From a virus, in the IMG/VR virus record IMGVR_UViG_3300034103_001788, positions 1 through 64,000 of that record: a stretch of 64,000 nucleotides of DNA, one strand, 5' to 3'. The notes under the pieces were generated by a model. The model did not search any database and was not told the DNA's origin. It saw only the letters and a list, made by a program, of their open reading frames with translations. The position numbers and the translations under genes are program-made. Below are positions 1 to 64,000 of the stretch, piece after piece (the first letter of the stretch is position 1; every line of letters starts with the position of its first letter).

Positions 1-24
1 CTACATACCGGGAACGAATGATCT

Positions 25-54
25 GTGGGGTACAAGTATTAATACTTACCCCAC
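25..54. other. Imperfect hairpin near the window edge
   Basis: The arms at 25-31 and 48-54 are complementary and enclose a self-complementary 14-base core at 34-47, with a two-base bulge at 32-33. No T-run follows, so it is not an obvious terminator. Its role is unknown. Confidence 0.4.
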
Positions 55-97
55 TAATCATATATTATGGTATTAAATATCTAATCAAAAAATAACC

Positions 98-265
98 ATG
101 ATACAAACCATCAAAATACATGGACACGAATTTATATCAATCCAAAATTGGATATGGTATTGGGGTACATGGGTTGAACGTAATACATTTTTTGAACATG
201 AATTAGACATGGGATGGTGGATGGATGAATATAACGATTATGTCAGGGATAAAAATAACGATTAA
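98..265 (+). CDS. Small Trp-rich hypothetical protein (55 aa)
   Basis: An open frame from ATG to TAA encodes 55 residues. It is strongly rich in aromatic residues, with seven Trp including the clusters NWIWYW and GWWMDE, and its C-terminus is acidic. The upstream sequence is A-rich, as at other starts in this window. I do not recognise a family. The unusual composition could mean a small protein that binds a host partner, but it could also be a chance frame in an otherwise sparsely coding stretch. Confidence 0.4.
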   Translation: MIQTIKIHGHEFISIQNWIWYWGTWVERNTFFEHELDMGWWMDEYNDYVRDKNND

Positions 266-981
266 CCGGGTACCAACAATGTAGATCAACAACACGGGTA
301 AAAATCAAAACACGAACGAATGTAGATCAAAGACATAGATTACCTAAAATTAACTAATAAATAAAACATAACCAATACACAATAATGTGGCTCTAACGTT
401 GTTAGGGCCATCATTGTCTATAGCATATCACCCAATAAACGTAGGTAGGTATGTGTTTAAATCGCAAGTAAATAATGGATAAACGCAAGTAAAGTGGTAT
501 GGGGTGTGGTGATATAGAGATAAAACATGGGTGTAACGTGTGACCAACATAGAGACAAGTGGGTATGAATAGGGTGTAACGGGGTTATGAGTGTAAATGG
601 TATGTGACAAGCAGGAACGTAATGTGGTGTGATAAGGTTTATGGGGTCTAATTTCTGTGTTCCGCCCCACCCCCTCCCTTACTCGTTTTTAAAAGTATAT
701 ACTTAACAAAACAAAAACATATCCGTAAATGGTTAATAACTAACACGTTACAAAGTTAGGTCCACACCTATTTACCCTGGATATAACGAAACAAAACACA
801 AATGATAAATAATTAAAGAAAATCCTTGTATTATTAACCTAGGTTTTTAAAAAAAAGAGTGTATATTAGGGTCGACTATTTAATTAGAGTAAGTATTTAA
901 AAATTCCTAAACTTATATCCTAGAAAAATAAATAATAAATCGTATGTTTATATCATAATAAAAATATAAAAATATAAAGAT
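266..981. other. Non-coding stretch with GT-rich section and small repeats
   Basis: No convincing gene on either strand. A 12-base direct repeat (AATGTAGATCAA) occurs at 278-289 and 319-330. A near-perfect hairpin has arms at 388-397 and 401-410 with one G-T pair. From about 470 to 660 the + strand is GT-rich and poor in C, with recurring GTGTAA words. The remaining sequence to 981 is very AT-rich and holds the presumed promoter of the next gene. The region could be regulatory or part of an origin, but no specific function can be shown. Confidence 0.5.
916..964 (+). repeat. Upstream repeat copy 1 (shared gene leader)
   Basis: This roughly 49-base AT-rich segment starts TATCCTAGA and contains AATAATAAATCGTATG. 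It closely matches the segment at 1224-1272. Both copies lie just upstream of a short gene, so they probably carry the same promoter or leader. Confidence 0.6.
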
Positions 982-1209
982 ATGAAAACAATTGAAAAAT
1001 TTATTTGTGAAAACCTAGACAAATTCGAAAAACTAGAATGTAGTGAAGTCCTTTGTTATACATTAGAATCATTTAGTAATGATATTGTTGAGTTCTTAAA
1101 AGATAATTACAGATATGATTTCGCAGGAATATGTATTCACTATTTTGATAGTAGTAATGATGAATTAATTGATAATGATGAAATATGGGTTGAGAATTTA
1201 AATACTTAA
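982..1209 (+). CDS. Small acidic hypothetical protein (75 aa)
   Basis: The 75-residue product is acidic, starts MKTIEKFICENLDKFEK and has no membrane segment or signal peptide. It contains three Cys residues without a clear metal-binding spacing. It shares its upstream leader repeat with the next gene, so the two are probably co-regulated early genes. I recognise no family. Position away from the structural genes suggests a host-interaction role, but that is only inference. Confidence 0.6.
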   Translation: MKTIEKFICENLDKFEKLECSEVLCYTLESFSNDIVEFLKDNYRYDFAGICIHYFDSSNDELIDNDEIWVENLNT

Positions 1210-1223
1210 AAAACCTAACAAAT

Positions 1224-1272
1224 TATCCTAGATTAATAAATAATAAAACGTATGTTTAAATCATAAAATAAA
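1224..1272 (+). repeat. Upstream repeat copy 2 (shared gene leader)
   Basis: This is the second copy of the segment at 916-964, with several substitutions but the same core TAATAAAACGTATGTTTA. It ends about 20 bases before the next ATG. The conservation of an otherwise non-coding AT-rich stretch suggests selection. Confidence 0.6.
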
Positions 1273-1293
1273 ATAAATAAAAAAATAAAGGTT

Positions 1294-1662
1294 ATGTCAA
1301 AGAAAAACAACATCCAAACAGAGGTACAAAACAACGAGGTTGTAGTTACCAAGGTAATCAACGTAGTAGAAACTACTAACAAACGTCCTGGTCGTCCAGT
1401 TAATCCTAATTCACCACGTCAACAAAGACTACGTGAAATGGAGGAACGCAGATCAAACGGTTCCGATGTTAAACGAGGTAGACCAGTCAATCCTGACAGT
1501 GTACGTCAACACCGTTTAGCAACAATGAACACAGGTGTATTAGGTCGTCCAGTTAACCCAGACAGTGCTCGTCAACAACGATTAGCATTGAAAGGAACAT
1601 TACCATTAGGACGTCCTAAAAAGGTTAATGTTGAAACAACAGCAGAAGTGATTGTGGATTGA
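1294..1662 (+). CDS. Basic repeat protein with AT-hook-like GRPVNP units
   Basis: The 122-residue basic protein has three repeats of the form GRPVNPxSxRQxRL (about residues 32-46, 61-75 and 84-98) and a final GRPKK. The GRP core flanked by basic residues (KRGRPVNP) resembles AT-hook DNA-minor-groove motifs, so binding to AT-rich DNA is likely. The repeats are spaced by about 20 to 30 residues with variable linkers. It is followed immediately by a strong terminator and shares a leader with the gene before it. It could be a chromatin-like or regulatory protein of the phage. No other domain is visible. Confidence 0.7.
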   Translation: MSKKNNIQTEVQNNEVVVTKVINVVETTNKRPGRPVNPNSPRQQRLREMEERRSNGSDVKRGRPVNPDSVRQHRLATMNTGVLGRPVNPDSARQQRLALKGTLPLGRPKKVNVETTAEVIVD

Positions 1663-1685
1663 TTAGTTTAGTTTAGTTAAGTGAT

Positions 1686-1718
1686 GGGTACCGGTTAACA
1701 CCGGTACCCTTTTTTTTT
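1686..1718 (+). terminator. Strong intrinsic terminator
   Basis: A perfect 10-bp stem (1686-1695 with 1700-1709) closes a 4-base loop and is followed by nine T residues. It ends the transcript of the repeat-protein gene. Confidence 0.9.
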
Positions 1719-2110
1719 GTCATCGTTAGGATTCCTAGGTAAACGGATTCCTATTGTGGGGCCTTTGATCTAAAGAAATCCTTATCCTACACGCGGAAAC
1801 CGTGGGTAGACATCCTAGTGCGCTCCCCCGCGCGCGGATTTCCATCGCAGGACGTTGCGCAGAGGAACGGAATTAGATGTATGTATAGCCCTAACTCACT
1901 TTTTACCCATCGACAAGGTATATACCTATATATAATCATAAGTTTAACGCATTTTTCTCGCGCATTTTTTTGCGCGCGAGTTTGGTATAACCCTTTTTGC
2001 GCATTTTTTTACGGGGGTGAAACTCTTTTTTCCCACAAATTTTTTTGGTAAAAACAAAGGTATATACAAACTTTTTGTCACTCAAACACTTTTTCCGTAT
2101 GTTGTTTTAT
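1719..2110. other. Non-coding GC-richer stretch with hairpin and T-runs
   Basis: From about 1780 to 1870 GC content rises sharply compared with the rest of the window. At 1957-1980 a 7-bp GC-only stem (CTCGCGC / GCGCGAG) spans a T-rich loop. The word CGCATTTTT occurs three times (near 1949, 1961 and 2000). An open frame across it on the + strand has an unnatural composition and is not called. The segment may contain tandem terminators or an acquired non-coding element. Confidence 0.5.
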
Positions 2111-2614
2111 ATGATTCAGTATATTGAACCAGATGAATTGTCAAACCCAGAGTTTGAAACTATTGTTTTAAAAACTATGAGTGATGGTTCCAGTAATTTT
2201 ACCGGAATTACGCATTTTACACGCGTAAAATCAACTAAAATGGGTGATGGATGGGATGATGTGGTTTACTTGAGAAAACGCACTATATACGATCCTGAGA
2301 CATCTGTAAAAAACAAGGATGGCGGGCACGTGTATGTATTAACTAATCCCTCGTGGCCTGGGATTGTAAAAATTGGTTTTACCACATCGGATGTTTATCA
2401 ACGGCTGAATGAAATTAATAACGCGGGTGCTGTTGTTGATTGGGAAATTGAGTTTTATTTTACGTGTGGTCGACCTTATGATTTGGAACAAGCAATTCAT
2501 CGGCATTTGGATTATTGTAGGTCTCGTATTAACAGGGAATTTTTTGAACTCACTGTTGATAAGGCAACCTCGTTGATAGAAAATTTTGGACAATATTATG
2601 GTCCACTAAAGTAG
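2111..2614 (+). CDS. GIY-YIG-like protein of the T5orf172/MUG113 type
   Basis: The 167-residue product has a C-terminal domain beginning GGHVYVLTNPSWPG followed by VKIGFTT and R-L-x-x-I-N, the pattern of the GIY-YIG superfamily subgroup known as T5orf172 or MUG113. The HRHLD segment further on fits the same domain. Such proteins are nucleases or DNA-binding proteins common in phages. I placed the start at the ATG at 2111 (MIQYIEPDEL) because the longer frame from 2045 runs into the hairpin region and has a low-quality N-terminus; 2099 is also possible. The gene stands alone between non-coding sequence and the first leader-family gene. Confidence 0.65.
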   Translation: MIQYIEPDELSNPEFETIVLKTMSDGSSNFTGITHFTRVKSTKMGDGWDDVVYLRKRTIYDPETSVKNKDGGHVYVLTNPSWPGIVKIGFTTSDVYQRLNEINNAGAVVDWEIEFYFTCGRPYDLEQAIHRHLDYCRSRINREFFELTVDKATSLIENFGQYYGPLK

Positions 2615-2665
2615 GTATATTCGTATATACGTAGGGGGAGTGGGTATATGGGTGCGGCATGCATA

Positions 2666-2676
2666 TATATTTATTG
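2666..2676 (+). promoter_or_regulatory. Late-type promoter motif (variant TATATTTATTG)
   Basis: The variant motif ends two bases before the ATG at 2679, which supports that internal start for the leader-family gene. Confidence 0.5.
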
Positions 2677-2678
2677 AT

Positions 2679-3077
2679 ATGGATACTTTTGACTTAAAAC
2701 AATTTTTAGTTGAAAATAAGTTAACAGAAAATTCTCGCTTAAATGAGATTAAAGTGGTTCCGGGAAACGTAGGTAAGAGATATTATGGTGTATTTAATTT
2801 AGAGGGTCATTATGGCCCTAGGGGAAATGAGTATGATGGTTATCCAATGTACATTATAGCTAATTCTAAACAAGAAATGGTTGATAAACTTAATTTAACA
2901 AACGTTTATCCAAAATATACACTTTCTGATATGGATGATAGTTACTCTGGTGGTGAAAAGCTGAATACTATTATAAATGATGATTGGGCTGTAGTTACTG
3001 ATGATATATCGGTTTTTAAAAGAATGTTAGATGATATAAAAAAAGATGGTAATCTTAAAGAACCTAAAAAGTTTTAA
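2679..3077 (+). CDS. Leader-family protein with DLKQFLVENKLTENS N-terminus
   Basis: The 132-residue product begins MDTFDLKQFLVENKLTENS, then RLNEIKVVPGNVG. This combination recurs in at least seven genes of this window. The N-terminal helix ending in LNE resembles a capsid-targeting peptide removed by a T4 gp21-type protease. The body (about 100 residues) is acidic in its C-terminal half and matches no family I know. The frame is open upstream to 2640, but the ATG at 2679 fits both the shared leader and the promoter motif. Inferred role: protein packaged in the capsid. Confidence 0.7.
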   Translation: MDTFDLKQFLVENKLTENSRLNEIKVVPGNVGKRYYGVFNLEGHYGPRGNEYDGYPMYIIANSKQEMVDKLNLTNVYPKYTLSDMDDSYSGGEKLNTIINDDWAVVTDDISVFKRMLDDIKKDGNLKEPKKF

Positions 3078-3088
3078 TATATTTATTA
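3078..3088 (+). promoter_or_regulatory. Late-type promoter motif (TATATTTATTA)
   Basis: It lies 19 bases before the holin-like gene, directly after the upstream stop codon. The spacing is longer than usual, and the weak SD-like AAGGA sits just before this ATG. Confidence 0.5.
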
Positions 3089-3107
3089 TTAAAATAATTT
3101 AAGGAAA

Positions 3108-3395
3108 ATGCTATCTACTCTTTTGCAAACTGTTACCGATTTCGGTGTATTTAATGTTTTGACTCAATATGGTGTACTTGGTATAACGACCTTAGGTTTG
3201 GCTGCTGCTGTTTGGTACTTGTTAAAAAGACAATTGGCTAGCGAGGAGAGATTAAAAGAAAAAGTTGATACTCTTCAAAAAGAAATGAATGAGTATATTC
3301 GTGAGGATCAACACAAATTGATGAGTATTATTGAGAATAATACCGAGGCAATGAGAGAGTTACGAGACATTATTCTTTCAAAAAACCGTAGATAA
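3108..3395 (+). CDS. Holin-like small membrane protein
   Basis: The 95-residue product has one clear membrane segment (about residues 22-41, GVLGITTLGLAAAVWYLL) followed by a long, charged coiled coil (about 48-95). This layout matches small single-span phage holins of the BhlA/UviB type. A second tiny membrane protein follows after zero spacing, so the two may form a lysis module. A weak Shine-Dalgarno-like AAGGA precedes the ATG. No homology search could be done, so a general membrane-anchored role is also possible. Confidence 0.5.
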   Translation: MLSTLLQTVTDFGVFNVLTQYGVLGITTLGLAAAVWYLLKRQLASEERLKEKVDTLQKEMNEYIREDQHKLMSIIENNTEAMRELRDIILSKNRR

Positions 3396-3566
3396 ATGAA
3401 ACGTTCTCAAGTTTACTCTTTACTTTTTATATTTTTTATGGTTATGTTGCTAATGAATATATTAGCTTTAAGTTCACGCCAAGTTGTTACTGAGGAAAAA
3501 TGTTTTGAGCTTGAGATTCAAAATGATAGTCTCCAGCATACCCTAGACACAATAATTGTTAAGTAA
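3396..3566 (+). CDS. Tiny membrane-anchored protein (56 aa)
   Basis: An ATG immediately after the upstream stop encodes 56 residues. Residues 8-26 (SLLFIFFMVMLLMNILAL) form a membrane segment, and the rest is a short polar tail that probably lies in the periplasm. The pairing with the holin-like gene suggests a lysis or envelope role, for example an inner-membrane spanin-like protein, although its tail is short for a spanin. Confidence 0.55.
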   Translation: MKRSQVYSLLFIFFMVMLLMNILALSSRQVVTEEKCFELEIQNDSLQHTLDTIIVK

Positions 3567-3574
3567 TATCTCAC

Positions 3575-3585
3575 CATATTTATAT
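3575..3585 (+). promoter_or_regulatory. Late-type promoter motif (CATATTTATAT)
   Basis: It ends two bases before the ATG at 3588. Confidence 0.5.
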
Positions 3586-3587
3586 AT

Positions 3588-3998
3588 ATGGATATAGATA
3601 GAATCTTTGGTTTATTTATGTTGCCATCCTCTAGTTCTGAAGGGGAAAATGTTGATGTGTCTGTATTGGATATATATAGTCATCCTGCGTTTAAAATTGG
3701 AATGTTTAAAAAATGGATTGTAAATATTCCGAATGCTATAAAATTTGCTTTACCTCAAACTAAGGGAACTGCGGATATTGAGGATATGGAAGATTATAAA
3801 ATGGCTGTAAGAAATCAGATTTTTAGAAAAGCTTTTGAGTTTTTGGAGGAAATTGATTTCGACACACATAAAGATATTATTAAAAATAATTTGGACCCGT
3901 TACTTAAAAAATCATTAGATCAATGTATGAATCACTTTATTGAATGTGAGGAGTACGAAAAATGCGCCGTTGTAAAAAAATTTCAAGACTTATACTAA
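3588..3998 (+). CDS. Conserved-looking hypothetical protein (136 aa)
   Basis: The 136-residue soluble protein has a mixed N-terminal half and a helical C-terminal half ending in ECEEYEKCAVVKKFQDLY. The EEYEKCAxxKKxQD string resembles the UVR-type helical hairpin found in UvrB/UvrC and in some regulators, but one short match is weak evidence. It has its own promoter motif and is followed by a 120-base gap. No function is assigned. Confidence 0.55.
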   Translation: MDIDRIFGLFMLPSSSSEGENVDVSVLDIYSHPAFKIGMFKKWIVNIPNAIKFALPQTKGTADIEDMEDYKMAVRNQIFRKAFEFLEEIDFDTHKDIIKNNLDPLLKKSLDQCMNHFIECEEYEKCAVVKKFQDLY

Positions 3999-4024
3999 AA
4001 AGACTTGCCCCCGTGAATTTTTTC

Positions 4025-4057
4025 TTGTATATTATGGCTACGGGTTAAGAGCCATAA
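4025..4057 (+). promoter_or_regulatory. Early-type promoter motif with overlapping hairpin
   Basis: TTGTATATTA at 4025-4034 follows a T-rich run, the arrangement seen before the primase and PhoH genes. It overlaps a hairpin with 8-base arms at 4032-4039 and 4050-4057. The next genes (4122 and 4344) would be its targets. Confidence 0.45.
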
Positions 4058-4121
4058 GTGAATAGGGAATAAAAGGGGATAGGGTACCGGGGGGTGCGAA
4101 AAATAAAAATTTATAAATTAT

Positions 4122-4322
4122 ATGAGACATAGAGAATTAATTGAAAGAAAATTGGATAATGCTTTAGGAAGTATTAAAAAATTAAAATTTATTGTACAAC
4201 GTCAAGAACCTATTGAAACGTACATTCAAACATTAGAACATTTACAAGAACAAATTGAGGAAGTTCAATCCATCATTGGAAGAGAAGGATTAGATGCTCA
4301 AGAAGGATTTGGCCTTTATTAA
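4122..4322 (+). CDS. Small coiled-coil protein (66 aa)
   Basis: The 66-residue, almost fully helical protein has a basic N-terminal half (RHRELIERKLDNALG, then SIKKLKFIVQRQ) and an acidic C-terminal half. Similar small proteins with an ERKL...LKFIVQ-like pattern occur in other T4-like phages as I remember them, without a known function. It sits just upstream of the HD hydrolase gene and probably shares its transcript. Confidence 0.6.
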   Translation: MRHRELIERKLDNALGSIKKLKFIVQRQEPIETYIQTLEHLQEQIEEVQSIIGREGLDAQEGFGLY

Positions 4323-4343
4323 AAGTTATATTATATTATAGTT

Positions 4344-5132
4344 ATGTTGACCGCTGAAAAAATTCAAACCAACTGGGAGATTATGCTTAATATTATTGAG
4401 ACTGAAATTTCGGGAGAACGAGGTGAAAAGCTTTTAGATTTTTATTCTAACTTTTCTGAAAGATTAATTATGATGCCTGCATCTCATAAAAAAGAATACC
4501 ATAATGCATTCCCAGGCGGATATGTTGATCATGTTATAAGAGTTATAAATTGTGCTATTGAATTACATAATTTATGGGATAAAATGGGAGCTAATACTTC
4601 TACTTATACTCGTGAGGAACTAATTTTTTCAGCGTTAAACCATGACCTAGGTAAAATGGGGGATCATGAACATGAAGCTTATATCCCTCAGACAGATCAA
4701 TGGCGCAAGGATAAACTTGGTGAAGATTATACTTTTAACACCCGATTACCTTTTGCCTCTGTTCCCGATAGAGGTTTATTCCTCCTCCAGACTCATGGAA
4801 TTCAATATAGTTTTAATGAAATGGTAGCTATCCAGACTCACGATGGTCTATATGATGAAGGTAATAAAAAATACTTATCTACATATTTACCTGAACAGAA
4901 ACCACGTACTGCTCTTCCTTTTATTTTACATCAGGCTGATTTAATGGCTGCTCGTATTGAATTTGAACAGGAATGGCTTACTAAATTAAATAACGGTGAG
5001 GCTAAAAAAGGTAATTTTAATACCTCTAAAGCTCCCGAAACTACAGACAAAAAACAACCAATTAAACAAAAAGCTTTATCTAGTGTTAAAAGTGAAGGTT
5101 TAAAAGGATTAATGGATGATTTCTTTTCTTAA
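4344..5132 (+). CDS. HD-domain phosphohydrolase
   Basis: The 262-residue product carries the HD signature NHDLGK (His100-Asp101) with upstream histidines in EYHNAFPGGYVDHV (53 and 63), and further His residues at THG and THDG that complete a metal site. HD-domain enzymes hydrolyse phosphoesters, commonly nucleotides or nucleotide second messengers. The substrate cannot be read from sequence. The C-terminal 50 residues are basic and low in complexity. Placement upstream of the gp55-like sigma gene and behind an early-type promoter suggests nucleotide metabolism or counter-defence; both are inference. Confidence 0.75.
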   Translation: MLTAEKIQTNWEIMLNIIETEISGERGEKLLDFYSNFSERLIMMPASHKKEYHNAFPGGYVDHVIRVINCAIELHNLWDKMGANTSTYTREELIFSALNHDLGKMGDHEHEAYIPQTDQWRKDKLGEDYTFNTRLPFASVPDRGLFLLQTHGIQYSFNEMVAIQTHDGLYDEGNKKYLSTYLPEQKPRTALPFILHQADLMAARIEFEQEWLTKLNNGEAKKGNFNTSKAPETTDKKQPIKQKALSSVKSEGLKGLMDDFFS

Positions 5133-5134
5133 AA

Positions 5135-5410
5135 ATGGCTTTAATTTTATTAAATATTGTAACTATATTAACATGTATATTTGTGTATACGACTGTTAAT
5201 CTTTTAAAGAAAAACGAAAGATTAGAAGATATTGTTTCTTCTCAACAGAAATACGTTGATGGTTTAAGTGAAACTATTAAGTACTGTAATAATCATATTA
5301 AAAAAATTGATGAAAAAGGTACTTTTAGTTCGGATGATGAAATTGGTTGGTTTTTTCAAGAAATTAAAAATTTATCAAATGAGTTAGAAAAATTTGAAAT
5401 TAAAAAATGA
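5135..5410 (+). CDS. Membrane-anchored coiled-coil protein (91 aa)
   Basis: Residues 3-23 (LILLNIVTILTCIFVYTTVNL) form an N-terminal membrane anchor, followed by a polar helical region. The gene starts two bases after the HD hydrolase stop and overlaps the sigma-factor start by four bases (ATGA), so it is part of one operon with them. Function is unknown. Confidence 0.6.
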   Translation: MALILLNIVTILTCIFVYTTVNLLKKNERLEDIVSSQQKYVDGLSETIKYCNNHIKKIDEKGTFSSDDEIGWFFQEIKNLSNELEKFEIKK

Positions 5411-6132
5411 AGAAAAAATCAACACCTTATTTTACTAAAGATACTGAAGCTGCTATTGTTGAATACAATAACTCTACAGATTTTGAGTACCGCTCAAAAC
5501 TATATAATGATAGAATATATCGTTCGTTTTTTAAATTAACGGAAAATATTATTCACACGTTTAAATTTTATCATACTGAAGTAGAGAATATTGAAGATTT
5601 ACAACACGAGGTTATTATATTTTTAACCTCTAAAATGCACCTATTTAACCCAGAAAAAGGAGCTAAAGCTTATTCTTACTTTGGAACAATTGCTAAACGT
5701 TATCTTATATTTAATAATACTAAAAATTATAAGAAGAAAATAGACCATTTAGATATTGAAATTTTTAAAAATGATGATGAAAATACTAATAATTCTAATT
5801 CGTCATTGATATATACAACTGAAGTATTTGAGGGTGAGGGAAATCATAGTGATCGACTTTCTAATTTTATGGATGAGTATTTAATATATTGTAATGAAAA
5901 TTTATTTGAATTGTTTCCTAAAGCTGAAGATGCACAAGTTGCTGATGCTGTTTTAGAATTATTTCGTAAACGTGAAAATTTGAATATTTTTAATAAAAAA
6001 GCATTATACATTTATATTCGTGAGATGGTAGATATTAAAACATCACACATTACTAAAGTTTCTAAAAAATTACATTCTATATTTAAAGAAGGTTATGTTT
6101 TTTATTTGGAACATGGTTATGTAAAATTTTAA
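5407..6132 (+). CDS. gp55: T4 gp55-like late sigma factor
   Basis: The 241-residue product contains, at about residues 60-110, a sigma region-2-like segment: DLQHEVIIFLTSKMHLFNP, then KGAKAYSYFGTIAKRYLI and a basic stretch. T4 gp55 has the matching arrangement (a helix leading to NFDETKYKNPHAYITQ and a following helix). Gp55 family proteins direct host RNA polymerase to late promoters with a single -10-type box and no -35. It is longer than T4 gp55 (185 residues), with an extra C-terminal region. The many nATATTTATAA sites in this window are its likely targets. Identification is by pattern only. Confidence 0.7.
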   Translation: MKKKSTPYFTKDTEAAIVEYNNSTDFEYRSKLYNDRIYRSFFKLTENIIHTFKFYHTEVENIEDLQHEVIIFLTSKMHLFNPEKGAKAYSYFGTIAKRYLIFNNTKNYKKKIDHLDIEIFKNDDENTNNSNSSLIYTTEVFEGEGNHSDRLSNFMDEYLIYCNENLFELFPKAEDAQVADAVLELFRKRENLNIFNKKALYIYIREMVDIKTSHITKVSKKLHSIFKEGYVFYLEHGYVKF

Positions 6133-6139
6133 TTAATTT

Positions 6140-6150
6140 TATATTTATAA
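6140..6150 (+). promoter_or_regulatory. Late-type promoter motif (TATATTTATAA)
   Basis: This site starts the baseplate block; its 3' end is 12 bases before the ATG at 6163. A second TATATTTATT lies between it and the gene. Confidence 0.6.
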
Positions 6151-6162
6151 TATATATTTATT

Positions 6163-6507
6163 ATGTCTAATTTTGATGTTAAAGTTTTTGGTAAAAAATC
6201 ATTCTCCAATATTATGGAGGAGATATATAATAATTCCAAAAAGAAAGAACAACAAGTATCTGCTTTAATAGCTGAATTAAAACCTCTTATTAATGATATT
6301 GGTGATGCTACGTTAATTGTTCCCTTAATTAAGGAATACATGGAAATTGGTATTAAAAACGATGAACATTTAATTAAATTAGCCGCTATTGTTCAACGCG
6401 CTATACAAAATAGTGCATCCAATAGTGATGGATCTGTAGCTATTAGTGATGAGGAAAAAAAACAACTAATGGATGAAATAAATAAAATCCAAAAACCTGA
6501 AAAATAA
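6163..6507 (+). CDS. Hypothetical helical protein at head of baseplate block
   Basis: The 114-residue soluble helical protein lies between the late sigma gene and the spike gene and overlaps the spike start by one base (TAATG). Its size and position suggest a small baseplate component or assembly factor, but there is no motif to prove it. Residues 65-100 are rich in small polar residues, the rest is charged helix. Confidence 0.6.
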   Translation: MSNFDVKVFGKKSFSNIMEEIYNNSKKKEQQVSALIAELKPLINDIGDATLIVPLIKEYMEIGIKNDEHLIKLAAIVQRAIQNSASNSDGSVAISDEEKKQLMDEINKIQKPEK

Positions 6508-7661
6508 TGAATTACATCCCAGCAGTAGTAGTAGATATTGTTTTAAATGAAAACAGTACGTATTTTAATACTGTAGGAGGTTATAACGGGATTGGTACCG
6601 TTGTATATAAAGAAATAAAAAATAATAAATATGGTGCTTTAGGATTTGCTAAATCGTATTTTTCTAATATTTCTAATTACCCTTTAAAAAATGAATTAAT
6701 ATACATTATCTTTTTACCTAATCCTGATACTCAGAATAATGTAAATAGACAAAGTGCATATTATGTTTCTCCTATAAATGTTTGGAATAGTCCTCACCAT
6801 AATGCTATTCCTAATATATTTTCTGATACTAATATTCCGGATTCACAAAAACAGGATTACCAACAAACCTCTTTAGGATCGGTTAGGCGAGTACAAGATG
6901 GATCTACAGATATAAATTTAGGAAATACATTTACTGAACAATCAAATATTAAACCCTTAACTAAATACGAGGGTGATGTAATAATTGAAGGTAGATTTGG
7001 TAATTCTATTAGATTTGGTTCAACTGTTGTAAGTGGATCATTTTATAATAATTGGTCTAAAGATGGCATAAATGGTGATCCTATTATCATTATACGTAAT
7101 GGTCAACCCGTTAATGCTGGATCTGTTGGATTTTTACCTATAGAAGAAAATATTAACCGAGATAAATCATCTATTTATCTTACTACTACACAAAAATTAC
7201 CTGAGTTAGATGGATTTATTCGATCATCGTATAATAGTTATTCTGCTCCCCCTATAACTCCTTCTCAATATAATAAACCCCAAGTTATTTTAAAGTCTGG
7301 GAGATTATTATTTGCTACTGATGATGACCATATTTTATTTAGTTCTAATAAATCTATCAATTTAAATGCATATGATTCTATAAATTTAGACACCCCAGGT
7401 GATATTATATTAGAATCATCTAAAGTATATTTAGGTAGTAAAAATGCTACTGAAAAAGTTGTATTGGGTAATACTTTAAAAGCTCAATTAGACACTCTAA
7501 TAACAGCATTAAATACCTTTGCATCTATATGCTCTTCTCAAATTTCTCAACCTTCGGGAACACAATTAGCCGCTATTGTAGCTGCTGCTGAAACTTTAAA
7601 AAATGCTTTAGGGAAAGTTAATACCTCTAATATCTTGTCTGACGATATTTATACTGTATAA
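6507..7661 (+). CDS. Baseplate central spike / gp5- or gpV-like protein
   Basis: The 384-residue product starts with a beta-rich domain of OB-fold type (about 1-220) and then has short repeating strands (ILFSSNKSINLNAYD, SINLDTPGDIILESSKVYLG), which match the beta-helix spikes of T4 gp5, P2 gpV and VgrG. The C-terminal helix after VVLGNTLKAQLDTL is also usual in these spikes. No lysozyme domain of the T4 gp5 type is visible. It would form the tip that pierces the outer membrane. It is the first large gene of the baseplate block. Confidence 0.7.
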   Translation: MNYIPAVVVDIVLNENSTYFNTVGGYNGIGTVVYKEIKNNKYGALGFAKSYFSNISNYPLKNELIYIIFLPNPDTQNNVNRQSAYYVSPINVWNSPHHNAIPNIFSDTNIPDSQKQDYQQTSLGSVRRVQDGSTDINLGNTFTEQSNIKPLTKYEGDVIIEGRFGNSIRFGSTVVSGSFYNNWSKDGINGDPIIIIRNGQPVNAGSVGFLPIEENINRDKSSIYLTTTQKLPELDGFIRSSYNSYSAPPITPSQYNKPQVILKSGRLLFATDDDHILFSSNKSINLNAYDSINLDTPGDIILESSKVYLGSKNATEKVVLGNTLKAQLDTLITALNTFASICSSQISQPSGTQLAAIVAAAETLKNALGKVNTSNILSDDIYTV

Positions 7662-8902
7662 TGCCAACTCCACAACCACCATATTATGAACTTTCTAATG
7701 GTAATTATATTACTTTTAAAAGTGTTGGAATGGGTAAAACCATTGGTACTTTATTAGATTCTGATTTAAATATATTATTTCAAAGAGATCCATCTATATC
7801 TAATCTTGATATGATAGCAGATGAAATAATTAATGGATATTATATCTCTCAAACAATTCCCACTATTATAAATAAAGTTTTACCTACTCCTAAAGAAACC
7901 CCTGAACAAATACAACAACGAAGACAAGAAAAAGCAGCTCAACGCGATAAAGAAAATATTGAATTAGTTAGAGAACAACAAAATCTAAAAGTTGTCGAAC
8001 AATCTGTACCTGAAAATCAAAAAGCTAAAGGATCGGCTAAATTTGGACAATTAATTTTAAAATTAGGATTAACCCTATTTAATCAATTTCAACCTCAAAT
8101 AATTTCATATATTAAAGACTTAGGATTAAAAAATGCTGATAGACTAGGTACTGATCCTGATTTTATTAAAAATATAGTAAATGGTACTGTTGATCCTAAA
8201 ACTTTATTAGATTTATGCCCTCCTAAAGAAAAATTAGATCAAGTTATTATTTTACGAAACCGGTTAACAAATAATTTAAATGGTATAGGAAACCGTTTAG
8301 ATTCGTTTAATACCTCGTTAAATGCCCAATTATCCACATATAATATTAGTTTAACTTTAGTTGAAACTTTAGATATTGCTAGTAAAGCAACCTCATTAGC
8401 CGCTAAATTTATACCTGCCCCGCCCGGTATTCCTGGTATTATTACTTCTACTTTAAACGACTTATTATCAACTAAATTATCTATATTATATACAACTGAT
8501 GGCTCTCCAAGATTAGCTAAATTAAAAGCAATTTTTGATTCAGCCGCTATGCCTTTAACTATTACTAGTGGATATATTAAAACAGTTGTAAATTTATTAG
8601 CTATATTAGATATTATAATCTTACTTTGTGATCCTAATGCTAATTTATTAAATGTATCTACTTCATTAACAGATGTTACTAAACAATTAAATAATGATAA
8701 TAATGATTCTACTTATAAAGGATTTACATTTGTAATAGAAGAGGTATCTTTTAGTAATAACTTAGTACGTAAACGAGCTTTGGGAATAAATAAAAGTGGA
8801 GTTAAATTGATTGAAACACAACTATCATTTACTTTAGATAACCAAACATTAATTGATGAATTAAAATTAGTAATTGATAGAGATAATTTAAAAGCAGATT
8901 AA
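7661..8902 (+). CDS. Predicted baseplate protein (413 aa)
   Basis: The 413-residue product begins with a Pro-rich stretch and a small beta region, followed by a charged helix (about 85-125), then a long hydrophobic-helical middle (about 130-340) and a beta-rich C-terminus. No family is recognised. It overlaps the spike gene by one base and precedes gp25, so a role in the hub or wedge is likely. The Ala/Leu-rich helices could resemble a tail-length or hub-core protein, but it is too short for a tape measure of a normal myovirus tail. Confidence 0.55.
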   Translation: MPTPQPPYYELSNGNYITFKSVGMGKTIGTLLDSDLNILFQRDPSISNLDMIADEIINGYYISQTIPTIINKVLPTPKETPEQIQQRRQEKAAQRDKENIELVREQQNLKVVEQSVPENQKAKGSAKFGQLILKLGLTLFNQFQPQIISYIKDLGLKNADRLGTDPDFIKNIVNGTVDPKTLLDLCPPKEKLDQVIILRNRLTNNLNGIGNRLDSFNTSLNAQLSTYNISLTLVETLDIASKATSLAAKFIPAPPGIPGIITSTLNDLLSTKLSILYTTDGSPRLAKLKAIFDSAAMPLTITSGYIKTVVNLLAILDIIILLCDPNANLLNVSTSLTDVTKQLNNDNNDSTYKGFTFVIEEVSFSNNLVRKRALGINKSGVKLIETQLSFTLDNQTLIDELKLVIDRDNLKAD

Positions 8903-8905
8903 ATA

Positions 8906-8916
8906 AATATTTATAA
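8906..8916 (+). promoter_or_regulatory. Late-type promoter motif (AATATTTATAA)
   Basis: It begins directly after the upstream stop codon and ends six bases before the ATG at 8923. Confidence 0.6.
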
Positions 8917-8922
8917 TAAACA

Positions 8923-9291
8923 ATGAAACCAACAGATTTTAAAAAAATTATTAAAGATGCAGTAAGAGAAGCTATTCAAGAAGAATTAAAAGAAATTCTT
9001 TTAGAAGCTGTCCGTGCACCTAAAATGGCTCCCGTTGGAACAGGTTTTGGAACTGTAACTGAAGCCATCACCGGTACTTCTACCGCCTCACAAATCAACC
9101 AATCTAGATCATTATACTCACAGATGATGAGTGATTTTAAACCGGGAACTGAAACTATTTCTATGAATACTTCAAACCCAATAACCCAAGGAACTTATGT
9201 ACCTAGTGGAGTATCAGCAGGAATTGAAGGTACACTTCATCCTGGAGATTTAGGTTTAGATCAAATTATGGGATTAATAAATACTAAATAA
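8923..9291 (+). CDS. Small virion-type protein with N-terminal amphipathic helix
   Basis: The 122-residue product begins MKPTDFKKIIKDAVREAIQ followed by an acidic helix with the ELKE and LLE patterns, then a Gly/Thr/Ser-rich remainder. The N-terminus resembles the capsid-targeting peptides of this window, but the gene lies between baseplate genes. It overlaps the gp25 start by one base. It may be a baseplate accessory protein; capsid packaging is less likely here. Confidence 0.5.
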   Translation: MKPTDFKKIIKDAVREAIQEELKEILLEAVRAPKMAPVGTGFGTVTEAITGTSTASQINQSRSLYSQMMSDFKPGTETISMNTSNPITQGTYVPSGVSAGIEGTLHPGDLGLDQIMGLINTK

Positions 9292-9701
9292 TGGCTTTTG
9301 GTGCGAAGAAAATATTTCCAATAGACCAATATCCCCGTAAAGCGGTAGGTGTGGCTTTACCATTTAATGCCCCTTCGGTATTTTCTTCCACATATATTAC
9401 TAAAGATGCTATTAGGAATAATCTAATTAATTACCTACTAACCAACCCAGGTGAAAGACTCTTTTATCCTACATTTGGTGCTGGGATTAGAAAATATATA
9501 TTTGAACATATTGTTAATGATGATATTAATGATTTAGCCTCTAAAATTGAAAATGATATTGTTACTTATTTTCCTAGTATAAAAGCAATTGTTCAAATTA
9601 TACCTAGTTATGATTATAATACTGTTTTTGTAGATATTAACTATTCTATAATCAACACAGGTATCACTGATAATTTACAAATAAATTTAAGCAATGGCTG
9701 A
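9291..9701 (+). CDS. gp25: Baseplate wedge protein, gp25-like
   Basis: The 136-residue product has the hallmark of the gp25/gpW lysozyme-like wedge family: TNPGERLFYPTFGAGIRKYI at about residues 51-70, preceded by IRNNLINYLL. T4 gp25 has 132 residues, so length fits. In the baseplate this protein clamps the gp6 core bundle and connects to the sheath initiator. It overlaps the gp6 gene by eight bases, the usual neighbour. Confidence 0.9.
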   Translation: MAFGAKKIFPIDQYPRKAVGVALPFNAPSVFSSTYITKDAIRNNLINYLLTNPGERLFYPTFGAGIRKYIFEHIVNDDINDLASKIENDIVTYFPSIKAIVQIIPSYDYNTVFVDINYSIINTGITDNLQINLSNG

Positions 9702-11553
9702 GACTAAAGATATAAAATATTTTAATAGGGATTTCCAAGGGTTAAAAAACTTATTGGTTGATTATGCTAAAACCTATTTCCCCACAACCTATAACGACTT
9801 CAGCCCTTCATCACCCGGGATGATGTTTATGGAGATGGCTGCTTACGTAGGAGATGTTATGTCTTTTTACTTAGACAATCAGATTCAAGAAACCTTTATT
9901 CAATATGCTCGCCAATCTGAAAATATATATACTTTAGCTTATATGTTAGGTTACAGACCTAAAGTAACTAAAGCAGCAACTGTTGATATTGATTTTTACC
10001 AACAATTACCCTCTGTATTAGATAATACAGTATATGTACCGGATTATAGTTATTGTTTACAATTTACTGAAAATACTCAAATCAGATCATCAACCAATAA
10101 TAGTATTTTTTTCTTAGTTCAAGATAATATTAATTTTGCTGTTTCTAGTTCAACTGATCCTACTGAAATAACAGTATACCAAACATCCGGAGGAAATCCT
10201 CAGTATTTTCTTTTAAAGAAAACTAGACAAGCTATATCGGCTCAAATTAAATCTACTAGTTTTACATTCGGAACTCCTGAATCTTTTCAAACAGTTAATT
10301 TAGTTGATGATAATATTTTACAAATATTAGATATTACGGATACTGATGGTAATACATGGTATGAAGTACCTTATTTAGGTCAAGAAATGATTTATGAAAG
10401 TATTAAAAATACTAATACTAATGATCCTAATACTTACCAAGATACCGATGCTCCTTATTTATTAAGATTAAGAAAAACACCAAGACGTTTTGTTACTCGC
10501 TTTACCTCTACAGGTAATATGCAAATCCAATTTGGATCAGGAACTACATCAGATGTTGATGAGATAATTATACCTAATTCAAATAATGTTGGTTTAGGAT
10601 TACCATATAAACAAAGTAAATTATTTACAGCTTTTGATCCTACTAACTTCCTCCAAACAGATACTTATGGTATTGCCCCTGCAAATACCACGTTAACTGT
10701 AAGATATTTAGTAGGTGGCGGGGTATCATCAAACATAGATTCTAATACGTTAAACGCGCTAATAAACACGAATAATGTATTATTTATCAATAATAATCTA
10801 AACCAAACTACCGCAAATTATATTTTTAGTACTATTGCTGTTAATAATACTGAAGCCGCCTCAGGAGGATCAGATGGTGATAATTTAGAGGAAATTAGAC
10901 AAAATTCATTAATGTCTTTTCAAACACAATTACGTAACGTAACCCAAGCTGATTATTTAGTAAGAGCACTATCAATGCCTTCTAATTATGGTTCTATTGC
11001 TAAAGCATATGCTGAACCTGTAAAAATTGAAAACTTACAACCCGGAGAAACACCCTCAGTATTAGATATATATGTTTTAGGATATAATGCTAATAATAAT
11101 TTAACTACTGTTTCTAACACTGTTAAAAGTAATTTACAGACCTACTTATACGAATATAGAATGATTAATGATTCTATTCGTATTAGAGATGCTTATGTTA
11201 TAAATGTAGGTGTAAATTTTGATATTATAGTACTTCCTAATTTTAATAGCAATGAGGTATTAATTAACTGTGTAGAAGCATTAAAAACTTATTTTAATGT
11301 TGATAAATGGTCTATTAACCAACCTATTATATTAAAAGACCTTTATGTTGAACTTAGTAAAATTCAAGGAGTTCAATCTGTAAAAAATATTGAAATATTA
11401 AATAAATCGGGTATCATCAATGGTTACTCACAATATGCATATGATATTGTAGGAGCTAACCAAAATGGTATTATATATCCTTCTCTTGATCCATCTGTAT
11501 TTGAAATAAAATACCCTAATAGTGATATTCAAGGAAGAGTAGTATCCTTTTAA
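9694..11553 (+). CDS. gp6: Baseplate wedge protein, gp6/gpJ-like
   Basis: The 619-residue product carries the conserved start region SPGMMFMEMAAYVGDVMSFY and the following DNQIQETFI helix, typical of T4 gp6 and P2 gpJ-type wedge proteins. The C-terminal third (RQNSLMSFQTQLRNVTQADY, then the RIRDAYVINVGVNF ferredoxin-like fold) also matches the family. T4 gp6 has 660 residues. It forms the inner ring that holds wedges together. The gp25-gp6 order is the same as in other myoviruses. Confidence 0.9.
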   Translation: MAETKDIKYFNRDFQGLKNLLVDYAKTYFPTTYNDFSPSSPGMMFMEMAAYVGDVMSFYLDNQIQETFIQYARQSENIYTLAYMLGYRPKVTKAATVDIDFYQQLPSVLDNTVYVPDYSYCLQFTENTQIRSSTNNSIFFLVQDNINFAVSSSTDPTEITVYQTSGGNPQYFLLKKTRQAISAQIKSTSFTFGTPESFQTVNLVDDNILQILDITDTDGNTWYEVPYLGQEMIYESIKNTNTNDPNTYQDTDAPYLLRLRKTPRRFVTRFTSTGNMQIQFGSGTTSDVDEIIIPNSNNVGLGLPYKQSKLFTAFDPTNFLQTDTYGIAPANTTLTVRYLVGGGVSSNIDSNTLNALINTNNVLFINNNLNQTTANYIFSTIAVNNTEAASGGSDGDNLEEIRQNSLMSFQTQLRNVTQADYLVRALSMPSNYGSIAKAYAEPVKIENLQPGETPSVLDIYVLGYNANNNLTTVSNTVKSNLQTYLYEYRMINDSIRIRDAYVINVGVNFDIIVLPNFNSNEVLINCVEALKTYFNVDKWSINQPIILKDLYVELSKIQGVQSVKNIEILNKSGIINGYSQYAYDIVGANQNGIIYPSLDPSVFEIKYPNSDIQGRVVSF

Positions 11554-11558
11554 TTCAA

Positions 11559-11569
11559 AATATTTATAA
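11559..11569 (+). promoter_or_regulatory. Late-type promoter motif (AATATTTATAA)
   Basis: Three bases separate it from the ATG at 11573, one of the tightest spacings in the window. Confidence 0.6.
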
Positions 11570-11572
11570 TAA

Positions 11573-12685
11573 ATGGCTATCTACAAAATTTTCCCTGAAA
11601 AGGATGCTACTTTGTATTCTCAATATTCTGGTTCAAATACTGGACTGGATGAAATTTTAGAAATTTCAACAATTGTTGATGACCAAACAGTATATGCTAG
11701 CCGTCCTGTACTAAAATTTTCACAAACTGAAATTACTGATATTATTAGTAATAAAATAACAGGAACCGCTTGGCAAGCAAATTTACGATTATTTTTAGCC
11801 TACGCTTCTAACATTCCTTTAGATTACACCATATATGCTTATCCTATTTCAGGATCTTGGGACATGGGTACAGGGCACTATTTAGATAGTCCTATTAACG
11901 ATAGTGGTGTTAGTTGGGTTAATAGATTAAGTGCTGGTACTTCTCCGTGGACAAGTGCTAGTTTTGCTACATACGTAACAGCTTCATTCCCATTAAATCA
12001 AACAGGTGGAGGAACCTGGTATACCGGATCAGCTACTTTAAACCCGGTAACATCTCAATCTTTTAATTATATTACATCTAAAGATATAGATTTAAATGTA
12101 ACTAATGCTGTACATTTATTTGTTAGCGGAACTATTAATAATAATGGATTCATCCTTAAAAAAGAAGATTCACTTGAATTTAGTACAGGATCAGCGTTTG
12201 AATTAAAATATTTTTCTGTAGATACACACACTATTTATCCTCCATGTTTAGAGTTTAAATGGAATGATTTTGCAACTGTATTAACAGGATCATTAACAGC
12301 AAGTATAGTATCTACATCTGATTTTAAACTTACATTACCTAATAACTCTGGTTATTTTAATAATGGGAGTGTAGCTAAAATTAGAGTAAATGTTCGTCCT
12401 AAATATCCTACACGTACTTTTCAAACAGCCTCTATATACACCACTAATTATTTCCTACCTACAGCATCATATTATGCTATTAAAGATTTAGATACTAATG
12501 AATATGTAGTTGATTTTGATACTACCTATACTAAGATTAGTGCCGATTCAACAAGTAACTATTTTACCATTTACATGAATGGTTTAGAACCTGAGAGATA
12601 TTATAAATTCTTGATTAAAACCGTAATTGATAGACAAACTGTAGTTTCTGATGATAGTTACTACTTTAAGGTAATAAATGGATAA
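11573..12685 (+). CDS. Structural protein with DNRLRE/CBM-like beta domain
   Basis: The 370-residue product starts with a beta-sandwich-like region (MAIYKIFPEKDATLYSQY, then TGLDEILEIST) resembling DNRLRE-type domains, in which a repeat of the form KDATLYS...LEIS begins the fold. It is rich in aromatic and Ser/Thr/Gly residues, as in tail or baseplate proteins. It lies between gp6 and the giant wedge protein, so it is probably a baseplate component at the outer surface. I do not have a T4 equivalent. Confidence 0.6.
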   Translation: MAIYKIFPEKDATLYSQYSGSNTGLDEILEISTIVDDQTVYASRPVLKFSQTEITDIISNKITGTAWQANLRLFLAYASNIPLDYTIYAYPISGSWDMGTGHYLDSPINDSGVSWVNRLSAGTSPWTSASFATYVTASFPLNQTGGGTWYTGSATLNPVTSQSFNYITSKDIDLNVTNAVHLFVSGTINNNGFILKKEDSLEFSTGSAFELKYFSVDTHTIYPPCLEFKWNDFATVLTGSLTASIVSTSDFKLTLPNNSGYFNNGSVAKIRVNVRPKYPTRTFQTASIYTTNYFLPTASYYAIKDLDTNEYVVDFDTTYTKISADSTSNYFTIYMNGLEPERYYKFLIKTVIDRQTVVSDDSYYFKVING

Positions 12686-13218
12686 TGAGTGAAAAAATAA
12701 TAATTAGCAAAACCGTTTATAATAAAACCCAATTTGGGCAGGTTATTAATAACCAATTTAACCAATTTAATCCTGCTCCATCAGCATCTATAGCTTTAAC
12801 TATTGATGTTAATCAATTTTTTCAAGCATATGAAAATTTATTTTTTCAAATACCTAAAATAGGTGAAACTAATTCTCACCAATATTTAGTTAATAAAAGC
12901 GGTAACTATATAGATGAAAACGCTATAAGTGAAGAAGTACAAGCGTTATTAGAGGAAATCACTCAACTAAGACAAGAAAATTTGGATTTACAACGACAAG
13001 TTATTACTATTCAAACCGAAGCTATAAATCCTACTGAAGAATCAAATGCAAATATTAATCAAATAGGAGCAACAACTACAGCAAGACCAATATCAAGTTC
13101 ACCTTCTATTACTTCCACTAATACAACTGTATCTGGAGATACTACTGGAGGTAGTGGTAGTGGAGGAACAGGTGGAAGACGAGCAGGAACAGATAAAGCA
13201 TCATTAGTAACCGTATAA
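12685..13218 (+). CDS. Baseplate-associated protein with coiled coil and Gly/Ser linker
   Basis: The 177-residue product has an N-terminal domain (about 1-75), a short coiled coil (about 85-112, EEVQALLEEITQLRQENLD) and a disordered tail rich in Ser, Thr and Gly. Overlaps of one base at both ends bind it to the flanking structural genes. A linker or trimerising role is plausible. No family is recognised. Confidence 0.55.
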   Translation: MSEKIIISKTVYNKTQFGQVINNQFNQFNPAPSASIALTIDVNQFFQAYENLFFQIPKIGETNSHQYLVNKSGNYIDENAISEEVQALLEEITQLRQENLDLQRQVITIQTEAINPTEESNANINQIGATTTARPISSSPSITSTNTTVSGDTTGGSGSGGTGGRRAGTDKASLVTV

Positions 13219-16200
13219 TGGCACAAAGTATAATTACTCAAATATCACCAATCAATCAACAAGATCAGTTATTAAATTCAACTGATAGTAGTTTAGTTAA
13301 TAGTGTATCTACTAACACTAGTTTTAATGTTGAAACCGATGTAATTGAAACTTTTGTCTATAATATAAATAATGTATTAATTCAAGCTATTAGAACTAGT
13401 TATACGGTTCAAAATACTAGTGTTGATAATAATGAAATAAAAGAGTTATTTATTGACCCGGCTCGTGATCTAGAGGCAAATGCTTATATCACGGGTATAT
13501 ATAATGTTAACTATAGTTTTTTAAGAAATAAACTTAATTCATCTGCTTTCAATCAGTATTACATTAAGGATATTTCTAATGATAGAACTGAATTACGAAT
13601 CGATAATATTAGTTTAACAAATAATGAAATACAAGAAGCCTTTGATAGTTTTAGTATTGACCTTAATACATCTCCCGTATTTAACGGTTTTTATTTAAAC
13701 TTTGGTGATAATAATTTAGAATTAGCCACTAATATTGCTTTAGATGTAATCGATAGTAGAAATACTATATTAATCAAATTATATGAACCTTTAGCTTCTA
13801 CTTATGGTTTAAAAACTCAATTTTGGGTAGTAGAAAAAGTATCTGATCCTTTAGCTTATCAAGTAGAATTTATAAGTGATCAAGTGATATTTGATGATAG
13901 AATATTTTTAAAAGGTCCTAATTTTGATATATCTGTTAAGGATCAAGCAAATAACTCAACCGAATATAAAACATATAATAGTTTAACTACCTCTAATTCA
14001 ACTTTAAATAACCAATTAAGTAGTATTCTATCTGAAAAAAGAGCTGAACTAAACACAGATTATTCAGAATACGAAAATTTTGTATTTTTTAGCTCAGCAG
14101 GACAACGTTTATATAATTTTAAACAGAAATTATCATTAATTGAATCATACAATAATGATATTACAGTATTAAATACTTTACCTAATACTGTTCAAGTATC
14201 ATCTAGTAAAGCAATTATACAAAATAAAATAGATACATTAATAACCAATTTTGATGGTTATGATTATTATCTGTACTTTGAAAGTAGTTCAACAACTTGG
14301 CCTAAGAGTGATGCCACTAAACCTTATAGTTTATATTCAACAGGATCAAATCAAGCCATTAACTGGTATAATATTCAAGAAGCATCAGCTTCATCATATG
14401 ATAACCAAAACCAAAATAACCTATATAACGTATTTCCTCAATATATTCAAGAAGACCCAGATAACGAACAATTTCAATTATTCGTTGAAATGGTTGCTCA
14501 GATGTTTGATGATGTTTGGTTATATACCCAAGCTATTAAAAACCGCCAAGATGGTGATAATAGTTTAAGTGGTGGTATATCAAAAGATTTAGTTGCTGAT
14601 GCTTTACGTTCATACGGTATAAACATTTATCAAAGTAGTTTCTCTACTAGTGATTTATTTACCTCATATTTAGGTATTGCCTCTAATGGATCATTATTAC
14701 CCCCTACAGGAAGTGAAGTAATTAATAATTATGTTACTTCATCTGCGGAAATGATTCCTTTTGATGATGCTCAAAAATTAATTTATAAGCGTTTTTATCA
14801 CAATTTACCTTATATTTTAAAGAAAAAAGGTACAATTGAAGGATTAAGAACATTATTAACATGTTTTGGGGTTCCTGATACTATTTTACAAATTACTGAA
14901 TTTGGTGGTAAAAATACAACCAATGTTAATGATTGGGATTATTTTGAAAATCATTTTAACTATGCCTTTACCACTAGCGGATCAGGATATGTAAATATTC
15001 CTTGGCAAAACTTAGGAACATCATCTAAATTTCCTAAAGCAGTTGAATTTAGATTCAAAACTTTCGGATTACCTCCTTCAGGAATACCTTATAGCCAATC
15101 ATTAGTTAATACAAGTAATAAAGAATTTAATATATTACTTGAATACACAGGATCAGGATACGCTACTGGATCTTATTCAGCCTCTATAGCTAATCCATAT
15201 AACGAATATGCTACTTTAAAATTTTACCATAGTGCTAGTGCTGCTAGTGCAAGTATATATTTACCATTTTTTGATGGTGGTTGGTGGTCTATTTTAGTAA
15301 ATGGTATTACTGGCTCGTCTTCAACATATACTGTATATGCTAAAAACAACATATATGATGGATATGAGGGAAATAAATTAGGATTCCAAGCATCAGCTAG
15401 TTTTACATCATCTAAATGGTGGGATAATAACTCAACTGGAGAATTATATTTAGGTAGCTCAGGTAGTGCGGTTATAGCTGGTAAAACTTATAACCCTATT
15501 TCTGCTTCATTCCAAGAATTTAGATATTATACTACTAATTTAAGTGAAAGTGTATTCAACGATTATGTAATGAATTCACTTTCTATTGAAGGAAACAATA
15601 TAAGTGGTTCATACGATACTTTATTGTTTAGAGCATCATTAGGTGCTGAGCTTTATACTAATACAAGTTCAATTCATCCTGCCTATTCAAATACACCTTC
15701 ATTCTCTAGTAGTAATTTATTTTCATATACTGGATCATATTCATTTAATCCTAATGTAGAAACAGTTTATTATGATGAACCTGGAGTAGGTATGTTGAAT
15801 CGAGTAGCTAATAAAATTAAACTACAAGACAATAATATTCCTACAGGTAATGTATTATCTCCATTAGCACCTTTATCTCAAGCCTCACCTACCACAGGTA
15901 GTGTATCTCACAATAACAATTTACTAGAGGTTGGATTTTCACCTCAAAATGAAATTGATAAAGACATAATTAACCAGTTAGGTTATTTTAATATTGGTGA
16001 ATATATTGGTGATCCAAGACAAGTATCTAATAAATCGTATGTTGATTTAAAACCTTTAAGAGATGCTTACTTTAAAAAGTATTCATCATCTTATGATTAT
16101 TCTGATTATGTTCGTTTAATAAAGTATTTTGATAATGCTTTATTTAAAATGGTTAAGGATTTTATTCCTGCTCGTACAAGTATTTCAACTGGTATCATTA

Positions 16201-17669
16201 TTAAACCAACCATACTAGAAAGACCTAAATACCCAGAACCTCAAGTAAGTTGGTCTCGCCCTGAATATACAGCATCAGTACAACATTATTCTGGAAGCGA
16301 TACAATATATGGTTTTAGCAGTGATAATGGAGGAGTGTACTTAAACCAAACAAGTAGTTTCACTCAATCGTTTAATGGACCAACAGGATCTGTTAATATT
16401 ATTCATAATGATAATAGAGAATTTTATAATGGTGAATTAAGTGGTACTATATTAACCGTTACTACTCAATCAATTTTAAATAACCCCTTACTAGAACCTA
16501 GATATAGAGAATCAATTAGTGATATACAAAATCTACAAGTAGCAATATCAGGAGCTTTTTTTGAAAGTGGTAGTAACAGTGAATTTAAAATAGGTACCCT
16601 ACCCTTTAAAATAACAACCACCTCGCTTCCCATCTATAATACAACTACATACACATACACACCTGAATATAATGTAATAAGTGATATAGACATAGTGTTA
16701 GAAGGAGCATGGGCTGCACAAGCCGGTAATGCAAGACTGTATGTTTACTTTGTAGAAAACTCCAACAGTATATTAGGGTCAATCCAACTAAATACTATAG
16801 GTACCTCAATAGAGATATTTAGCGAAACACTATCACTTAAAAACATCAATATAAACGCACAAAGTTCATATACAGTAGAGTATGTTTTCCAAAGTTTAAG
16901 TGTGTCTGAACGAACTGTATCCTTATCTAGTTTATCACAATGGATAATAAGTGTTGAAAATTTAGCAGCTCAATCAACTTACTATTTAGATCCTACAGTT
17001 TATACACAACAAAACTTCCCAGGTGATATAGGAGAATTTGATGATTATAATGCTATATATGGTAATGTTTACTCAAACAGAGTATCAAATAAATATTTTG
17101 ATGTAGATTATTCAAATGGTATTTCATCACCTGTTAACTTAGAAGCTATAACAAGTGGATCCGCTATATATGCTCAAGTACAACAATCAAATTATACTTT
17201 AAAAAGACATATTAATCCAAGATATGAAGGAAGTAAGTTATATGGTGCTAATATAAATAAATTTACTACTGGTGATATTAGCTATGCTAACAAGCCTGTA
17301 ATTGAAAGATATACAAATTATGTTGCTCAATATGATTACATCCAATCAGGAACAGATTCAATAATTCATATTTTAAGTCTAATTGATATTAATGGAAGTA
17401 AAATAGCTTTAAATGGAAATACTAATTTCAATTTTGGAATGGTAAAAACTATTTTTCCCCAATCATCCTCGGTTTCATTAGTTGATTTACTAACCAACTC
17501 AGTAGGATCAAATACTTCAGGAAGTGCTACTATAAGTTCATCAATTGATGAAAATAATATTTTTATATATGAAACTATATCTAAAGCAAATACTGGATTG
17601 GTTGTTCCTTTAAATTTTAATCCGTATGTTGATATATATGAAATAGCTAGAAAAGCAGGACTAATATAA
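13218..17669 (+). CDS. Giant baseplate wedge protein, gp7 / P2 gpI-like, with lectin-like insert
   Basis: At 1483 residues this is the longest gene. Residues about 415-560 contain FVEMVAQMFDDVWLYTQAI and, near 523, YKRFYHNLPYILKKKGT followed by IEGLRTLL, the pattern shared by P2 tail protein I and the core of T4 gp7. It is followed by a LamG-like beta-sandwich (about 575-790) and further beta-rich segments. T4 gp7 has 1032 residues, so extra surface domains are likely. It would bridge the baseplate core to the tail fibres. The order gp25-gp6-this gene matches P2 W-J-I. Domain borders are approximate. Confidence 0.75.
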   Translation: MAQSIITQISPINQQDQLLNSTDSSLVNSVSTNTSFNVETDVIETFVYNINNVLIQAIRTSYTVQNTSVDNNEIKELFIDPARDLEANAYITGIYNVNYSFLRNKLNSSAFNQYYIKDISNDRTELRIDNISLTNNEIQEAFDSFSIDLNTSPVFNGFYLNFGDNNLELATNIALDVIDSRNTILIKLYEPLASTYGLKTQFWVVEKVSDPLAYQVEFISDQVIFDDRIFLKGPNFDISVKDQANNSTEYKTYNSLTTSNSTLNNQLSSILSEKRAELNTDYSEYENFVFFSSAGQRLYNFKQKLSLIESYNNDITVLNTLPNTVQVSSSKAIIQNKIDTLITNFDGYDYYLYFESSSTTWPKSDATKPYSLYSTGSNQAINWYNIQEASASSYDNQNQNNLYNVFPQYIQEDPDNEQFQLFVEMVAQMFDDVWLYTQAIKNRQDGDNSLSGGISKDLVADALRSYGINIYQSSFSTSDLFTSYLGIASNGSLLPPTGSEVINNYVTSSAEMIPFDDAQKLIYKRFYHNLPYILKKKGTIEGLRTLLTCFGVPDTILQITEFGGKNTTNVNDWDYFENHFNYAFTTSGSGYVNIPWQNLGTSSKFPKAVEFRFKTFGLPPSGIPYSQSLVNTSNKEFNILLEYTGSGYATGSYSASIANPYNEYATLKFYHSASAASASIYLPFFDGGWWSILVNGITGSSSTYTVYAKNNIYDGYEGNKLGFQASASFTSSKWWDNNSTGELYLGSSGSAVIAGKTYNPISASFQEFRYYTTNLSESVFNDYVMNSLSIEGNNISGSYDTLLFRASLGAELYTNTSSIHPAYSNTPSFSSSNLFSYTGSYSFNPNVETVYYDEPGVGMLNRVANKIKLQDNNIPTGNVLSPLAPLSQASPTTGSVSHNNNLLEVGFSPQNEIDKDIINQLGYFNIGEYIGDPRQVSNKSYVDLKPLRDAYFKKYSSSYDYSDYVRLIKYFDNALFKMVKDFIPARTSISTGIIIKPTILERPKYPEPQVSWSRPEYTASVQHYSGSDTIYGFSSDNGGVYLNQTSSFTQSFNGPTGSVNIIHNDNREFYNGELSGTILTVTTQSILNNPLLEPRYRESISDIQNLQVAISGAFFESGSNSEFKIGTLPFKITTTSLPIYNTTTYTYTPEYNVISDIDIVLEGAWAAQAGNARLYVYFVENSNSILGSIQLNTIGTSIEIFSETLSLKNININAQSSYTVEYVFQSLSVSERTVSLSSLSQWIISVENLAAQSTYYLDPTVYTQQNFPGDIGEFDDYNAIYGNVYSNRVSNKYFDVDYSNGISSPVNLEAITSGSAIYAQVQQSNYTLKRHINPRYEGSKLYGANINKFTTGDISYANKPVIERYTNYVAQYDYIQSGTDSIIHILSLIDINGSKIALNGNTNFNFGMVKTIFPQSSSVSLVDLLTNSVGSNTSGSATISSSIDENNIFIYETISKANTGLVVPLNFNPYVDIYEIARKAGLI

Positions 17670-17687
17670 AAAACTTAAAAAATAAAT

Positions 17688-17698
17688 ATATTTATAAT
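17688..17698 (+). promoter_or_regulatory. Late-type promoter motif (TATATTTATAA)
   Basis: It sits in the 34-base gap after the giant wedge gene, five bases before the ATG at 17704. Confidence 0.6.
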
Positions 17699-17703
17699 AA
17701 ATT

Positions 17704-18357
17704 ATGGCATACTTAAATAATACAGCTGTAACCGTTGATGCAATATTAACTACCAAAGGTAGAGAATTGCTAGCACGCGGCGATGGTTCATTCGCAATCA
17801 CTCAATTTGCATTATCCGATGATGAGATTGATTATACAATGTATAACCCAACTCACCCCTCAGGATCTGCTTTTTACGGACAGGCAATTGATAACATGCC
17901 TTTGTTAGAAGCATTCCCTAATGAAAACCAAATTATGAAATACAAATTAGCTACTTTGCCTCGTGGCACAGCTAAATTACCTGTATTGGATTTAGGAATT
18001 TCAACTGTATTATTGAAACAAGGTGCTACATTAACCCTTACTCCACAAACATTAAACTACTTAGGTAATGGTAATATATTTGAAACTAGTGGTTATACTG
18101 CTACTATTTCTGATGTTAGAACATTAGCTAATTTTACTGGAGTAGGAATTAATACTCCTGCTGTTGTTGCTCTTAATTCAACAACTACTGTAGGAACTAA
18201 TGTATCTAAAACTGTAATTGGTACTTCATTCCAATTAAGAGGTACTACTGTAAATACTTTATTTGGATCACAAACTTCAATTCAAGCTACATTAACTGTA
18301 GTTGGAAATGATAGTGGAGCCCGTTTAGTAATCCCCGTAACAATAACTAAAGCATAA
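17704..18357 (+). CDS. Conserved structural protein (217 aa)
   Basis: The product begins AYLNNTAVTVDAILTTKGRE followed by LLARGDGSFAITQFALSDDE, a pattern I associate with structural proteins of Bacteroidetes and marine T4-like phages. The second half is a Thr/Val-rich beta domain of Ig-like appearance. Its place between the wedge and the two paralogous structural genes suggests a baseplate or tail-surface component. Sheath or tube identity is not supported by any motif. Confidence 0.6.
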   Translation: MAYLNNTAVTVDAILTTKGRELLARGDGSFAITQFALSDDEIDYTMYNPTHPSGSAFYGQAIDNMPLLEAFPNENQIMKYKLATLPRGTAKLPVLDLGISTVLLKQGATLTLTPQTLNYLGNGNIFETSGYTATISDVRTLANFTGVGINTPAVVALNSTTTVGTNVSKTVIGTSFQLRGTTVNTLFGSQTSIQATLTVVGNDSGARLVIPVTITKA

Positions 18358-18363
18358 TAGAAA

Positions 18364-19374
18364 ATGTCATTTAAACGTTTAGATCCTGAAGATTTCGTCA
18401 TTAGTGCTGATGCAATTTCCTCTACATTGTGGACTGGAAATGTACCTACATTAAGCCAATTCTATACTTCATCAACCCAAGGTAGCTCAACTAATTACTA
18501 CCTTGATGTATACAATACTGGATCATCATTAAGTGGTTCTGAAGTACAGTTTTCTATTGCTTATGGAAACAAATACGGAAGTGGAAGTTTATTATATAAT
18601 TCATCTGTAACTGCTTCTTCTTATTCTAGAACTGTATATGGTCAATACCGTACTTTGGTTTTGGGAGATGAAAATTCTGATTTTATATTTGGTGGATATA
18701 CTGCTTCTGAATTTCATGCTATTTCATATGATAGATCTCGTTACAAAGAATCATTATTACCCGGTTCATTAACTTTATTATTAAGTAGCAGTGCTGGTAA
18801 ATTATACTTAACTGATAACAGCAAAGTAACATCTACCGTAACTTTCCTAGACTCAGGTCGCGTTTATCAATTAGTAAGTGGATCTGCAGGTACAGTAAAT
18901 ACTAAATACACTAATGGATACACACCAGGTTCAGGATCATATGGTTATTTGCTTCCTGATATTGGGGTAATTTTATTAAATACTAGAGCTATTTCTTGTC
19001 CTGTTGCCGATGGTGGTATTGCAACCAATATTACTGCCTCTAGTGGAAACTCAGACCAGTTATTGAACGGTAAAATGTATGAATTAATTAGATCTGGATC
19101 TTGTACTCTTAATTCACAAGAAACTATCACTTCTGATTATGTGTTTATTCGTGTAAGAAACAGTGAATTTAACTATACCGAAAACCCTAGCTTTATTTCA
19201 GGCTCAACTGGTGATATTATATATTCAGATTTTATTAATAATCCTGTGACATACGTTACAACTGTAGGTATGTACAATGATAATAATGAATTGTTAGCAG
19301 TAGCTAAATTAAGTAAACCTCTCCAGAAAGACTTTACAAAAGAAGCTTTAGTTCGTGTTAAGTTAGATTTCTAA
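18364..19374 (+). CDS. Structural protein A of a tandem paralogous pair
   Basis: The 336-residue beta-rich, Ser/Gly/Tyr-rich product ends with SEFNYTENPSFISGSTGD, then VTTVGMYNDNNELLAVAKLS. The next gene has the same C-terminal plan (NEFNFTQNPS, TTVGLYSENRELLAVGKLSQ). T4 gp8 is of similar length (334 residues), but I see no motif to equate them. It is likely part of the tail or baseplate and produced in many copies. Confidence 0.65.
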   Translation: MSFKRLDPEDFVISADAISSTLWTGNVPTLSQFYTSSTQGSSTNYYLDVYNTGSSLSGSEVQFSIAYGNKYGSGSLLYNSSVTASSYSRTVYGQYRTLVLGDENSDFIFGGYTASEFHAISYDRSRYKESLLPGSLTLLLSSSAGKLYLTDNSKVTSTVTFLDSGRVYQLVSGSAGTVNTKYTNGYTPGSGSYGYLLPDIGVILLNTRAISCPVADGGIATNITASSGNSDQLLNGKMYELIRSGSCTLNSQETITSDYVFIRVRNSEFNYTENPSFISGSTGDIIYSDFINNPVTYVTTVGMYNDNNELLAVAKLSKPLQKDFTKEALVRVKLDF

Positions 19375-19379
19375 AATGA

Positions 19380-20366
19380 ATGGGTGCTTACAAATCACTA
19401 ACTGTCCAGGATATAATCCTCAGTCCATTTGAGGTAAACAAGGGATTTTCCTTTACTGGGTCAGCAGCCTTAACAGGGTCTACTGTTTTAATTGATCGAT
19501 TTTTTGGAAAAAATTTAACTGGTAGCTTTAACCCAGGAACTGACCCTACTACAGGGCAAGTATCAACAGGTAGCTACCAACGTTTAATTTATGATTCTGT
19601 AAAGCACCTCTATTATTCTAATTTTTTATCTTCTAGTTTAGGAGATAATGCTTCTACCTCTAGTATAGTCTATGGACTTGATACTGAGGGAGATGTAAGA
19701 GTAGGTGGACTAAACAATACTAACAATTACAACTACTTACAATCTACATTATCACAATCTAGATACTTTCCCACAGCTTCAGATTCTGTAGTTGGAGTAA
19801 TAACTATACCTCAAAGTTTATTTGGTGATCAAATTAAACCTGGATCATTTTATTTATCTACCCCTAGTGGAAGTATTATAGATGATGCTGAAGGCAATGT
19901 AATGCTTACTCCGGGAAATGAAGTTGTAGGTAATATAATTTATCAACACGGATTAATAGTTTTAACTTCATCTGGAAGTAAAACAACTGGAGGTAATATC
20001 TATGGACTAGCAACATATGGAACTTCAATATATGGTGGTGACATAGGAATAGATACTCTTAGTAGTTTTGTTACTTCATCAAATGTAACTTGCTCATTTT
20101 CATCCTCGTACACTATATATGAAACATTATTTAAGTGTACTTTGAGAGAAAATGAATTTAACTTTACTCAAAACCCATCAGTAATAGAAGACCAAATCAC
20201 AGGCAAATCGTATGACTTTACAACCGGTTCATTCTTTGCCCCGTACATTACAACTGTTGGTTTATATAGTGAAAATAGAGAATTATTAGCTGTAGGGAAA
20301 TTATCTCAACCGCTTCCATCCTCAAGAACAACAGATATGACGATATATGTCAAAATAGATAAATAA
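19380..20366 (+). CDS. Structural protein B of a tandem paralogous pair
   Basis: The 328-residue product is related to the preceding gene mainly in the last third (ENEFNFTQNPSVIED and ITTVGLYSENRELLAVGKLS). The N-terminal part differs (MGAYKSLTVQDIILSPFEVN). An out-of-frame ATG lies four bases upstream of the true start. The pair probably arose by duplication and then diverged, perhaps to fill alternate positions in one assembly. Confidence 0.65.
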   Translation: MGAYKSLTVQDIILSPFEVNKGFSFTGSAALTGSTVLIDRFFGKNLTGSFNPGTDPTTGQVSTGSYQRLIYDSVKHLYYSNFLSSSLGDNASTSSIVYGLDTEGDVRVGGLNNTNNYNYLQSTLSQSRYFPTASDSVVGVITIPQSLFGDQIKPGSFYLSTPSGSIIDDAEGNVMLTPGNEVVGNIIYQHGLIVLTSSGSKTTGGNIYGLATYGTSIYGGDIGIDTLSSFVTSSNVTCSFSSSYTIYETLFKCTLRENEFNFTQNPSVIEDQITGKSYDFTTGSFFAPYITTVGLYSENRELLAVGKLSQPLPSSRTTDMTIYVKIDK

Positions 20367-20367
20367 T

Positions 20368-20808
20368 ATGTGGTTATACAATGAACAAGTTATTAGCTCA
20401 ATTGAGGATATGCCTCAAGGAACATTCGGTTTTATATACATAACTACTCACAATTCAAGTGGGATATCGTATATTGGAAAAAAATCGCTATATCACAACG
20501 TTAAACGTAAATTAACCAAAAAAGAACTGGCTGAACATACCGGAAGAGGACGTAAACCTACAACCGAGGTAGTTCAAAAGGAATCTGATTGGAAAACGTA
20601 TTACGGATCTGCAAAACCAATTGTAGAATTCATTAAAGAAGGTAAACAAGAGGACTTTACCCGTGAGATCATACAGTTTGTTTCTAGTAAAAAACTTCTT
20701 ACTTACTATGAATGTAAGTACTTATTTAAATATGGGGTGTTAGAACATCCTTTAGAATACTTTAATGACAATATTCTTGGAAAGTTTTTCACCAAAGACT
20801 TTGAATAA
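20368..20808 (+). CDS. GIY-YIG-like nuclease domain protein
   Basis: The 146-residue product has GFIYITTHNSSGISYIGKKS at about residues 21-40, matching the GIY-...-YIG motif pair. A conserved-type Glu is present in YYECKYLF near residue 115. These fit a GIY-YIG nuclease domain similar to phage homing-type or putative endonucleases. It directly follows the structural pair and precedes the leader-family genes. It could be a free-standing homing nuclease or a domesticated DNA-processing enzyme. Confidence 0.6.
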   Translation: MWLYNEQVISSIEDMPQGTFGFIYITTHNSSGISYIGKKSLYHNVKRKLTKKELAEHTGRGRKPTTEVVQKESDWKTYYGSAKPIVEFIKEGKQEDFTREIIQFVSSKKLLTYYECKYLFKYGVLEHPLEYFNDNILGKFFTKDFE

Positions 20809-20817
20809 TATTTATAA
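20807..20817 (+). promoter_or_regulatory. Late-type promoter motif (AATATTTATAA)
   Basis: The upstream stop codon TAA forms the first bases of the site; two bases separate it from the ATG at 20820. Confidence 0.65.
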
Positions 20818-20819
20818 TT

Positions 20820-21152
20820 ATGGACAATTTTGACTTGAAACATTTTTTAGTAGAGAATAAAATAACTTCTAATTCTCATTTAAAAGAAATTAAAGCCATC
20901 CCTGGAAATACAGGAACTACAAGATTTATAACTTTAGAACAAATGCATTCTCTTTCAATTAATATTTTAAACCAATTAGAACAACTTCAACAAATAGTTA
21001 AAAAAATGGAAGATGGATCATCAACTGAAAATGAATTGGTAAAATTAAATACTATACCTGATAATGAATTTAGAGAATTAAGATTTATTTCAGATTATTT
21101 AAAGGAATTTTCTAGAACATTTGATGGTCTTAGAGATTATGGAATGGAATAA
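20820..21152 (+). CDS. Leader-family protein (110 aa)
   Basis: The N-terminus is MDNFDLKHFLVENKITSNS, followed by HLKEIKAIPGNTGTTRF. The helix ending in LKE is the predicted capsid-targeting and cleavage segment, and the product after cleavage would start IKAIPGNTG. The remaining 75 residues are helical and charged. The TGTTRF extension is shared with the next gene, pointing to recent duplication of the leader and the first mature residues. Confidence 0.7.
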   Translation: MDNFDLKHFLVENKITSNSHLKEIKAIPGNTGTTRFITLEQMHSLSINILNQLEQLQQIVKKMEDGSSTENELVKLNTIPDNEFRELRFISDYLKEFSRTFDGLRDYGME

Positions 21153-21161
21153 TATTTATAA
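21151..21161 (+). promoter_or_regulatory. Late-type promoter motif (AATATTTATAA)
   Basis: It overlaps the stop codon of the previous leader-family gene; two bases separate it from the ATG at 21164. Confidence 0.65.
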
Positions 21162-21163
21162 TT

Positions 21164-21922
21164 ATGGACAATTTTGACCTAAAGCAATTTTTAGTAAAAA
21201 ACAAATTAACTGAAAATTCTCGTTTAGGTGAAATTAAAACCACCCCTGGAAATACAGGAACTACAAGATTCGTAGACCTAAAAGTTGGTGATATCATTAC
21301 TCCTAAAATGTGGGACAAACAAAAATTTAAAGGTAATTATATGCCTTCACCTACAGATTATAATATTACAATACAAGACTCATATGTTATAAAAGACATG
21401 GAATTTGACCATGAAGGGTCTGAGGAAGAAGGATTTGATGATTGGTTTGTAGATTTAAGATCAACAACTACAGGTAAACCCTATAATACAGACCCTGTTT
21501 CTTTTCCCTATAAAACACTAGAAACCCAATTTCATTTAAATAGTCTTTTAAAAGATGGATATAAAATTGTTAGTCCTGATACTTTAGAAGAAATTAAAGC
21601 CGTCCCTAAAAATACAGGAATGAAAATAGATTTATTATCTTTTATTAAACAAAACCAATATGAAATCGCTAAGAAGATGGGGGCAGTCCGTTTAGAAGAT
21701 ATTGAGATGGATACTTTAAATAATCCATCAGCAATAGCACGGGTTAATATTGATCTTGAGGATGAGGAGGATGAAGTAGAAGGTGGAGGAGAATATATGT
21801 ATGGAGTATCATTTAGCTATCCTGAGGATGTAGATGATAATTTTAGAGGTGAAAATGGTGATGAACCAGAGGAAATAACAGTAGCAGGAAAAAAAATAAT
21901 GTATATTAATTATAATATTTAA
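21164..21922 (+). CDS. Leader-family protein with two tag sites (252 aa)
   Basis: The leader MDNFDLKQFLVKNKLTENS is followed by RLGEIKTTPGNTG, and a second tag, LEEIKAVPKNTG, lies at 21590-21619 (about residues 143-152). The protein would therefore be cut into a leader and two domains of roughly 115 to 120 and 105 residues if the tag marks protease sites. Domain 1 has a beta-rich pattern (VGDIITPKMWDKQKF), domain 2 is acidic. No enzymatic motif is visible. Confidence 0.7.
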   Translation: MDNFDLKQFLVKNKLTENSRLGEIKTTPGNTGTTRFVDLKVGDIITPKMWDKQKFKGNYMPSPTDYNITIQDSYVIKDMEFDHEGSEEEGFDDWFVDLRSTTTGKPYNTDPVSFPYKTLETQFHLNSLLKDGYKIVSPDTLEEIKAVPKNTGMKIDLLSFIKQNQYEIAKKMGAVRLEDIEMDTLNNPSAIARVNIDLEDEEDEVEGGGEYMYGVSFSYPEDVDDNFRGENGDEPEEITVAGKKIMYINYNI

Positions 21923-21925
21923 TAA
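21914..21925 (+). promoter_or_regulatory. Late-type promoter motif, divergent (AATATTTAATAA)
   Basis: This variant has one inserted base; it overlaps the upstream stop codon and ends two bases before the ATG at 21928. Confidence 0.45.
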
Positions 21926-21927
21926 CT

Positions 21928-22212
21928 ATGGATAATTTTGACTTAAAACATTTTTTAGTAGAAAATAAATTAACTGAAAATTCTCGTTTAAAAGAAATTA
22001 AAGCCGTCCCTGGAAATACCGGGATAAAAAATGCATTAGACTTTACATTTGAAGAGGCAAAAGGTAAAATGGTTTTCATAGAAATAGATGAAGATGGGGA
22101 TGACTCTAAAGAATACATGCAAATTGATACTTTAGATGATTATAACAGCTTAAAAAATGTTATTGCTAGTTATTCCAAATCAGGAATTTTAAGTGATTAT
22201 TATATTAACTAA
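21928..22212 (+). CDS. Leader-family protein (94 aa)
   Basis: The leader MDNFDLKHFLVENKLTENS continues with RLKEIKAVPGNTG. Only about 60 residues follow the predicted cut, acidic and without a known domain. It is the last of three consecutive leader-family genes and is followed by a strong terminator. Confidence 0.7.
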   Translation: MDNFDLKHFLVENKLTENSRLKEIKAVPGNTGIKNALDFTFEEAKGKMVFIEIDEDGDDSKEYMQIDTLDDYNSLKNVIASYSKSGILSDYYIN

Positions 22213-22231
22213 TTTAATAAATATTTTAACT

Positions 22232-22258
22232 AAGGCTTGGGAAACCAAGCCTTTTTTT
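22232..22258 (+). terminator. Intrinsic terminator before the primase operon
   Basis: A 9-bp stem (22232-22240 with 22245-22253) with a GAAA loop is followed by seven T residues. Nearly the same sequence occurs at 45731-45757. Confidence 0.9.
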
Positions 22259-22266
22259 GTATATTC
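22257..22266 (+). promoter_or_regulatory. Early-type promoter motif (TTGTATATTC)
   Basis: It starts within the T-run of the terminator and ends a few bases before the presumed GTG start of the primase gene. Confidence 0.5.
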
Positions 22267-22271
22267 ACCAA

Positions 22272-23189
22272 GTGATAGATCAACTTTTAATATCGCTTGT
22301 AGACTCGGTTCTAGGTAGTGGTAATAAAACTGCTCGAAATAATAAAGCATATAAATGTCCCTTTTGTAATCACCATAAGCTAAAATTAGAAATTAATTTT
22401 AGTGGTAATAATAAAGGTGAAAACCCATGGCATTGCTGGGTATGTGATAAAAAAGGTAAAAAATTATCTACCTTATTTAAACAAGTAGGAGCATCATCTG
22501 ATAAAATAGCTGAATTAGGTAGCTTGGTGAAATCTAATAATACCGAAACAGTTATACAAAGTAACACTATAAAGTTACCTAAAGAATTTAAACCTATTTC
22601 TGATGTATCATCTAAAGATGTTGTTGGTAAACATGCTTTAAAGTACTTAAAAGATAGAGGATTAACCAAAGCCGATATATTAAGATATAATGTTGGTTAT
22701 TGTGAGGAAGGACGATATGCTAATATGGTTATTATACCTAGCTACGATGAATTAGGTAATTTAAATTATTTTGTTTCTCGCTCATTTATATCCTCAAATA
22801 AACTAAATCCTCCAGTATCTAAAGATATAATTGGGTTTGAATTTTTTGTAAACTGGAAGTCACCTATTGTGTTGTGTGAGGGAGCATTCGATGCTATATC
22901 AATTAAACGAAATGCTATACCTTTATTTGGTAAGATTATCTCTAAAACATTAATGAAAAAGATAGTAACTTCATCTGTAGAGAAAGTATATATTGCTTTG
23001 GATAAAGATGCTATTAAGTCTGCTTTAGAGCATTGTAAAACATTAATGGATTATGGTAAAAAAGTTTATTTAGTTGAAATGGCTGATAAAGACCCAAATG
23101 AACTAGGATTTTTAGAATTTACAAATATTATACAACAAACCCCAGCTTTAACTTACGATTTATTACTTAAGAAAAAAATAATGTTATGA
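22272..23189 (+). CDS. DNA primase with zinc finger and Toprim domain
   Basis: The product (about 305 residues) has a zinc finger with CPFC and CWVC pairs (about residues 29-32 and 55-58), then a Toprim domain with VLCEGAFDAIS (catalytic Glu) and IALDKDA (metal-binding Asp). This matches T4 gp61- and DnaG-type primases that make RNA primers for lagging-strand synthesis. No ATG lies upstream of the finger, so I chose GTG at 22272; a TTG at 22257 lies inside the promoter. The gene overlaps the nuclease gene by four bases. It sits as an early module between late genes. Confidence 0.85.
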   Translation: MIDQLLISLVDSVLGSGNKTARNNKAYKCPFCNHHKLKLEINFSGNNKGENPWHCWVCDKKGKKLSTLFKQVGASSDKIAELGSLVKSNNTETVIQSNTIKLPKEFKPISDVSSKDVVGKHALKYLKDRGLTKADILRYNVGYCEEGRYANMVIIPSYDELGNLNYFVSRSFISSNKLNPPVSKDIIGFEFFVNWKSPIVLCEGAFDAISIKRNAIPLFGKIISKTLMKKIVTSSVEKVYIALDKDAIKSALEHCKTLMDYGKKVYLVEMADKDPNELGFLEFTNIIQQTPALTYDLLLKKKIML

Positions 23190-23980
23190 TAGAACAAAAT
23201 CAAAATGTAAAAAAAGACAAAAAACTTAATCGCATCGTTGAATTTACTGATGATGCTAAGCAAATTACCATTTTAGATACTCGTTATTACCAACGCAAAG
23301 AAGGCGTTTTTTACCCTTCAGTAACATATGTGCTGTCCTCTTTCCCTAAAGATAAATTTTTTGAAAGTTGGATTAAAGATGTAGGACATAACTCCGATAT
23401 CATCATGCGTAGAGCAGGAGATGAAGGTACTCAAGTACACAATGCTGTTGAGAACTTCTTAGCTGGAGAAGAAATTCAATGGTTAGATGATAATGGTAAA
23501 GCTAAATATTCTCTTGAGGTATGGAAAATGATTCTTAAATTTGCTGACTTTTGGAAAACACATAAACCAACATTGATTGCCTCTGAATGGCACTTACTTT
23601 CAGATGAATTACAAGTAGCAGGTACAATCGATTTGGTAGTAGAATTAAATGACAAATTGTGGTTGCTAGATATTAAAACCTCAAATTCATTACATGATAC
23701 TTATGATTTGCAACTTGCTTGTTATAAACAAATGTGGAATGAATCATTCGATCAAAAGATTGAGAACGCTGGTATCTTATGGTTAAAAGCAGCTACCCGT
23801 GGTGCTGACAAATCAGGTAAGAAAATTCAAGGTGAGGGATGGCAACTTAAAGAAATGAACAACACCTTTGAAAACAACATCCAAGCATTTAAAAACTTAT
23901 TTGAAATATTTAAATTCAAAAATCCAGATTTAAAACCATACTCAGAATTATTCCCTACATCTATTAAGTTAGATGTATAA
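23186..23980 (+). CDS. PD-(D/E)XK nuclease, RecB/Cas4-like
   Basis: The 264-residue product has AGTIDLVVELNDKLWLLDIK (the D...DxK core), an upstream ASEWHLL helix with the Glu, and a downstream QLACYKQMW that matches the QxxxY motif of RecB-type nucleases. Early residues GDEGTQVHNAVENFL form the usual N-terminal helix with His. It is expected to degrade or trim DNA ends in recombination or repair. Overlap with the primase shows co-translation. Confidence 0.8.
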   Translation: MIEQNQNVKKDKKLNRIVEFTDDAKQITILDTRYYQRKEGVFYPSVTYVLSSFPKDKFFESWIKDVGHNSDIIMRRAGDEGTQVHNAVENFLAGEEIQWLDDNGKAKYSLEVWKMILKFADFWKTHKPTLIASEWHLLSDELQVAGTIDLVVELNDKLWLLDIKTSNSLHDTYDLQLACYKQMWNESFDQKIENAGILWLKAATRGADKSGKKIQGEGWQLKEMNNTFENNIQAFKNLFEIFKFKNPDLKPYSELFPTSIKLDV

Positions 23981-23989
23981 TATTTATAA
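23979..23989 (+). promoter_or_regulatory. Late-type promoter motif (AATATTTATAA)
   Basis: It overlaps the nuclease stop codon; two bases separate it from the ATG at 23992. Confidence 0.65.
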
Positions 23990-23991
23990 GT

Positions 23992-26493
23992 ATGGAATTA
24001 TCCCTAGAAAATTTACTTAATGAACTTAATAAAGTACCCGGCGGATTAGCTAAAAATAAAACTTTAGATGATATTGCCGCTAAGCATGGAGTTGAAAAAG
24101 ATAAATTAGAGAAACAACTTGAAAAAGGTATTAAAGTTGAAGCCGAACATACTACTAATAAATCAGCCGCTAAAGAAATAGCTATGGATCATCTGTTTGA
24201 AGATCCTAAATATTACGATAAGTTATCTAAAATTGATGAAGGTACTTGTGGTTATAATGCTGATGTTAAAACAGGTAAAGAATTTAAAACTCCGGGTGGT
24301 ATTAAAATGAGAAAAGACCCTTACGGGTTATCTGCTTTTGCTATTGAATTAGTTAAAGAATTTAATAATGATGTAAATGAAGTAGGAGAATTATCATCTA
24401 CCCCTTATAATTATGTTAAACGTTTGGATGATTTAGAATTAGATGGAGATGAATTATTTGGTACTATAGTATATGATTTTTCGGCTGGGGATATTTTTTA
24501 TGATGTTATTTTTGAATATGATTATGATAATGAATTAGATAAAAACATTGTTAAAGTAGATTTTACCGCTAATGAGTCATATGAAATGACTAATGTAAAT
24601 GAGCCATATAAAATAATGGCTACTATATTTTCAATTATCAAGAAAGAATTAGCTAAAGATATAGTTAAAAATAATTTAGATATTTTACTTTACACTCCAG
24701 CTGAAACTAAAACTAAAGGTAGTGAAGCAGTTAGATTAAGAGGTATTAATCAACGAAATGAATTATATAAAGCATTTTTTAAGAAAAATATACCTCATGT
24801 TAAAATGGAGGAAACACCGAATGAAACTCGTTTTTATTTAAAAGAAAATCAATTAAATGAGGCAGTTCGTTGTAAAGCACTCCATAACACACCCCAAAAT
24901 GAATTAATACCTTTTATCAAATCACTCACTCAGTTTATGGATAGTGATATTGAAATTCGTCCTTTACCTAAAGTAAAATTTGTTGACGATGAGGCTAATG
25001 CCTCTAAAGTATTGGGTAAAACAGCATATTATGATCCACAAAATTGCGCGATTACTTTGTATATAACCGATAGACACCCTAAGGACATACTCCGTTCGTT
25101 TGCTCATGAGATGATTCATCATATGCAAAATATGCAAGGAAGATTAGGTAATATTGGTACACAAAATGTAAATCAAGATGACAATTTAAAAGGATTAGAG
25201 GAAGAAGCGTACCAGTTAGGAAACATATTACTTCGTTGCTGGGAAAATTCTCAAGACCAACTTGATGAAATTAAACTCCAACCTAAAAATACAGGAGTAG
25301 GTAGCAAATTAAAAGTAAATTTTAAATTAGATCCTTCTTATTTTTTTTACCCTAAAGATATAAAATCAATAAATGATGTTAATGAAAGACACTTTGGTGG
25401 GTGGATAAGTTCTAAAGATTTACCTAAAATGCAAGGTATATTACATAGAGATGATTCATCTATAGTTATACTAACCATCATACTTACTAATACAGACACA
25501 CCATATGAGTATCTTGAGGCTTGGAAAAATAAACTAGATAATCTTAATATTCCATATATAGATAAAATTCTAACTCAGGGACGTAATTTTGGAATTACAG
25601 ATATAGATGTTAATAAGTATATAACTTTAAATATTGAGCAATCTACTAATGAAATTAAAGTCCAACCTAAAAACACAGGAGTGGCTGGTGCTCTAACCTC
25701 TGAAGAAAAAGAATGGATTGATAATCAAGCATATACTATTGATCGCTTTTACTCATCTAATAACACAGATTTAGATTCTGATGCTCCATTAGAATACAAA
25801 TTTGTCAATAGAAAAGAGATAGAAGATGAGATACAAGGCGAATACAGGACCTCTAAAGACTTAGAACTTTTTGATTCTATTCATAGAAAATTAAAAAATA
25901 AAATTTATACCTTTAATCGTGGGCACGATCCTAACATAAAAAAATACCCTGAAGATTATGATCTTCGAGATGCAGTAGTAAGAGCTGAATATAGCAATAA
26001 TAACCCAGAATTAACTATTACTATGTCTGATAGACTAGATGGTAGCTATGGCTCAGAATACGGTGCATTTGATAAAGATACAGGAGAATATCTTCAATAT
26101 TCTGATCTGGATAAAATTGGTAAAGTTGATGAAATCAAAGTTCAACCTAAAAAAACGGGGATAAAAGGAAAAATAAATCTTGAATTTTTCCCTAATGACC
26201 TTAAAATCAAATCATATTCTGATATCTATGATTTTTTGAAACTTTCACCTAAGAATTTCCTACCAGGAATAATAAAACTTAAAAATTTCCCATTAATGTT
26301 TACTGAAATATTTACAAATAATGAAGGTGAAATATCAATGGATTTAGAGGCTAATTCAAATTATCCTGAACGATATGATATATGGGTACAAAGATTAAAA
26401 GATTTAGGTATTCCTTTTAAGATGAATCATCCATATATTGAGGATATAAATATAGAAAAAAATTTTAATATAGAAGTTAACCCTATAAGCTAG
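23992..26493 (+). CDS. Predicted capsid-internal polyprotein with HExxH zincin
   Basis: The 833-residue product starts with a short helix MELSLENLLNELNKVPGG of capsid-targeting type. Residues about 20-80 hold a DUF5661-like segment (GIKVEAEHTTNK, then AMDHLFEDPKYYDKL). A metallopeptidase motif FAHEMIHHMQ (HEMIH at 372-376) follows. Three EIKxQPKxTG tags lie at 25267-25296, 25651-25680 and 26131-26160 and separate three domains; the first and third domains resemble each other, and the middle one resembles the C-terminal domain of the gene at 37200. If the tags are protease sites, mature fragments include a zincin and three small domains. Function in the infected cell is unknown. Confidence 0.7.
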   Translation: MELSLENLLNELNKVPGGLAKNKTLDDIAAKHGVEKDKLEKQLEKGIKVEAEHTTNKSAAKEIAMDHLFEDPKYYDKLSKIDEGTCGYNADVKTGKEFKTPGGIKMRKDPYGLSAFAIELVKEFNNDVNEVGELSSTPYNYVKRLDDLELDGDELFGTIVYDFSAGDIFYDVIFEYDYDNELDKNIVKVDFTANESYEMTNVNEPYKIMATIFSIIKKELAKDIVKNNLDILLYTPAETKTKGSEAVRLRGINQRNELYKAFFKKNIPHVKMEETPNETRFYLKENQLNEAVRCKALHNTPQNELIPFIKSLTQFMDSDIEIRPLPKVKFVDDEANASKVLGKTAYYDPQNCAITLYITDRHPKDILRSFAHEMIHHMQNMQGRLGNIGTQNVNQDDNLKGLEEEAYQLGNILLRCWENSQDQLDEIKLQPKNTGVGSKLKVNFKLDPSYFFYPKDIKSINDVNERHFGGWISSKDLPKMQGILHRDDSSIVILTIILTNTDTPYEYLEAWKNKLDNLNIPYIDKILTQGRNFGITDIDVNKYITLNIEQSTNEIKVQPKNTGVAGALTSEEKEWIDNQAYTIDRFYSSNNTDLDSDAPLEYKFVNRKEIEDEIQGEYRTSKDLELFDSIHRKLKNKIYTFNRGHDPNIKKYPEDYDLRDAVVRAEYSNNNPELTITMSDRLDGSYGSEYGAFDKDTGEYLQYSDLDKIGKVDEIKVQPKKTGIKGKINLEFFPNDLKIKSYSDIYDFLKLSPKNFLPGIIKLKNFPLMFTEIFTNNEGEISMDLEANSNYPERYDIWVQRLKDLGIPFKMNHPYIEDINIEKNFNIEVNPIS

Positions 26494-26495
26494 TT

Positions 26496-27074
26496 ATGGA
26501 TAAAAAAGAAAATGTTTTAAAAAAAGAGTTTAAACAAAAAGACGTACAACGATTAAGAAATTTATTAACTAAAAAATACGGTGATAAAACTACTGTAGGG
26601 GTTGGTTATACTAAACAACAAGAATTCCATAGTGAGGGAGATGTTTGGGAGGAGGATGGCCGTAAATGGACTATTAAAAATGGTATAAAACAAAATATCA
26701 CTAAGATGGATGAGGCTAAAAAAGCCCACGTTATGCCTTTATTTTGCCCTACATGTAATAAGTTAATGGTAACTCATAGAGATAAAAACTATTATATGAT
26801 TCATAAAAAATGTCTTAATTGTGTTATTGATTTTGAAACTGAATTACGTCGTATAGGTGCTTGGGATGAATATGAAAGAAAAATTCAAAACCAAGAAATT
26901 GATTCTTTTATTTCTGAATTTAAAGCTTGGATAGAAGACAGTTTAACTGAATCAAACCAAGGATTTATTTCTGAGGATGGTCATATAGAAAAATGGGTTG
27001 GTGGGCCTAATAAGCAACGAGTATTAGATGATTTACATAAAACTATCGAGTATTTGTCTTCCTTGAAGAAGTAA
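26496..27074 (+). CDS. Zinc-ribbon protein (192 aa)
   Basis: CPTCNKLM and, after a spacer, KKCLNCVIDFE provide two CxxC pairs (about residues 84-113), the pattern of a zinc ribbon. The N-terminal helix is basic and the C-terminal half is helical. It follows the polyprotein gene after two bases. Homologous-looking proteins occur in other T4-like phages as I remember them, without a known role. Binding to nucleic acid or to a core protein is possible. Confidence 0.65.
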   Translation: MDKKENVLKKEFKQKDVQRLRNLLTKKYGDKTTVGVGYTKQQEFHSEGDVWEEDGRKWTIKNGIKQNITKMDEAKKAHVMPLFCPTCNKLMVTHRDKNYYMIHKKCLNCVIDFETELRRIGAWDEYERKIQNQEIDSFISEFKAWIEDSLTESNQGFISEDGHIEKWVGGPNKQRVLDDLHKTIEYLSSLKK

Positions 27075-27084
27075 ATATTTATAA
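27074..27084 (+). promoter_or_regulatory. Late-type promoter motif (AATATTTATAA)
   Basis: It overlaps the stop codon of the zinc-ribbon gene and ends five bases before the ATG at 27090. Confidence 0.65.
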
Positions 27085-27089
27085 CGGAT

Positions 27090-27455
27090 ATGGACTTTGC
27101 CAAATTTATTTCTTACTTACTTCATTCCAGAACTCAGGCTCACGTCTATCACCTTCAAACACCTTCTTATGCTGCTCACAAGGCATTAAATAAATATTAT
27201 GATGATATAATTGATTTAATTGATGGATTAGTTGAGTCATATCAAGGTAAGTATGGTATTATAAAAGGATACTCTAATTTTGGTTTGATGGAATATGAAA
27301 GCTGTGAAGAAATTCAAAACTATTTTAAAGCGCTTGCTAGTACTATTGAATCTGAAAAAGAAGAATTACCTCAAGACAGTTATATACAAAATCAAATTGA
27401 TGAAGTGGTTACATTAATTAATTCAACTTTATATAAACTAACTTATTTAAAATAA
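27090..27455 (+). CDS. Ferritin-like helical phage protein (DUF5856-like)
   Basis: The 121-residue product has HSRTQAHVYHLQTPSYAAHK and then YYDDIIDLIDGLVESYQGKY, a pattern typical of a helical-bundle phage family that I recall as DUF5856 and that resembles Dps/ferritin bundles. The acidic and His residues on the helices could bind metal. It has its own promoter motif. Function in the phage is not known; packaging in the virion is possible. Confidence 0.6.
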   Translation: MDFAKFISYLLHSRTQAHVYHLQTPSYAAHKALNKYYDDIIDLIDGLVESYQGKYGIIKGYSNFGLMEYESCEEIQNYFKALASTIESEKEELPQDSYIQNQIDEVVTLINSTLYKLTYLK

Positions 27456-27456
27456 G

Positions 27457-29043
27457 ATGTATTACATGCCTATATATAAACCTAAAGTAAAAAATGTTTA
27501 CGATAGTTTAACCTTACCTAGAAAAGAATCTATGATGGATGAACTAAGATTTAATAAAATGTATGCTGTATACAATTATGGGGAATTACCTGCGGATATA
27601 CAAAGAGAAGTTAATAAATATATTAGTGAATTAGACATAAAAGAAAGTGAAGATGATCAATCAATGCAACGCCAATTATTTGATCAAAATCCTTTAATTA
27701 TTTTTAAATCCAAAGAAGATTTAAATAAAGCAATTGAAAGTCTCCAGGACCCTAATAACTATGGATCTTATCTAAAACAATTTAGGTCACAAGACCCTAA
27801 ATTAGATAAATATATTAAAGGATTACTAGAACCTCCAGGCAATCCAGGCCAACGTAAAGCATTACTTAATAAACGCAGAGAGGAATTAAATGATCCTAAT
27901 TTTGAATGGACTAAAAATACTACAGATAATCAAGTACAATTAATTAAAAAGTATTTTGAAACTAAACCTAGCCGTTCTATACTTGATTTTGAAAAAGTAG
28001 ATGAAAACTCATTGATGTTTTCTTTATCTAAAAATACTTTAACTAAAATAAATATAGAAAAAATAGTATCTACTGTATTAAATAACGTTGGAATAACTAA
28101 TTATAAAATGACTACTAAAAAAACTCCCAAAGACATTACTAAAGAAAACTTATTAAAGGAATTAATAAGTAAAGTTGTTTCTGAGAAAAAAATGACTCCC
28201 GCTCAAAAGAAAAAACGTGGTGAAATATATGATGCGTTAATTGATAGTGGTATGCCTTCTAAAAAAGCAGGACCTATTGCTACCTCTCAAGCAATGAAAG
28301 AAGGTTTTCCTGACTTAAATGATGATGGTGAAACTACATACGCTGATGTTTTAATAGGTCGTGGAGTTAAAGCTAAAAATGAAGATATCGACTTAGGTCA
28401 CGAGGATGATGAGCCTCATATGTTAAAAGCAAATGTATATCGTATAGCTAAGTATGCTATTGAATTATACAAAATGCTTGACAAATATGACAAGATGAAT
28501 GTTGAAATTGACTTTCCTGATTGGTGGCAAGAAAAAATTCATTTGACTAAAGATTATTTAGTAAAAGCTAAACATTATCTAGATTTTGAAGAAAAAGAAC
28601 CTTCACTAGATGCTATGTTGGGAGAGGAAGAAAAAAAAAAAGGTAAAAACTACGTCCCTAAAACATTTACTTTCCTTAAAAGTATAAAAGATACTTTTGG
28701 TGAGAATATTAAATATTATGGTGGTAAAATGTATATTGATCCACTAGTTAAAACTGCTTTAGATAAAATAAAAAGAGGTAGAAAAACAGACAATACTACT
28801 ATAGGATATTCTGATTTGAATAAATTAATTGATACTAAAATGCCTCAACAAGTTGTAATGGCCTTTAAAAAAGGATTAGAAAATTCTAAATTAGTTGATA
28901 TAAATACTAAAAAAGGTACTAGACAAATGTTACCCCTTAATTTAAGTATTACTCAAGATGAAAATGGTAATTATCTAATCAAAAATCCACACTCAGATAA
29001 AATATCAGAAATTAAAGTTAAACCTGAAAATACAGGAATATAA
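27457..29043 (+). CDS. Multi-domain virion-type protein with EF-hand/dockerin-like loop
   Basis: The 528-residue product has several segments known from T4-like marine phages: TPAQKKKRGEIYDALIDSGM, an EF-hand-like loop DLNDDGETTYADVL (about 286-299), and a helical bundle from EDDEPHML to KAKHYLDFEEKE. It ends in ISEIKVKPENTGI, a tag positioned at the very C-terminus with nothing after it. That location suggests either loss of a downstream domain or a short tail removed by cleavage. A calcium-binding role for the loop is inferred. Confidence 0.65.
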   Translation: MYYMPIYKPKVKNVYDSLTLPRKESMMDELRFNKMYAVYNYGELPADIQREVNKYISELDIKESEDDQSMQRQLFDQNPLIIFKSKEDLNKAIESLQDPNNYGSYLKQFRSQDPKLDKYIKGLLEPPGNPGQRKALLNKRREELNDPNFEWTKNTTDNQVQLIKKYFETKPSRSILDFEKVDENSLMFSLSKNTLTKINIEKIVSTVLNNVGITNYKMTTKKTPKDITKENLLKELISKVVSEKKMTPAQKKKRGEIYDALIDSGMPSKKAGPIATSQAMKEGFPDLNDDGETTYADVLIGRGVKAKNEDIDLGHEDDEPHMLKANVYRIAKYAIELYKMLDKYDKMNVEIDFPDWWQEKIHLTKDYLVKAKHYLDFEEKEPSLDAMLGEEEKKKGKNYVPKTFTFLKSIKDTFGENIKYYGGKMYIDPLVKTALDKIKRGRKTDNTTIGYSDLNKLIDTKMPQQVVMAFKKGLENSKLVDINTKKGTRQMLPLNLSITQDENGNYLIKNPHSDKISEIKVKPENTGI

Positions 29044-29053
29044 AATAATAACA

Positions 29054-29635
29054 ATGACACGCGCTGAAATAAAAGACTTAATTCGACAAGCATATACCAA
29101 AGCATCAGACACTGCTACTCCTCCCCCTATACCTCAAGAGGAAAAACCAAGTGCTAATGTTTTAAAATTCCCTATTGTTGCTCGTTTTCCTGAAATAGAT
29201 AAAGTACTAGTACAGTTAATGACTGATCAATATGGTGTATTTATTAAAGATGTAGAATGGGTAGCACCTAAACCTACAACTTTCCGTATTAAATTAGCTA
29301 ATAACCAATACTTTTATTTAACTTATAGTGATAAATCATGGACTGCTCAAGTTGAAGGTAAAAAATATTATTTGCTAAATATTCAAGAAGAAGAAAGAGC
29401 AATGGAATCTTTAGCTCGAATTTTAAAATATGGTGGTGAAAAAACAGAAGAGGATAAAATGGTAAGTAAAGAACCGGATGCTACTCCCGTTACTGGTGAT
29501 TCACAAGCTATAAGTCCTTCCCCTGAAGTATTAGGTAGAGAACCAGAAGGTGTAGATGTTAACCCAGATGAATTTGAACCGGCACCTGAGGAAACACCTG
29601 CACCTGAAGAAGAAACTCCTGAAGAAGAAGCATAA
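29054..29635 (+). CDS. Capsid-internal-type protein with acidic tail (193 aa)
   Basis: It starts MTRAEIKDLIRQAYTKASD, a helix like those at 46670 and 52192. A folded beta-rich domain follows (about 40-130; WVAPKPTTFRIKLANNQYFY), then a Pro/Glu-rich disordered tail. The acidic tail resembles those of core or scaffold-associated proteins. I infer packaging in the prohead. No enzymatic motif is visible. Confidence 0.6.
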   Translation: MTRAEIKDLIRQAYTKASDTATPPPIPQEEKPSANVLKFPIVARFPEIDKVLVQLMTDQYGVFIKDVEWVAPKPTTFRIKLANNQYFYLTYSDKSWTAQVEGKKYYLLNIQEEERAMESLARILKYGGEKTEEDKMVSKEPDATPVTGDSQAISPSPEVLGREPEGVDVNPDEFEPAPEETPAPEEETPEEEA

Positions 29636-29659
29636 AAGCTTGGAGGTATAAAATAAGTT

Positions 29660-29669
29660 TTGTATTTTA
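29660..29669 (+). promoter_or_regulatory. Early-type promoter motif (TTGTATTTTA)
   Basis: It lies in the 48-base gap before the phosphoesterase gene, 14 bases upstream of the ATG at 29684. No terminator hairpin accompanies it here. Confidence 0.4.
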
Positions 29670-29683
29670 ATGTATAAAAAATA

Positions 29684-30778
29684 ATGGCTGAAACTAAAGT
29701 TCTAACATCTGAAGTTGTAAGTAGAATTATAACCGTTGATGATCTTTTAAATGTATATAGTATATCTTTAGAAGAATGGGAAATTGAAAAACAAGTAGTT
29801 AATACTTGGGAAGTTGGAGCAAAAGGACCTGATGGTGCTATTGTAACTACTCCTTTATTTCAAGTTAAAGTATGGTTAAAGAAAAAACAAGTTGCTTATG
29901 ACTTGAATATTCTAAGAAAACAATTTATTGAAGATATAAAAGCATTATCTCCAACTGTTAAAATTAATCCTAAAAACCTTACATTAGGTAAAGGTAAATT
30001 GTTAGAAGTTAATATTTTTGACTTACACTTTGGTAAAGTAGCATGGCATGAGGAAGTTGGTGAAAATTATAATATTGATATCGCAACTCAACGATTCAAT
30101 GATTGTATTGATTATTTTGCCGAAACATATAAAAACTTTAATATAGTACAGATTTTATTCCCTATATCAAACGATTTCTTTAACTCAGATCGTTCTCACC
30201 CATTTAACAGTACAACATCAGGCACACCACAAGAGGAAGATACAAGATGGCAAAATACATTTAGAAAAGGTAGAGAATTACTCATACAGGGTATACAAAA
30301 ATTATCCCAATTAGCCCCAGTAGTGGTTAAAGTAATTCCTGGTAACCACGATTATGAACGCAGTTTTTATTTAGGTGATTCATTACAAGGATGGTTTCAT
30401 AATGATGAAAATGTAACTGTTGATAATGGAGCTAGTCCTCGTAAATATTTTGTGTTTGGTAAATGTTTAATTGGTTTAACACATGGTAACAATGAAAAAA
30501 CTACTGATTTACCTATGATTATGGCTCAAGAAAATCCTGTAGATTGGGCTATGACCTCTTATAGAGAATTTCATTTAGGTCATTTACACCATAAAAAAGA
30601 GACACAACTTAAATCAACTAATGAATACCAAGGCGTAATTATTAGACACATGAGCTCACTTTCAGGCACAGATAGTTGGCACCATAAAAAAGGATATATT
30701 GGTGCTCGTAAATCAGCTGAGGCATATTTGTGGGATTCTGAAACTGGTTTAATAAATCAGACATACTATAATATTTAA
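29684..30778 (+). CDS. Calcineurin-like metallophosphoesterase
   Basis: The 364-residue product shows the complete motif set: FDLHFGK (Asp113, His115), SNDFFNSD, PGNHDYE, LTHGNN and GHLHHK. These bind the two-metal centre of calcineurin-like and SbcD/Mre11-like phosphoesterases. The N-terminal 100 residues are an extra domain. Candidate roles are DNA-end processing or nucleotide hydrolysis. An early-type promoter and lack of a capsid-targeting helix separate it from its late neighbours. Confidence 0.8.
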   Translation: MAETKVLTSEVVSRIITVDDLLNVYSISLEEWEIEKQVVNTWEVGAKGPDGAIVTTPLFQVKVWLKKKQVAYDLNILRKQFIEDIKALSPTVKINPKNLTLGKGKLLEVNIFDLHFGKVAWHEEVGENYNIDIATQRFNDCIDYFAETYKNFNIVQILFPISNDFFNSDRSHPFNSTTSGTPQEEDTRWQNTFRKGRELLIQGIQKLSQLAPVVVKVIPGNHDYERSFYLGDSLQGWFHNDENVTVDNGASPRKYFVFGKCLIGLTHGNNEKTTDLPMIMAQENPVDWAMTSYREFHLGHLHHKKETQLKSTNEYQGVIIRHMSSLSGTDSWHHKKGYIGARKSAEAYLWDSETGLINQTYYNI

Positions 30779-30791
30779 AGTAAGATCTTTG

Positions 30792-30802
30792 AATATTTAT
30801 AA
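30792..30802 (+). promoter_or_regulatory. Late-type promoter motif (AATATTTATAA)
   Basis: Two bases separate it from the ATG at 30805; it starts the long run of capsid-internal-type genes that follows. Confidence 0.65.
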
Positions 30803-30804
30803 GT

Positions 30805-31350
30805 ATGATAACTAAAAATCTTTTAGTTGAGACTATATTACAACGAATTCTAAATGAAGAATTAACTGCACCTCAAAAAGTAGCTGTTGTTCAAATTGAA
30901 CACAAACCAACAAAGAAATTTTTTTATAGCTATACTACTGAACCTGCTAATTATATTAAGTATGTTTTAAAGTATAGAGAAGAAGAAGGAATTCAGAACA
31001 AAAAAGGTAGTATTTCTGATATCTTAAGAAAAGATAATAATCCATCCAATTGGAAATTAGACATTGCTGCCGTATTTGATGATTTAGAAACAGCAATAGA
31101 AACTGCTAAGCGTTATAATAAGCGAAATAATATAATTTATCAACCTAAACGCCGTCCTGAAATTAAAAACGTTCCTGTAATTGTAATTAATAAGAATGAT
31201 TCTAAATTCTTAAATGATACTGTTTATGTTAAATCCGGAGTTTTAAATCAACCTCAATATAAAGATTTAAAAGTTGATAAACTAAATAGTGTTCGTGTAG
31301 CCGGAATAGAATATTACCCTATATTAAGTTTAAATTATATAAGAAAGTAA
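30805..31350 (+). CDS. Capsid-internal-type protein (181 aa)
   Basis: The start MITKNLLVETILQRILNEEL forms an amphipathic helix with ILNEE as a possible gp21-type cut. The body is basic with mixed helix and strand and shows no known motif. It lies one base before the next gene. Packaging is inferred from the N-terminus and the neighbourhood only. Confidence 0.6.
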   Translation: MITKNLLVETILQRILNEELTAPQKVAVVQIEHKPTKKFFYSYTTEPANYIKYVLKYREEEGIQNKKGSISDILRKDNNPSNWKLDIAAVFDDLETAIETAKRYNKRNNIIYQPKRRPEIKNVPVIVINKNDSKFLNDTVYVKSGVLNQPQYKDLKVDKLNSVRVAGIEYYPILSLNYIRK

Positions 31351-31351
31351 A

Positions 31352-32230
31352 ATGGAAAAATTATACCAATTAATTAAAGAAACATTGTCTTACAAATTAG
31401 ACGATTGTAATTGCAAGAATGATAAAACTACAGCTCCATTAATTAACGAGTCTAAAGTTACTGTTGCCCCTATATCTGAAAACCTTAGATATCACGTTGA
31501 ACACCAAATCCCTGTTACTGAAAATATTTTTAGAGCAGGAAGTAAATCACACGTTTCTTTAATTTTAGAAACTCGTATTCTACATGAATTAGGAGTTATA
31601 AAACTTTCAGGCAAAGACAAATGGCTGTTTGAAAACACCGATTTAGGTAAATACGATGACTTTGAAGGTAAAATGGTACCTTTAGATTTACCGTTATTAG
31701 AAGAAGACGAACGTCCTCGTGATATACATGATGAGACAAGTTTATTTAATAATCTATTTATCTGGGCTGGAGATAAACCGTTTTATAGTATTAATGATGC
31801 AAATGCTTTAATGCATGCCTTTAGGAAAGATCCTTCTGGTGTTGTAAATATTATGGTAAGAACAAAAGGCGGCCAAGACATCCCTGAAGCTTACTATAAA
31901 TCTTTACAATTTTATGCTAAAAAATATGGTAAAACTCTTAATGAATCTGATGATAAAAAGAAAACACCCCCAATTGGTAAACCAAAACGTGGTGGTTCTA
32001 AAAAATTCTACGTTTATGTAAGAGATAAAGGTAAAGTTAAGAAAATATCATTTGGTGATACTACTGGTTTATCTGCTAAAATTAATAATTCAAAGGCAAG
32101 AGCTGCTTTTTCTAAAAGACATGATTGCCCAAATAAAAAAGATAGAACAAAAGCATCATATTGGTCATGTCGTTTACCAAGATATGCTAAATTATTAGGT
32201 TTAAAATCATCATTTAGCGGTTTCTGGTAA
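31352..32230 (+). CDS. Capsid-internal-type protein with conserved basic C-terminal domain
   Basis: The 292-residue product begins MEKLYQLIKETLSYKLDD. Its C-terminal 80 residues (KKFYVYVRDKGKVKKISFGD, KRHDCPNKKDRTKASYWSCR, then SGFW) form a basic, Cys-containing domain frequent in large T4-like phages, always near the C-terminus. The middle is acidic. The conserved domain may bind DNA or the capsid interior. It overlaps the next gene by one base. Confidence 0.65.
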   Translation: MEKLYQLIKETLSYKLDDCNCKNDKTTAPLINESKVTVAPISENLRYHVEHQIPVTENIFRAGSKSHVSLILETRILHELGVIKLSGKDKWLFENTDLGKYDDFEGKMVPLDLPLLEEDERPRDIHDETSLFNNLFIWAGDKPFYSINDANALMHAFRKDPSGVVNIMVRTKGGQDIPEAYYKSLQFYAKKYGKTLNESDDKKKTPPIGKPKRGGSKKFYVYVRDKGKVKKISFGDTTGLSAKINNSKARAAFSKRHDCPNKKDRTKASYWSCRLPRYAKLLGLKSSFSGFW

Positions 32231-32844
32231 TGATAAAACTTATAGATATATTAAATGAGGTTACACTTCCTGCTCCTAAATTTCCCTTACCTTTTAAAAG
32301 TGGGGGGGTTAATTTAACCGGAGAAGCGGCTTGGAATAAGTGGAGAAGATGGGCTGATATAAATAGAAAAGATAAGTATATTGATGATGTATTAAATACT
32401 ATTAAAAGAAATAATTATCAAACTACTCAACGACAACTAGATGTACTTGTAAGGTGGTTTAGTGGAGTACGAGAATCATTATTAGAGGCAAAGAAAAAAC
32501 GAGATAGATGTCTTCGTATTGCCGATCGCAAATACAAAGAACATGGTGCCTATAAATCCGGTGCTGCCGAAAGATGTCGTCAGGGTGATATTTGGAAAGA
32601 TTTAAAAGAAGAAGATTTAAACGAGGCACAAAAAGAAACTCTCCGTACTTGGTTTAAACGTCAAGGTCCTAAAGGTAAAGAAGGTGGTTGGATAGATTGC
32701 AATGCCCCTGATGGTAAAGGTGGATACAAAGCATGTGGTAGAAAGAAAGGTGAAGAACGAGCTAAATATCCTGCCTGTAAAGCAACAGCCGCACAATGTA
32801 AAGCACCAGGTAAAGGTAAAACATGGGGGAAAAAATCAAAATGA
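32230..32844 (+). CDS. Capsid-internal-type protein with DUF5872-like Cys-rich tail
   Basis: It starts MIKLIDILNEVTLPAP, very similar in style to the capsid-targeting peptide of T4 Alt (MELITELFDEDTTLP). The C-terminal region GPKGKEGGWIDCNAP, then KACGRKKGEERAKYPACKA, is a basic Cys-rich domain known from phages and giant viruses, which I recall as DUF5872. The middle is basic and helical. It probably binds DNA. The stop codon overlaps the next ATG. Confidence 0.7.
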   Translation: MIKLIDILNEVTLPAPKFPLPFKSGGVNLTGEAAWNKWRRWADINRKDKYIDDVLNTIKRNNYQTTQRQLDVLVRWFSGVRESLLEAKKKRDRCLRIADRKYKEHGAYKSGAAERCRQGDIWKDLKEEDLNEAQKETLRTWFKRQGPKGKEGGWIDCNAPDGKGGYKACGRKKGEERAKYPACKATAAQCKAPGKGKTWGKKSK

Positions 32845-33452
32845 TAAAATTTCTAGACATACTTGAAATAAACATCCAGAAAAAAACTAAATTAGGAGAT
32901 GAAGAATCTGCAGAAGGAGAAACATACGATCTTAAATTTGCTCCTGATAAAGTTATAAAAAAATATACTATTACCAACCCAAAAACTAAAAAAGATCAAT
33001 ATGAGTTGATGAGTAAATACCCTGAATTTTTTGTTAAGATATATGATTATAGTCCTAAGTATGTTATTATGGAAAAAGTTCAAACACCTGTACCCGGATT
33101 AAAAGAATTACAAGATTTTACAAAAAATGAAGCGGGCATAGAATGGGTTAGAGGAGGTAATTCTCTAATGAATGTTTATTCCCAAGATATAGTATCGGGG
33201 ATAGACATAGAATTAAAAAAAGATAAAAGCGATGTTTATAATCGTATTTTAAAAGAAGCAAAACAACTTAAAAAAACAGATTTAATACTATTATTAACTA
33301 AAATATACAATTTTCTTGATAAACTATATAAAACTTTACCTAAATTAAAATCATATGATTTAGATATACACCGTAAAAACATAGGTTTAGATAAACAAGG
33401 AAACTTAAAATTATTTGATATTATGTATGATGAAATGTACCGCGACCAATGA
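32841..33452 (+). CDS. Protein-kinase-like protein with capsid-targeting-type N-terminus
   Basis: From the ATG at 32841 (MIKFLDILEINIQ) the product has 203 residues. Residues 173-180 (YDLDIHRKN; Asp175, Asn180) and FDIMYD (Asp193) reproduce the catalytic loop and metal-binding Asp of the protein-kinase fold, with YVIMEKV as the hinge strand. No complete Gly-rich loop is obvious. The N-terminus parallels the Alt-like leader. An upstream in-frame ATG at 32823 would remove the leader from the N-terminus, so I reject it. It may phosphorylate a host target after injection; activity is unproven. Confidence 0.65.
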   Translation: MIKFLDILEINIQKKTKLGDEESAEGETYDLKFAPDKVIKKYTITNPKTKKDQYELMSKYPEFFVKIYDYSPKYVIMEKVQTPVPGLKELQDFTKNEAGIEWVRGGNSLMNVYSQDIVSGIDIELKKDKSDVYNRILKEAKQLKKTDLILLLTKIYNFLDKLYKTLPKLKSYDLDIHRKNIGLDKQGNLKLFDIMYDEMYRDQ

Positions 33453-34090
33453 TAAAATTAATTGACATATTAAACGAAAGCTTAATTGAAGCTAAACAGT
33501 ATGAAAGTAAACCAATTGTTTTTGTTGGCTCTGCAGGTGCCGGGAAATCAACAACTGCCGAAGCACTAGCAAAGAAATTAGGGATACCATATGTTAATGT
33601 AGATGAAAGAGAAGGTAGTGAAGAGTATGAAAATGCATGTAAAGGTGAAAAAGGTGTTGAGGTAAATATTGTAAGAACTAAAGATGGACATAACTACGGC
33701 TCATCAAATGATGCTTATAAAAGATGTGTCCTTTCTAAACTATTACAAAAATATGGCAATAAAAAAGTTGTTTTAGACATTGGTGGGGATAGTATAAAAA
33801 ATCCCGATTTACTTAAGGATTTATCTAACATTTTTGTTTTAGGTGTTCCACCATCTCCTAATGATGATAAACCATATATTGAATTTTTGAAAAAAAGTAG
33901 ACAAGATAGAGCAGATAAGATGGGACAATCTGGGTTAGAAGCAGGAATAAAGGATGATGATATACAACAATCTATTAGTAGTATTAGACAATATTATGAG
34001 GGTAAAAAAAATATAGGTTTATTTGATTTAAATAAGAAAAGAAAAACAACAGAAGAATTGGTAAATGAAATTATATTTAAACTTTCATAA
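33449..34090 (+). CDS. P-loop kinase with capsid-targeting-type N-terminus
   Basis: The 213-residue product starts MIKLIDILNESLIEAKQ, then has a Walker A motif GSAGAGKST (residues 27-35) inside IVFVGSAGAGKSTTAEALA and a KKLGIPYVNVDE segment of shikimate-kinase/zeta-toxin appearance. The short leader immediately before a kinase fold implies the fold is kept intact after cleavage at LNE or LIE. Zeta-like kinases phosphorylate small molecules such as UDP-sugars; substrate is unknown here. It overlaps both neighbours. Confidence 0.7.
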   Translation: MIKLIDILNESLIEAKQYESKPIVFVGSAGAGKSTTAEALAKKLGIPYVNVDEREGSEEYENACKGEKGVEVNIVRTKDGHNYGSSNDAYKRCVLSKLLQKYGNKKVVLDIGGDSIKNPDLLKDLSNIFVLGVPPSPNDDKPYIEFLKKSRQDRADKMGQSGLEAGIKDDDIQQSISSIRQYYEGKKNIGLFDLNKKRKTTEELVNEIIFKLS

Positions 34091-34695
34091 TGATAAAATT
34101 GATTGACATATTAAACGAAATAGCTGATTCACCATATTCACTGTATTCTCCTAGTTATCATAAAGAAGGTAATTTTAATAATTATGTTGATTATGAGTTT
34201 ACAACCGATACTGGAAAAGAATATTATGTTCGATTTGATAGTAAATGGAACGGCCGAAGTAAAAAACAAGACCAAAAATATAACTGGGGAACTGAATTAA
34301 CTTTTTTTCCTAAAGCATTTAAAACTACTCCTAAAACTGAAGAAGGTGGTGAGAATTTTGGAAAAATTTTAGCAACTGTAGGTAAAGCTCTTAAAGAATA
34401 TATTGCTACATACAAACCAGAGTACGTATTTTGGAAAGGAATTAAAGGTCATGAAGAACAAGTTACTGGAGATTCTACCAAAAGACAAAGAATTTATAAC
34501 ATGGTTATGGATAAAATGTCTAAAGGAATAACAGGGTATACTCCTATAAAAGGAGATAAACTTTCTGGTATCGTAACTAACAGTGAAATCCCAGTACCGG
34601 GGGCAAATAAAATATTTGCATATCCTGAAGAACCTTCATTTTATGATGAGGTAGAAGCTAAAGCTAGAGTATCAAGATTTAATTTACAACGATAA
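34090..34695 (+). CDS. Capsid-internal-type protein (201 aa)
   Basis: The leader MIKLIDILNEIADSPYS is nearly identical to those of the two genes before it. The body has a beta-rich N-terminal half and a helical second half with KRQRIYNMVMDKM. No family is recognised. One-base overlaps place it in the same operon. Confidence 0.65.
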   Translation: MIKLIDILNEIADSPYSLYSPSYHKEGNFNNYVDYEFTTDTGKEYYVRFDSKWNGRSKKQDQKYNWGTELTFFPKAFKTTPKTEEGGENFGKILATVGKALKEYIATYKPEYVFWKGIKGHEEQVTGDSTKRQRIYNMVMDKMSKGITGYTPIKGDKLSGIVTNSEIPVPGANKIFAYPEEPSFYDEVEAKARVSRFNLQR

Positions 34696-34934
34696 TGATA
34701 AAATTTTCAGACATATTAAACGAGGATAAAGAATACCCTCCATACATGTACTCACCAATAGGATTTGGTTGTCATGTTTGTAAGTACCATTACATTGAAG
34801 ACGAAAAACATATGTGCTCAAATAAACAATATCAAGTATATATGGGTACTAAAGAATTAGTAGATAATGAAGGTAACCCAATTAAAGACCCTTCAAAGTG
34901 GTGTTCAAATTGGTTTATACCTAAAGGCAAATGA
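34695..34934 (+). CDS. Small Cys-rich protein with Alt-like leader (79 aa)
   Basis: MIKFSDILNEDKEYPPY precedes a 60-residue domain with the Cys pattern CHVCKYHYIEDEKHMC...WCSNW. Four Cys with this spacing suggest a zinc or iron-sulfur site. If the leader is removed at LNE, the mature product has about 69 residues. It overlaps the cupin gene by four bases. Confidence 0.6.
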   Translation: MIKFSDILNEDKEYPPYMYSPIGFGCHVCKYHYIEDEKHMCSNKQYQVYMGTKELVDNEGNPIKDPSKWCSNWFIPKGK

Positions 34935-35191
34935 GACCCTATACCGACATAGAAGTTACAGACGAATATATTATACGCGAATTTTGCGATAATATCGATC
35001 CAATTGAACTTTTGTGGCATCGTGATGATGAACATAGGATAATTGAAATTATCGGCGCTACTGACTGGAAATTGCAATTAGAAAACCAGTTACCTACCTC
35101 TATAAATCAACCTATACATATTCCTAGACACGAATGGCATCGTGTAATTAAAGGGACAGGTATATTAAAACTTAAAATACATAAGTCTTAA
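34931..35191 (+). CDS. Small cupin-like protein (86 aa)
   Basis: The C-terminal IHIPRHEWHRVIKGTGILKL is typical of a cupin barrel, and LLWHRDDEHRIIEIIGATDW forms the first motif. Similar small cupin-like proteins occur in cyanophages and other T4-like phages. It lacks a capsid-targeting leader and may bind a metal or small ligand. Function is unknown. Confidence 0.65.
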   Translation: MRPYTDIEVTDEYIIREFCDNIDPIELLWHRDDEHRIIEIIGATDWKLQLENQLPTSINQPIHIPRHEWHRVIKGTGILKLKIHKS

Positions 35192-35202
35192 CATATTTAT
35201 TA
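35192..35202 (+). promoter_or_regulatory. Late-type promoter motif (CATATTTATTA)
   Basis: It begins immediately after the cupin stop codon and ends three bases before the ATG at 35206. Confidence 0.5.
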
Positions 35203-35205
35203 TAT

Positions 35206-37203
35206 ATGGTTAAGTTCCATTCATTATTAAAAGAGTTTATATTATCTGAGTTTTCTGATAAGATACTTAAGCAAATGCTTGGTTTATACAAGCAACAAAA
35301 ACCTAATTTAGATGATGAACAGATTCTTTACTACGTAAAACGGTTTGATCAAATCAAATCTGCATTAAAGAAAAAAGTTGAAGATAAAGATCCAACTGTG
35401 TTAGCGTTATTACCTAGAGATTTAAAATCTGATGATTCATTAAAAAAGAATTTTTATTTAGAAATTACTAGATATAAAAAATTTGATGAATTAGAAAAAT
35501 TAATTGATGGTGCTTTTTCTAAAGCTCAAGCTAAAAAAGAAAAAGAAGAATTAGTTAACAGTGCTGAAGCCGATGCTGATAAAATATATGATAAAGATAA
35601 TTTAGAAATATATAGAGGTGATGCTGAACATAAATGTATTAAGTATGGTAGAAACCAATACTATTCTTGGTGTATAGCTCGTACTCAAGGAAGTATGTAC
35701 TCTGGATATCGCTTCCAGGGTGTAGGTGGAAAAAGTAGAATGTTCTATTTTGTTTTTGATAGAACACGTCCTGATAGAAAAGACGGAGGTCGTTTTGATG
35801 ATCCTTACCATGCTGTAGTAATACATGCTATGGAAAACGGAGAATATGCTGTTACGGATGCCACTAACATGGGAGATAAACCCGCCAAAACGTGGGATGA
35901 TGTAATAAAATTATTACCTGCTGAATTAGGTAGTAAATTAAAAGGATTAGAATCTATATTTAAATATATTCCTCCAAGTAGTGAGGAAATTGCTCAAGCG
36001 GCAATGAAAGGTAAAAGATTATCTTTTGAACAATTTGCTGAATTATCATATGCTGATAAAAAAACATATGTTCAAGCAAACGCTAGTAACAGAAATATAA
36101 TTGATTCTAATATATTTAAATCTTTAGATTTAGATTTAAAAAATGAATGTATTAACTTTGGTAGAATATGTACTTTTGATGAATTAAAATCAAATGTTGG
36201 TCTTTTAAAAAGATATCCTGATTTTAGATTTACTAGATACCCTAAAGAACCATTACCATATCCTTTTATTCCTTATTTAAAAGATGATTTACAACAAAAA
36301 TATCTAGCGGAATTTGAAGATGAATACCTGACATTTGATGAGATTGAAAAATATTTTTCTGATACTGTAGTTAAGAATTATATTGATAAGCAAATTAAAA
36401 AGTTTGGATTTTTACCTCCCGAGGCTGAAAAATTCATGAGTTCATCTCAAAAACAAGTATACAACTTATATAGTATATCTTTTAAAGACATCAGTTATAG
36501 TACTAATCCAGATATTGAAAATAGTACAATGGCTCCCTTACGTTTAGTAAGTGTTGCCCCTATTTCAGCACAAACATACAATGATTTATCTACTCAAGAA
36601 CGTAAATTATATCTTGAATTAGTTGATAAATTATTTGAACAAGGTAACGGTGTAGAAAGACATAGTGATTTCTTCATGGGTGTACCTCAAATGATACAAA
36701 TTAACAATAAAGTATTTATGCTTTGCCCTACATCTACCAACTCAGATATATTTTCATTAATAGATGAAAATGGTAAAGTAGTTAAAGACAATATCTATAC
36801 TTTAGAAATTTATAAAAATGGACGTGAAATAGAATATGATTCTACACCTGCTGGACCCATATATAAAATTTCAGGACAAAGAACATGGTATTTACCTCAA
36901 ACCGAATATGATAGATTAAAACTATTAGATGAGGATGGGGACGAAATTAGATTTGATATGAACAACTTAGAAGAAAATAACGAATTAGTTAAAAAATTCC
37001 AAAAATTAGCAGGTATACAGACAGAAAATGAGGTTAAACCAGCTGTTGCTCCTCCAACAACTAAACCTAAACCTGGAACTAAAAATCCTTTAATTCCTCC
37101 TCCATCAGCACCTAAAAAAAGACCAGCTAAAGCTCTTAGTGAGGAAGATACACAAGAAATAATTGGAAAAATAATTCAACGTTTTAAAAAACTACGCCAA
37201 TGA
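35206..37203 (+). CDS. Large capsid-internal-type protein (665 aa)
   Basis: The start MVKFHSLLKEFILSEF is an amphipathic helix with Glu. Residues about 135-240 hold a domain with IYRGDAEHKCIKYGRNQYY, then WCIARTQGSMYSGYR, seen in other T4-like phage genomes but without a known function. Near residue 600, KKFQKLAGIQTENE resembles a short KLAGI motif also found at the scaffold C-terminus. The tail is Pro-rich. A role as an injected protein is inferred. Confidence 0.65.
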   Translation: MVKFHSLLKEFILSEFSDKILKQMLGLYKQQKPNLDDEQILYYVKRFDQIKSALKKKVEDKDPTVLALLPRDLKSDDSLKKNFYLEITRYKKFDELEKLIDGAFSKAQAKKEKEELVNSAEADADKIYDKDNLEIYRGDAEHKCIKYGRNQYYSWCIARTQGSMYSGYRFQGVGGKSRMFYFVFDRTRPDRKDGGRFDDPYHAVVIHAMENGEYAVTDATNMGDKPAKTWDDVIKLLPAELGSKLKGLESIFKYIPPSSEEIAQAAMKGKRLSFEQFAELSYADKKTYVQANASNRNIIDSNIFKSLDLDLKNECINFGRICTFDELKSNVGLLKRYPDFRFTRYPKEPLPYPFIPYLKDDLQQKYLAEFEDEYLTFDEIEKYFSDTVVKNYIDKQIKKFGFLPPEAEKFMSSSQKQVYNLYSISFKDISYSTNPDIENSTMAPLRLVSVAPISAQTYNDLSTQERKLYLELVDKLFEQGNGVERHSDFFMGVPQMIQINNKVFMLCPTSTNSDIFSLIDENGKVVKDNIYTLEIYKNGREIEYDSTPAGPIYKISGQRTWYLPQTEYDRLKLLDEDGDEIRFDMNNLEENNELVKKFQKLAGIQTENEVKPAVAPPTTKPKPGTKNPLIPPPSAPKKRPAKALSEEDTQEIIGKIIQRFKKLRQ

Positions 37204-39212
37204 AATTAACACAATTAGCTAAACAAGTAATTGAGGAAAAAATCCAACGTTTGAGTGAGGTAGATTACGAGGAAATATTTTCTCCTGAAACTATGTCTTT
37301 ATTAAAAAAACAATCTAAAGACGAATTAGTAAAACTAGGAAAAAATTTAAGACAAATGATGAGTACAGCTAGTACATTACTTCCTGAACTTATTGAAGCT
37401 GAACAACCTCATATTGATTTACTTGAGGAAATAGCTAAAGAAATTGTTACCCAAGCTTATCCTATCATTAAGTACTCAAAAATAAAAATCAATGCTAGTA
37501 TAGGTAAAGGTGAACTTCCCAAAGGAGCTCCGGGTGGTGAAGAAGAGGAAGAACAACCTGATGTTAATTTACCTCAACCTACTTTAACTGGTGAGAAAAA
37601 ACGCCGTATCATAAACGGAATTACTCAAGGTGCCTCTATCCGTGGCACTTTTGCATTCCTACTATTTAGAGAATATCTAGATGATCTAGGTGATGATATG
37701 ATTAACCGTTACAATGAGTTAATGAAATCTGTATTTGGTATTTATGATGATGAAAATGCTATTGCTCAGATGCTAGCCCTATTAGCTCAAGGTCAAAAAT
37801 CACAAGGAGGTGAATCTGAAGCTTACTATGATGAAGAAACAGAAACTCTTGTAATTAATGCTACAGCTATCTGTTTTCCAATGTTAGTTCACGAAATTGT
37901 AAAAGGATTATATGAAATATTATCTTTACAAGGATTTGGAGCCGATGCTGAACAAAATAAAAAGATTGTAAGTAAAGTAGATAAATTATCTAATGAACCC
38001 AATGATATACGTTTTGGTAAAATTATGTTTGATGCTATTAATAAAGTATATATTAAAAGTGAAATTAATGATACTAGAGTAAGAGATCTTTTTTTTCCTG
38101 AAATGTATAAAATAGATGATGAAACTGAATTTGTTAATTTTGTTGTAAATGCACTTGAAAATAAACTAACACCTACTCAAGAAAAATGGGCAATGGATAC
38201 TATGAGGGATATTGAGCGTAATTTAAAAGCTAATGATGCTAAAATTAACAAAGATATCCCTAATGATGAAGATGATAAAGACGTATTTACTGAAATTAAA
38301 GTTCAACCTAAAAACACAGGAGTAAGTAGTAAAATTAAAAAATTAGGTATAACTTTAGGAAAATACAATCTTAGTGGAAATGAAATAGGTAGCAAATATC
38401 CTTGGGTTTATGCCCAAGAAAAATTAAATCCTACTACTAAAAAGAATGCTGAATATTTTTTTAACAAACTAAATATAACACCTACAAAAATATCTATTGG
38501 TTTAGTATATAGAGGATCATTATCTGATGAAGAATTTAATAATTTGTCTGATATAGAAAAAATAAATAAATTAGAAATTGAATATAAAGCCAAATCATTT
38601 TATATTGAAGGAAACTATAAAGGTACTCCTATTATCATAGCTAGAAAAGAAACAAGATCTCCGATGGCCGGACAAACTTATTTAGTTTCCCCTTATACTA
38701 AATTAAAATTTAACCATATTAAAGACCTACCAGCTAATGAAATTTTAGCTGCTTTAAAAATACCTAATGATGGGAATGTTGATGAAATTAAAGTTCAACC
38801 TGGAAACACAGGAACCACCCCTCCTCTTACTCCAGAAGAAAAAGAATGGATTAAAAAACAATTAATGGGTTTTGATCCGGGACACACACCTGAAGGAAAC
38901 CCTGATGAACCTTTAATCTATACTTTTATTGATAGAGATAATATAGAAGATGATATAGAAAATGAATATATGACCTCTAAAGACTTAGAACTTTTTGATT
39001 CTATTTATAGAAAATTAAAAGGCAGAATTTATACTCTTAATATCGGTAGTAACGATCAAGTAGATGATTACCCCCAACTACGAGATAGTGTGGTAAAATC
39101 GGAGGATGGACCTGGATTAACTGTAACTTGGTCTGATTGGGATGATGATGGAAATCTTTTTGGCGCTTTTGATAAAACTACAGGAAAATATATTAAATAC
39201 TCTGATTTATAA
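37200..39212 (+). CDS. Predicted capsid-internal polyprotein with degenerate zincin motif
   Basis: The 670-residue product starts MKLTQLAKQVIEEKIQ. An N-terminal region of about 370 residues contains LVHEIVKGLYEI (HEIVK at 231-235), which resembles HExxH with the second His lost. Two tags follow (EIKVQPKNTG at 38292-38321 and EIKVQPGNTG at 38784-38813). The last module (PEEKEWIKKQL, then EYMTSKDLELFDSIYRKLKG) is clearly paralogous to the middle module of the polyprotein at 23992. This shows shuffling of the same module between two genes 13 kb apart. Confidence 0.7.
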   Translation: MKLTQLAKQVIEEKIQRLSEVDYEEIFSPETMSLLKKQSKDELVKLGKNLRQMMSTASTLLPELIEAEQPHIDLLEEIAKEIVTQAYPIIKYSKIKINASIGKGELPKGAPGGEEEEEQPDVNLPQPTLTGEKKRRIINGITQGASIRGTFAFLLFREYLDDLGDDMINRYNELMKSVFGIYDDENAIAQMLALLAQGQKSQGGESEAYYDEETETLVINATAICFPMLVHEIVKGLYEILSLQGFGADAEQNKKIVSKVDKLSNEPNDIRFGKIMFDAINKVYIKSEINDTRVRDLFFPEMYKIDDETEFVNFVVNALENKLTPTQEKWAMDTMRDIERNLKANDAKINKDIPNDEDDKDVFTEIKVQPKNTGVSSKIKKLGITLGKYNLSGNEIGSKYPWVYAQEKLNPTTKKNAEYFFNKLNITPTKISIGLVYRGSLSDEEFNNLSDIEKINKLEIEYKAKSFYIEGNYKGTPIIIARKETRSPMAGQTYLVSPYTKLKFNHIKDLPANEILAALKIPNDGNVDEIKVQPGNTGTTPPLTPEEKEWIKKQLMGFDPGHTPEGNPDEPLIYTFIDRDNIEDDIENEYMTSKDLELFDSIYRKLKGRIYTLNIGSNDQVDDYPQLRDSVVKSEDGPGLTVTWSDWDDDGNLFGAFDKTTGKYIKYSDL

Positions 39213-39214
39213 TA

Positions 39215-40219
39215 ATGATTAAAAAATCACAAATAAAAGAAGTATTACTTAAATATATTGTTCCTTTACAAAAACAATACCCCGATTTTTACTTAGGTGG
39301 AAGTCTTGCTTTAATATTACAAAAACATATTCCTGCTCGTGATGTTAAAGATTTAGATATAATATCTCCCGTTTCTTTTGGTGATTTACATGAAACAAAA
39401 TTCCCTTACAAGGGTATGGTGACTAGTAAAAAAACTTACCATATACGCGAAATAAAAACATGTTTAGATTTTTTTCACAATCCTAAAGCAAAATATGTTA
39501 CCGCTAATATTCAAGGACATACTATAAAATTATCTCCTATAGATGAAATAGTTCATGCTAAAGAAAATAAAATTTGGAGTCCTGTATATAAGAACAAACA
39601 AAAAGATTTAAAACAAATTATTAAAGAAATTTTTAGTGAAATTAAAGCTCAACCCGTTAATAGATTAATTAAACCTACCAAAAAAAAAACCATAACTGAT
39701 GAACCATATATAGATATAGATACTTCTTTTATAGAAGACTACATTTTAGATTATGGTGAAATTAGTTATGATACTATTCAATTTTTTAATTTTATTAATG
39801 TTAAAGCGAATGAAAACACAATACGCGACGCCGAATATATTAATCATATTTTAAATGGAGACTATAAGCTTTATTTTAATGAAGATAAAAAAGAAATTGA
39901 TTATATTCTAACATTAAATGATCCTTTAAATATAAAAGATTATGCTCGAGATAGAGCAGAAATGTTATCTGATAATCCTGAAGACATAGACTTTCTTGCA
40001 GAAGAAATTATGTTGGCTATAGAAACTATCCAAGACAATATTCCTAAATATATTGCCGCTAAAAAAATATTAAAAGATAAGTTTACCATTATTAGTAATG
40101 ATGAATTTAGTGTTATACTAACTTCTGATTCTAATGGCCATTCATTTCTTTATACTATGATAGAAAAACAAGATGGTTATTTTAATAAAAATGGAGAAAT
40201 AGTAATTTATACTACATAA
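39215..40219 (+). CDS. Nucleotidyltransferase-like protein with degenerate tag (334 aa)
   Basis: After the helix MIKKSQIKEVLLKYI, residues 27-50 give LGGSLALILQKH and ARDVKDLDIIS, the GGS...DxD core of the nucleotidyltransferase fold (Gly28-Gly29-Ser30, Asp46, Asp48). Such folds add nucleotides to RNA, protein or drugs and occur in toxin systems. A degenerate tag EIKAQPVN begins at 39638, separating the enzyme from an acidic C-terminal domain of about 180 residues. It may be another injected enzyme. Confidence 0.65.
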   Translation: MIKKSQIKEVLLKYIVPLQKQYPDFYLGGSLALILQKHIPARDVKDLDIISPVSFGDLHETKFPYKGMVTSKKTYHIREIKTCLDFFHNPKAKYVTANIQGHTIKLSPIDEIVHAKENKIWSPVYKNKQKDLKQIIKEIFSEIKAQPVNRLIKPTKKKTITDEPYIDIDTSFIEDYILDYGEISYDTIQFFNFINVKANENTIRDAEYINHILNGDYKLYFNEDKKEIDYILTLNDPLNIKDYARDRAEMLSDNPEDIDFLAEEIMLAIETIQDNIPKYIAAKKILKDKFTIISNDEFSVILTSDSNGHSFLYTMIEKQDGYFNKNGEIVIYTT

Positions 40220-40222
40220 CCT

Positions 40223-40233
40223 AATATTTATAA
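40223..40233 (+). promoter_or_regulatory. Late-type promoter motif without an adjacent gene
   Basis: A perfect AATATTTATAA lies 111 bases before the next start codon and upstream of a terminator. It could drive a short non-coding RNA of about 75 to 80 bases. Confidence 0.5.
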
Positions 40234-40288
40234 CCATACAGACTGATTCATAGCCAGTCGACTTAAAAATAAAAATTTTTTGAGATCT

Positions 40289-40317
40289 GTGGCCTCTATT
40301 TGGAGGTCACTTTTTTT
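40289..40317 (+). terminator. Intrinsic terminator
   Basis: An 8-bp stem with one G-T pair (40289-40296 with 40303-40310) is followed by seven T residues. It ends the transcript of the capsid-internal operon and of any RNA started at 40223. Confidence 0.85.
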
Positions 40318-40343
40318 ATACGTACATTTATAACACAGAGGAT

Positions 40344-41717
40344 ATGAATAAGAGAATTGTAATTGTAGGAGCAGGGGTTGCGGGTATCAATGCGGCAACC
40401 AAACTTGTAGATAACAACTACCCAGGCGAATTAATCACTATTATTGATATGGGAAAAGACCCATACAATCGCAAACCCGAGGAAGTAATGACAGGTATGT
40501 TAGGTGCTGGAGGATGGTCTGATGGTAAATTGACTTACCATACAGCAATTGGAGGTCAATTATCTAAGTATTGTGGTGAGGATAAAGCAATGGAACTAAT
40601 GGATCAAGTTATTACTAACTTTAAACGTTTCCATCCTAAACCAGAAGAAGTACAATGTTCAAATCCTGTAGCTGAACCCGATTTTATTAAACCACATTTT
40701 GGTTTACGATTATTCCCAGTATGGCACGTAGGTACAGATTATTTATCCGAAATTGCTAAAAATTGGTATGATTATTTAGTGTCTAAAGGTGTTGAATTTC
40801 AATGGGAAACTAAAGTTATTAGTATTGATTTTGAAAAACAAGATTTAATAGCAGTATGTGAAAATCCTAAATTAGTAGAATATTATAATTACGATGAACT
40901 TATCTTTGCAGTAGGCAAATCAGGTATTGATTTTGCTCAACAATTAGCAAACGAATACGCATTACCCGATGAACCTAAATCAGTACAAATTGGAGTTCGA
41001 TTTGAAGCACCACAACATCACTTCCAGAAACTAATCGATATTAGCTACGATTTTAAATTATATCGTAAGTTTGAAGATAAAGGAGTATCATTACGTTCAT
41101 TTTGTACAAACAATAATGCCGCTTATGTTGCTGTGGAAGAAACTTATGGTGATGTTACTTACAATGGTCATGCTAAAAAAGATCCTAAATATTTAAATGG
41201 GATGACTAATTTTGGTATTATTATGGAATTAAATAACATTAAAGACCCATTTAAATGGTCGCGTAATGTTGTAAATAAAATACAATCAAATGAAACTGGT
41301 TTATATTATAGTCCATCTCGTACTCCTTCAACAACATCAGAAGGTAATGGTGTAAGTGCAACCCAAATTAGTTGGTTAGGATTAATAGAAGTAATGGATG
41401 CGTTTGAAGGATATTTTGAATATATTGTTAATTTTATTGATGATATGAAGAAAGTATTCCCAACACTAGAAGATGATTGGGGTATTTATATTCCTGAAGT
41501 AAAATATCTTTCACCTGAACCTTTAGTAAGTTACAAAGATCTTAGTTTAACTAAATTTTCTAACGTACATTTCGTGGGTGATGCTTTAAGTGCAAGAGGA
41601 ATTACAGTTTCTGGAGCACAAGCAATTTATGTTGCTGAATCTTTATTAGAGCAAAGCTCAATTTTAAATTACCATGATGAAACATGGTACGATGGTGATA
41701 TAATCAATTTTATATAA
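40344..41717 (+). CDS. FAD-dependent oxidoreductase
   Basis: The 457-residue product begins with the Rossmann motif IVIVGAGVAGINAATKL (Gly9, Gly11, Gly14) and has a C-terminal FAD-binding VHFVGDALSARGITVSGAQ segment. A GAGGWSDGKL stretch near residue 55 is typical of the COG2509-like FAD dehydrogenase group. Reaction and substrate are unknown. It lies behind a terminator, with an AGAGGA sequence before its ATG, and has no capsid-targeting leader. In a phage this would be an unusual auxiliary metabolic gene. Confidence 0.75.
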   Translation: MNKRIVIVGAGVAGINAATKLVDNNYPGELITIIDMGKDPYNRKPEEVMTGMLGAGGWSDGKLTYHTAIGGQLSKYCGEDKAMELMDQVITNFKRFHPKPEEVQCSNPVAEPDFIKPHFGLRLFPVWHVGTDYLSEIAKNWYDYLVSKGVEFQWETKVISIDFEKQDLIAVCENPKLVEYYNYDELIFAVGKSGIDFAQQLANEYALPDEPKSVQIGVRFEAPQHHFQKLIDISYDFKLYRKFEDKGVSLRSFCTNNNAAYVAVEETYGDVTYNGHAKKDPKYLNGMTNFGIIMELNNIKDPFKWSRNVVNKIQSNETGLYYSPSRTPSTTSEGNGVSATQISWLGLIEVMDAFEGYFEYIVNFIDDMKKVFPTLEDDWGIYIPEVKYLSPEPLVSYKDLSLTKFSNVHFVGDALSARGITVSGAQAIYVAESLLEQSSILNYHDETWYDGDIINFI

Positions 41718-41718
41718 T

Positions 41719-41952
41719 ATGACAACAAAATACGAATTTACAAAGAAATTGAAAAAAGCAGATGGTACAGTTGCTTATGTGTGGGAAGGTAAACTTCACA
41801 ATTGGGAAGGTCCTGCTTTAATCACTCCTGAAGGTAAAAAAGAATATTATATTCATGGAATCCAGTATACTGAGGAAAACTATAAAGAAGCATTGCGAAA
41901 TAGAACTGGTATCCCTCCTATGAAAGATCCACGATTTAAAACTAAGTTTTAG
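41719..41952 (+). CDS. Small MORN-like repeat protein (77 aa)
   Basis: The sequence AYVWEGKLHNWEGPALITPE, then YYIHGIQYTEENY, matches the HNxxGPAxxxxxGxxxYxxxG repeat common in phages and giant viruses. Only one or two units are present. It starts two bases after the oxidoreductase stop and probably shares its transcript. No function is known. Confidence 0.6.
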   Translation: MTTKYEFTKKLKKADGTVAYVWEGKLHNWEGPALITPEGKKEYYIHGIQYTEENYKEALRNRTGIPPMKDPRFKTKF

Positions 41953-41968
41953 TTTTCTGTAATTAGGT

Positions 41969-41979
41969 AATATTTATAA
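41969..41979 (+). promoter_or_regulatory. Late-type promoter motif (AATATTTATAA)
   Basis: It ends 12 bases before the ATG at 41992, with an extra AATATTATAA in between. Confidence 0.6.
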
Positions 41980-41991
41980 CAAAATATTATA

Positions 41992-42990
41992 ATGGATAAC
42001 TTTGATTTACACAAGTATTTAAGAAATAACCCTTTATTAACTGAGTCAGTTGATAATAAACTAACCAAAAAGAAAGTAAAAGAAATGGTTAGAGAGATGG
42101 CTAAAGGAACTATAAATACTCCTGATGAAACTAACTTAAATAAAGCTATTGGAAATGCTCCTAACGTAGTAGCAAAATTATCTTTTATTAATCAACCTAC
42201 GGAATTAGATGGCGCTTTTAAAGTTGCATTAGACTTTTCAGAACTTAAAAATGTTTCTAAATCTACAGTAATAGCTGCCCTTAAACGAGCTATGGATGAG
42301 TTATCTCCTGATTCTCAAGCTATTAATACTGTTGGTGATCCTATTGGACCTAATTCTAAAAACTTTAACACAGCACCTTCTCAAAGACCTGATAAAACCT
42401 ATGATGTAGGTAATATGAAGCCTATCCAAACTATGAAAGAAGAAATGGTTGATGAAATGGCTTTAGATGAAATGGCTCGTATTGCTAAACCTTCTAAATT
42501 AGCTGATGATTGGGAAGAAAAAATGGCTAACTTACCTGACCGTTTTAAGAAAAGTACTCGTTTCGATCGTGTAATTAAGTATTTCCAAAAATATAAAGAT
42601 AAAATTGGTCAACCTATTAACCCTAATACTGATCCTCTTACAGCAAAAGCAATTGATTTTTATGGTACTTTAGCCCATATTGCCGACGAGGAATTCCAAT
42701 CATCAGATACAGCTAGTGCTGCACCTATCGTTTCTGCTTTGAAAGATGCTGGTGTTGTAGTTTCAGGTGATTTCGTAACTGAACCAGCTAAATACAGTAA
42801 AGAACCATCAGTACCTGGTGCTAAAGGAAGACCTAAAACCGAAACCGGTTACTTCCAAAATGCTATGGCTAAGTTTAAAGAAGGCAACTATGAATTTTCT
42901 CCTGAAGAGCAAAACGCTTTAGAAAACATGGTTAAAGCATTACAAGCTGCCTTGACTAAAAAACCTGAGCCAAAAGCTAAAAAGAAGTAA
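41992..42990 (+). CDS. Leader-related capsid-internal-type protein (332 aa)
   Basis: MDNFDLHKYLRNNPLLTES is a diverged form of the shared leader; no EIKxxPxNTG tag follows. The body is helical and Lys/Ala-rich, with an internal repeat-like acidic stretch (MKEEMVDEMALDEMARIA). The C-terminus is basic. It probably belongs in the prohead, but no known domain supports an activity. Confidence 0.65.
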   Translation: MDNFDLHKYLRNNPLLTESVDNKLTKKKVKEMVREMAKGTINTPDETNLNKAIGNAPNVVAKLSFINQPTELDGAFKVALDFSELKNVSKSTVIAALKRAMDELSPDSQAINTVGDPIGPNSKNFNTAPSQRPDKTYDVGNMKPIQTMKEEMVDEMALDEMARIAKPSKLADDWEEKMANLPDRFKKSTRFDRVIKYFQKYKDKIGQPINPNTDPLTAKAIDFYGTLAHIADEEFQSSDTASAAPIVSALKDAGVVVSGDFVTEPAKYSKEPSVPGAKGRPKTETGYFQNAMAKFKEGNYEFSPEEQNALENMVKALQAALTKKPEPKAKKK

Positions 42991-42994
42991 AGTA

Positions 42995-43918
42995 ATGGAT
43001 TCATTTGATTTAAAGCAATTTCTAGTTAAGAACAAACTTACTGAAAACAGCAAGTTAAATGACGTAAAAATCTACCCTGGAAATACAGGACAATTTCATA
43101 GTTTGAACCCGTTTACCTTATTAACTAAGAAAACATTATTTGCTGATTTCATCTATCGTGTAGGTGGTAACAATAGTGACGATATAAATTCAAGATTTGC
43201 TAGAAGTATAAGCGAACTTTTAAATTTATTAAAACGTACAAATACACTCCAGGGAACCCATACAATAGATGATATATTTGAATATGAAGAAATGAATGAT
43301 GTTGAGGATGGAGATGAATCTTATGCGAGCTCTGCAGAATCATTAGCATTTTTTCAAAAATTACCCCTTCATTTTAAATTTATTGTTACACATAATATTA
43401 ATGGTTATAATGAAAGTTTTGAGATTACTAAAATAGGATCTAATAGTTTTACTACAGAAGAAATAGATAATGAATTAGATGAAATTACTATCAATCCTCA
43501 AAGTACGGGAATAAAGTTAGGAGGAGATTCACCGTTTTTTTCTTTTGTAAAAAATAATAAACAAGAAATAGCATCTCTTAATCCTGTATTTACTGATATC
43601 ATAATGAATAGTGGAGAGGAAAAACTTGATAGAAAATCAATATACTTAGAAGACATAGCATATCCTGATTATACTTATGAAGACTTTATCAAAGATTGGA
43701 AATTATATAATCCTGAAGTAATAGTATTAGGAGACGAATTAATGTCTGTTTTTGTTGTAAATATGTCTCTTCCTTTAAAGTTTGCTAATGTTTTAACATC
43801 AAATGATTATACATTTTTTGGTACTAGACCTAATTCTGAAAATGCACTTAAACCTTACACTGTAGCTAATAAAAAAATATATATAACTTGGGGTATTCCT
43901 GACCCAGGATCAAATTAG
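42995..43918 (+). CDS. Leader-family protein with two tag sites (307 aa)
   Basis: The leader MDSFDLKQFLVKNKLTENS is followed by KLNDVKIYPGNTG and, at about residues 163-173, by LDEITINPQSTG. The two predicted domains are each about 130 to 140 residues long and acidic. The second tag has drifted (TINPQST), so it may mark an old module junction. No enzymatic motif is visible. Confidence 0.7.
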   Translation: MDSFDLKQFLVKNKLTENSKLNDVKIYPGNTGQFHSLNPFTLLTKKTLFADFIYRVGGNNSDDINSRFARSISELLNLLKRTNTLQGTHTIDDIFEYEEMNDVEDGDESYASSAESLAFFQKLPLHFKFIVTHNINGYNESFEITKIGSNSFTTEEIDNELDEITINPQSTGIKLGGDSPFFSFVKNNKQEIASLNPVFTDIIMNSGEEKLDRKSIYLEDIAYPDYTYEDFIKDWKLYNPEVIVLGDELMSVFVVNMSLPLKFANVLTSNDYTFFGTRPNSENALKPYTVANKKIYITWGIPDPGSN

Positions 43919-43924
43919 GAAATT

Positions 43925-44986
43925 ATGGATAACTTTGACTTAAAGCAATTTTTAATTGAGAACAAACTTACTGAAAACAGCAAGGTAAATGAAGCTTGGA
44001 CTAAAGAACGTAGAGAACAAGATCCTGAAGGTTATGCTAAGTACTTAGAAAAAGCTAAACAAGCTCAAAAACAATACTACGAAAAAAATCGAGAAAAAGC
44101 TAAACAATACTACGAAAAAAATCGAGAAAAAAATCGAGAGTACGCTAAACAATCTGCTAAACAATACTACGAAAAAAACCCAGAAAAAGTTAAACAACGT
44201 ACTAACCAGTATAATAAACAACATAGAGAAAAACTTAAACAAGCTGCTAAGCAATACAAAGAAAAAAACCTAGAAAAATTAAAACAAGCAGCTAACCAGT
44301 ATGCTAAACAACATAGAAAAAAATTAAAACAAGATCCTGAAGCCTATGCTAAGTATTTAGAAAAAGCTAACCAGTATAATAAACAACATAGAGAAAAATT
44401 AAAACAAGATCCTGAAGTATATGCTAAGTATTTAGATTATCAAAAACAATATGCTAAACAAAACAAAGAAAAATATGATTCTTATGTAAAACAATCATCT
44501 GATTTTTTCTATAATACTATCACTAACAACCCAAGTCCTGAATTAAAAAACATTAAAGATAACCCTAAACTTTTAACTAAACTTTACTCTGAGTTTATTA
44601 AAAAAGCTAAACAACAATATAAATCTAAAAATAAAGACTTTTCATTTATGGTTACTGAAAACAGCAAGTTAAATGAAATTAAAGCTACTCCTAAAAATAC
44701 GGGGGTAGGTAAACAAAGATTTTCACTAGAAAAATGGGAAAATTTAGGCGAAGATTTTGAGTACGATAGTGATGATGATATCTATATTTACTACGGTATA
44801 TTATTTTTTAATGATCCTGAACTTAAAGAACTAAGCTCCGAAATTCAGTACAATGACTATACAGAGGAAGAATGGGAAACTATAGAGGAAAAAATAGAAA
44901 CTTTAATAGAAATTCTAAATAAAAATAATATAGAGTGGAGTCAACGTACAACTAGTAATTGGATTAACTTTACTATCTATTATTAA
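43925..44986 (+). CDS. Leader-family protein with Lys-rich YEKN repeats (353 aa)
   Basis: MDNFDLKQFLIENKLTENS is followed by a long basic region (about 28-190) built of units like AKQYYEKNREK and NQYNKQHREKLK, with several DPExYAKYLEKA units. Such repeats form long basic helices that should bind DNA. A second leader fragment TENSKLNEIKATPKNTG appears near residue 240, followed by an acidic domain of about 100 residues. If cut there, a DNA-condensing part would be freed from an acidic part. T4 internal proteins IPI-III are basic too, which fits. Confidence 0.7.
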   Translation: MDNFDLKQFLIENKLTENSKVNEAWTKERREQDPEGYAKYLEKAKQAQKQYYEKNREKAKQYYEKNREKNREYAKQSAKQYYEKNPEKVKQRTNQYNKQHREKLKQAAKQYKEKNLEKLKQAANQYAKQHRKKLKQDPEAYAKYLEKANQYNKQHREKLKQDPEVYAKYLDYQKQYAKQNKEKYDSYVKQSSDFFYNTITNNPSPELKNIKDNPKLLTKLYSEFIKKAKQQYKSKNKDFSFMVTENSKLNEIKATPKNTGVGKQRFSLEKWENLGEDFEYDSDDDIYIYYGILFFNDPELKELSSEIQYNDYTEEEWETIEEKIETLIEILNKNNIEWSQRTTSNWINFTIYY

Positions 44987-44996
44987 AAGATAAAAT

Positions 44997-45296
44997 ATGA
45001 AACTTCAACCAGGTAATACCGGCTTATCTAATTTAAATAGACCCGTTGATATTGTATCTCCTGGGGAAGATGGTGAAGATGGTTTTTATTATGTTGATTT
45101 AGATAAATTAAAAAAAGAATTACAATTTAAATACTTTAAAGATTTATTTGATTCACCTAAAACATTTAATGATGGTTTAATTAATTATTTAAATGATATT
45201 ATAGATTTTGATGGGCCTGACAGTTATAAAAATATGACTTTAAAAGAATTAATAACAGATTTTAAAGCATGGCTTCAAAATTTTACTACAGATTAG
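44997..45296 (+). CDS. Tag-initial protein lacking the leader (99 aa)
   Basis: The product begins MKLQPGNTGLSNLN, so its first residue coincides with the position after the predicted cut in leader-family proteins (I-K-x-x-P-x-N-T-G). The body is acidic and resembles the short mature parts of its neighbours. It probably arose by fission of a longer protein or by loss of a leader. It has no promoter motif of its own and may depend on the upstream gene. Confidence 0.6.
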   Translation: MKLQPGNTGLSNLNRPVDIVSPGEDGEDGFYYVDLDKLKKELQFKYFKDLFDSPKTFNDGLINYLNDIIDFDGPDSYKNMTLKELITDFKAWLQNFTTD

Positions 45297-45327
45297 GAAA
45301 GCTAATCTTTCTTTTGTATATTTATAA
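45297..45327 (+). promoter_or_regulatory. Composite site: weak hairpin, TTGTATATTT and TATATTTATAA
   Basis: A 5-bp hairpin (45297-45301 with 45307-45311) and T-rich run precede TTGTATATTT at 45314-45323, which merges with the late-type TATATTTATAA at 45317-45327. The gene after it could be read both early and late. Confidence 0.45.
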
Positions 45328-45341
45328 TTAAAATATAAACT

Positions 45342-45701
45342 ATGGATAATTTTGATTTAAAGCAATTTTTAGTTGAGAATAAATTAACTGAAAATTCTCG
45401 TTTAATTGAGATTAAAGCTATCCCCCGAAATACAGTAATAGACAAATTTAAAAATTGGTCACCTTATAAAAACATGAGCAATAAAAAATATTATGAAAGT
45501 TTTAAAAAATTTGTTAGATTTAATTTAAAACAACACAACGTTATAGATGAACACATTGAAATATATTTAGATGAAATTTTGAAGGCGGATGATGTAAAAG
45601 CATATGAAGGAATTAGTGATGAAAATTTATATAAAGATTTTCTTGAATATAAAAATGATCAAATTGAGCAAGATGAGGATTTATATGATTTCGATTTTTA
45701 A
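45342..45701 (+). CDS. Leader-family protein (119 aa)
   Basis: MDNFDLKQFLVENKLTENS continues with RLIEIKAIPRNTVIDKF. The tag has lost the terminal Gly, but LIE is still a proper cut site. The body of about 85 residues is helical and acidic. It is followed by a terminator. Confidence 0.7.
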   Translation: MDNFDLKQFLVENKLTENSRLIEIKAIPRNTVIDKFKNWSPYKNMSNKKYYESFKKFVRFNLKQHNVIDEHIEIYLDEILKADDVKAYEGISDENLYKDFLEYKNDQIEQDEDLYDFDF

Positions 45702-45730
45702 TTTATAAAATAATAAAATACATTTAGATT

Positions 45731-45757
45731 AAGGCTTGGGAAACTAAGCCTTTTTTT
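45731..45757 (+). terminator. Intrinsic terminator before the P-loop kinase gene
   Basis: It has the same layout as the one at 22232-22258: a 9-bp stem with one G-T pair, a GAAA loop and seven T residues. Confidence 0.85.
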
Positions 45758-45765
45758 GTATATTA
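45756..45765 (+). promoter_or_regulatory. Early-type promoter motif (TTGTATATTA)
   Basis: It starts in the T-run of the terminator and ends six bases before the ATG at 45772. Confidence 0.5.
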
Positions 45766-45771
45766 TAGATT

Positions 45772-46302
45772 ATGAAAATAGGTTTTTGTGGAACAATGAG
45801 TGTTGGTAAATCAACATTAGTAAATGCATTAAGTGAATTACCACAATTTGAAGGTTATCATTTTGCAACTGAACGTTCAAAATACTTACGTGATTTAGGT
45901 ATTCCGTTGAATACTGATTCAACATTAAAAGGTCAAACAATATTTTTAGCTGAACGTTGTACTGAATTACTTTATGATAAAGTTATTACTGATAGAACAG
46001 TAATTGATGTTATGGCATTTACATTAAATGCTTCTTCTATTTTTTATAATGATAAACACAAATTTGAAAACTATGCCAAGTTACTCATTTCAGAGTATGA
46101 TTACATATTTTATGTATCACCTGAAGGTGTTGAAATAGAAGATAATGGTGTTCGTGAAACAAATTCTGAATATAGACAAACAATTGATAAAACAATTAAC
46201 TATATTATTAATGCATATAAACCACTAATTAACAAATTTACCATTATTTCAGGTACAACAGATGAACGTGTACAAAAAGTATTAGAAACAATAAAGTTCT
46301 AA
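45772..46302 (+). CDS. P-loop ATPase/kinase, NadR-like (AAA_28 type)
   Basis: The 176-residue product starts directly with a Walker A motif, GTMSVGKST (residues 7-15), and has FATERSKYLRDLGI and VITDRTVIDVMAF segments of the NadR/AAA_28 kinase group. These proteins phosphorylate nucleosides such as nicotinamide riboside, though for most phage members the substrate is not known. Lack of a leader and an early-type promoter set it apart from the injected-type kinase at 33449. Confidence 0.75.
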   Translation: MKIGFCGTMSVGKSTLVNALSELPQFEGYHFATERSKYLRDLGIPLNTDSTLKGQTIFLAERCTELLYDKVITDRTVIDVMAFTLNASSIFYNDKHKFENYAKLLISEYDYIFYVSPEGVEIEDNGVRETNSEYRQTIDKTINYIINAYKPLINKFTIISGTTDERVQKVLETIKF

Positions 46303-46311
46303 TATTTATAA
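46301..46311 (+). promoter_or_regulatory. Late-type promoter motif (AATATTTATAA)
   Basis: It overlaps the stop codon of the P-loop kinase gene; two bases separate it from the ATG at 46314. Confidence 0.65.
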
Positions 46312-46313
46312 GT

Positions 46314-46670
46314 ATGAAATTATCTGATTTACGTAAATTGATCATTGAATCTGTCAATGAAGAAGTATTAGAGGAAGTAAAACCCGTAGATGAAGTTGGT
46401 TCATTCTACGTTGTAGAAAAACCTAAAAAAGGTTCAACCAAAGCCGGTATTGTAAAAGAAATGACTGTATTTGATAACATTGACCCTAAAAGTGTATTAG
46501 GTGTTTATGCAAAACGTCCTGCCGCTAACCAAAAAGCTTCTGAAGCTATTAAAGAAATGGAAGCAAGTATTAAAGACTTAGAAGCATCTATGAATGAATT
46601 CCGTGATGCTAAAAAAGGCATTAATGAAAAGAAGAAAAGAGCTGCTGATATTATTAAAAAATTAAGATAA
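46314..46670 (+). CDS. Small prohead-core-type protein (118 aa)
   Basis: MKLSDLRKLIIESVNEEVLEE is a typical targeting helix with several possible cut sites. The rest is mostly one long charged helix (about 80-118, KEMEASIKDLEASMNEFRDA), suited to a core protein. The gene shares one base with the following tiny gene. Position just upstream of the head genes supports a prohead role. Confidence 0.65.
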   Translation: MKLSDLRKLIIESVNEEVLEEVKPVDEVGSFYVVEKPKKGSTKAGIVKEMTVFDNIDPKSVLGVYAKRPAANQKASEAIKEMEASIKDLEASMNEFRDAKKGINEKKKRAADIIKKLR

Positions 46671-46846
46671 TGACACGCAAAGAATTAAGAGAAATCATCA
46701 AAAAAGCTCTTAAAGAAACCACAATTGATGTCCCCAATCCGGATAAATTAACACCTCAACAAAAACAACAAGCTATAAATACGGCTAGACAAACAACTCG
46801 TAAACCTAATTTAGGTACAGCTAAAGATCCTGTAGACTTTATTTAA
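46670..46846 (+). CDS. Tiny capsid-internal-type protein (58 aa)
   Basis: A TAATG overlap starts a 58-residue frame: MTRKELREIIKKALKETT, then a short Gln/Asn-rich tail ending in DPVDFI. The N-terminus matches those at 29054 and 52192. It is probably expressed by coupling to the upstream gene. T4 also has tiny core proteins (gp67 and gp68), but no direct similarity is visible. Confidence 0.6.
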   Translation: MTRKELREIIKKALKETTIDVPNPDKLTPQQKQQAINTARQTTRKPNLGTAKDPVDFI

Positions 46847-46865
46847 ACCAATTAAAACTAGTTAT

Positions 46866-47210
46866 ATGAAAAAAAGTATTATTACCCTAACCATTGTTGT
46901 ATCTATCATCCTAATCCTTATTAATCTAGGACTTAGACATGATAAAACCAACTTCCAATCTCAAATAGACTCGTTAAACCGAGCTAATGATTCTTTATTA
47001 GCTAAAGTTGAAGACAATCAAAAACTCATCCATCGTATTGATTCATTAAATGCTGTGTTGGATAATGAGATTCAAAACACTAAATTTAAAATGGGTGAGT
47101 TAAACGGTAAAGCAAATATTTATAAAAAATTGTACAATGAAGAACATAATCGTGTTGACACTATGTCTAATCCTATCCTCGTTCGCGAATTCACAAACGC
47201 TTTCGATTGA
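46866..47210 (+). CDS. Rz-like inner-membrane spanin candidate
   Basis: The 114-residue product has an N-terminal membrane anchor (about 4-24, SIITLTIVVSIILILINLGL) followed by a periplasmic coiled coil rich in Asn, Asp, Leu and Lys (IDSLNRANDSLLAKVED). This is the topology of Rz-type i-spanins, which link the inner and outer membranes in lysis. The following gene starts inside it in another frame, the classic Rz/Rz1 arrangement. Confidence 0.65.
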   Translation: MKKSIITLTIVVSIILILINLGLRHDKTNFQSQIDSLNRANDSLLAKVEDNQKLIHRIDSLNAVLDNEIQNTKFKMGELNGKANIYKKLYNEEHNRVDTMSNPILVREFTNAFD

Positions 47211-47541
47211 TACCCAATGTTGTGTACCTTGTGCTACTTTAAAAAAAGCACTACTGGTTAAAACCGAAAGAGATTATTTAAAGAATCAAATTGGAATCAC
47301 TCGTGATTCTGTAACTCTTTTAAATGTTATTGTATCTCAACAAGATACATTGATTAAAAATAAAAACAATCAAATTGATTTATATAAAAAGAATGAATTG
47401 AATTACGTTCAAATCATTGATAATAAAAATAAACAAGTTGAGTTATATGATAAAGCGTTAAAAACAGCTAAAAAAGGTATAAAAGTAGCATATGGTGTTG
47501 CTGTAGTATCTATTATTAGTGGTTTGCTAGTTGCACTATGA
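47137..47541 (+). CDS. Secreted coiled-coil protein, possible spanin partner
   Basis: The start lies 74 bases inside the previous gene, in a different frame. Residues 1-19 are a signal peptide (MKNIIVLTLCLILSSFANS) followed by Gln, the cleavage style common in Bacteroidetes. A coiled coil with CC/CxxC cysteines near the N-terminus follows, and residues 114-134 form a second membrane segment (VAYGVAVVSIISGLLVAL). No good lipobox is visible, so it is not a standard Rz1 lipoprotein. It may anchor at its C-terminus and act with the i-spanin. It overlaps the terminase start. Confidence 0.6.
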   Translation: MKNIIVLTLCLILSSFANSQTLSIDTQCCVPCATLKKALLVKTERDYLKNQIGITRDSVTLLNVIVSQQDTLIKNKNNQIDLYKKNELNYVQIIDNKNKQVELYDKALKTAKKGIKVAYGVAVVSIISGLLVAL

Positions 47542-49130
47542 GTGAAAATGTAGACTATAGAGAAATTATCAAGCAGGAATACATTAAATGTGTTCAGGAT
47601 CCTGCTCATTTCATGAAAAAATACTGCCACATCCAGCATCCGCAACGTGGTAGAGTATTGTTTAATTTATATCCCTTCCAATCTAAGGTATTACATTTAT
47701 GGAGAGATAATCCATATTCTATTATCTTAAAATCAAGACAGTTAGGTATATCAACATTAGCCGCAGGTTATTCTTTATGGTTAATGTTATTTCATAAAGA
47801 TAAAAACGTTCTTTGTATTGCAACTAAGCAGGATACTGCTAAAAACATGGTTACAAAAGTACGTTTTATGTATGATAGTTTACCTTCATGGTTAAAAGAA
47901 AAAGATAAACCACTAGAAGATAGTAAATTAACATTAAGATTAAACAATGGTTCCCAAATCAAAGCAACATCAGCAAGTTCAGATGCAGGTCGATCAGAAG
48001 CCGTTTCTATGCTGCTTGTAGATGAGGCAGCGTTCATTGAAAATATTGGAGAAATATGGGCATCAGCACAACAAACACTAGCCACAGGTGGTGGAGCAAT
48101 TGTACTTTCAACACCTTATGGAACTGGAAACTGGTTCCATCAAACATGGACTCGAGCAGAAGCAAAGGAAAATGATTTTCTTCCTATTAGATTACCCTGG
48201 TTCGTTCACCCTGAACGAGATGAGGCATGGAGGAAAAAACAAGATGAATTACTAGGTGATCCTAGATTAGCAGCACAGGAATGTGATTGCGATTTTAGTA
48301 CTTCAGGTGAAGTAGTATTTTACCCTGAATGGTTAGATTTCATTAAAGAAACAACAATACGAGAACCACTCGAAAGAAGAGGAGTTGACCAAAATTTATG
48401 GATATGGGAACCTGCAGACTATACAAGAGATTATATGGTAGTAGCAGACGTAGCTAGAGGTGATGGTAAAGACTTTTCAACTTTTCACATTATGGATGTA
48501 GCAACTAATGTACAAGTTGCTGAATATAAAGGACAAATGTCTACTAAAGAATTTGGATATTTTCTAGTAGGTATTGCTACTGAATACAATCAGGCTTTAT
48601 TGGTGGTTGAAAACTCATCTATTGGGTGGTCAACCATAGAAGCTATTTTGGAAAGAGGATATAGAAATTTGTATTATTCTCCCAAAGGAGGTGATACTTT
48701 AACAGTTGAGTCGTATTTTCAAAGATATGAAAATAATCCTAATCTAACTCCTGGTTTTACTATGTCATTAAAATCACGCCCCCTAGTTATAAATAAATTT
48801 AGAGAATACATCGGAGATCGTTCTGTAATAATCCAATCAAAACGGTTATTAGAGGAAATGAAAGTGTTTATCTGGAAAAATGGACGAGCTGAAGCTCAAG
48901 GAGGATACAACGATGACTTAGTAATGGCTTTTGGTATTGGAATGTATCTAAGAGATACATCATTACGTTTTCAACAACAATCACAAGACTTAACAAGAGC
49001 CTCTCTTAATTCGTTTAAAGCAACCCAAATGAATACCTCAGGAGTATACTCACCTAAAACAGCTTATGGTGGTAATCCCTGGAGTATGGATATAGGAACT
49101 GATAACGAAGATATTACTTGGCTTCTCTAA
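47538..49130 (+). CDS. gp17: Terminase large subunit, gp17-like
   Basis: The 530-residue product has Walker A SRQLGIST (66-73), Walker B MLLVDEAA (Asp162-Glu163), coupling motif IVLSTP (about 188-193) and an RNase H-like nuclease domain starting with VVADVARGDG (Asp304) and including YNDDLVMAFG near the end. T4 gp17 has 610 residues and the SRQLGKT version of the P-loop. The enzyme pumps DNA into the prohead and cuts the concatemer. No small-subunit gene was recognised nearby. Confidence 0.92.
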   Translation: MSENVDYREIIKQEYIKCVQDPAHFMKKYCHIQHPQRGRVLFNLYPFQSKVLHLWRDNPYSIILKSRQLGISTLAAGYSLWLMLFHKDKNVLCIATKQDTAKNMVTKVRFMYDSLPSWLKEKDKPLEDSKLTLRLNNGSQIKATSASSDAGRSEAVSMLLVDEAAFIENIGEIWASAQQTLATGGGAIVLSTPYGTGNWFHQTWTRAEAKENDFLPIRLPWFVHPERDEAWRKKQDELLGDPRLAAQECDCDFSTSGEVVFYPEWLDFIKETTIREPLERRGVDQNLWIWEPADYTRDYMVVADVARGDGKDFSTFHIMDVATNVQVAEYKGQMSTKEFGYFLVGIATEYNQALLVVENSSIGWSTIEAILERGYRNLYYSPKGGDTLTVESYFQRYENNPNLTPGFTMSLKSRPLVINKFREYIGDRSVIIQSKRLLEEMKVFIWKNGRAEAQGGYNDDLVMAFGIGMYLRDTSLRFQQQSQDLTRASLNSFKATQMNTSGVYSPKTAYGGNPWSMDIGTDNEDITWLL

Positions 49131-49140
49131 ATATTTATAA
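49130..49140 (+). promoter_or_regulatory. Late-type promoter motif (AATATTTATAA)
   Basis: It overlaps the terminase stop codon and lies nine bases before the portal ATG. Confidence 0.6.
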
Positions 49141-49149
49141 CAAACACAA

Positions 49150-51021
49150 ATGGCAGATACCAGTTTATTCACGCGACTTAAACGATTATTTTCAACGGAT
49201 GTTATCGTAAGAAACATTGGTGGAGATGAACTTAAGATTATAGATGTTAACAAAATTCAACAAGCAGGACAGGTTGAAACCAACTCATTAATTGATCGAT
49301 TTACTCGATTACACTTAACAGGAGCAGCCCCTATTTATAACCCTGCTCTTAATTATCAAACATTAAGAACTCAACTATACTCTGATTATGAGGCTATGGA
49401 TACAGATTCTATTATTGCCTCTACATTAGATATTATTTGTGATGAATGTACTTTAAAGAACGATATGGGAGAAGTACTTCAAATTCGTTCTAGTGATGAT
49501 GATATTCAAAAAATTCTCTACAATTTATTCTATGATGTATTAAATATTGAATTTAACTTATGGGCATGGATTCGCCAAATGTGTAAGTATGGTGATTTTT
49601 TCTTAAAGCTAGAAATTGCTGAAAAATTTGGTGTATACAATATTATTCCCTATACCGCATATAATATTAGCCGAGAAGAAGGATACGATGTTAAAAACCC
49701 GGCATCAGTAAGATTTAAATTTGACCCCGATGGATTATCAGGCGGTGGCTCTACTGCTTCAGGATATGCATATACAAACAGGATAGATAATGCTATCTAT
49801 TTTGATAACTATGAAATAGCTCACTTCCGTTTATTAACAGATGTTAACTATTTACCTTATGGTCGTTCATATATTGAACCTGCGCGTAAATCGTATAAAC
49901 AGATGGTATTAATGGAGGACGCGATGCTTGTACATCGTATTGTTAGAGCGCCTGAAAAGCGCGTTTTCTACATGAATGTTGGTAATATTCCACCAAATGA
50001 GATAGATGCATTTATGGAAAAAACAGTTTCTAAAATGAAACGTACTCCATACATTGATCCTCAAACAGGCCAATACAACTTAAAATTCAACATGCAAAAC
50101 ATGATGGAGGATTTTTATATTCCTGTTCGTGGTAATGATGCAACAACCAAAATTGAAACTACAAAAGGATTAGAATACGATGGTATTCAAGATGTTACAT
50201 ATTTAAGAGATAAAATGATTGCTGCTCTTAAAGTACCTAAAGCATTCTTTGGATATGAAAAAGATTTAACAGGTAAAGCAACATTAGCGGCTGAAGATAT
50301 TCGTTTTGCTCGTACAATTGAACGTATTCAAAAGATTATTTTATCTGAATTATATAAAATTGCTTTAGTACATTTATATTCTCAAGGATACAATAATGAA
50401 GGGTTAACTAATTTTGAATTAGGATTAACTACACCTTCTATTATTTATGATCAAGAAAGAATTAACTTACTTAAAGAGAAAGTAGAATTAGCTCGTAACA
50501 TTATTGATACTAAACTTTTACCTACAGACTGGATTTATGATAATATTTTCCACTTTAGTGAAGATGAATATGATAGCTATAGAGATTTAATGCGCGAAGA
50601 TATGAAACGCACATTCCGTTTAACTCAGCTTGAAAGTGAAGGTAACGATCCTATTGAAACTGGTAAATCATATGGTACACCACACGACTTAGCTGCTTTA
50701 TATGGTACGGGTCGTTATGAAGCATCTAAAAATGTTCCTGGTGGATATAATGAGGATGAGCCATTATTAGGACGCCCTAAAGAAAAAGTATCAGATATTA
50801 ATACTCAAAATAATGCTTTGGGTAGGGATAGATTAGGAGTTAAAGCTACAAAGGTAGATGACCAGGAAAACTATAGTCCTACCCGACCACAGGTATCATA
50901 TGAGGCTAAAACAGCATTATTAAAAAATAAATCATTATTTGAAAGTTTAAATAAAAAATTATCATTTGATGATGAACAAAGAGCTGCCTCTTTATTAGAT
51001 GAATCTAAAATTAAGGAATAA
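49150..51021 (+). CDS. gp20: Portal protein, gp20-like
   Basis: The 623-residue product shows family segments such as DSIIASTLDIICDECTLKND, RIVRAPEKRVFYMNVGNIPP, then KYDP-like YDGIQDVTYLRDKMIAALKVPKAF region of T4 gp20. T4 gp20 has 524 residues; the extra length is in the C-terminal acidic and polar tail. Twelve copies should form the ring through which DNA enters. Order terminase-portal is conserved in T4-like phages. Confidence 0.92.
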   Translation: MADTSLFTRLKRLFSTDVIVRNIGGDELKIIDVNKIQQAGQVETNSLIDRFTRLHLTGAAPIYNPALNYQTLRTQLYSDYEAMDTDSIIASTLDIICDECTLKNDMGEVLQIRSSDDDIQKILYNLFYDVLNIEFNLWAWIRQMCKYGDFFLKLEIAEKFGVYNIIPYTAYNISREEGYDVKNPASVRFKFDPDGLSGGGSTASGYAYTNRIDNAIYFDNYEIAHFRLLTDVNYLPYGRSYIEPARKSYKQMVLMEDAMLVHRIVRAPEKRVFYMNVGNIPPNEIDAFMEKTVSKMKRTPYIDPQTGQYNLKFNMQNMMEDFYIPVRGNDATTKIETTKGLEYDGIQDVTYLRDKMIAALKVPKAFFGYEKDLTGKATLAAEDIRFARTIERIQKIILSELYKIALVHLYSQGYNNEGLTNFELGLTTPSIIYDQERINLLKEKVELARNIIDTKLLPTDWIYDNIFHFSEDEYDSYRDLMREDMKRTFRLTQLESEGNDPIETGKSYGTPHDLAALYGTGRYEASKNVPGGYNEDEPLLGRPKEKVSDINTQNNALGRDRLGVKATKVDDQENYSPTRPQVSYEAKTALLKNKSLFESLNKKLSFDDEQRAASLLDESKIKE

Positions 51022-51031
51022 TTTTTTTAAT

Positions 51032-51042
51032 CATATTTATAA
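51032..51042 (+). promoter_or_regulatory. Late-type promoter motif (CATATTTATAA)
   Basis: Three bases separate it from the ATG at 51046, in the short gap after the portal gene. Confidence 0.6.
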
Positions 51043-51045
51043 TAA

Positions 51046-51906
51046 ATGACTAAGCTTAAGCATAGCAAATATAAAAATTCTGGGTTAATTTTTGAATTGC
51101 TTATTAGACAGGTAACCGCAGATACTATTTCGGGAAAACAATCACCCGCGCTTGATATTATTAAAAAGTATTTTCTTAAAAGTGAATTAAGTAAAGAATA
51201 TAAATTATACGAATCATTGTTAAAAAAATTACCTTTAACTGAATCAACTGCTAATATTGTTATTAATACTATTTTAGAAACTTCTAAAAAATTAAATCGA
51301 GGTAATCTACGTAGAGAAAAATATAACTTAATTAAAGAAATTCGTGATAATTATAATTTAGATGAATTTTTTAAAATTAAATTACCTAACTATAAGGCAT
51401 ATGCTGCTTTATATTCATTAATGGAAGTTTACAATAATGATAACTTGGTTAATCCTGATGCTATTATTACTAATAAAGTAACATTACTTGAAATTTTAAC
51501 CACATCTAAAATTAATAAAAAAGAGGTTAAAGACGAGGTAATTGAGGAATTTAAAAAATACGATAAAGATTTACGTATTTTAACTTATCGTATACTGTTA
51601 GAAAAATTCAACGATAAGTACGATGGTTTAAATGAAAAACAAAAAGCCGTACTAAAGCAATTCATTACTGAAGTAGATTCAACACCTAAACTAAAAGAAT
51701 TTTATAATAACCAAATCAGCGAAATTAAAACTGAATTAAAAACATTAATTAAATCAGTTGATGATAAAGTTACAGTAATTAAATTAAATGAAATAGTAAA
51801 TATTATTTCTGAATTATCTAAAGAATCTTCAATTAATAACGAGGATATAGTTAATCTTTTACAATATTATCAATTGATCGATGAAATTAGAACAGTTAGT
51901 AAATAA
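51046..51906 (+). CDS. Predicted head or prohead-core protein (286 aa)
   Basis: The helical 286-residue product begins MTKLKHSKYKNSGLIFELLI, a start I recall from conserved genes located between portal and protease in cyanophages and relatives. It is rich in Lys, Leu and Glu with no enzymatic motif. Location implies a role in head assembly. The last 26 bases overlap the next gene. Confidence 0.6.
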   Translation: MTKLKHSKYKNSGLIFELLIRQVTADTISGKQSPALDIIKKYFLKSELSKEYKLYESLLKKLPLTESTANIVINTILETSKKLNRGNLRREKYNLIKEIRDNYNLDEFFKIKLPNYKAYAALYSLMEVYNNDNLVNPDAIITNKVTLLEILTTSKINKKEVKDEVIEEFKKYDKDLRILTYRILLEKFNDKYDGLNEKQKAVLKQFITEVDSTPKLKEFYNNQISEIKTELKTLIKSVDDKVTVIKLNEIVNIISELSKESSINNEDIVNLLQYYQLIDEIRTVSK

Positions 51907-52195
51907 GATATTAAGTGAGGTAGAACCTACTCCTCGTAAGTTTACTGTTGAACCTGGAGAAGTTGACCCTGAAGCTCGTAGTGTTGTATCTAAAGTAACA
52001 TATACTCCTAACTTTGAAAAACTTCTTAAAGATGCTTTGCAATTAGAGTCTACCTCTAGAGCAGTAATGTTACAAGCTGAAGAAGATCAAGAATTTGAAG
52101 ATATTTTTAAAGAAATACAATACATTAAAAATAGAATTAGAGGTCATCTCCGCAACAATTATCGTAAAGAATACGAAAAAATGAAAGGCAAATGA
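51881..52195 (+). CDS. Prohead-core-type protein with targeting helix (104 aa)
   Basis: The start lies within the previous gene, chosen because MKLEQLVNKILSEVEPTP gives a targeting helix with an ILSE cut site. The remainder is acidic then helical, ending basic. It overlaps the following gene by four bases (ATGA). Size and position recall T4 gp67/gp68-type core components. Confidence 0.6.
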   Translation: MKLEQLVNKILSEVEPTPRKFTVEPGEVDPEARSVVSKVTYTPNFEKLLKDALQLESTSRAVMLQAEEDQEFEDIFKEIQYIKNRIRGHLRNNYRKEYEKMKGK

Positions 52196-52446
52196 AAAAG
52201 AAACAACTTAAAGAAATTATAAGAAAAGTTGTTACTGAAATATCTGCCACTGGAGGCGGAGTAGCAGGAGCAGGTATGTCTACTGGAGCTGGAGAGCAAT
52301 ATGCTACTCCATTTGCTTTTAACCCTAATAAAAAAGCTAAAGGTACTTCCCGTAATTACTACTTAAAGATGGGTTGGAAACCTGTTAATAAGGAACAGAT
52401 GAGAAAACAGGCCAAAGGTATGGAATATAAAGACTTGTGGAAATAA
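52192..52446 (+). CDS. Small protein carrying a capsid-cleavage-site-like segment (84 aa)
   Basis: It starts MKKKQLKEIIRKVVTEISA, then GGGVAGAGMSTGAGEQYATP. The latter is strikingly like the major capsid protein just after its own cleavage site (GAGVAGGSFTTGAGEQWAG). In both, the segment follows a Glu suited to the protease. The C-terminal half is basic (NPNKKAKGTSRNYYLKMGWK). It may be a packaged protein or an assembly partner that imitates the capsid N-terminus. Confidence 0.65.
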   Translation: MKKKQLKEIIRKVVTEISATGGGVAGAGMSTGAGEQYATPFAFNPNKKAKGTSRNYYLKMGWKPVNKEQMRKQAKGMEYKDLWK

Positions 52447-52448
52447 TA

Positions 52449-52459
52449 CATATTTATAA
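52449..52459 (+). promoter_or_regulatory. Late-type promoter motif (CATATTTATAA)
   Basis: Three bases separate it from the ATG at 52463. Confidence 0.6.
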
Positions 52460-52462
52460 CAT

Positions 52463-52915
52463 ATGAATAACAAACGCTACCTAAAAGTAAAAATGCTAAA
52501 CCTCCAACAAGAGGTACAAGCACTTTTATCTAAAGGTGAAAATTTAGGACCTGGTGTTTTTGACGCTATTGCAGACGATATAGAAAAGTTAACAACTCAA
52601 ATTATTGACTTACGTAAAAAATCTCAACCTACAACAGCAGCTGATACTGAATCTCCTGAAGCTGAAGTTAAAGAATCTACCCCTCTTAGCTTAGAAGGTT
52701 TATATAAAGAAATTAAAGCTATACCAGGTAGTACGGGATTAGGGAATAAAGATAATGAAGATGTAGAAATGTATTATTTTGTAGATGAAGATGGTAATGT
52801 TAATAAATTAGGTAAATTAAATCCTGATGAACTTAAAAAAGCCGAAGCTGAATTACAAAATGATGGATTTATAATGTCTGAAGAAGATTTTAGAGAATTA
52901 AATAATATAGAATAA
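52463..52915 (+). CDS. Prohead-core-type protein with internal tag (150 aa)
   Basis: An N-terminal helical domain (about 1-75) is joined to a short acidic domain by YKEIKAIPGSTG (52709-52738), the same tag as in the accessory block. This is the only tag copy inside the head gene cluster. It places the tag system next to the protease gene. No other motif is visible. Confidence 0.65.
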   Translation: MNNKRYLKVKMLNLQQEVQALLSKGENLGPGVFDAIADDIEKLTTQIIDLRKKSQPTTAADTESPEAEVKESTPLSLEGLYKEIKAIPGSTGLGNKDNEDVEMYYFVDEDGNVNKLGKLNPDELKKAEAELQNDGFIMSEEDFRELNNIE

Positions 52916-52916
52916 A

Positions 52917-53771
52917 ATGAGACAACAAACTCTACAAGAACAATACAATTTAATAGTTGAAGGAAAAGGTAATGCAACTGCTTTTCATAAGCAAGCATTA
53001 AAACAATTCCCTCATTTATTTACTGCTCAATCTTCATTTGACCAAGTAGTAAATGTATTAAAACAAAAATCAATCATCAGCGAAATGGTAGCTCAAGGAT
53101 TAGTATCTAATTCAAGTGGACCTAATTTCTTTGAAATCTTCAACACTAATATGGCTAAATTGAATGAGGAAGCTAAAGCTGAAGAAAAGAAACCAACTAA
53201 AGATGTAACTGATTTAGAAACTAAAGGATTTGATTATAAAAATAAGAAAAATATTGATAACCAAAGTGGTGCTGAATTCTTATTAGGATTTTATGTTGAG
53301 TCAAGAAACGCTAAAAACGTTGATAAAACAGTAGAAGAAATTAGAGATATCGTAGTTAAAAACTTAGCTAAAGACCAATTACACTATGTTAAATCAGGTC
53401 AATTTGGTGTTGAAGGTTTAGGCTATACTGAGGAAGCTCCAGGCTTAGGTAAAACTAAAGAAGTAAAAGGCAAATATGCCTCTTCGGGAATGGAACCAGT
53501 TAAATTAAAAGAATCATACGGTAATGAAATTGATGTTCCTACTCCCTCTATGTTACTCCAAATGGATAAAGAAAGGCTTGGGAAAGTTATAGATAAAATG
53601 GATAATAATGATATGCAAGCCTTTAAACGCAAATTTGACCAGGCCGAAGTATCTATTAAAAATGCTCTTAAAGCTAAATTAGAATCATTTGGCCTTGATA
53701 AAGCATTTAATTTAGGCGAATCTAAAGACACTTTAGTTAAAGAAATCTTAAAACGATTAACCGGAAAATAA
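52917..53771 (+). CDS. Predicted internal head protein (284 aa)
   Basis: It starts MRQQTLQEQYNLIVEGKGNA, a possible targeting segment with IVE. The sequence SGAEFLLGFYVESRNAKN and the helical C-terminus ending LVKEILKRLTG recall a protein seen just before gp21 in marine T4-like phages. One base is shared with the protease start. Role is inferred from order: a core protein. Confidence 0.6.
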   Translation: MRQQTLQEQYNLIVEGKGNATAFHKQALKQFPHLFTAQSSFDQVVNVLKQKSIISEMVAQGLVSNSSGPNFFEIFNTNMAKLNEEAKAEEKKPTKDVTDLETKGFDYKNKKNIDNQSGAEFLLGFYVESRNAKNVDKTVEEIRDIVVKNLAKDQLHYVKSGQFGVEGLGYTEEAPGLGKTKEVKGKYASSGMEPVKLKESYGNEIDVPTPSMLLQMDKERLGKVIDKMDNNDMQAFKRKFDQAEVSIKNALKAKLESFGLDKAFNLGESKDTLVKEILKRLTGK

Positions 53772-54388
53772 TGAGTAAAACCCTCCTTATAGAAACCATT
53801 ACCTTTGTGCCTCAACCTGTTAAACTAACAGAAGGGTTAAAGTCCAAATCCGGCAACATGATTGTTGAAGGTATTTTGGCTACCCCTGAGGTAAAAAATG
53901 GAAATGGTCGCTATTATTCTAAAGATTTATGGGATCGGGAAATTAAAAAATACATGAACCTGATTAAAGACCGTCGTGCATGTGGTGAATTAGATCACCC
54001 CGAAACTCAAGTTATTAACTTAAAAAACGTATCTCACAACATTATTGATATCTGGTGGGATGGAGGTAACGTGATGGGCAAATTAGAAATACTACCTACC
54101 CCATCAGGTAATATTGTTAAAGCATTAATTGATTCAGGTATTTCCGTTGGTGTATCTTCTCGTGGTATGGGAAGTTTAAAACCAATGGGTGAAAATATGA
54201 TGGAAGTACAAGATGATTTTGAATTATTGTGTTGGGACTTTGTATCAACTCCTTCTAATCCTGGTTCATATATGATGACTGTTGGATTAAACGAAAGTAT
54301 ACAACATAATCCTACTAAAAATTACTCTAGAGTAAATAATATAATTAGAGATATTTTATGCTCTAATGGAACTTGCCCCGTATTTTAA
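53771..54388 (+). CDS. gp21: Prohead protease, gp21-like
   Basis: The 205-residue product has CGELDHPE (His76) and ISVGVSSRGMG (Ser129 or Ser130), the His and Ser of the U9/S78 prohead protease family. T4 gp21 has 212 residues and cuts after (L/I)xE in the scaffold, capsid and internal proteins. It would be the enzyme acting on the many LxE sites listed here. It directly precedes the scaffold and capsid genes as in T4. Confidence 0.92.
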   Translation: MSKTLLIETITFVPQPVKLTEGLKSKSGNMIVEGILATPEVKNGNGRYYSKDLWDREIKKYMNLIKDRRACGELDHPETQVINLKNVSHNIIDIWWDGGNVMGKLEILPTPSGNIVKALIDSGISVGVSSRGMGSLKPMGENMMEVQDDFELLCWDFVSTPSNPGSYMMTVGLNESIQHNPTKNYSRVNNIIRDILCSNGTCPVF

Positions 54389-54416
54389 CCCCCCCTTGGA
54401 TAGTCTCCTTGGACCG

Positions 54417-54445
54417 ACCCTCCCCTAAAAAGGAGGGTTTCTTTT
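54417..54445 (+). terminator. Intrinsic terminator after the protease gene
   Basis: A 7-bp stem (54417-54423 with 54432-54438) with an 8-base loop is followed by T-rich sequence. A direct repeat CCTTGGA precedes it. The remaining 145 bases to the scaffold ATG contain a small hairpin near 54490-54508 and A-rich leader, but no standard late motif. Confidence 0.75.
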
Positions 54446-54590
54446 TCTCGTGTTTTTAGAAATATCGATATACGTATACGGGACAATATGCTATCTCTAT
54501 ATAGCATCCTTATTAAAAAAATCACATTACGCTTCTCTAATAAGCGTACTTCCCAAACAAAAAAACTTATTATAAAAAAATTTTAGGAAA

Positions 54591-55691
54591 ATGAACAATC
54601 GAGAATTATTCAAAGAAGCTATTGCTGATGCAAAAGCTGTCAAAGAAGCAGCTATTGCGAACGCAAAAGTTGCCCTTGAGGAAGCCTTCGCTCCATTTTT
54701 GAGAGAAAAGCTTACTCAAAAACTTTCAGAAATGGAAGAAGAAACCTATGAATCTAAAGACGAAATGTATGAAGACGAATATGGCGACTCTACAGACAAA
54801 GACTTTTTACAAAATGAAATGTCTTATGATGAAGAAACTATAGAAGCCCCAGTAGATGAGGTGGATATGATGGGCGACGAAACTATTGACGAACTTAACC
54901 TTGACGAATTGTTAGCTGAATTGGAATTAGAAGAAGAAGCATCTGAAGAAGTATCTGAAGAAGAATTAAACGAAGCTAAAGAAGACGAAGAGGAAAAGGA
55001 AGAAGAAGAAGAAGAAGACGAGGACGAAGAAATTGACATTACCGACGTTGAATCATTGAAAAAAATCATCGAAGATGAAATTGAAAAAATGATCGAATCA
55101 GGTGAATTGCAAGCTGGTCCTGAGTACGAAGGTGAAGAAGAAGAAATGATGGGTGATGAAGAAGAGATGATGGGTGACGAAGAAGTAGTAGATGGTGAGG
55201 AAATGATGGGTGATGAAGAAGAAATTGAAGAAGATTTTAGCATCGACGAATTATTAGCTGAACTTAAGAAAAAAGGTAAAAAAGAAATGCCTAAAAAAGA
55301 AGAAGCTAAGAAAAAAGAAGATGATAAAGCTAAAAAAGAACTTGATGAAGCTGTTAAAGTAATCAAAGCTCTTAAAGGTGAACTTCAAGAAATGAAACTC
55401 TTCAACGCTAAATTGCTTTACACTAACAAAATCTTCAAAGCTCGTAGCTTAAACGAATCACAAAAAGTAAAAGTTTTATCAACTTTTGATAAAGCTACCA
55501 CTATTAAAGAAGTAGAACTTGTATATGAAACTTTATCTAGTTCTTTCTCAACTGCTAAGAAACAAGTAGTTAAAGAATCATTAGGATTTGCTTCTAAACC
55601 TACTGGAGTGTCTCAACACCAACAAAAACAAATGATTGTTGAAGAAGATGCAATGGTAACAAGATTTAAAAAATTAGCAGGATTAATTTAA
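54591..55691 (+). CDS. gp22: Prohead core scaffold, gp22-like
   Basis: The 366-residue, very acidic and helical product has long Glu/Asp runs and three EEMMGDEE-type repeats (about 185-210), then Lys/Glu helices, and ends in RFKKLAGLI. T4 gp22 is also acidic, helical (269 residues) and degraded by gp21 during maturation. Several LxE sites (for example LLAELE) are present. The position between gp21 and gp23 is diagnostic. It is longer than T4 gp22 due to the acidic region. Confidence 0.85.
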   Translation: MNNRELFKEAIADAKAVKEAAIANAKVALEEAFAPFLREKLTQKLSEMEEETYESKDEMYEDEYGDSTDKDFLQNEMSYDEETIEAPVDEVDMMGDETIDELNLDELLAELELEEEASEEVSEEELNEAKEDEEEKEEEEEEDEDEEIDITDVESLKKIIEDEIEKMIESGELQAGPEYEGEEEEMMGDEEEMMGDEEVVDGEEMMGDEEEIEEDFSIDELLAELKKKGKKEMPKKEEAKKKEDDKAKKELDEAVKVIKALKGELQEMKLFNAKLLYTNKIFKARSLNESQKVKVLSTFDKATTIKEVELVYETLSSSFSTAKKQVVKESLGFASKPTGVSQHQQKQMIVEEDAMVTRFKKLAGLI

Positions 55692-55728
55692 ATAAAACAA
55701 AAACCTTAAAACAAACAACAAATAAAAA

Positions 55729-57366
55729 ATGGAATTACAATCTTTATTGGAAAGCGCCTCTCCTTATAAGGCAGTCCAAAACGATGCAGCTCGTTTAGCT
55801 AACAAATGGTCTAAGACCGGCCTTTTAGAAGGTATTAGCTCTGATCACGAGAAAAACAACATGTCTATGATTCTTGAAAACCAAGCTAAACAGTTGGTTA
55901 ACGAATCATCTCTTTCTGGCGCAGGTGTAGCTGGAGGTTCATTTACAACAGGTGCTGGTGAACAGTGGGCTGGTGTGGCTTTGCCTTTGGTTCGTAAGGT
56001 GTTCGGTCAGATCGCTTCTAAAGAATTAGTAAGCGTTCAACCTATGAACTTGCCTTCAGGTCTTGTATTCTACTTGGATTTCCAATACGGTACTACTAAG
56101 ACTCCTTTCACCGCTGGTCAATCTATGTACGGTGACAGTGGATCTGCTCTTCCTTTCGGTAACACTAATACTGGTGGTACTTACGGGGCTGGCCGTTTCG
56201 GTTACTCTATTAACAATACTGGATCAGTAATGTCTGCAACTGTAACTGCTTCTGGTAGTGGTATGAGTTGGGCTGACTTCCGCTTTGATGATAATTTTAG
56301 TTCATCATTTGCTGGTTATGCTAAGTTGCAAGTTACCTTGCCTTCAACTACTGACTTCACTGCTGCTCGTGCTTTCACTATTGCCTCTGGTTCAACTTTG
56401 TTAGTATCTAACAACGTACCTGCTTTCACAACTGATAACGGTACTAGTACAGTTACTTTCATTGTTCCTACTTCTTCAATAGCTAACAACATTAACTTAA
56501 CCCACACTAACTGTTCTGTATCTTACAGTTTAGCTCCTGCTGATAACAAGCGTGGTGATTTCGAAGATGGTAACACTGCTTTGAACGCTGGTAACAGCTC
56601 TATTTCAATTCCTGAAATCAACGTACAAATGAAATCAGATTCTATCGTTGCTAAAACTCGTAAGTTGAAAGCCGTATGGACTCCTGAATTCGCTCAAGAT
56701 TTGAACGCTTACCATTCATTGGATGCTGAAGCTGAATTGACTTCAGTTATGAGTGAGTACATTTCTTTGGAAATTGATTTGGAAATCTTGGATATGTTGA
56801 TCGACGGTGCTGCCGCTGGTACTGAGTACTGGTCAGCTGCTAACAACCAAGTAATCAACACTGCTGGTACTGCTTTCGTAGCTAACTCTTCAGCATTCTT
56901 CAACACTCAAGGTGGTTGGTTCCAAACTTTGGGAACTAAAATCCAAAAATTATCTAACATCATCCACCAGAAAACATTGCGTGGTGGTGCTAACTTCATG
57001 GTAGTTGCTCCTCAAGTTGCTACTGTGTTGGAATCAATTCCAGGATACGCTGCTGACACTAACGGTGATGTAACCAAAATGAATTACAACTTCGGTGTAA
57101 TGAAAGCTGGTTCTATTAACAGCCACTTGAAAGTTTACAAGAACCCATACATGACCGAAAACACTATTTTGTTAGGTTTCCGTGGTAGCCAATTCTTAGA
57201 AACTGGTGCTGTGTTTGCTCCTTACATTCCTTTGATCATGACTCCTTTGATCTACGATCCTAACACCTTCACTCCTCGTAAAGGTTTGTTGACTCGTTAT
57301 GCCAAGAAAATGGTTCGTCCTGAATTCTATGGTAAGATCTATGTTAGTGGCTTGAACACTATCTAA
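55729..57366 (+). CDS. gp23: Major capsid protein, gp23-like
   Basis: The 545-residue product aligns in pattern with T4 gp23 (521 residues): ELVSVQPMNLPSGLVFYLDF corresponds to the VQPMNSPTGQVFALRA region, and the N-terminal pro-segment ends in QLVNE at Glu59, where gp21 is expected to cut, near the T4 position 65. Further on it has IDLEILDMLIDGA and an RKGLLTRYAKKMVRPEFYG C-terminus typical of the family. It uses many C-ending codons (AAC, TTC) and TTG, unlike its neighbours, which suggests selection for high expression. Confidence 0.93.
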   Translation: MELQSLLESASPYKAVQNDAARLANKWSKTGLLEGISSDHEKNNMSMILENQAKQLVNESSLSGAGVAGGSFTTGAGEQWAGVALPLVRKVFGQIASKELVSVQPMNLPSGLVFYLDFQYGTTKTPFTAGQSMYGDSGSALPFGNTNTGGTYGAGRFGYSINNTGSVMSATVTASGSGMSWADFRFDDNFSSSFAGYAKLQVTLPSTTDFTAARAFTIASGSTLLVSNNVPAFTTDNGTSTVTFIVPTSSIANNINLTHTNCSVSYSLAPADNKRGDFEDGNTALNAGNSSISIPEINVQMKSDSIVAKTRKLKAVWTPEFAQDLNAYHSLDAEAELTSVMSEYISLEIDLEILDMLIDGAAAGTEYWSAANNQVINTAGTAFVANSSAFFNTQGGWFQTLGTKIQKLSNIIHQKTLRGGANFMVVAPQVATVLESIPGYAADTNGDVTKMNYNFGVMKAGSINSHLKVYKNPYMTENTILLGFRGSQFLETGAVFAPYIPLIMTPLIYDPNTFTPRKGLLTRYAKKMVRPEFYGKIYVSGLNTI

Positions 57367-57400
57367 TCTTAAAAGGAATAGATTAAAAAACCTTATAAAG

Positions 57401-57427
57401 AGACCCGGGCTTTGCTCGGGTCTTTTT
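57401..57427 (+). terminator. Strong intrinsic terminator after the capsid gene
   Basis: A 10-bp stem with one G-T pair (57401-57410 with 57414-57423) and a 3-base loop precedes five T residues. Confidence 0.9.
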
Positions 57428-57435
57428 GTATATTA
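57426..57435 (+). promoter_or_regulatory. Early-type promoter motif (TTGTATATTA)
   Basis: It begins in the T-run of the capsid terminator and ends 24 bases before the presumed PhoH start. Confidence 0.5.
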
Positions 57436-57459
57436 ATATGTATCATAGAACAAGTTATC

Positions 57460-58146
57460 ATGACAAGCAACCATCACACTGATGAGGTTTTTAAAGAAAA
57501 AAGAAGACCTAAAACTCCTATTAAGTTTGGAATTGTATTAAATCCTGAACAAAAACAAGCCAAAGCCGCTATACTAACTAATACCGTAATTGCTATTAAA
57601 GGTAAAGCAGGTTCAGGTAAAACCTCATTAGCCATACAGGCTGCTTTAGATTTATTATTCAATCGTGAGATTGAAAAAATAATTATAGCTCGTCCATTCG
57701 TAACAGCAGGGGAGGACATTGGATTCCTTCCGGGTAACGTTGACGAGAAACTATCTTACCTTACCTCCCCCATTTATAATATCATGCACGAGCTGATTGG
57801 TAAGGAAAAAAGCGACAAGTTAGTACAAGAGGGGAAAGTAACTGTCGCCCCATTTGGGTTTTTGAGGGGTAATACCTTCACTAACTGCTTTATCCTAATT
57901 GATGAGGCCCAAAACGCTACTATGAAACAAACCGAATTAATGATTGGTCGATTAGGTTTAAATTCAAGAATGGTATTTTGTGGCGATATGACACAATGTG
58001 ACTTAAAAAACAAAAAAGACACAGGATTTGATTTCTTCCTAAGACTAGAGGAAGTACCTAACGTAAAAGTAATTACATTAACATCTAACCACAGACATCC
58101 TATAGTTGAGCCCATTCTTTCAGTCTACGAGAAATACAAAGACTAA
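57460..58146 (+). CDS. phoH: PhoH-like ATPase
   Basis: From the ATG at 57460 the product has 228 residues. Walker A GKAGSGKT (about 48-55), IIARPFVTAGEDIGFLPGN, Walker B ILIDEAQNAT (about 145-154) and VFCGDMTQCDL match the PhoH family, frequent in T4-like phages. The function in phages is unclear; a role in RNA metabolism or stress has been suggested. A longer frame from a TTG inside the terminator is rejected. It is an early-promoter island between capsid and neck genes. Confidence 0.85.
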   Translation: MTSNHHTDEVFKEKRRPKTPIKFGIVLNPEQKQAKAAILTNTVIAIKGKAGSGKTSLAIQAALDLLFNREIEKIIIARPFVTAGEDIGFLPGNVDEKLSYLTSPIYNIMHELIGKEKSDKLVQEGKVTVAPFGFLRGNTFTNCFILIDEAQNATMKQTELMIGRLGLNSRMVFCGDMTQCDLKNKKDTGFDFFLRLEEVPNVKVITLTSNHRHPIVEPILSVYEKYKD

Positions 58147-58156
58147 ATATTTATAA
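58146..58156 (+). promoter_or_regulatory. Late-type promoter motif (AATATTTATAA)
   Basis: It begins at the last base of the PhoH stop codon and ends three bases before the neck-protein ATG. Confidence 0.65.
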
Positions 58157-58159
58157 TAA

Positions 58160-59326
58160 ATGGCTACTACCTATCAAAATATTCCCATATGGCCAGGATC
58201 TAGTTCATTCTTTCCTGGAATGACTCCTTTTGGATTTTATGACTATGATTTTACTTTTCAAACAGATGCTGATAAAATGGCTCAGTTTTGTGCAACTCGT
58301 TTAGGTTATCCTATAATGGAAGTTGAATTACAAGATATACATTTTTATGCTGCTTTTGAGGAAGCTGTTACTACATATGGAAATCAATTGTATTCATTTA
58401 AAATTAGAGATAATTACTTGTCTTTAGAAGGTAATAGTACGGGATCAATTGCTCAAAATAATACATTATCCCGCCCTAACTTAGGAAATATTATCCGTAT
58501 TGCTCGTCAGTATGGTACTGAAGCAGGAACTGGAGGGGATGTTGATTGGTATACAGGATCTATTACATTAAATCATAATCAACAAGTATATGATTTAGAT
58601 GACTGGGCTGTATCTCAAAGTATTACAGGTGGTATTGAAATTAAAAGAGTATTCTATGAAGCCCCCCCAGCTATTGTTCGTTATTTTGATCCATATGCTG
58701 GTACAGGTACCGGTGTTCAATCACTATTAGAAACATTTGGTTTTGGTAACTATTCACCTGGTATTAACTTTTTATTAATGCCCGTATATGCAGATTTAGA
58801 AAAAATTCAAGCAATTGAATTTAACGACCAAATTCGAAAATCAAATTATTCATTTGAAATTCAAAATAATAAATTAAGACTATTCCCTATCCCTACAGGT
58901 GATGTAAGTAGTTTATTATTTCAATATATTAAATTAGATGAAAGAAATTCTGGTTTTGTTTCTGGAAGTGAAGGTAATGGAAAAATATCTAATATATCAA
59001 ATGTTCCTATGAACAACCCAGTTTATTCACAAATTAATTCTGTGGGTAGGCAATGGATATTTGAATATACTTTAGCTATAGCTAAAGAAATGTTAGGATT
59101 AATTCGTAATAAATACGAACAAATTCCTATTCCTGGAGCTGAAATTAGGTTAAATGGTCCTGATTTAATTACTCAAGCTAAAGAAGAAAAAACAGCATTA
59201 ATTGAAAGAATTAGAGGATTTTTGGATGATACTTCTCGTAAGGCTTTACTAGAACGAAAAAAAGACGAAAGTGATTTTATTAAACAAGAATTAAGTAATA
59301 TACCCTTTGTAATATATGTAGGATAA
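58160..59326 (+). CDS. gp13: Neck protein, gp13-like
   Basis: The 388-residue product begins with an aromatic-rich segment, and ADKMAQFCATRLGYPIMEVE, then FEEAVTTYGNQLYSFKIRDN form the N-terminal core that I associate with T4 gp13 (309 residues). The helical GRQWIFEYTLAIAKEMLGLI further on is also a family mark. Gp13 binds the portal after packaging and supports tail attachment. The gp13-x-gp14-gp15 order supports the call. Confidence 0.8.
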   Translation: MATTYQNIPIWPGSSSFFPGMTPFGFYDYDFTFQTDADKMAQFCATRLGYPIMEVELQDIHFYAAFEEAVTTYGNQLYSFKIRDNYLSLEGNSTGSIAQNNTLSRPNLGNIIRIARQYGTEAGTGGDVDWYTGSITLNHNQQVYDLDDWAVSQSITGGIEIKRVFYEAPPAIVRYFDPYAGTGTGVQSLLETFGFGNYSPGINFLLMPVYADLEKIQAIEFNDQIRKSNYSFEIQNNKLRLFPIPTGDVSSLLFQYIKLDERNSGFVSGSEGNGKISNISNVPMNNPVYSQINSVGRQWIFEYTLAIAKEMLGLIRNKYEQIPIPGAEIRLNGPDLITQAKEEKTALIERIRGFLDDTSRKALLERKKDESDFIKQELSNIPFVIYVG

Positions 59327-59670
59327 TGGCACGTAAAGAAATAACAGAAAAATATAATAAATATAAAGTATTTTATTTAGTTAAAATAACTAAAAGTACT
59401 AATTTAACTTACGTTGTCGATCGAATTCGCGGTGTAAAAAACGTGATTGTTGCTATGCCCGAACATAGTGATAGACTAGTAGATCTTTCTAAGAAAAATA
59501 ATGATTATGAATTTTACCTAATTAAAGTTAAATTCATGACTGATAAATCCCCTTTAGAGGTAGCTAAAAAAATTAGAAATAATATTGTTCAAGGTGATAG
59601 TTTTGATGGAAAAATAAAAGGAGTTGTATTTGTTAAACCTAAATTGGAAACTATAACTCCTACCACCTAA
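59326..59670 (+). CDS. Small hypothetical protein within the neck operon (114 aa)
   Basis: An alternating strand/helix pattern (KVFYLVKITKSTNL, VKNVIVAMPEHSDR, YEFYLIKVKFMTDK) suggests a ferredoxin-like or beta-alpha-beta fold of about 114 residues. One-base overlaps on both sides show translation together with neck genes. T4 has no gene at this place. It may be a structural or assembly protein. Confidence 0.55.
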   Translation: MARKEITEKYNKYKVFYLVKITKSTNLTYVVDRIRGVKNVIVAMPEHSDRLVDLSKKNNDYEFYLIKVKFMTDKSPLEVAKKIRNNIVQGDSFDGKIKGVVFVKPKLETITPTT

Positions 59671-60158
59671 TGGCTTTATTTGGAACTCAGCGTGATATTT
59701 CAATGTTTAGACACGTATCACGTGAGCTAATGGGAGATATTATTACCCAACAAGTAGGTTATTATACACTAAAACTAGATCAAAGTACCACCAACATGTA
59801 TGGTGAGGCTTTAAACAAATATTATAATGGTCCTTTACTATTAAATTGTTTAATTACTCGAGGTGATCAACAGTGGGGAGTAAGTGAATTAGGTCCTGAT
59901 GTAGATCGTGAGTTAGGATTTGCATTCTTAAGAGATGATTTAATTGATTTTGATTTAACTTTATCTGTTGGTGATATAATCATGTGGTATGAAAATTACT
60001 ATGAGGTAGACTCTGTAACAGAAAACCAACTATTCTCAGGTAAAAATGCTGAATATCCTTATTTAAGTTTAGGTGACTTTGGCCGTTCTATTTCACTTAT
60101 ATGTCAAACTCACCTTGTTCCAAGTGACAAGGTACAAATAACTAAAGAACGTGGCTAA
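59670..60158 (+). CDS. gp14: Neck protein, gp14-like
   Basis: The 162-residue product has LTLSVGDIIMWYENYYEVDS and LFSGKNAEYPY, which recall the GDLIYFP...LFEI part of T4 gp14. It is shorter than T4 gp14 (256 residues), lacking the C-terminal region. Flanking gp13-like and gp15-like genes support the identification. It would complete the head at the neck. It overlaps the next gene by eight bases. Confidence 0.7.
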   Translation: MALFGTQRDISMFRHVSRELMGDIITQQVGYYTLKLDQSTTNMYGEALNKYYNGPLLLNCLITRGDQQWGVSELGPDVDRELGFAFLRDDLIDFDLTLSVGDIIMWYENYYEVDSVTENQLFSGKNAEYPYLSLGDFGRSISLICQTHLVPSDKVQITKERG

Positions 60159-61008
60159 AAATAAACCAACTAGAGAGGTAAGACCTGAAAGTCAAAGGGA
60201 AATAAGCGATAGCTTTGTTGATCCCTATTTGCCTAATCAAGGTAACCCAAACTCAACTACTGTTATAAACAGGGGGGAACACCGTTCATTTAAAGGGGAT
60301 GATGTAAAACCGTTTAGTATTGGTTTAAAAGATTTAGATGAAACTATTATTTACTATTTTGATAATGTTATTCGTCCTTTTGTAGTACAAAATGGAGAAA
60401 GAATAGCTGTACCCGTAGTATACGGTGATGCTGAAAAATGGAAAATGATGCAAAAAGATGGTTATTACCGTGATAAAAACGGTAAGTTAATGGCACCATT
60501 AATTTCATTCAAACGTACAAGTTTTGATCAAGTAAATAGCCTAGGTAATAAATTATTGGATAGTGCTTACCCTTATAACTTTGGTATCTTTCAGAAAAAA
60601 TTTAACCAAAGAAACGTATATGATAATTTTAGCGTTTTAAACAACAGAAAACCTCAAGTCCAATATTATGGTGTAATATACCCAGACTTTGTAAATTTAA
60701 CGTATACAATTACGGTTTACACGTATTATATTGAGCAAATGAACCGTATACTTGAGTCAATTAACTATGCTGCAAATTCTTATTGGGGTGATCCAGAAAG
60801 GTTTAAGTTCAAAACAACTATTGCTAACTATACTACAGCAGTTGAATTACAACAAAACACAGATCGTGTTGTAAAATCAACATTTGATTTAAAATTATAT
60901 GGACATTTAATACCAGATGCTATTAATAAAGATATTGCTAACGGTATAGGTACATTTTTTAATAAAACCAAAGTTGTATTTGGATTAGAAACAACAGGAA
61001 GTTTATAA
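60151..61008 (+). CDS. gp15: Tail terminator, gp15-like
   Basis: The 285-residue product shows NGERIAVPVVYGDAEKWKMM, parallel to T4 gp15 GDKFIRVPITYASKEHFMMK, and YPDFVNLTYTITVYTYYIEQ with a following MNRILESINY, parallel to MIYELSIFTRYEDDMFQIVE. T4 gp15 has 272 residues. It caps the tail tube and sheath and joins the tail to the neck. The N-terminus has an extra polar extension. Confidence 0.8.
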   Translation: MAKNKPTREVRPESQREISDSFVDPYLPNQGNPNSTTVINRGEHRSFKGDDVKPFSIGLKDLDETIIYYFDNVIRPFVVQNGERIAVPVVYGDAEKWKMMQKDGYYRDKNGKLMAPLISFKRTSFDQVNSLGNKLLDSAYPYNFGIFQKKFNQRNVYDNFSVLNNRKPQVQYYGVIYPDFVNLTYTITVYTYYIEQMNRILESINYAANSYWGDPERFKFKTTIANYTTAVELQQNTDRVVKSTFDLKLYGHLIPDAINKDIANGIGTFFNKTKVVFGLETTGSL

Positions 61009-61021
61009 TTTAATTTAAATT

Positions 61022-61032
61022 AATATTTATAA
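61022..61032 (+). promoter_or_regulatory. Late-type promoter motif (AATATTTATAA)
   Basis: It lies nine bases before the ATG at 61042, at the head of the tail-fibre block. Confidence 0.65.
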
Positions 61033-61041
61033 TAAACTAAT

Positions 61042-61431
61042 ATGTCTGCTGGAAAATATTCTTTTATAATAGAACAAGGTGCTACATTATCTTTTGAGAT
61101 ACAATATAAAGACAGCACTAATACCCCTATTAGCTTATCGGGGTATAGTGGAAGAATGCAAATTCGACCAACTGTAGATTCATCTCAAGTATACTTAACC
61201 TTATCTAGCTCATTAAATCCTGATGGAACAGGATTAAACTTTTCTGGATCTAATGGATCTACAACTCCTGCCTCTGGAGCTATTGGAATTTATATCTCAT
61301 CTACAACTAGTTCATTACTTGATTTTAATCAAGCTGTATATGATTTAGAAATATATAGCAGTGCAACTCCACCGGTAGTTACAAGACTTATTGAGGGAAA
61401 CATTAAATTAAGTAAAGAAGTAACTAGGTAA
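61042..61431 (+). CDS. Baseplate/tail-fibre attachment-type protein (129 aa)
   Basis: The beta-rich 129-residue product begins with KYSFIIEQGATLSFEIQYKD and continues with Ig-like strands (VYDLEIYSSATPPVVTRLIE), resembling BppU N-terminal-type domains found in tail proteins. It shares one base with the next gene. A linker between baseplate and fibre is plausible. Confidence 0.6.
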   Translation: MSAGKYSFIIEQGATLSFEIQYKDSTNTPISLSGYSGRMQIRPTVDSSQVYLTLSSSLNPDGTGLNFSGSNGSTTPASGAIGIYISSTTSSLLDFNQAVYDLEIYSSATPPVVTRLIEGNIKLSKEVTR

Positions 61432-61967
61432 TGAGTAATAATATTAACTTAATCCCAAACAATAATGAAATTAATCTTGTAAACCAAGATAGGGCTATTA
61501 TTGTTTCAGATCAAGATAATTTTACTCAAATTGAAGTTACACAACCTATAACCTCGGTTGTTCAAATTCTTACAGGTCCTATGGGTCCTGAAGGACCAGC
61601 AGGTAAAGGTACATTTCCATTTTCTGGATCCGCAGATATTTCAGGGTCATTTAACTTACAAGGAAATGCAACCATAACAGGATCATTGTTTTTATTTAGC
61701 GGATCTTATTCAGGTTCGGGTGCTAATTTATTCAATATACCTGCTTCGGCCATTGTTGGATTAAATTTATCTCAAATTGCTACTGGATCAGTAACAGCAT
61801 CAGTAAATACAGTTAATGATATATTTTTAATACGATCTGCTTCTGTAGAAATTTTTAAAGTAAATAATGAAGGAGTAGTTGTTTTACAAGAAAAAACAGC
61901 ACCTCCTACAGTAGTTGCTGGTGGAATATTTTATTCATCATCTGGTGACTTTTTCTTTGGATCATAA
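61431..61967 (+). CDS. Tail-fibre protein with collagen-like segment (178 aa)
   Basis: Residues about 50-62 (TGPMGPEGPAGKG) form a short Gly-x-Pro collagen-like stretch, common in phage fibres, followed by Ser/Gly-rich beta repeats (FSGSADISGSFNLQGNATIT). The N-terminal 45 residues may bind the previous protein. Its stop codon is part of the next late-type motif. Confidence 0.65.
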   Translation: MSNNINLIPNNNEINLVNQDRAIIVSDQDNFTQIEVTQPITSVVQILTGPMGPEGPAGKGTFPFSGSADISGSFNLQGNATITGSLFLFSGSYSGSGANLFNIPASAIVGLNLSQIATGSVTASVNTVNDIFLIRSASVEIFKVNNEGVVVLQEKTAPPTVVAGGIFYSSSGDFFFGS

Positions 61968-61976
61968 TATTTATAA
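61966..61976 (+). promoter_or_regulatory. Late-type promoter motif (AATATTTATAA)
   Basis: It overlaps the stop codon of the collagen-like fibre gene and ends 16 bases before the ATG at 61993. Confidence 0.6.
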
Positions 61977-61992
61977 TAGATAATATCATACA

Positions 61993-63204
61993 ATGGCAAC
62001 TTGGAAGAAACTCATAGTATCGGGATCAGCAGCCGAACTATTAAACGTAACCGCTAGTGCGGGTTTATTTAGTACCCAACTTAATGTAGGTACAACCCAA
62101 CAAATTACAACTAACCCTGCAACTACTTTTTTAAGTGGTTCATTTAGTGGTTCATTTACCGGTAACGTAAATATTAACTTAGCTGACTTAACTCAAGGAA
62201 ATGGTATAGTTGCTTTTTCTTATGATGGTAATTCTGCCCAAACTGTTACTTTAGATACAGGATCAACACATTTTACCGAAGGTGTAAGAGGAAAATTATC
62301 TGCTGCTGCATATTTAGGGTATGATTCTGCAACAGGCGGTTTTACTTTTGATAGTGGATCTTATGGAACCTTTGCAGCAGGTGATGGTTTAACTTCAACT
62401 AATGGTATTTTTGCAGTAGGTGCTGGAACAGGTATTACTGTAAATGCTAATGATGTTCAATTAAAGAATGCTGGTTCTTTAACTACTAACTTTTTAACCA
62501 AATGGGACGGAACTCAATTAGTTAACTCTGTTGTAAGCGATAACGGTACTGTTGTTTCATCTACATTACCTTTAAATGTTACTGGTGGTATATTTGCAAC
62601 TAGTGCAATTACAGGATCAGCAATATCTGGTTCAGGAGCTGTTTCGGGTTTAACTCTTAGTTCTGCAACTACTGTAACTGCTGGTAGTAATATTTTAGCT
62701 AGCTCCGGATATATTAAAGCAGGTACTCCTGCTGGTGCTCCTGATTCACCAGGAGCTGTTGAGGGTGTATTAGGTTACTTTACTAACTTAATGATCCCTG
62801 GAAGTGCCTCTATTTCAGGTGATGCAATAATTACAGGTAACTTAACAGTTGCCGGTACAGCTTCATTCAATAACTCAACTAGCTTATTAATTGCTGATAA
62901 ATTTGCTTTATTAGCCTCTGGTTCTACTTCATTAACCGATGGTGGTTTAATTATACAACACACTGCCGGAGGTATTGGTACCGCATTCTACTTAGAAGCT
63001 AGTTCAACAGGAACATACGGTCGTTTTGCTGTAACTGGAAGTTTACATGCTGGTGCTTCAACAGCAACCGTAGATGAATATATGGTTACTGTTAAACAAG
63101 CAGCTGGTATTCCATCTGCTGCCCCTACTTTTGGAGATACAGGAAACGGATACGGTAACATGTATATCGACTCAGGAAACAGTGATATTTATATTTATGC
63201 CTAA
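61993..63204 (+). CDS. Tail-fibre protein (403 aa)
   Basis: The start MATWKKLIVSGSAAELLNVT matches the start of the last gene of the window (MPNWKKLIVSGSDASL). The rest is made of Ser/Gly/Thr-rich beta repeats (GSFSGSFTGNVNINL) and ends in TPTFGDTGNGYGNMYIDSGN-type sequence. No chaperone domain is visible at the C-terminus. It probably trimerises and binds the host surface. Confidence 0.7.
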   Translation: MATWKKLIVSGSAAELLNVTASAGLFSTQLNVGTTQQITTNPATTFLSGSFSGSFTGNVNINLADLTQGNGIVAFSYDGNSAQTVTLDTGSTHFTEGVRGKLSAAAYLGYDSATGGFTFDSGSYGTFAAGDGLTSTNGIFAVGAGTGITVNANDVQLKNAGSLTTNFLTKWDGTQLVNSVVSDNGTVVSSTLPLNVTGGIFATSAITGSAISGSGAVSGLTLSSATTVTAGSNILASSGYIKAGTPAGAPDSPGAVEGVLGYFTNLMIPGSASISGDAIITGNLTVAGTASFNNSTSLLIADKFALLASGSTSLTDGGLIIQHTAGGIGTAFYLEASSTGTYGRFAVTGSLHAGASTATVDEYMVTVKQAAGIPSAAPTFGDTGNGYGNMYIDSGNSDIYIYA

Positions 63205-63210
63205 TAAATA

Positions 63211-63432
63211 ATGACTTTATTCAAAAAAGTTATGAGTCTAATAAACAAAATACAGGGAAATACCCAATCTAATTCTAACGTACCCGTTACAACTCAAAGC
63301 ATCTTCACTAAGGAAGAAATTGAATTCTTGCTAATTACCTTAAAAGATGGTACATTTAAAGGGGCTCAATTAGAAATGATGTACAATACTGTAGTAAAAC
63401 TACAACAAGAATACGCAAAAATAAATCAGTAA
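63211..63432 (+). CDS. Small helical protein after a fibre gene (73 aa)
   Basis: The 73-residue product has a basic N-terminal helix and FTKEEIEFLLITLKDGTFKG followed by VVKLQQEYAKI. The next gene has the same plan (FSEAEYQVLMVALSG, VTGRDARLLVSTMDKVQE), so the two are a duplicated pair. Size and position suggest fibre chaperones or regulators, not proven. Confidence 0.6.
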   Translation: MTLFKKVMSLINKIQGNTQSNSNVPVTTQSIFTKEEIEFLLITLKDGTFKGAQLEMMYNTVVKLQQEYAKINQ

Positions 63433-63435
63433 GTT

Positions 63436-63687
63436 ATGATAGAACAAATGTTTTCAGAGGCCGAATACCAGGTCTTAATGGTAGCCTTAAGTGGCCTTCA
63501 AGTTACAGGAAGAGATGCTAGATTACTAGTATCAACAATGGACAAAGTACAAGAATGTTTAGACATGTTTGAACATGCCCGTAAAGAGGCTGAACAAGCC
63601 CGATTAGAGGCTGAAAAACAGAAACACGAAGAACTTCAAAATCTACTCGCCGCTGAGGACAAAAAAGCGGGAAGAACTAGGAATTAA
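63436..63687 (+). CDS. Small helical protein, paralogue of its neighbour (83 aa)
   Basis: The first half parallels the previous gene (helix, then xVTGRDARLLxxxxxKVQE). The second half is a charged helix rich in Glu, Lys and Arg (ARKEAEQARLEAEKQKHEEL), absent from the neighbour. No known family. It precedes a late-type motif and a structured leader. Confidence 0.6.
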   Translation: MIEQMFSEAEYQVLMVALSGLQVTGRDARLLVSTMDKVQECLDMFEHARKEAEQARLEAEKQKHEELQNLLAAEDKKAGRTRN

Positions 63688-63699
63688 TCCATTTCTTAC

Positions 63700-63710
63700 T
63701 TATATTTATA
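63700..63710 (+). promoter_or_regulatory. Late-type promoter motif (TATATTTATAA) with long leader
   Basis: Unlike most sites, it is 74 bases away from the next ATG; the intervening RNA is predicted to be structured. Confidence 0.55.
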
Positions 63711-63784
63711 ACAAACCTATTGTAGGCCCGCAAGGGAAGTAGGCAGCAACGTCGCTGTTTCTAACCGCAGAAGGAGAGTAAAAT
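63711..63784 (+). ncRNA. Structured 5' leader with Shine-Dalgarno sequence
   Basis: Three adjacent small helices can form: 63715-63718 with 63723-63726; 63727-63729 with 63734-63736 around a GCAA tetraloop; and 63744-63747 with 63754-63757. GGGAAGTAGG at 63734-63743 and the later CC/GAAGG bases recall, from memory, the AGUA/GAA bulged-G feature of glutamine-type (glnA/Downstream-peptide) riboswitch RNAs, but with extra bases. AAGGAG at 63771-63776 is ideally spaced from the ATG. The region is clearly GC-richer than its surroundings. Confidence 0.35.
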
Positions 63785-64000
63785 ATGCCAAACTGGAAAA
63801 AACTGATTGTATCGGGGTCGGATGCCTCATTAAATTCACTAAATGTTACAAATAATGTAACCGCTCAATCATTCACAGGTTCTTTTTCGGGATCTTTTAC
63901 TGCTCCTGGAGCAACAACACAGGTAGTTTACAATAATGGCGGTGTATTAGCCGCAAATTCTGGATTTGTTTATAGCGGATCAAACGTTGGTATTGGAACT
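63785..64000 (+). CDS. Tail-fibre protein, N-terminal part, cut by window edge
   Basis: The open frame runs 72 codons to the last base. MPNWKKLIVSGSDASLNSLN followed by a GSFSGSFTAPG repeat matches the N-terminus of the fibre at 61993, so it is a paralogous fibre gene that continues outside. It is preceded by an SD-like AAGGAG, rare in this genome, and a structured leader. Confidence 0.7.
   Translation, partial: MPNWKKLIVSGSDASLNSLNVTNNVTAQSFTGSFSGSFTAPGATTQVVYNNGGVLAANSGFVYSGSNVGIGT

What the first reader, a model, noticed from the sequence alone, without database searches (positions are those of the whole stretch)
44997..45296. A gene that begins exactly at the predicted mature end
The protein starts MKLQPGNTG, so its Met replaces the Ile that would be exposed after cleavage in the leader-family proteins. 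It looks like a module made without leader, supporting the view that IKxxPxNTG is a natural N-terminus.
Basis: partly seen in the sequence, partly recalled or inferred. Interest (0 to 1): 0.6.

Follow-up and report, generated by a model that had tools for sequence, protein, structure and literature searches.

The report
Phage protein born without its leader
In a T4-like virus of (probably) Bacteroidota, a family of cargo proteins carries a removable N-terminal address label, and one gene, conserved in at least four related viruses, starts exactly where that label would be cut off, which suggests that the exposed end has a job of its own.

Summary
ORF 44997-45296 (99 aa) starts MKLQPGNTG. An in-frame TAA two codons upstream rules out an earlier start. 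Three identical records and three diverged orthologues (85, 82 and 71% identity) start at the same residue (MK[L/A]QPxNTG) behind differing upstream DNA, and none carries a leader, so it is not a frameshift artefact.

The window is a T4-type phage with an S77 prohead protease. All 17 other IKxxPxNTG copies in it follow E (16) or D (1), usually as hydrophobic-x-E, as gp21-type cleavage requires. Near-identical modules swap between leader-first and polyprotein positions exactly at E|I in related contigs. The leader, MxNFDLKxFLVENKLTxNSRLxE, is a widespread capsid-targeting-like sequence (84 distinct proteins), mostly used without IKxxPxNTG.

The leaderless gene keeps every defining motif residue despite many synonymous changes, which supports a role for the motif at a mature N-terminus. 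The C-terminal half weakly resembles a small leaderless gene near the same kinase in wider relatives, so it may be a resident gene that gained the motif rather than cargo that lost its leader. Cleavage, packaging and function are inferred; virion proteomics is needed.

The parts
44997..45296 (+). leaderless gene, 99 aa, MKLQPGNTG...; the finding
44997..45023 (+). MKLQPGNTG head: the IKxxPxNTG motif with Met for Ile
44991..44993 (+). in-frame TAA that closes the frame immediately upstream
43925..44986 (+). upstream neighbour: leader + repeat domain + LNE|IKATPKNTG module; stops 10 nt before the leaderless ATG
45342..45701 (+). downstream neighbour: leader MDNFDLKQFLVENKLTENSRLIE|IKAIPRNT
42995..43918 (+). 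leadered two-module protein (LND|VKIYPGNTG, LDE|ITINPQSTG)
37200..39212 (+). polyprotein with internal FTE|IKVQPKNTG and VDE|IKVQPGNTG modules
39215..40219 (+). protein with FSE|IKAQPVNRL module; the same module ends the 722-aa polyprotein of L019
20820..21152 (+). leadered module HLKE|IKAIPGNTG
21164..21922 (+). leadered two-module protein (LGE|IKTTPGNTG, LEE|IKAVPKNTG); the second module is a leadered single protein in L030
21928..22212 (+). leadered module LKE|IKAVPGNTG; it is the second polyprotein module in L030
23992..26493 (+). polyprotein with LDE|IKLQPKNTG, TNE|IKVQPKNTG, VDE|IKVQPKKTG modules
2640..3077 (+). leadered protein, leader Met at 2679, RLNE|IKVVPGNVG
52463..52915 (+). protein with C-terminal LYKE|IKAIPGSTG module
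53771..54388 (+). S77 prohead protease (T4 gp21 type)
   Evidence: PF03420 E=1.1e-28; phrog_207
55729..57366 (+). major capsid protein gp23 type
   Evidence: PF07068 E=6.6e-72
45772..46302 (+). P-loop nucleotide kinase-like gene; marks the locus in wider relatives

Best explanation
This is a genuine, stably leaderless gene. It encodes directly, in the infected cell, a small acidic protein whose N-terminus (Met-Lys-x-Gln-Pro-x-Asn-Thr-Gly) imitates the end that the phage's S77 prohead protease is predicted to expose (Ile-Lys-x-x-Pro-x-Asn-Thr-Gly) on its packaged cargo proteins. The leadered relatives are predicted to enter the prohead through a T4-style capsid-targeting leader and to be trimmed after hydrophobic-x-E; fused modules would be separated the same way. 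The leaderless protein has no such signal. It is most likely made late from the same operon (its ATG lies close behind a cargo gene) and works in the cytoplasm of the producing cell without cleavage. Because the motif is kept without any cleavage site, the motif probably acts on the mature protein, for example as a docking tail, rather than as part of the protease recognition site. Shown: start, leaderlessness, conservation, E|I seam, protease gene. Inferred: cleavage, packaging of relatives, cytoplasmic role, docking function.
For: Start fixed in four sequence variants with differing upstream DNA and no leader. Defining motif codons show no amino-acid change, while synonymous changes in the motif are frequent (2-5 of about 6 sites per pair). 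All 17 other window copies have E/D at P1, and 16 of 17 have L/I/V/F/Y at P3. S77 protease present. T4 gp21 cuts after L/I-X-E, and IP propeptides are capsid-targeting sequences (PMC9026906). Four module changes exactly at the seam between window and relatives. The leader is conserved in 84 distinct proteins; its first downstream E is preceded by L/I/V at P3 in 60 of 73 non-motif proteins, and the sequence beyond is variable, so leader function does not need IKxxPxNTG. Met1 should be retained before Lys2 (general knowledge of methionine aminopeptidase).
Against: No protein data exist for this clade. Only four distinct orthologues are known, so constraint on the nine-residue motif is measured on few changes. 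Motif retention could partly reflect common descent. The structure model is poor (pLDDT 64, residues 1-10 at 37) and no fold or family match names a function. Some giant-phage ejection proteins are packaged without processing (PMC5694885), so lack of a leader does not prove lack of packaging.
Confidence: 0.5

Rival explanations
1. A resident non-cargo gene gained the motif. The C-terminal domain descends from a small leaderless gene near the kinase in wider relatives (MKxSKxKLNEYIxLYLNDLEDYG...), and recombination replaced its 5' end with an IKxxPxNTG-type head. It never had a leader. This concerns origin and is compatible with the best explanation for function.
For: Family profile hits all four orthologues at the same region, close behind its own members; 0, 0, 0 and 1 of 5000 shuffles reach their scores. 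hhalign P = 3.1e-6, probability 88%, over 23 columns. The top non-orthologue of the orthologue profile among 8425 ORFs is L092:4149-4283, directly 5' of the kinase. That short form and the orthologues both lack the two middle helices of the family.
Against: Only about 23 columns align and the E-values are 0.0006-0.2. An unrelated ORF in L010 scores higher than the orthologues. No intermediate with both forms was found.
Confidence: 0.4
2. A cargo module that lost its leader, by change of the Ile codon after the cleavage site to ATG or by recombination, and is now decaying or inherited passively. The motif is a fossil.
For: Motif and position match cargo modules exactly; the gene lies within a cargo cluster.
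Against: Purifying selection and motif constraint across four variants. No leader remnant upstream in any frame. Motif codons differ from the near-uniform cargo codons, so the loss would be old. No leadered orthologue.
Confidence: 0.2
3. The protein is packaged in the head after all, by binding another packaged protein or by an unrecognised internal signal, and joins the same set of injected proteins.
For: Unprocessed ejection proteins are known in giant phages (PMC5694885). In three of four genomes the ATG is within 10 nt of, or overlaps, a leadered cargo gene.
Against: The preceding cargo gene is not the same in all genomes, against a fixed carrier. No CTS-like sequence was recognised.
Confidence: 0.25
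4. Frameshift or assembly artefact hiding a true upstream start.
For: None found.
Against: Identical in three further records and same start in three diverged ones; stop codons upstream.
Confidence: 0.01

Closest known systems
T4 internal head proteins IPI, IPII, IPIII and Alt with capsid-targeting sequence, cut by gp21 (PMC9026906)
   Same: The leadered neighbours have a short N-terminal leader ending in L/I-x-E in a genome with an S77 protease and gp23-type capsid.
   Different: The finding itself has no leader and no cleavage site. T4 internal proteins do not share a motif such as IKxxPxNTG (own knowledge). Here modules are also fused in series with a seam at each joint.
Unprocessed ejection proteins of giant phages such as SPN3US (PMC5694885)
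   Same: Head cargo can exist with and without protease processing.
   Different: In this case the unprocessed protein begins with the motif that processed ones would expose. Packaging is unknown.
Polyvalent proteins of phages and plasmids (PMC5512222)
   Same: Several domains strung together and probably delivered, in some cases released by proteolysis.
   Different: Those rely on embedded peptidase domains. Here separation is predicted to be done by the head protease at a repeated seam.
Small YLNDLEDYG-type gene family near the kinase in wider relatives (alignment A4, unnamed)
   Same: Leaderless small protein in the neighbourhood of the kinase; similar C-terminal segment.
   Different: No IKxxPxNTG head; homology covers about 23 residues with weak significance.

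Membership tests
T4-type capsid-targeted internal protein | N-terminal capsid-targeting leader | tested here: not met
   No leader in any of four variants; in-frame stop upstream
T4-type capsid-targeted internal protein | L/I-x-E cleavage site before the mature part | tested here: not met
   Protein begins at the P1' position
T4-type capsid-targeted internal protein | Genome encodes an S77 prohead protease | tested here: met
   PF03420 E=1.1e-28
T4-type capsid-targeted internal protein | Present in virions and ejected | not testable with these tools
   No proteomic data
IKxxPxNTG module family of this clade | IKxxPxNTG motif at module start | tested here: met
   MK[L/A]QPxNTG in all four variants, Met for Ile
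IKxxPxNTG module family of this clade | E/D immediately before the motif | tested here: not met
   17 of 17 other window copies have it; this one has none
YLNDLEDYG small gene family | Significant homology | tested here: inconclusive
   E 0.0006-0.2, hhalign probability 88%
YLNDLEDYG small gene family | Location near the nucleotide kinase | tested here: inconclusive
   Directly 5' in L005, L019 and some family members; one leadered gene intervenes in the window

The most novel reading that the evidence does not exclude
IKxxPxNTG is a functional N-terminal tail that the head protease exposes on packaged, injected proteins. The leaderless gene supplies the same tail on a protein made inside the cell, so the phage presents one tag by two routes, by injection at the start of infection and by direct synthesis later, to the same partner.
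Probability: 0.25. Interest if true: 0.65.

Novelty: new variant of a known kind. Interest (0 to 1): 0.45.

Why it matters
A gene that starts at the predicted cut is a natural control. It separates what the protease needs from what the mature protein needs, and points to a function for the exposed end. The surrounding system, in which cargo modules move between single leadered genes and polyproteins at exactly the protease seam, makes targeting and maturation of phage head cargo testable by simple mass spectrometry, and shows how gene fusion and fission can be neutral when a head protease separates the products.

Tried and rejected
Upstream start or frameshift: rejected by the stop codons and six other records. 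Leadered orthologue: none in three protein-based and one leader-motif scan of IMG/VR, none in GTDB genomes, no significant hit in phage records (best E=9). Other leaderless MKxxPxNTG genes: two pattern scans gave only this gene plus hits judged to be chance. Function by family: Pfam, PHROGs and PADLOC give nothing usable; PDB sequence search E=0.3 to an unrelated enzyme; fold searches no match, with a low-confidence model for this protein. The C-terminal similarity was tested with shuffles and kept only as a weak lead. A fixed carrier protein for packaging was considered and set aside because the preceding gene varies.

Full report
Observation. The ORF at 44997-45296 begins ATG AAA CTT CAA CCA GGT AAT ACC GGC (MKLQPGNTG). 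In its frame the preceding codons are TAA and AAT, so it cannot extend upstream. The preceding gene ends 10 nt earlier in another frame. An IMG/VR search gave three identical records and three diverged orthologues, L005 (85%), L006 (82%) and L019 (71%). All start at the same Met with MKLQPGNTG, MKAQPVNTG or MKLQPANTG. The upstream DNA differs: gap 10, -4 (ATGA overlap), 33 and 3 nt, and the preceding gene is shared only by L005 and L019. No frame upstream contains a leader or an E before the motif. The start is therefore real and stable.

Context. The record is a 70-kb virus fragment with T4-type head genes: terminase, portal, S77 prohead protease (PF03420, E=1.1e-28) and gp23 capsid protein. 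The nearest isolates are Flavobacterium phages 'immuto' (60% in TerL). No phage record gave a significant match to the 99-aa protein.

The seam. A loose search of the window finds 18 motif copies on the + strand and one on the - strand. Apart from the finding, all 17 have E (16) or D (1) directly before the motif, and 16 have L, I, V, F or Y at P3. T4 gp21 cuts after L/I-X-E, and the propeptides of the T4 internal proteins are capsid-targeting sequences (PMC9026906). Relatives show the seam in action. The module after LEE| in the 21164 protein is a leadered single protein in L030 (93% identical). The leadered 21928 module is the second module of a polyprotein in L030 (99%). The module after FSE| in 39215 ends a 722-aa polyprotein in L019 (84%). 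The motif that ends the 27457 protein (ISE|IKVKPENTGI*) continues as a full module in L030. Such changes leave the predicted mature products intact, as expected if a protease separates them. Cleavage itself is not shown.

The leader. An alignment of leaders found 78 loci. Across 84 distinct proteins the leader FDLKKFLVENKLTSNS holds 2-4 bits per column. The first E after it, used as the anchor, is preceded at P3 by L, I or V in 60 of 73 non-motif proteins, and the sequence beyond it is below 1 bit per column. Because the E was chosen as anchor, only its context, not its presence, is evidence. Most of these proteins lack IKxxPxNTG, so leader function does not require the motif, which is largely confined to this clade (a related IKAIPGKVG occurs in L148).

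What the leaderless gene adds. It has neither leader nor cleavage site, yet keeps K2, Q4, P5, N7, T8 and G9 in all four variants. Synonymous changes in the motif are frequent (2-5 of about 6 sites per pair), and amino-acid changes fall only at the two x positions. The following linker (residues 10-33) is less conserved and varies in length. This favours a role of the motif on the mature protein over a role in protease recognition. The sample is small.

Origin. A profile of the orthologues has as best outside hit a 45-aa ORF directly 5' of the same kinase in L092 (E=0.02). That ORF belongs to a small leaderless family near the kinase in many relatives. The family profile recovers all four orthologues (E 0.0006-0.2; 0, 0, 0 and 1 of 5000 shuffles as good), and hhalign gives P=3.1e-6, probability 88%, over 23 columns. 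The helices predicted for both fit a deletion of the middle part. This is a lead, not a proof. If right, a resident gene received the motif head. Its motif codons (CCA GGT AAT ACC GGC) also differ from the nearly uniform cargo codons (CCT ... ACA/ACG GGA/GGG), so it is not a recent copy.

Mechanism. Most likely the protein is synthesised late in the infected cell and acts there uncut, presenting Met-Lys where processed cargo would present Ile-Lys. Packaging without a leader remains possible, since some giant-phage ejection proteins are unprocessed (PMC5694885). No fold, family or defence database names a function.

Verdict. Observation confirmed; interpretation partly supported. A new variant within the known T4 theme of targeted and trimmed head cargo. 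Its value is as a natural control that separates the protease site from the mature end.

Noticed in passing
window 20820-22212 and L030:184-1250: Reciprocal rearrangement of three cargo modules between leadered and polyprotein positions, exactly at the E|I seam.
   Followed up: yes
window motif copies listed: Cargo motif copies are more uniform at DNA level than codon usage predicts: Thr8 is never ACT (51% genome-wide) and ACG is 4 of 15 (2% genome-wide); Gly9 is nearly always GGA/GGG. Recent duplication or recombination at the motif DNA is likely.
   Followed up: partly
L135-L212 (78 loci): The leader MxNFDLKxFLVENKLTxNSRLxE is shared by dozens of otherwise unrelated proteins across many phages, a large reservoir of predicted head cargo.
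   Followed up: partly
L153:3989 and L161:688: Homologous bodies (67% identical) behind two different leader types, NFDLKKFLVENKLTANSRLLE and MKRSELVQLIKEELNIQ, suggesting interchangeable leaders.
   Followed up: partly
window 54591-55691: The acidic protein before the capsid gene, scaffold-like by position, ends in RFKKLAGLI, resembling another leader type (MNKEFLKMQKLAGLITES) in related contigs such as L068 and L122; possibly a shared core-binding element.
   Followed up: no
window 29011-29043: The 27457 protein ends right after the motif (ISE|IKVKPENTGI*), while L030:8401 continues into a full module: a lost module in the window.
   Followed up: partly
window 41719-41952: Small HNWEGPALI-repeat protein gene conserved next to the kinase in most wider relatives; function unknown.
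   Followed up: no
window 23992-26493: N-terminal part of a cargo polyprotein matches DUF5661 (E=3e-13) and holds a HEMIHH metallopeptidase-like motif.
   Followed up: no
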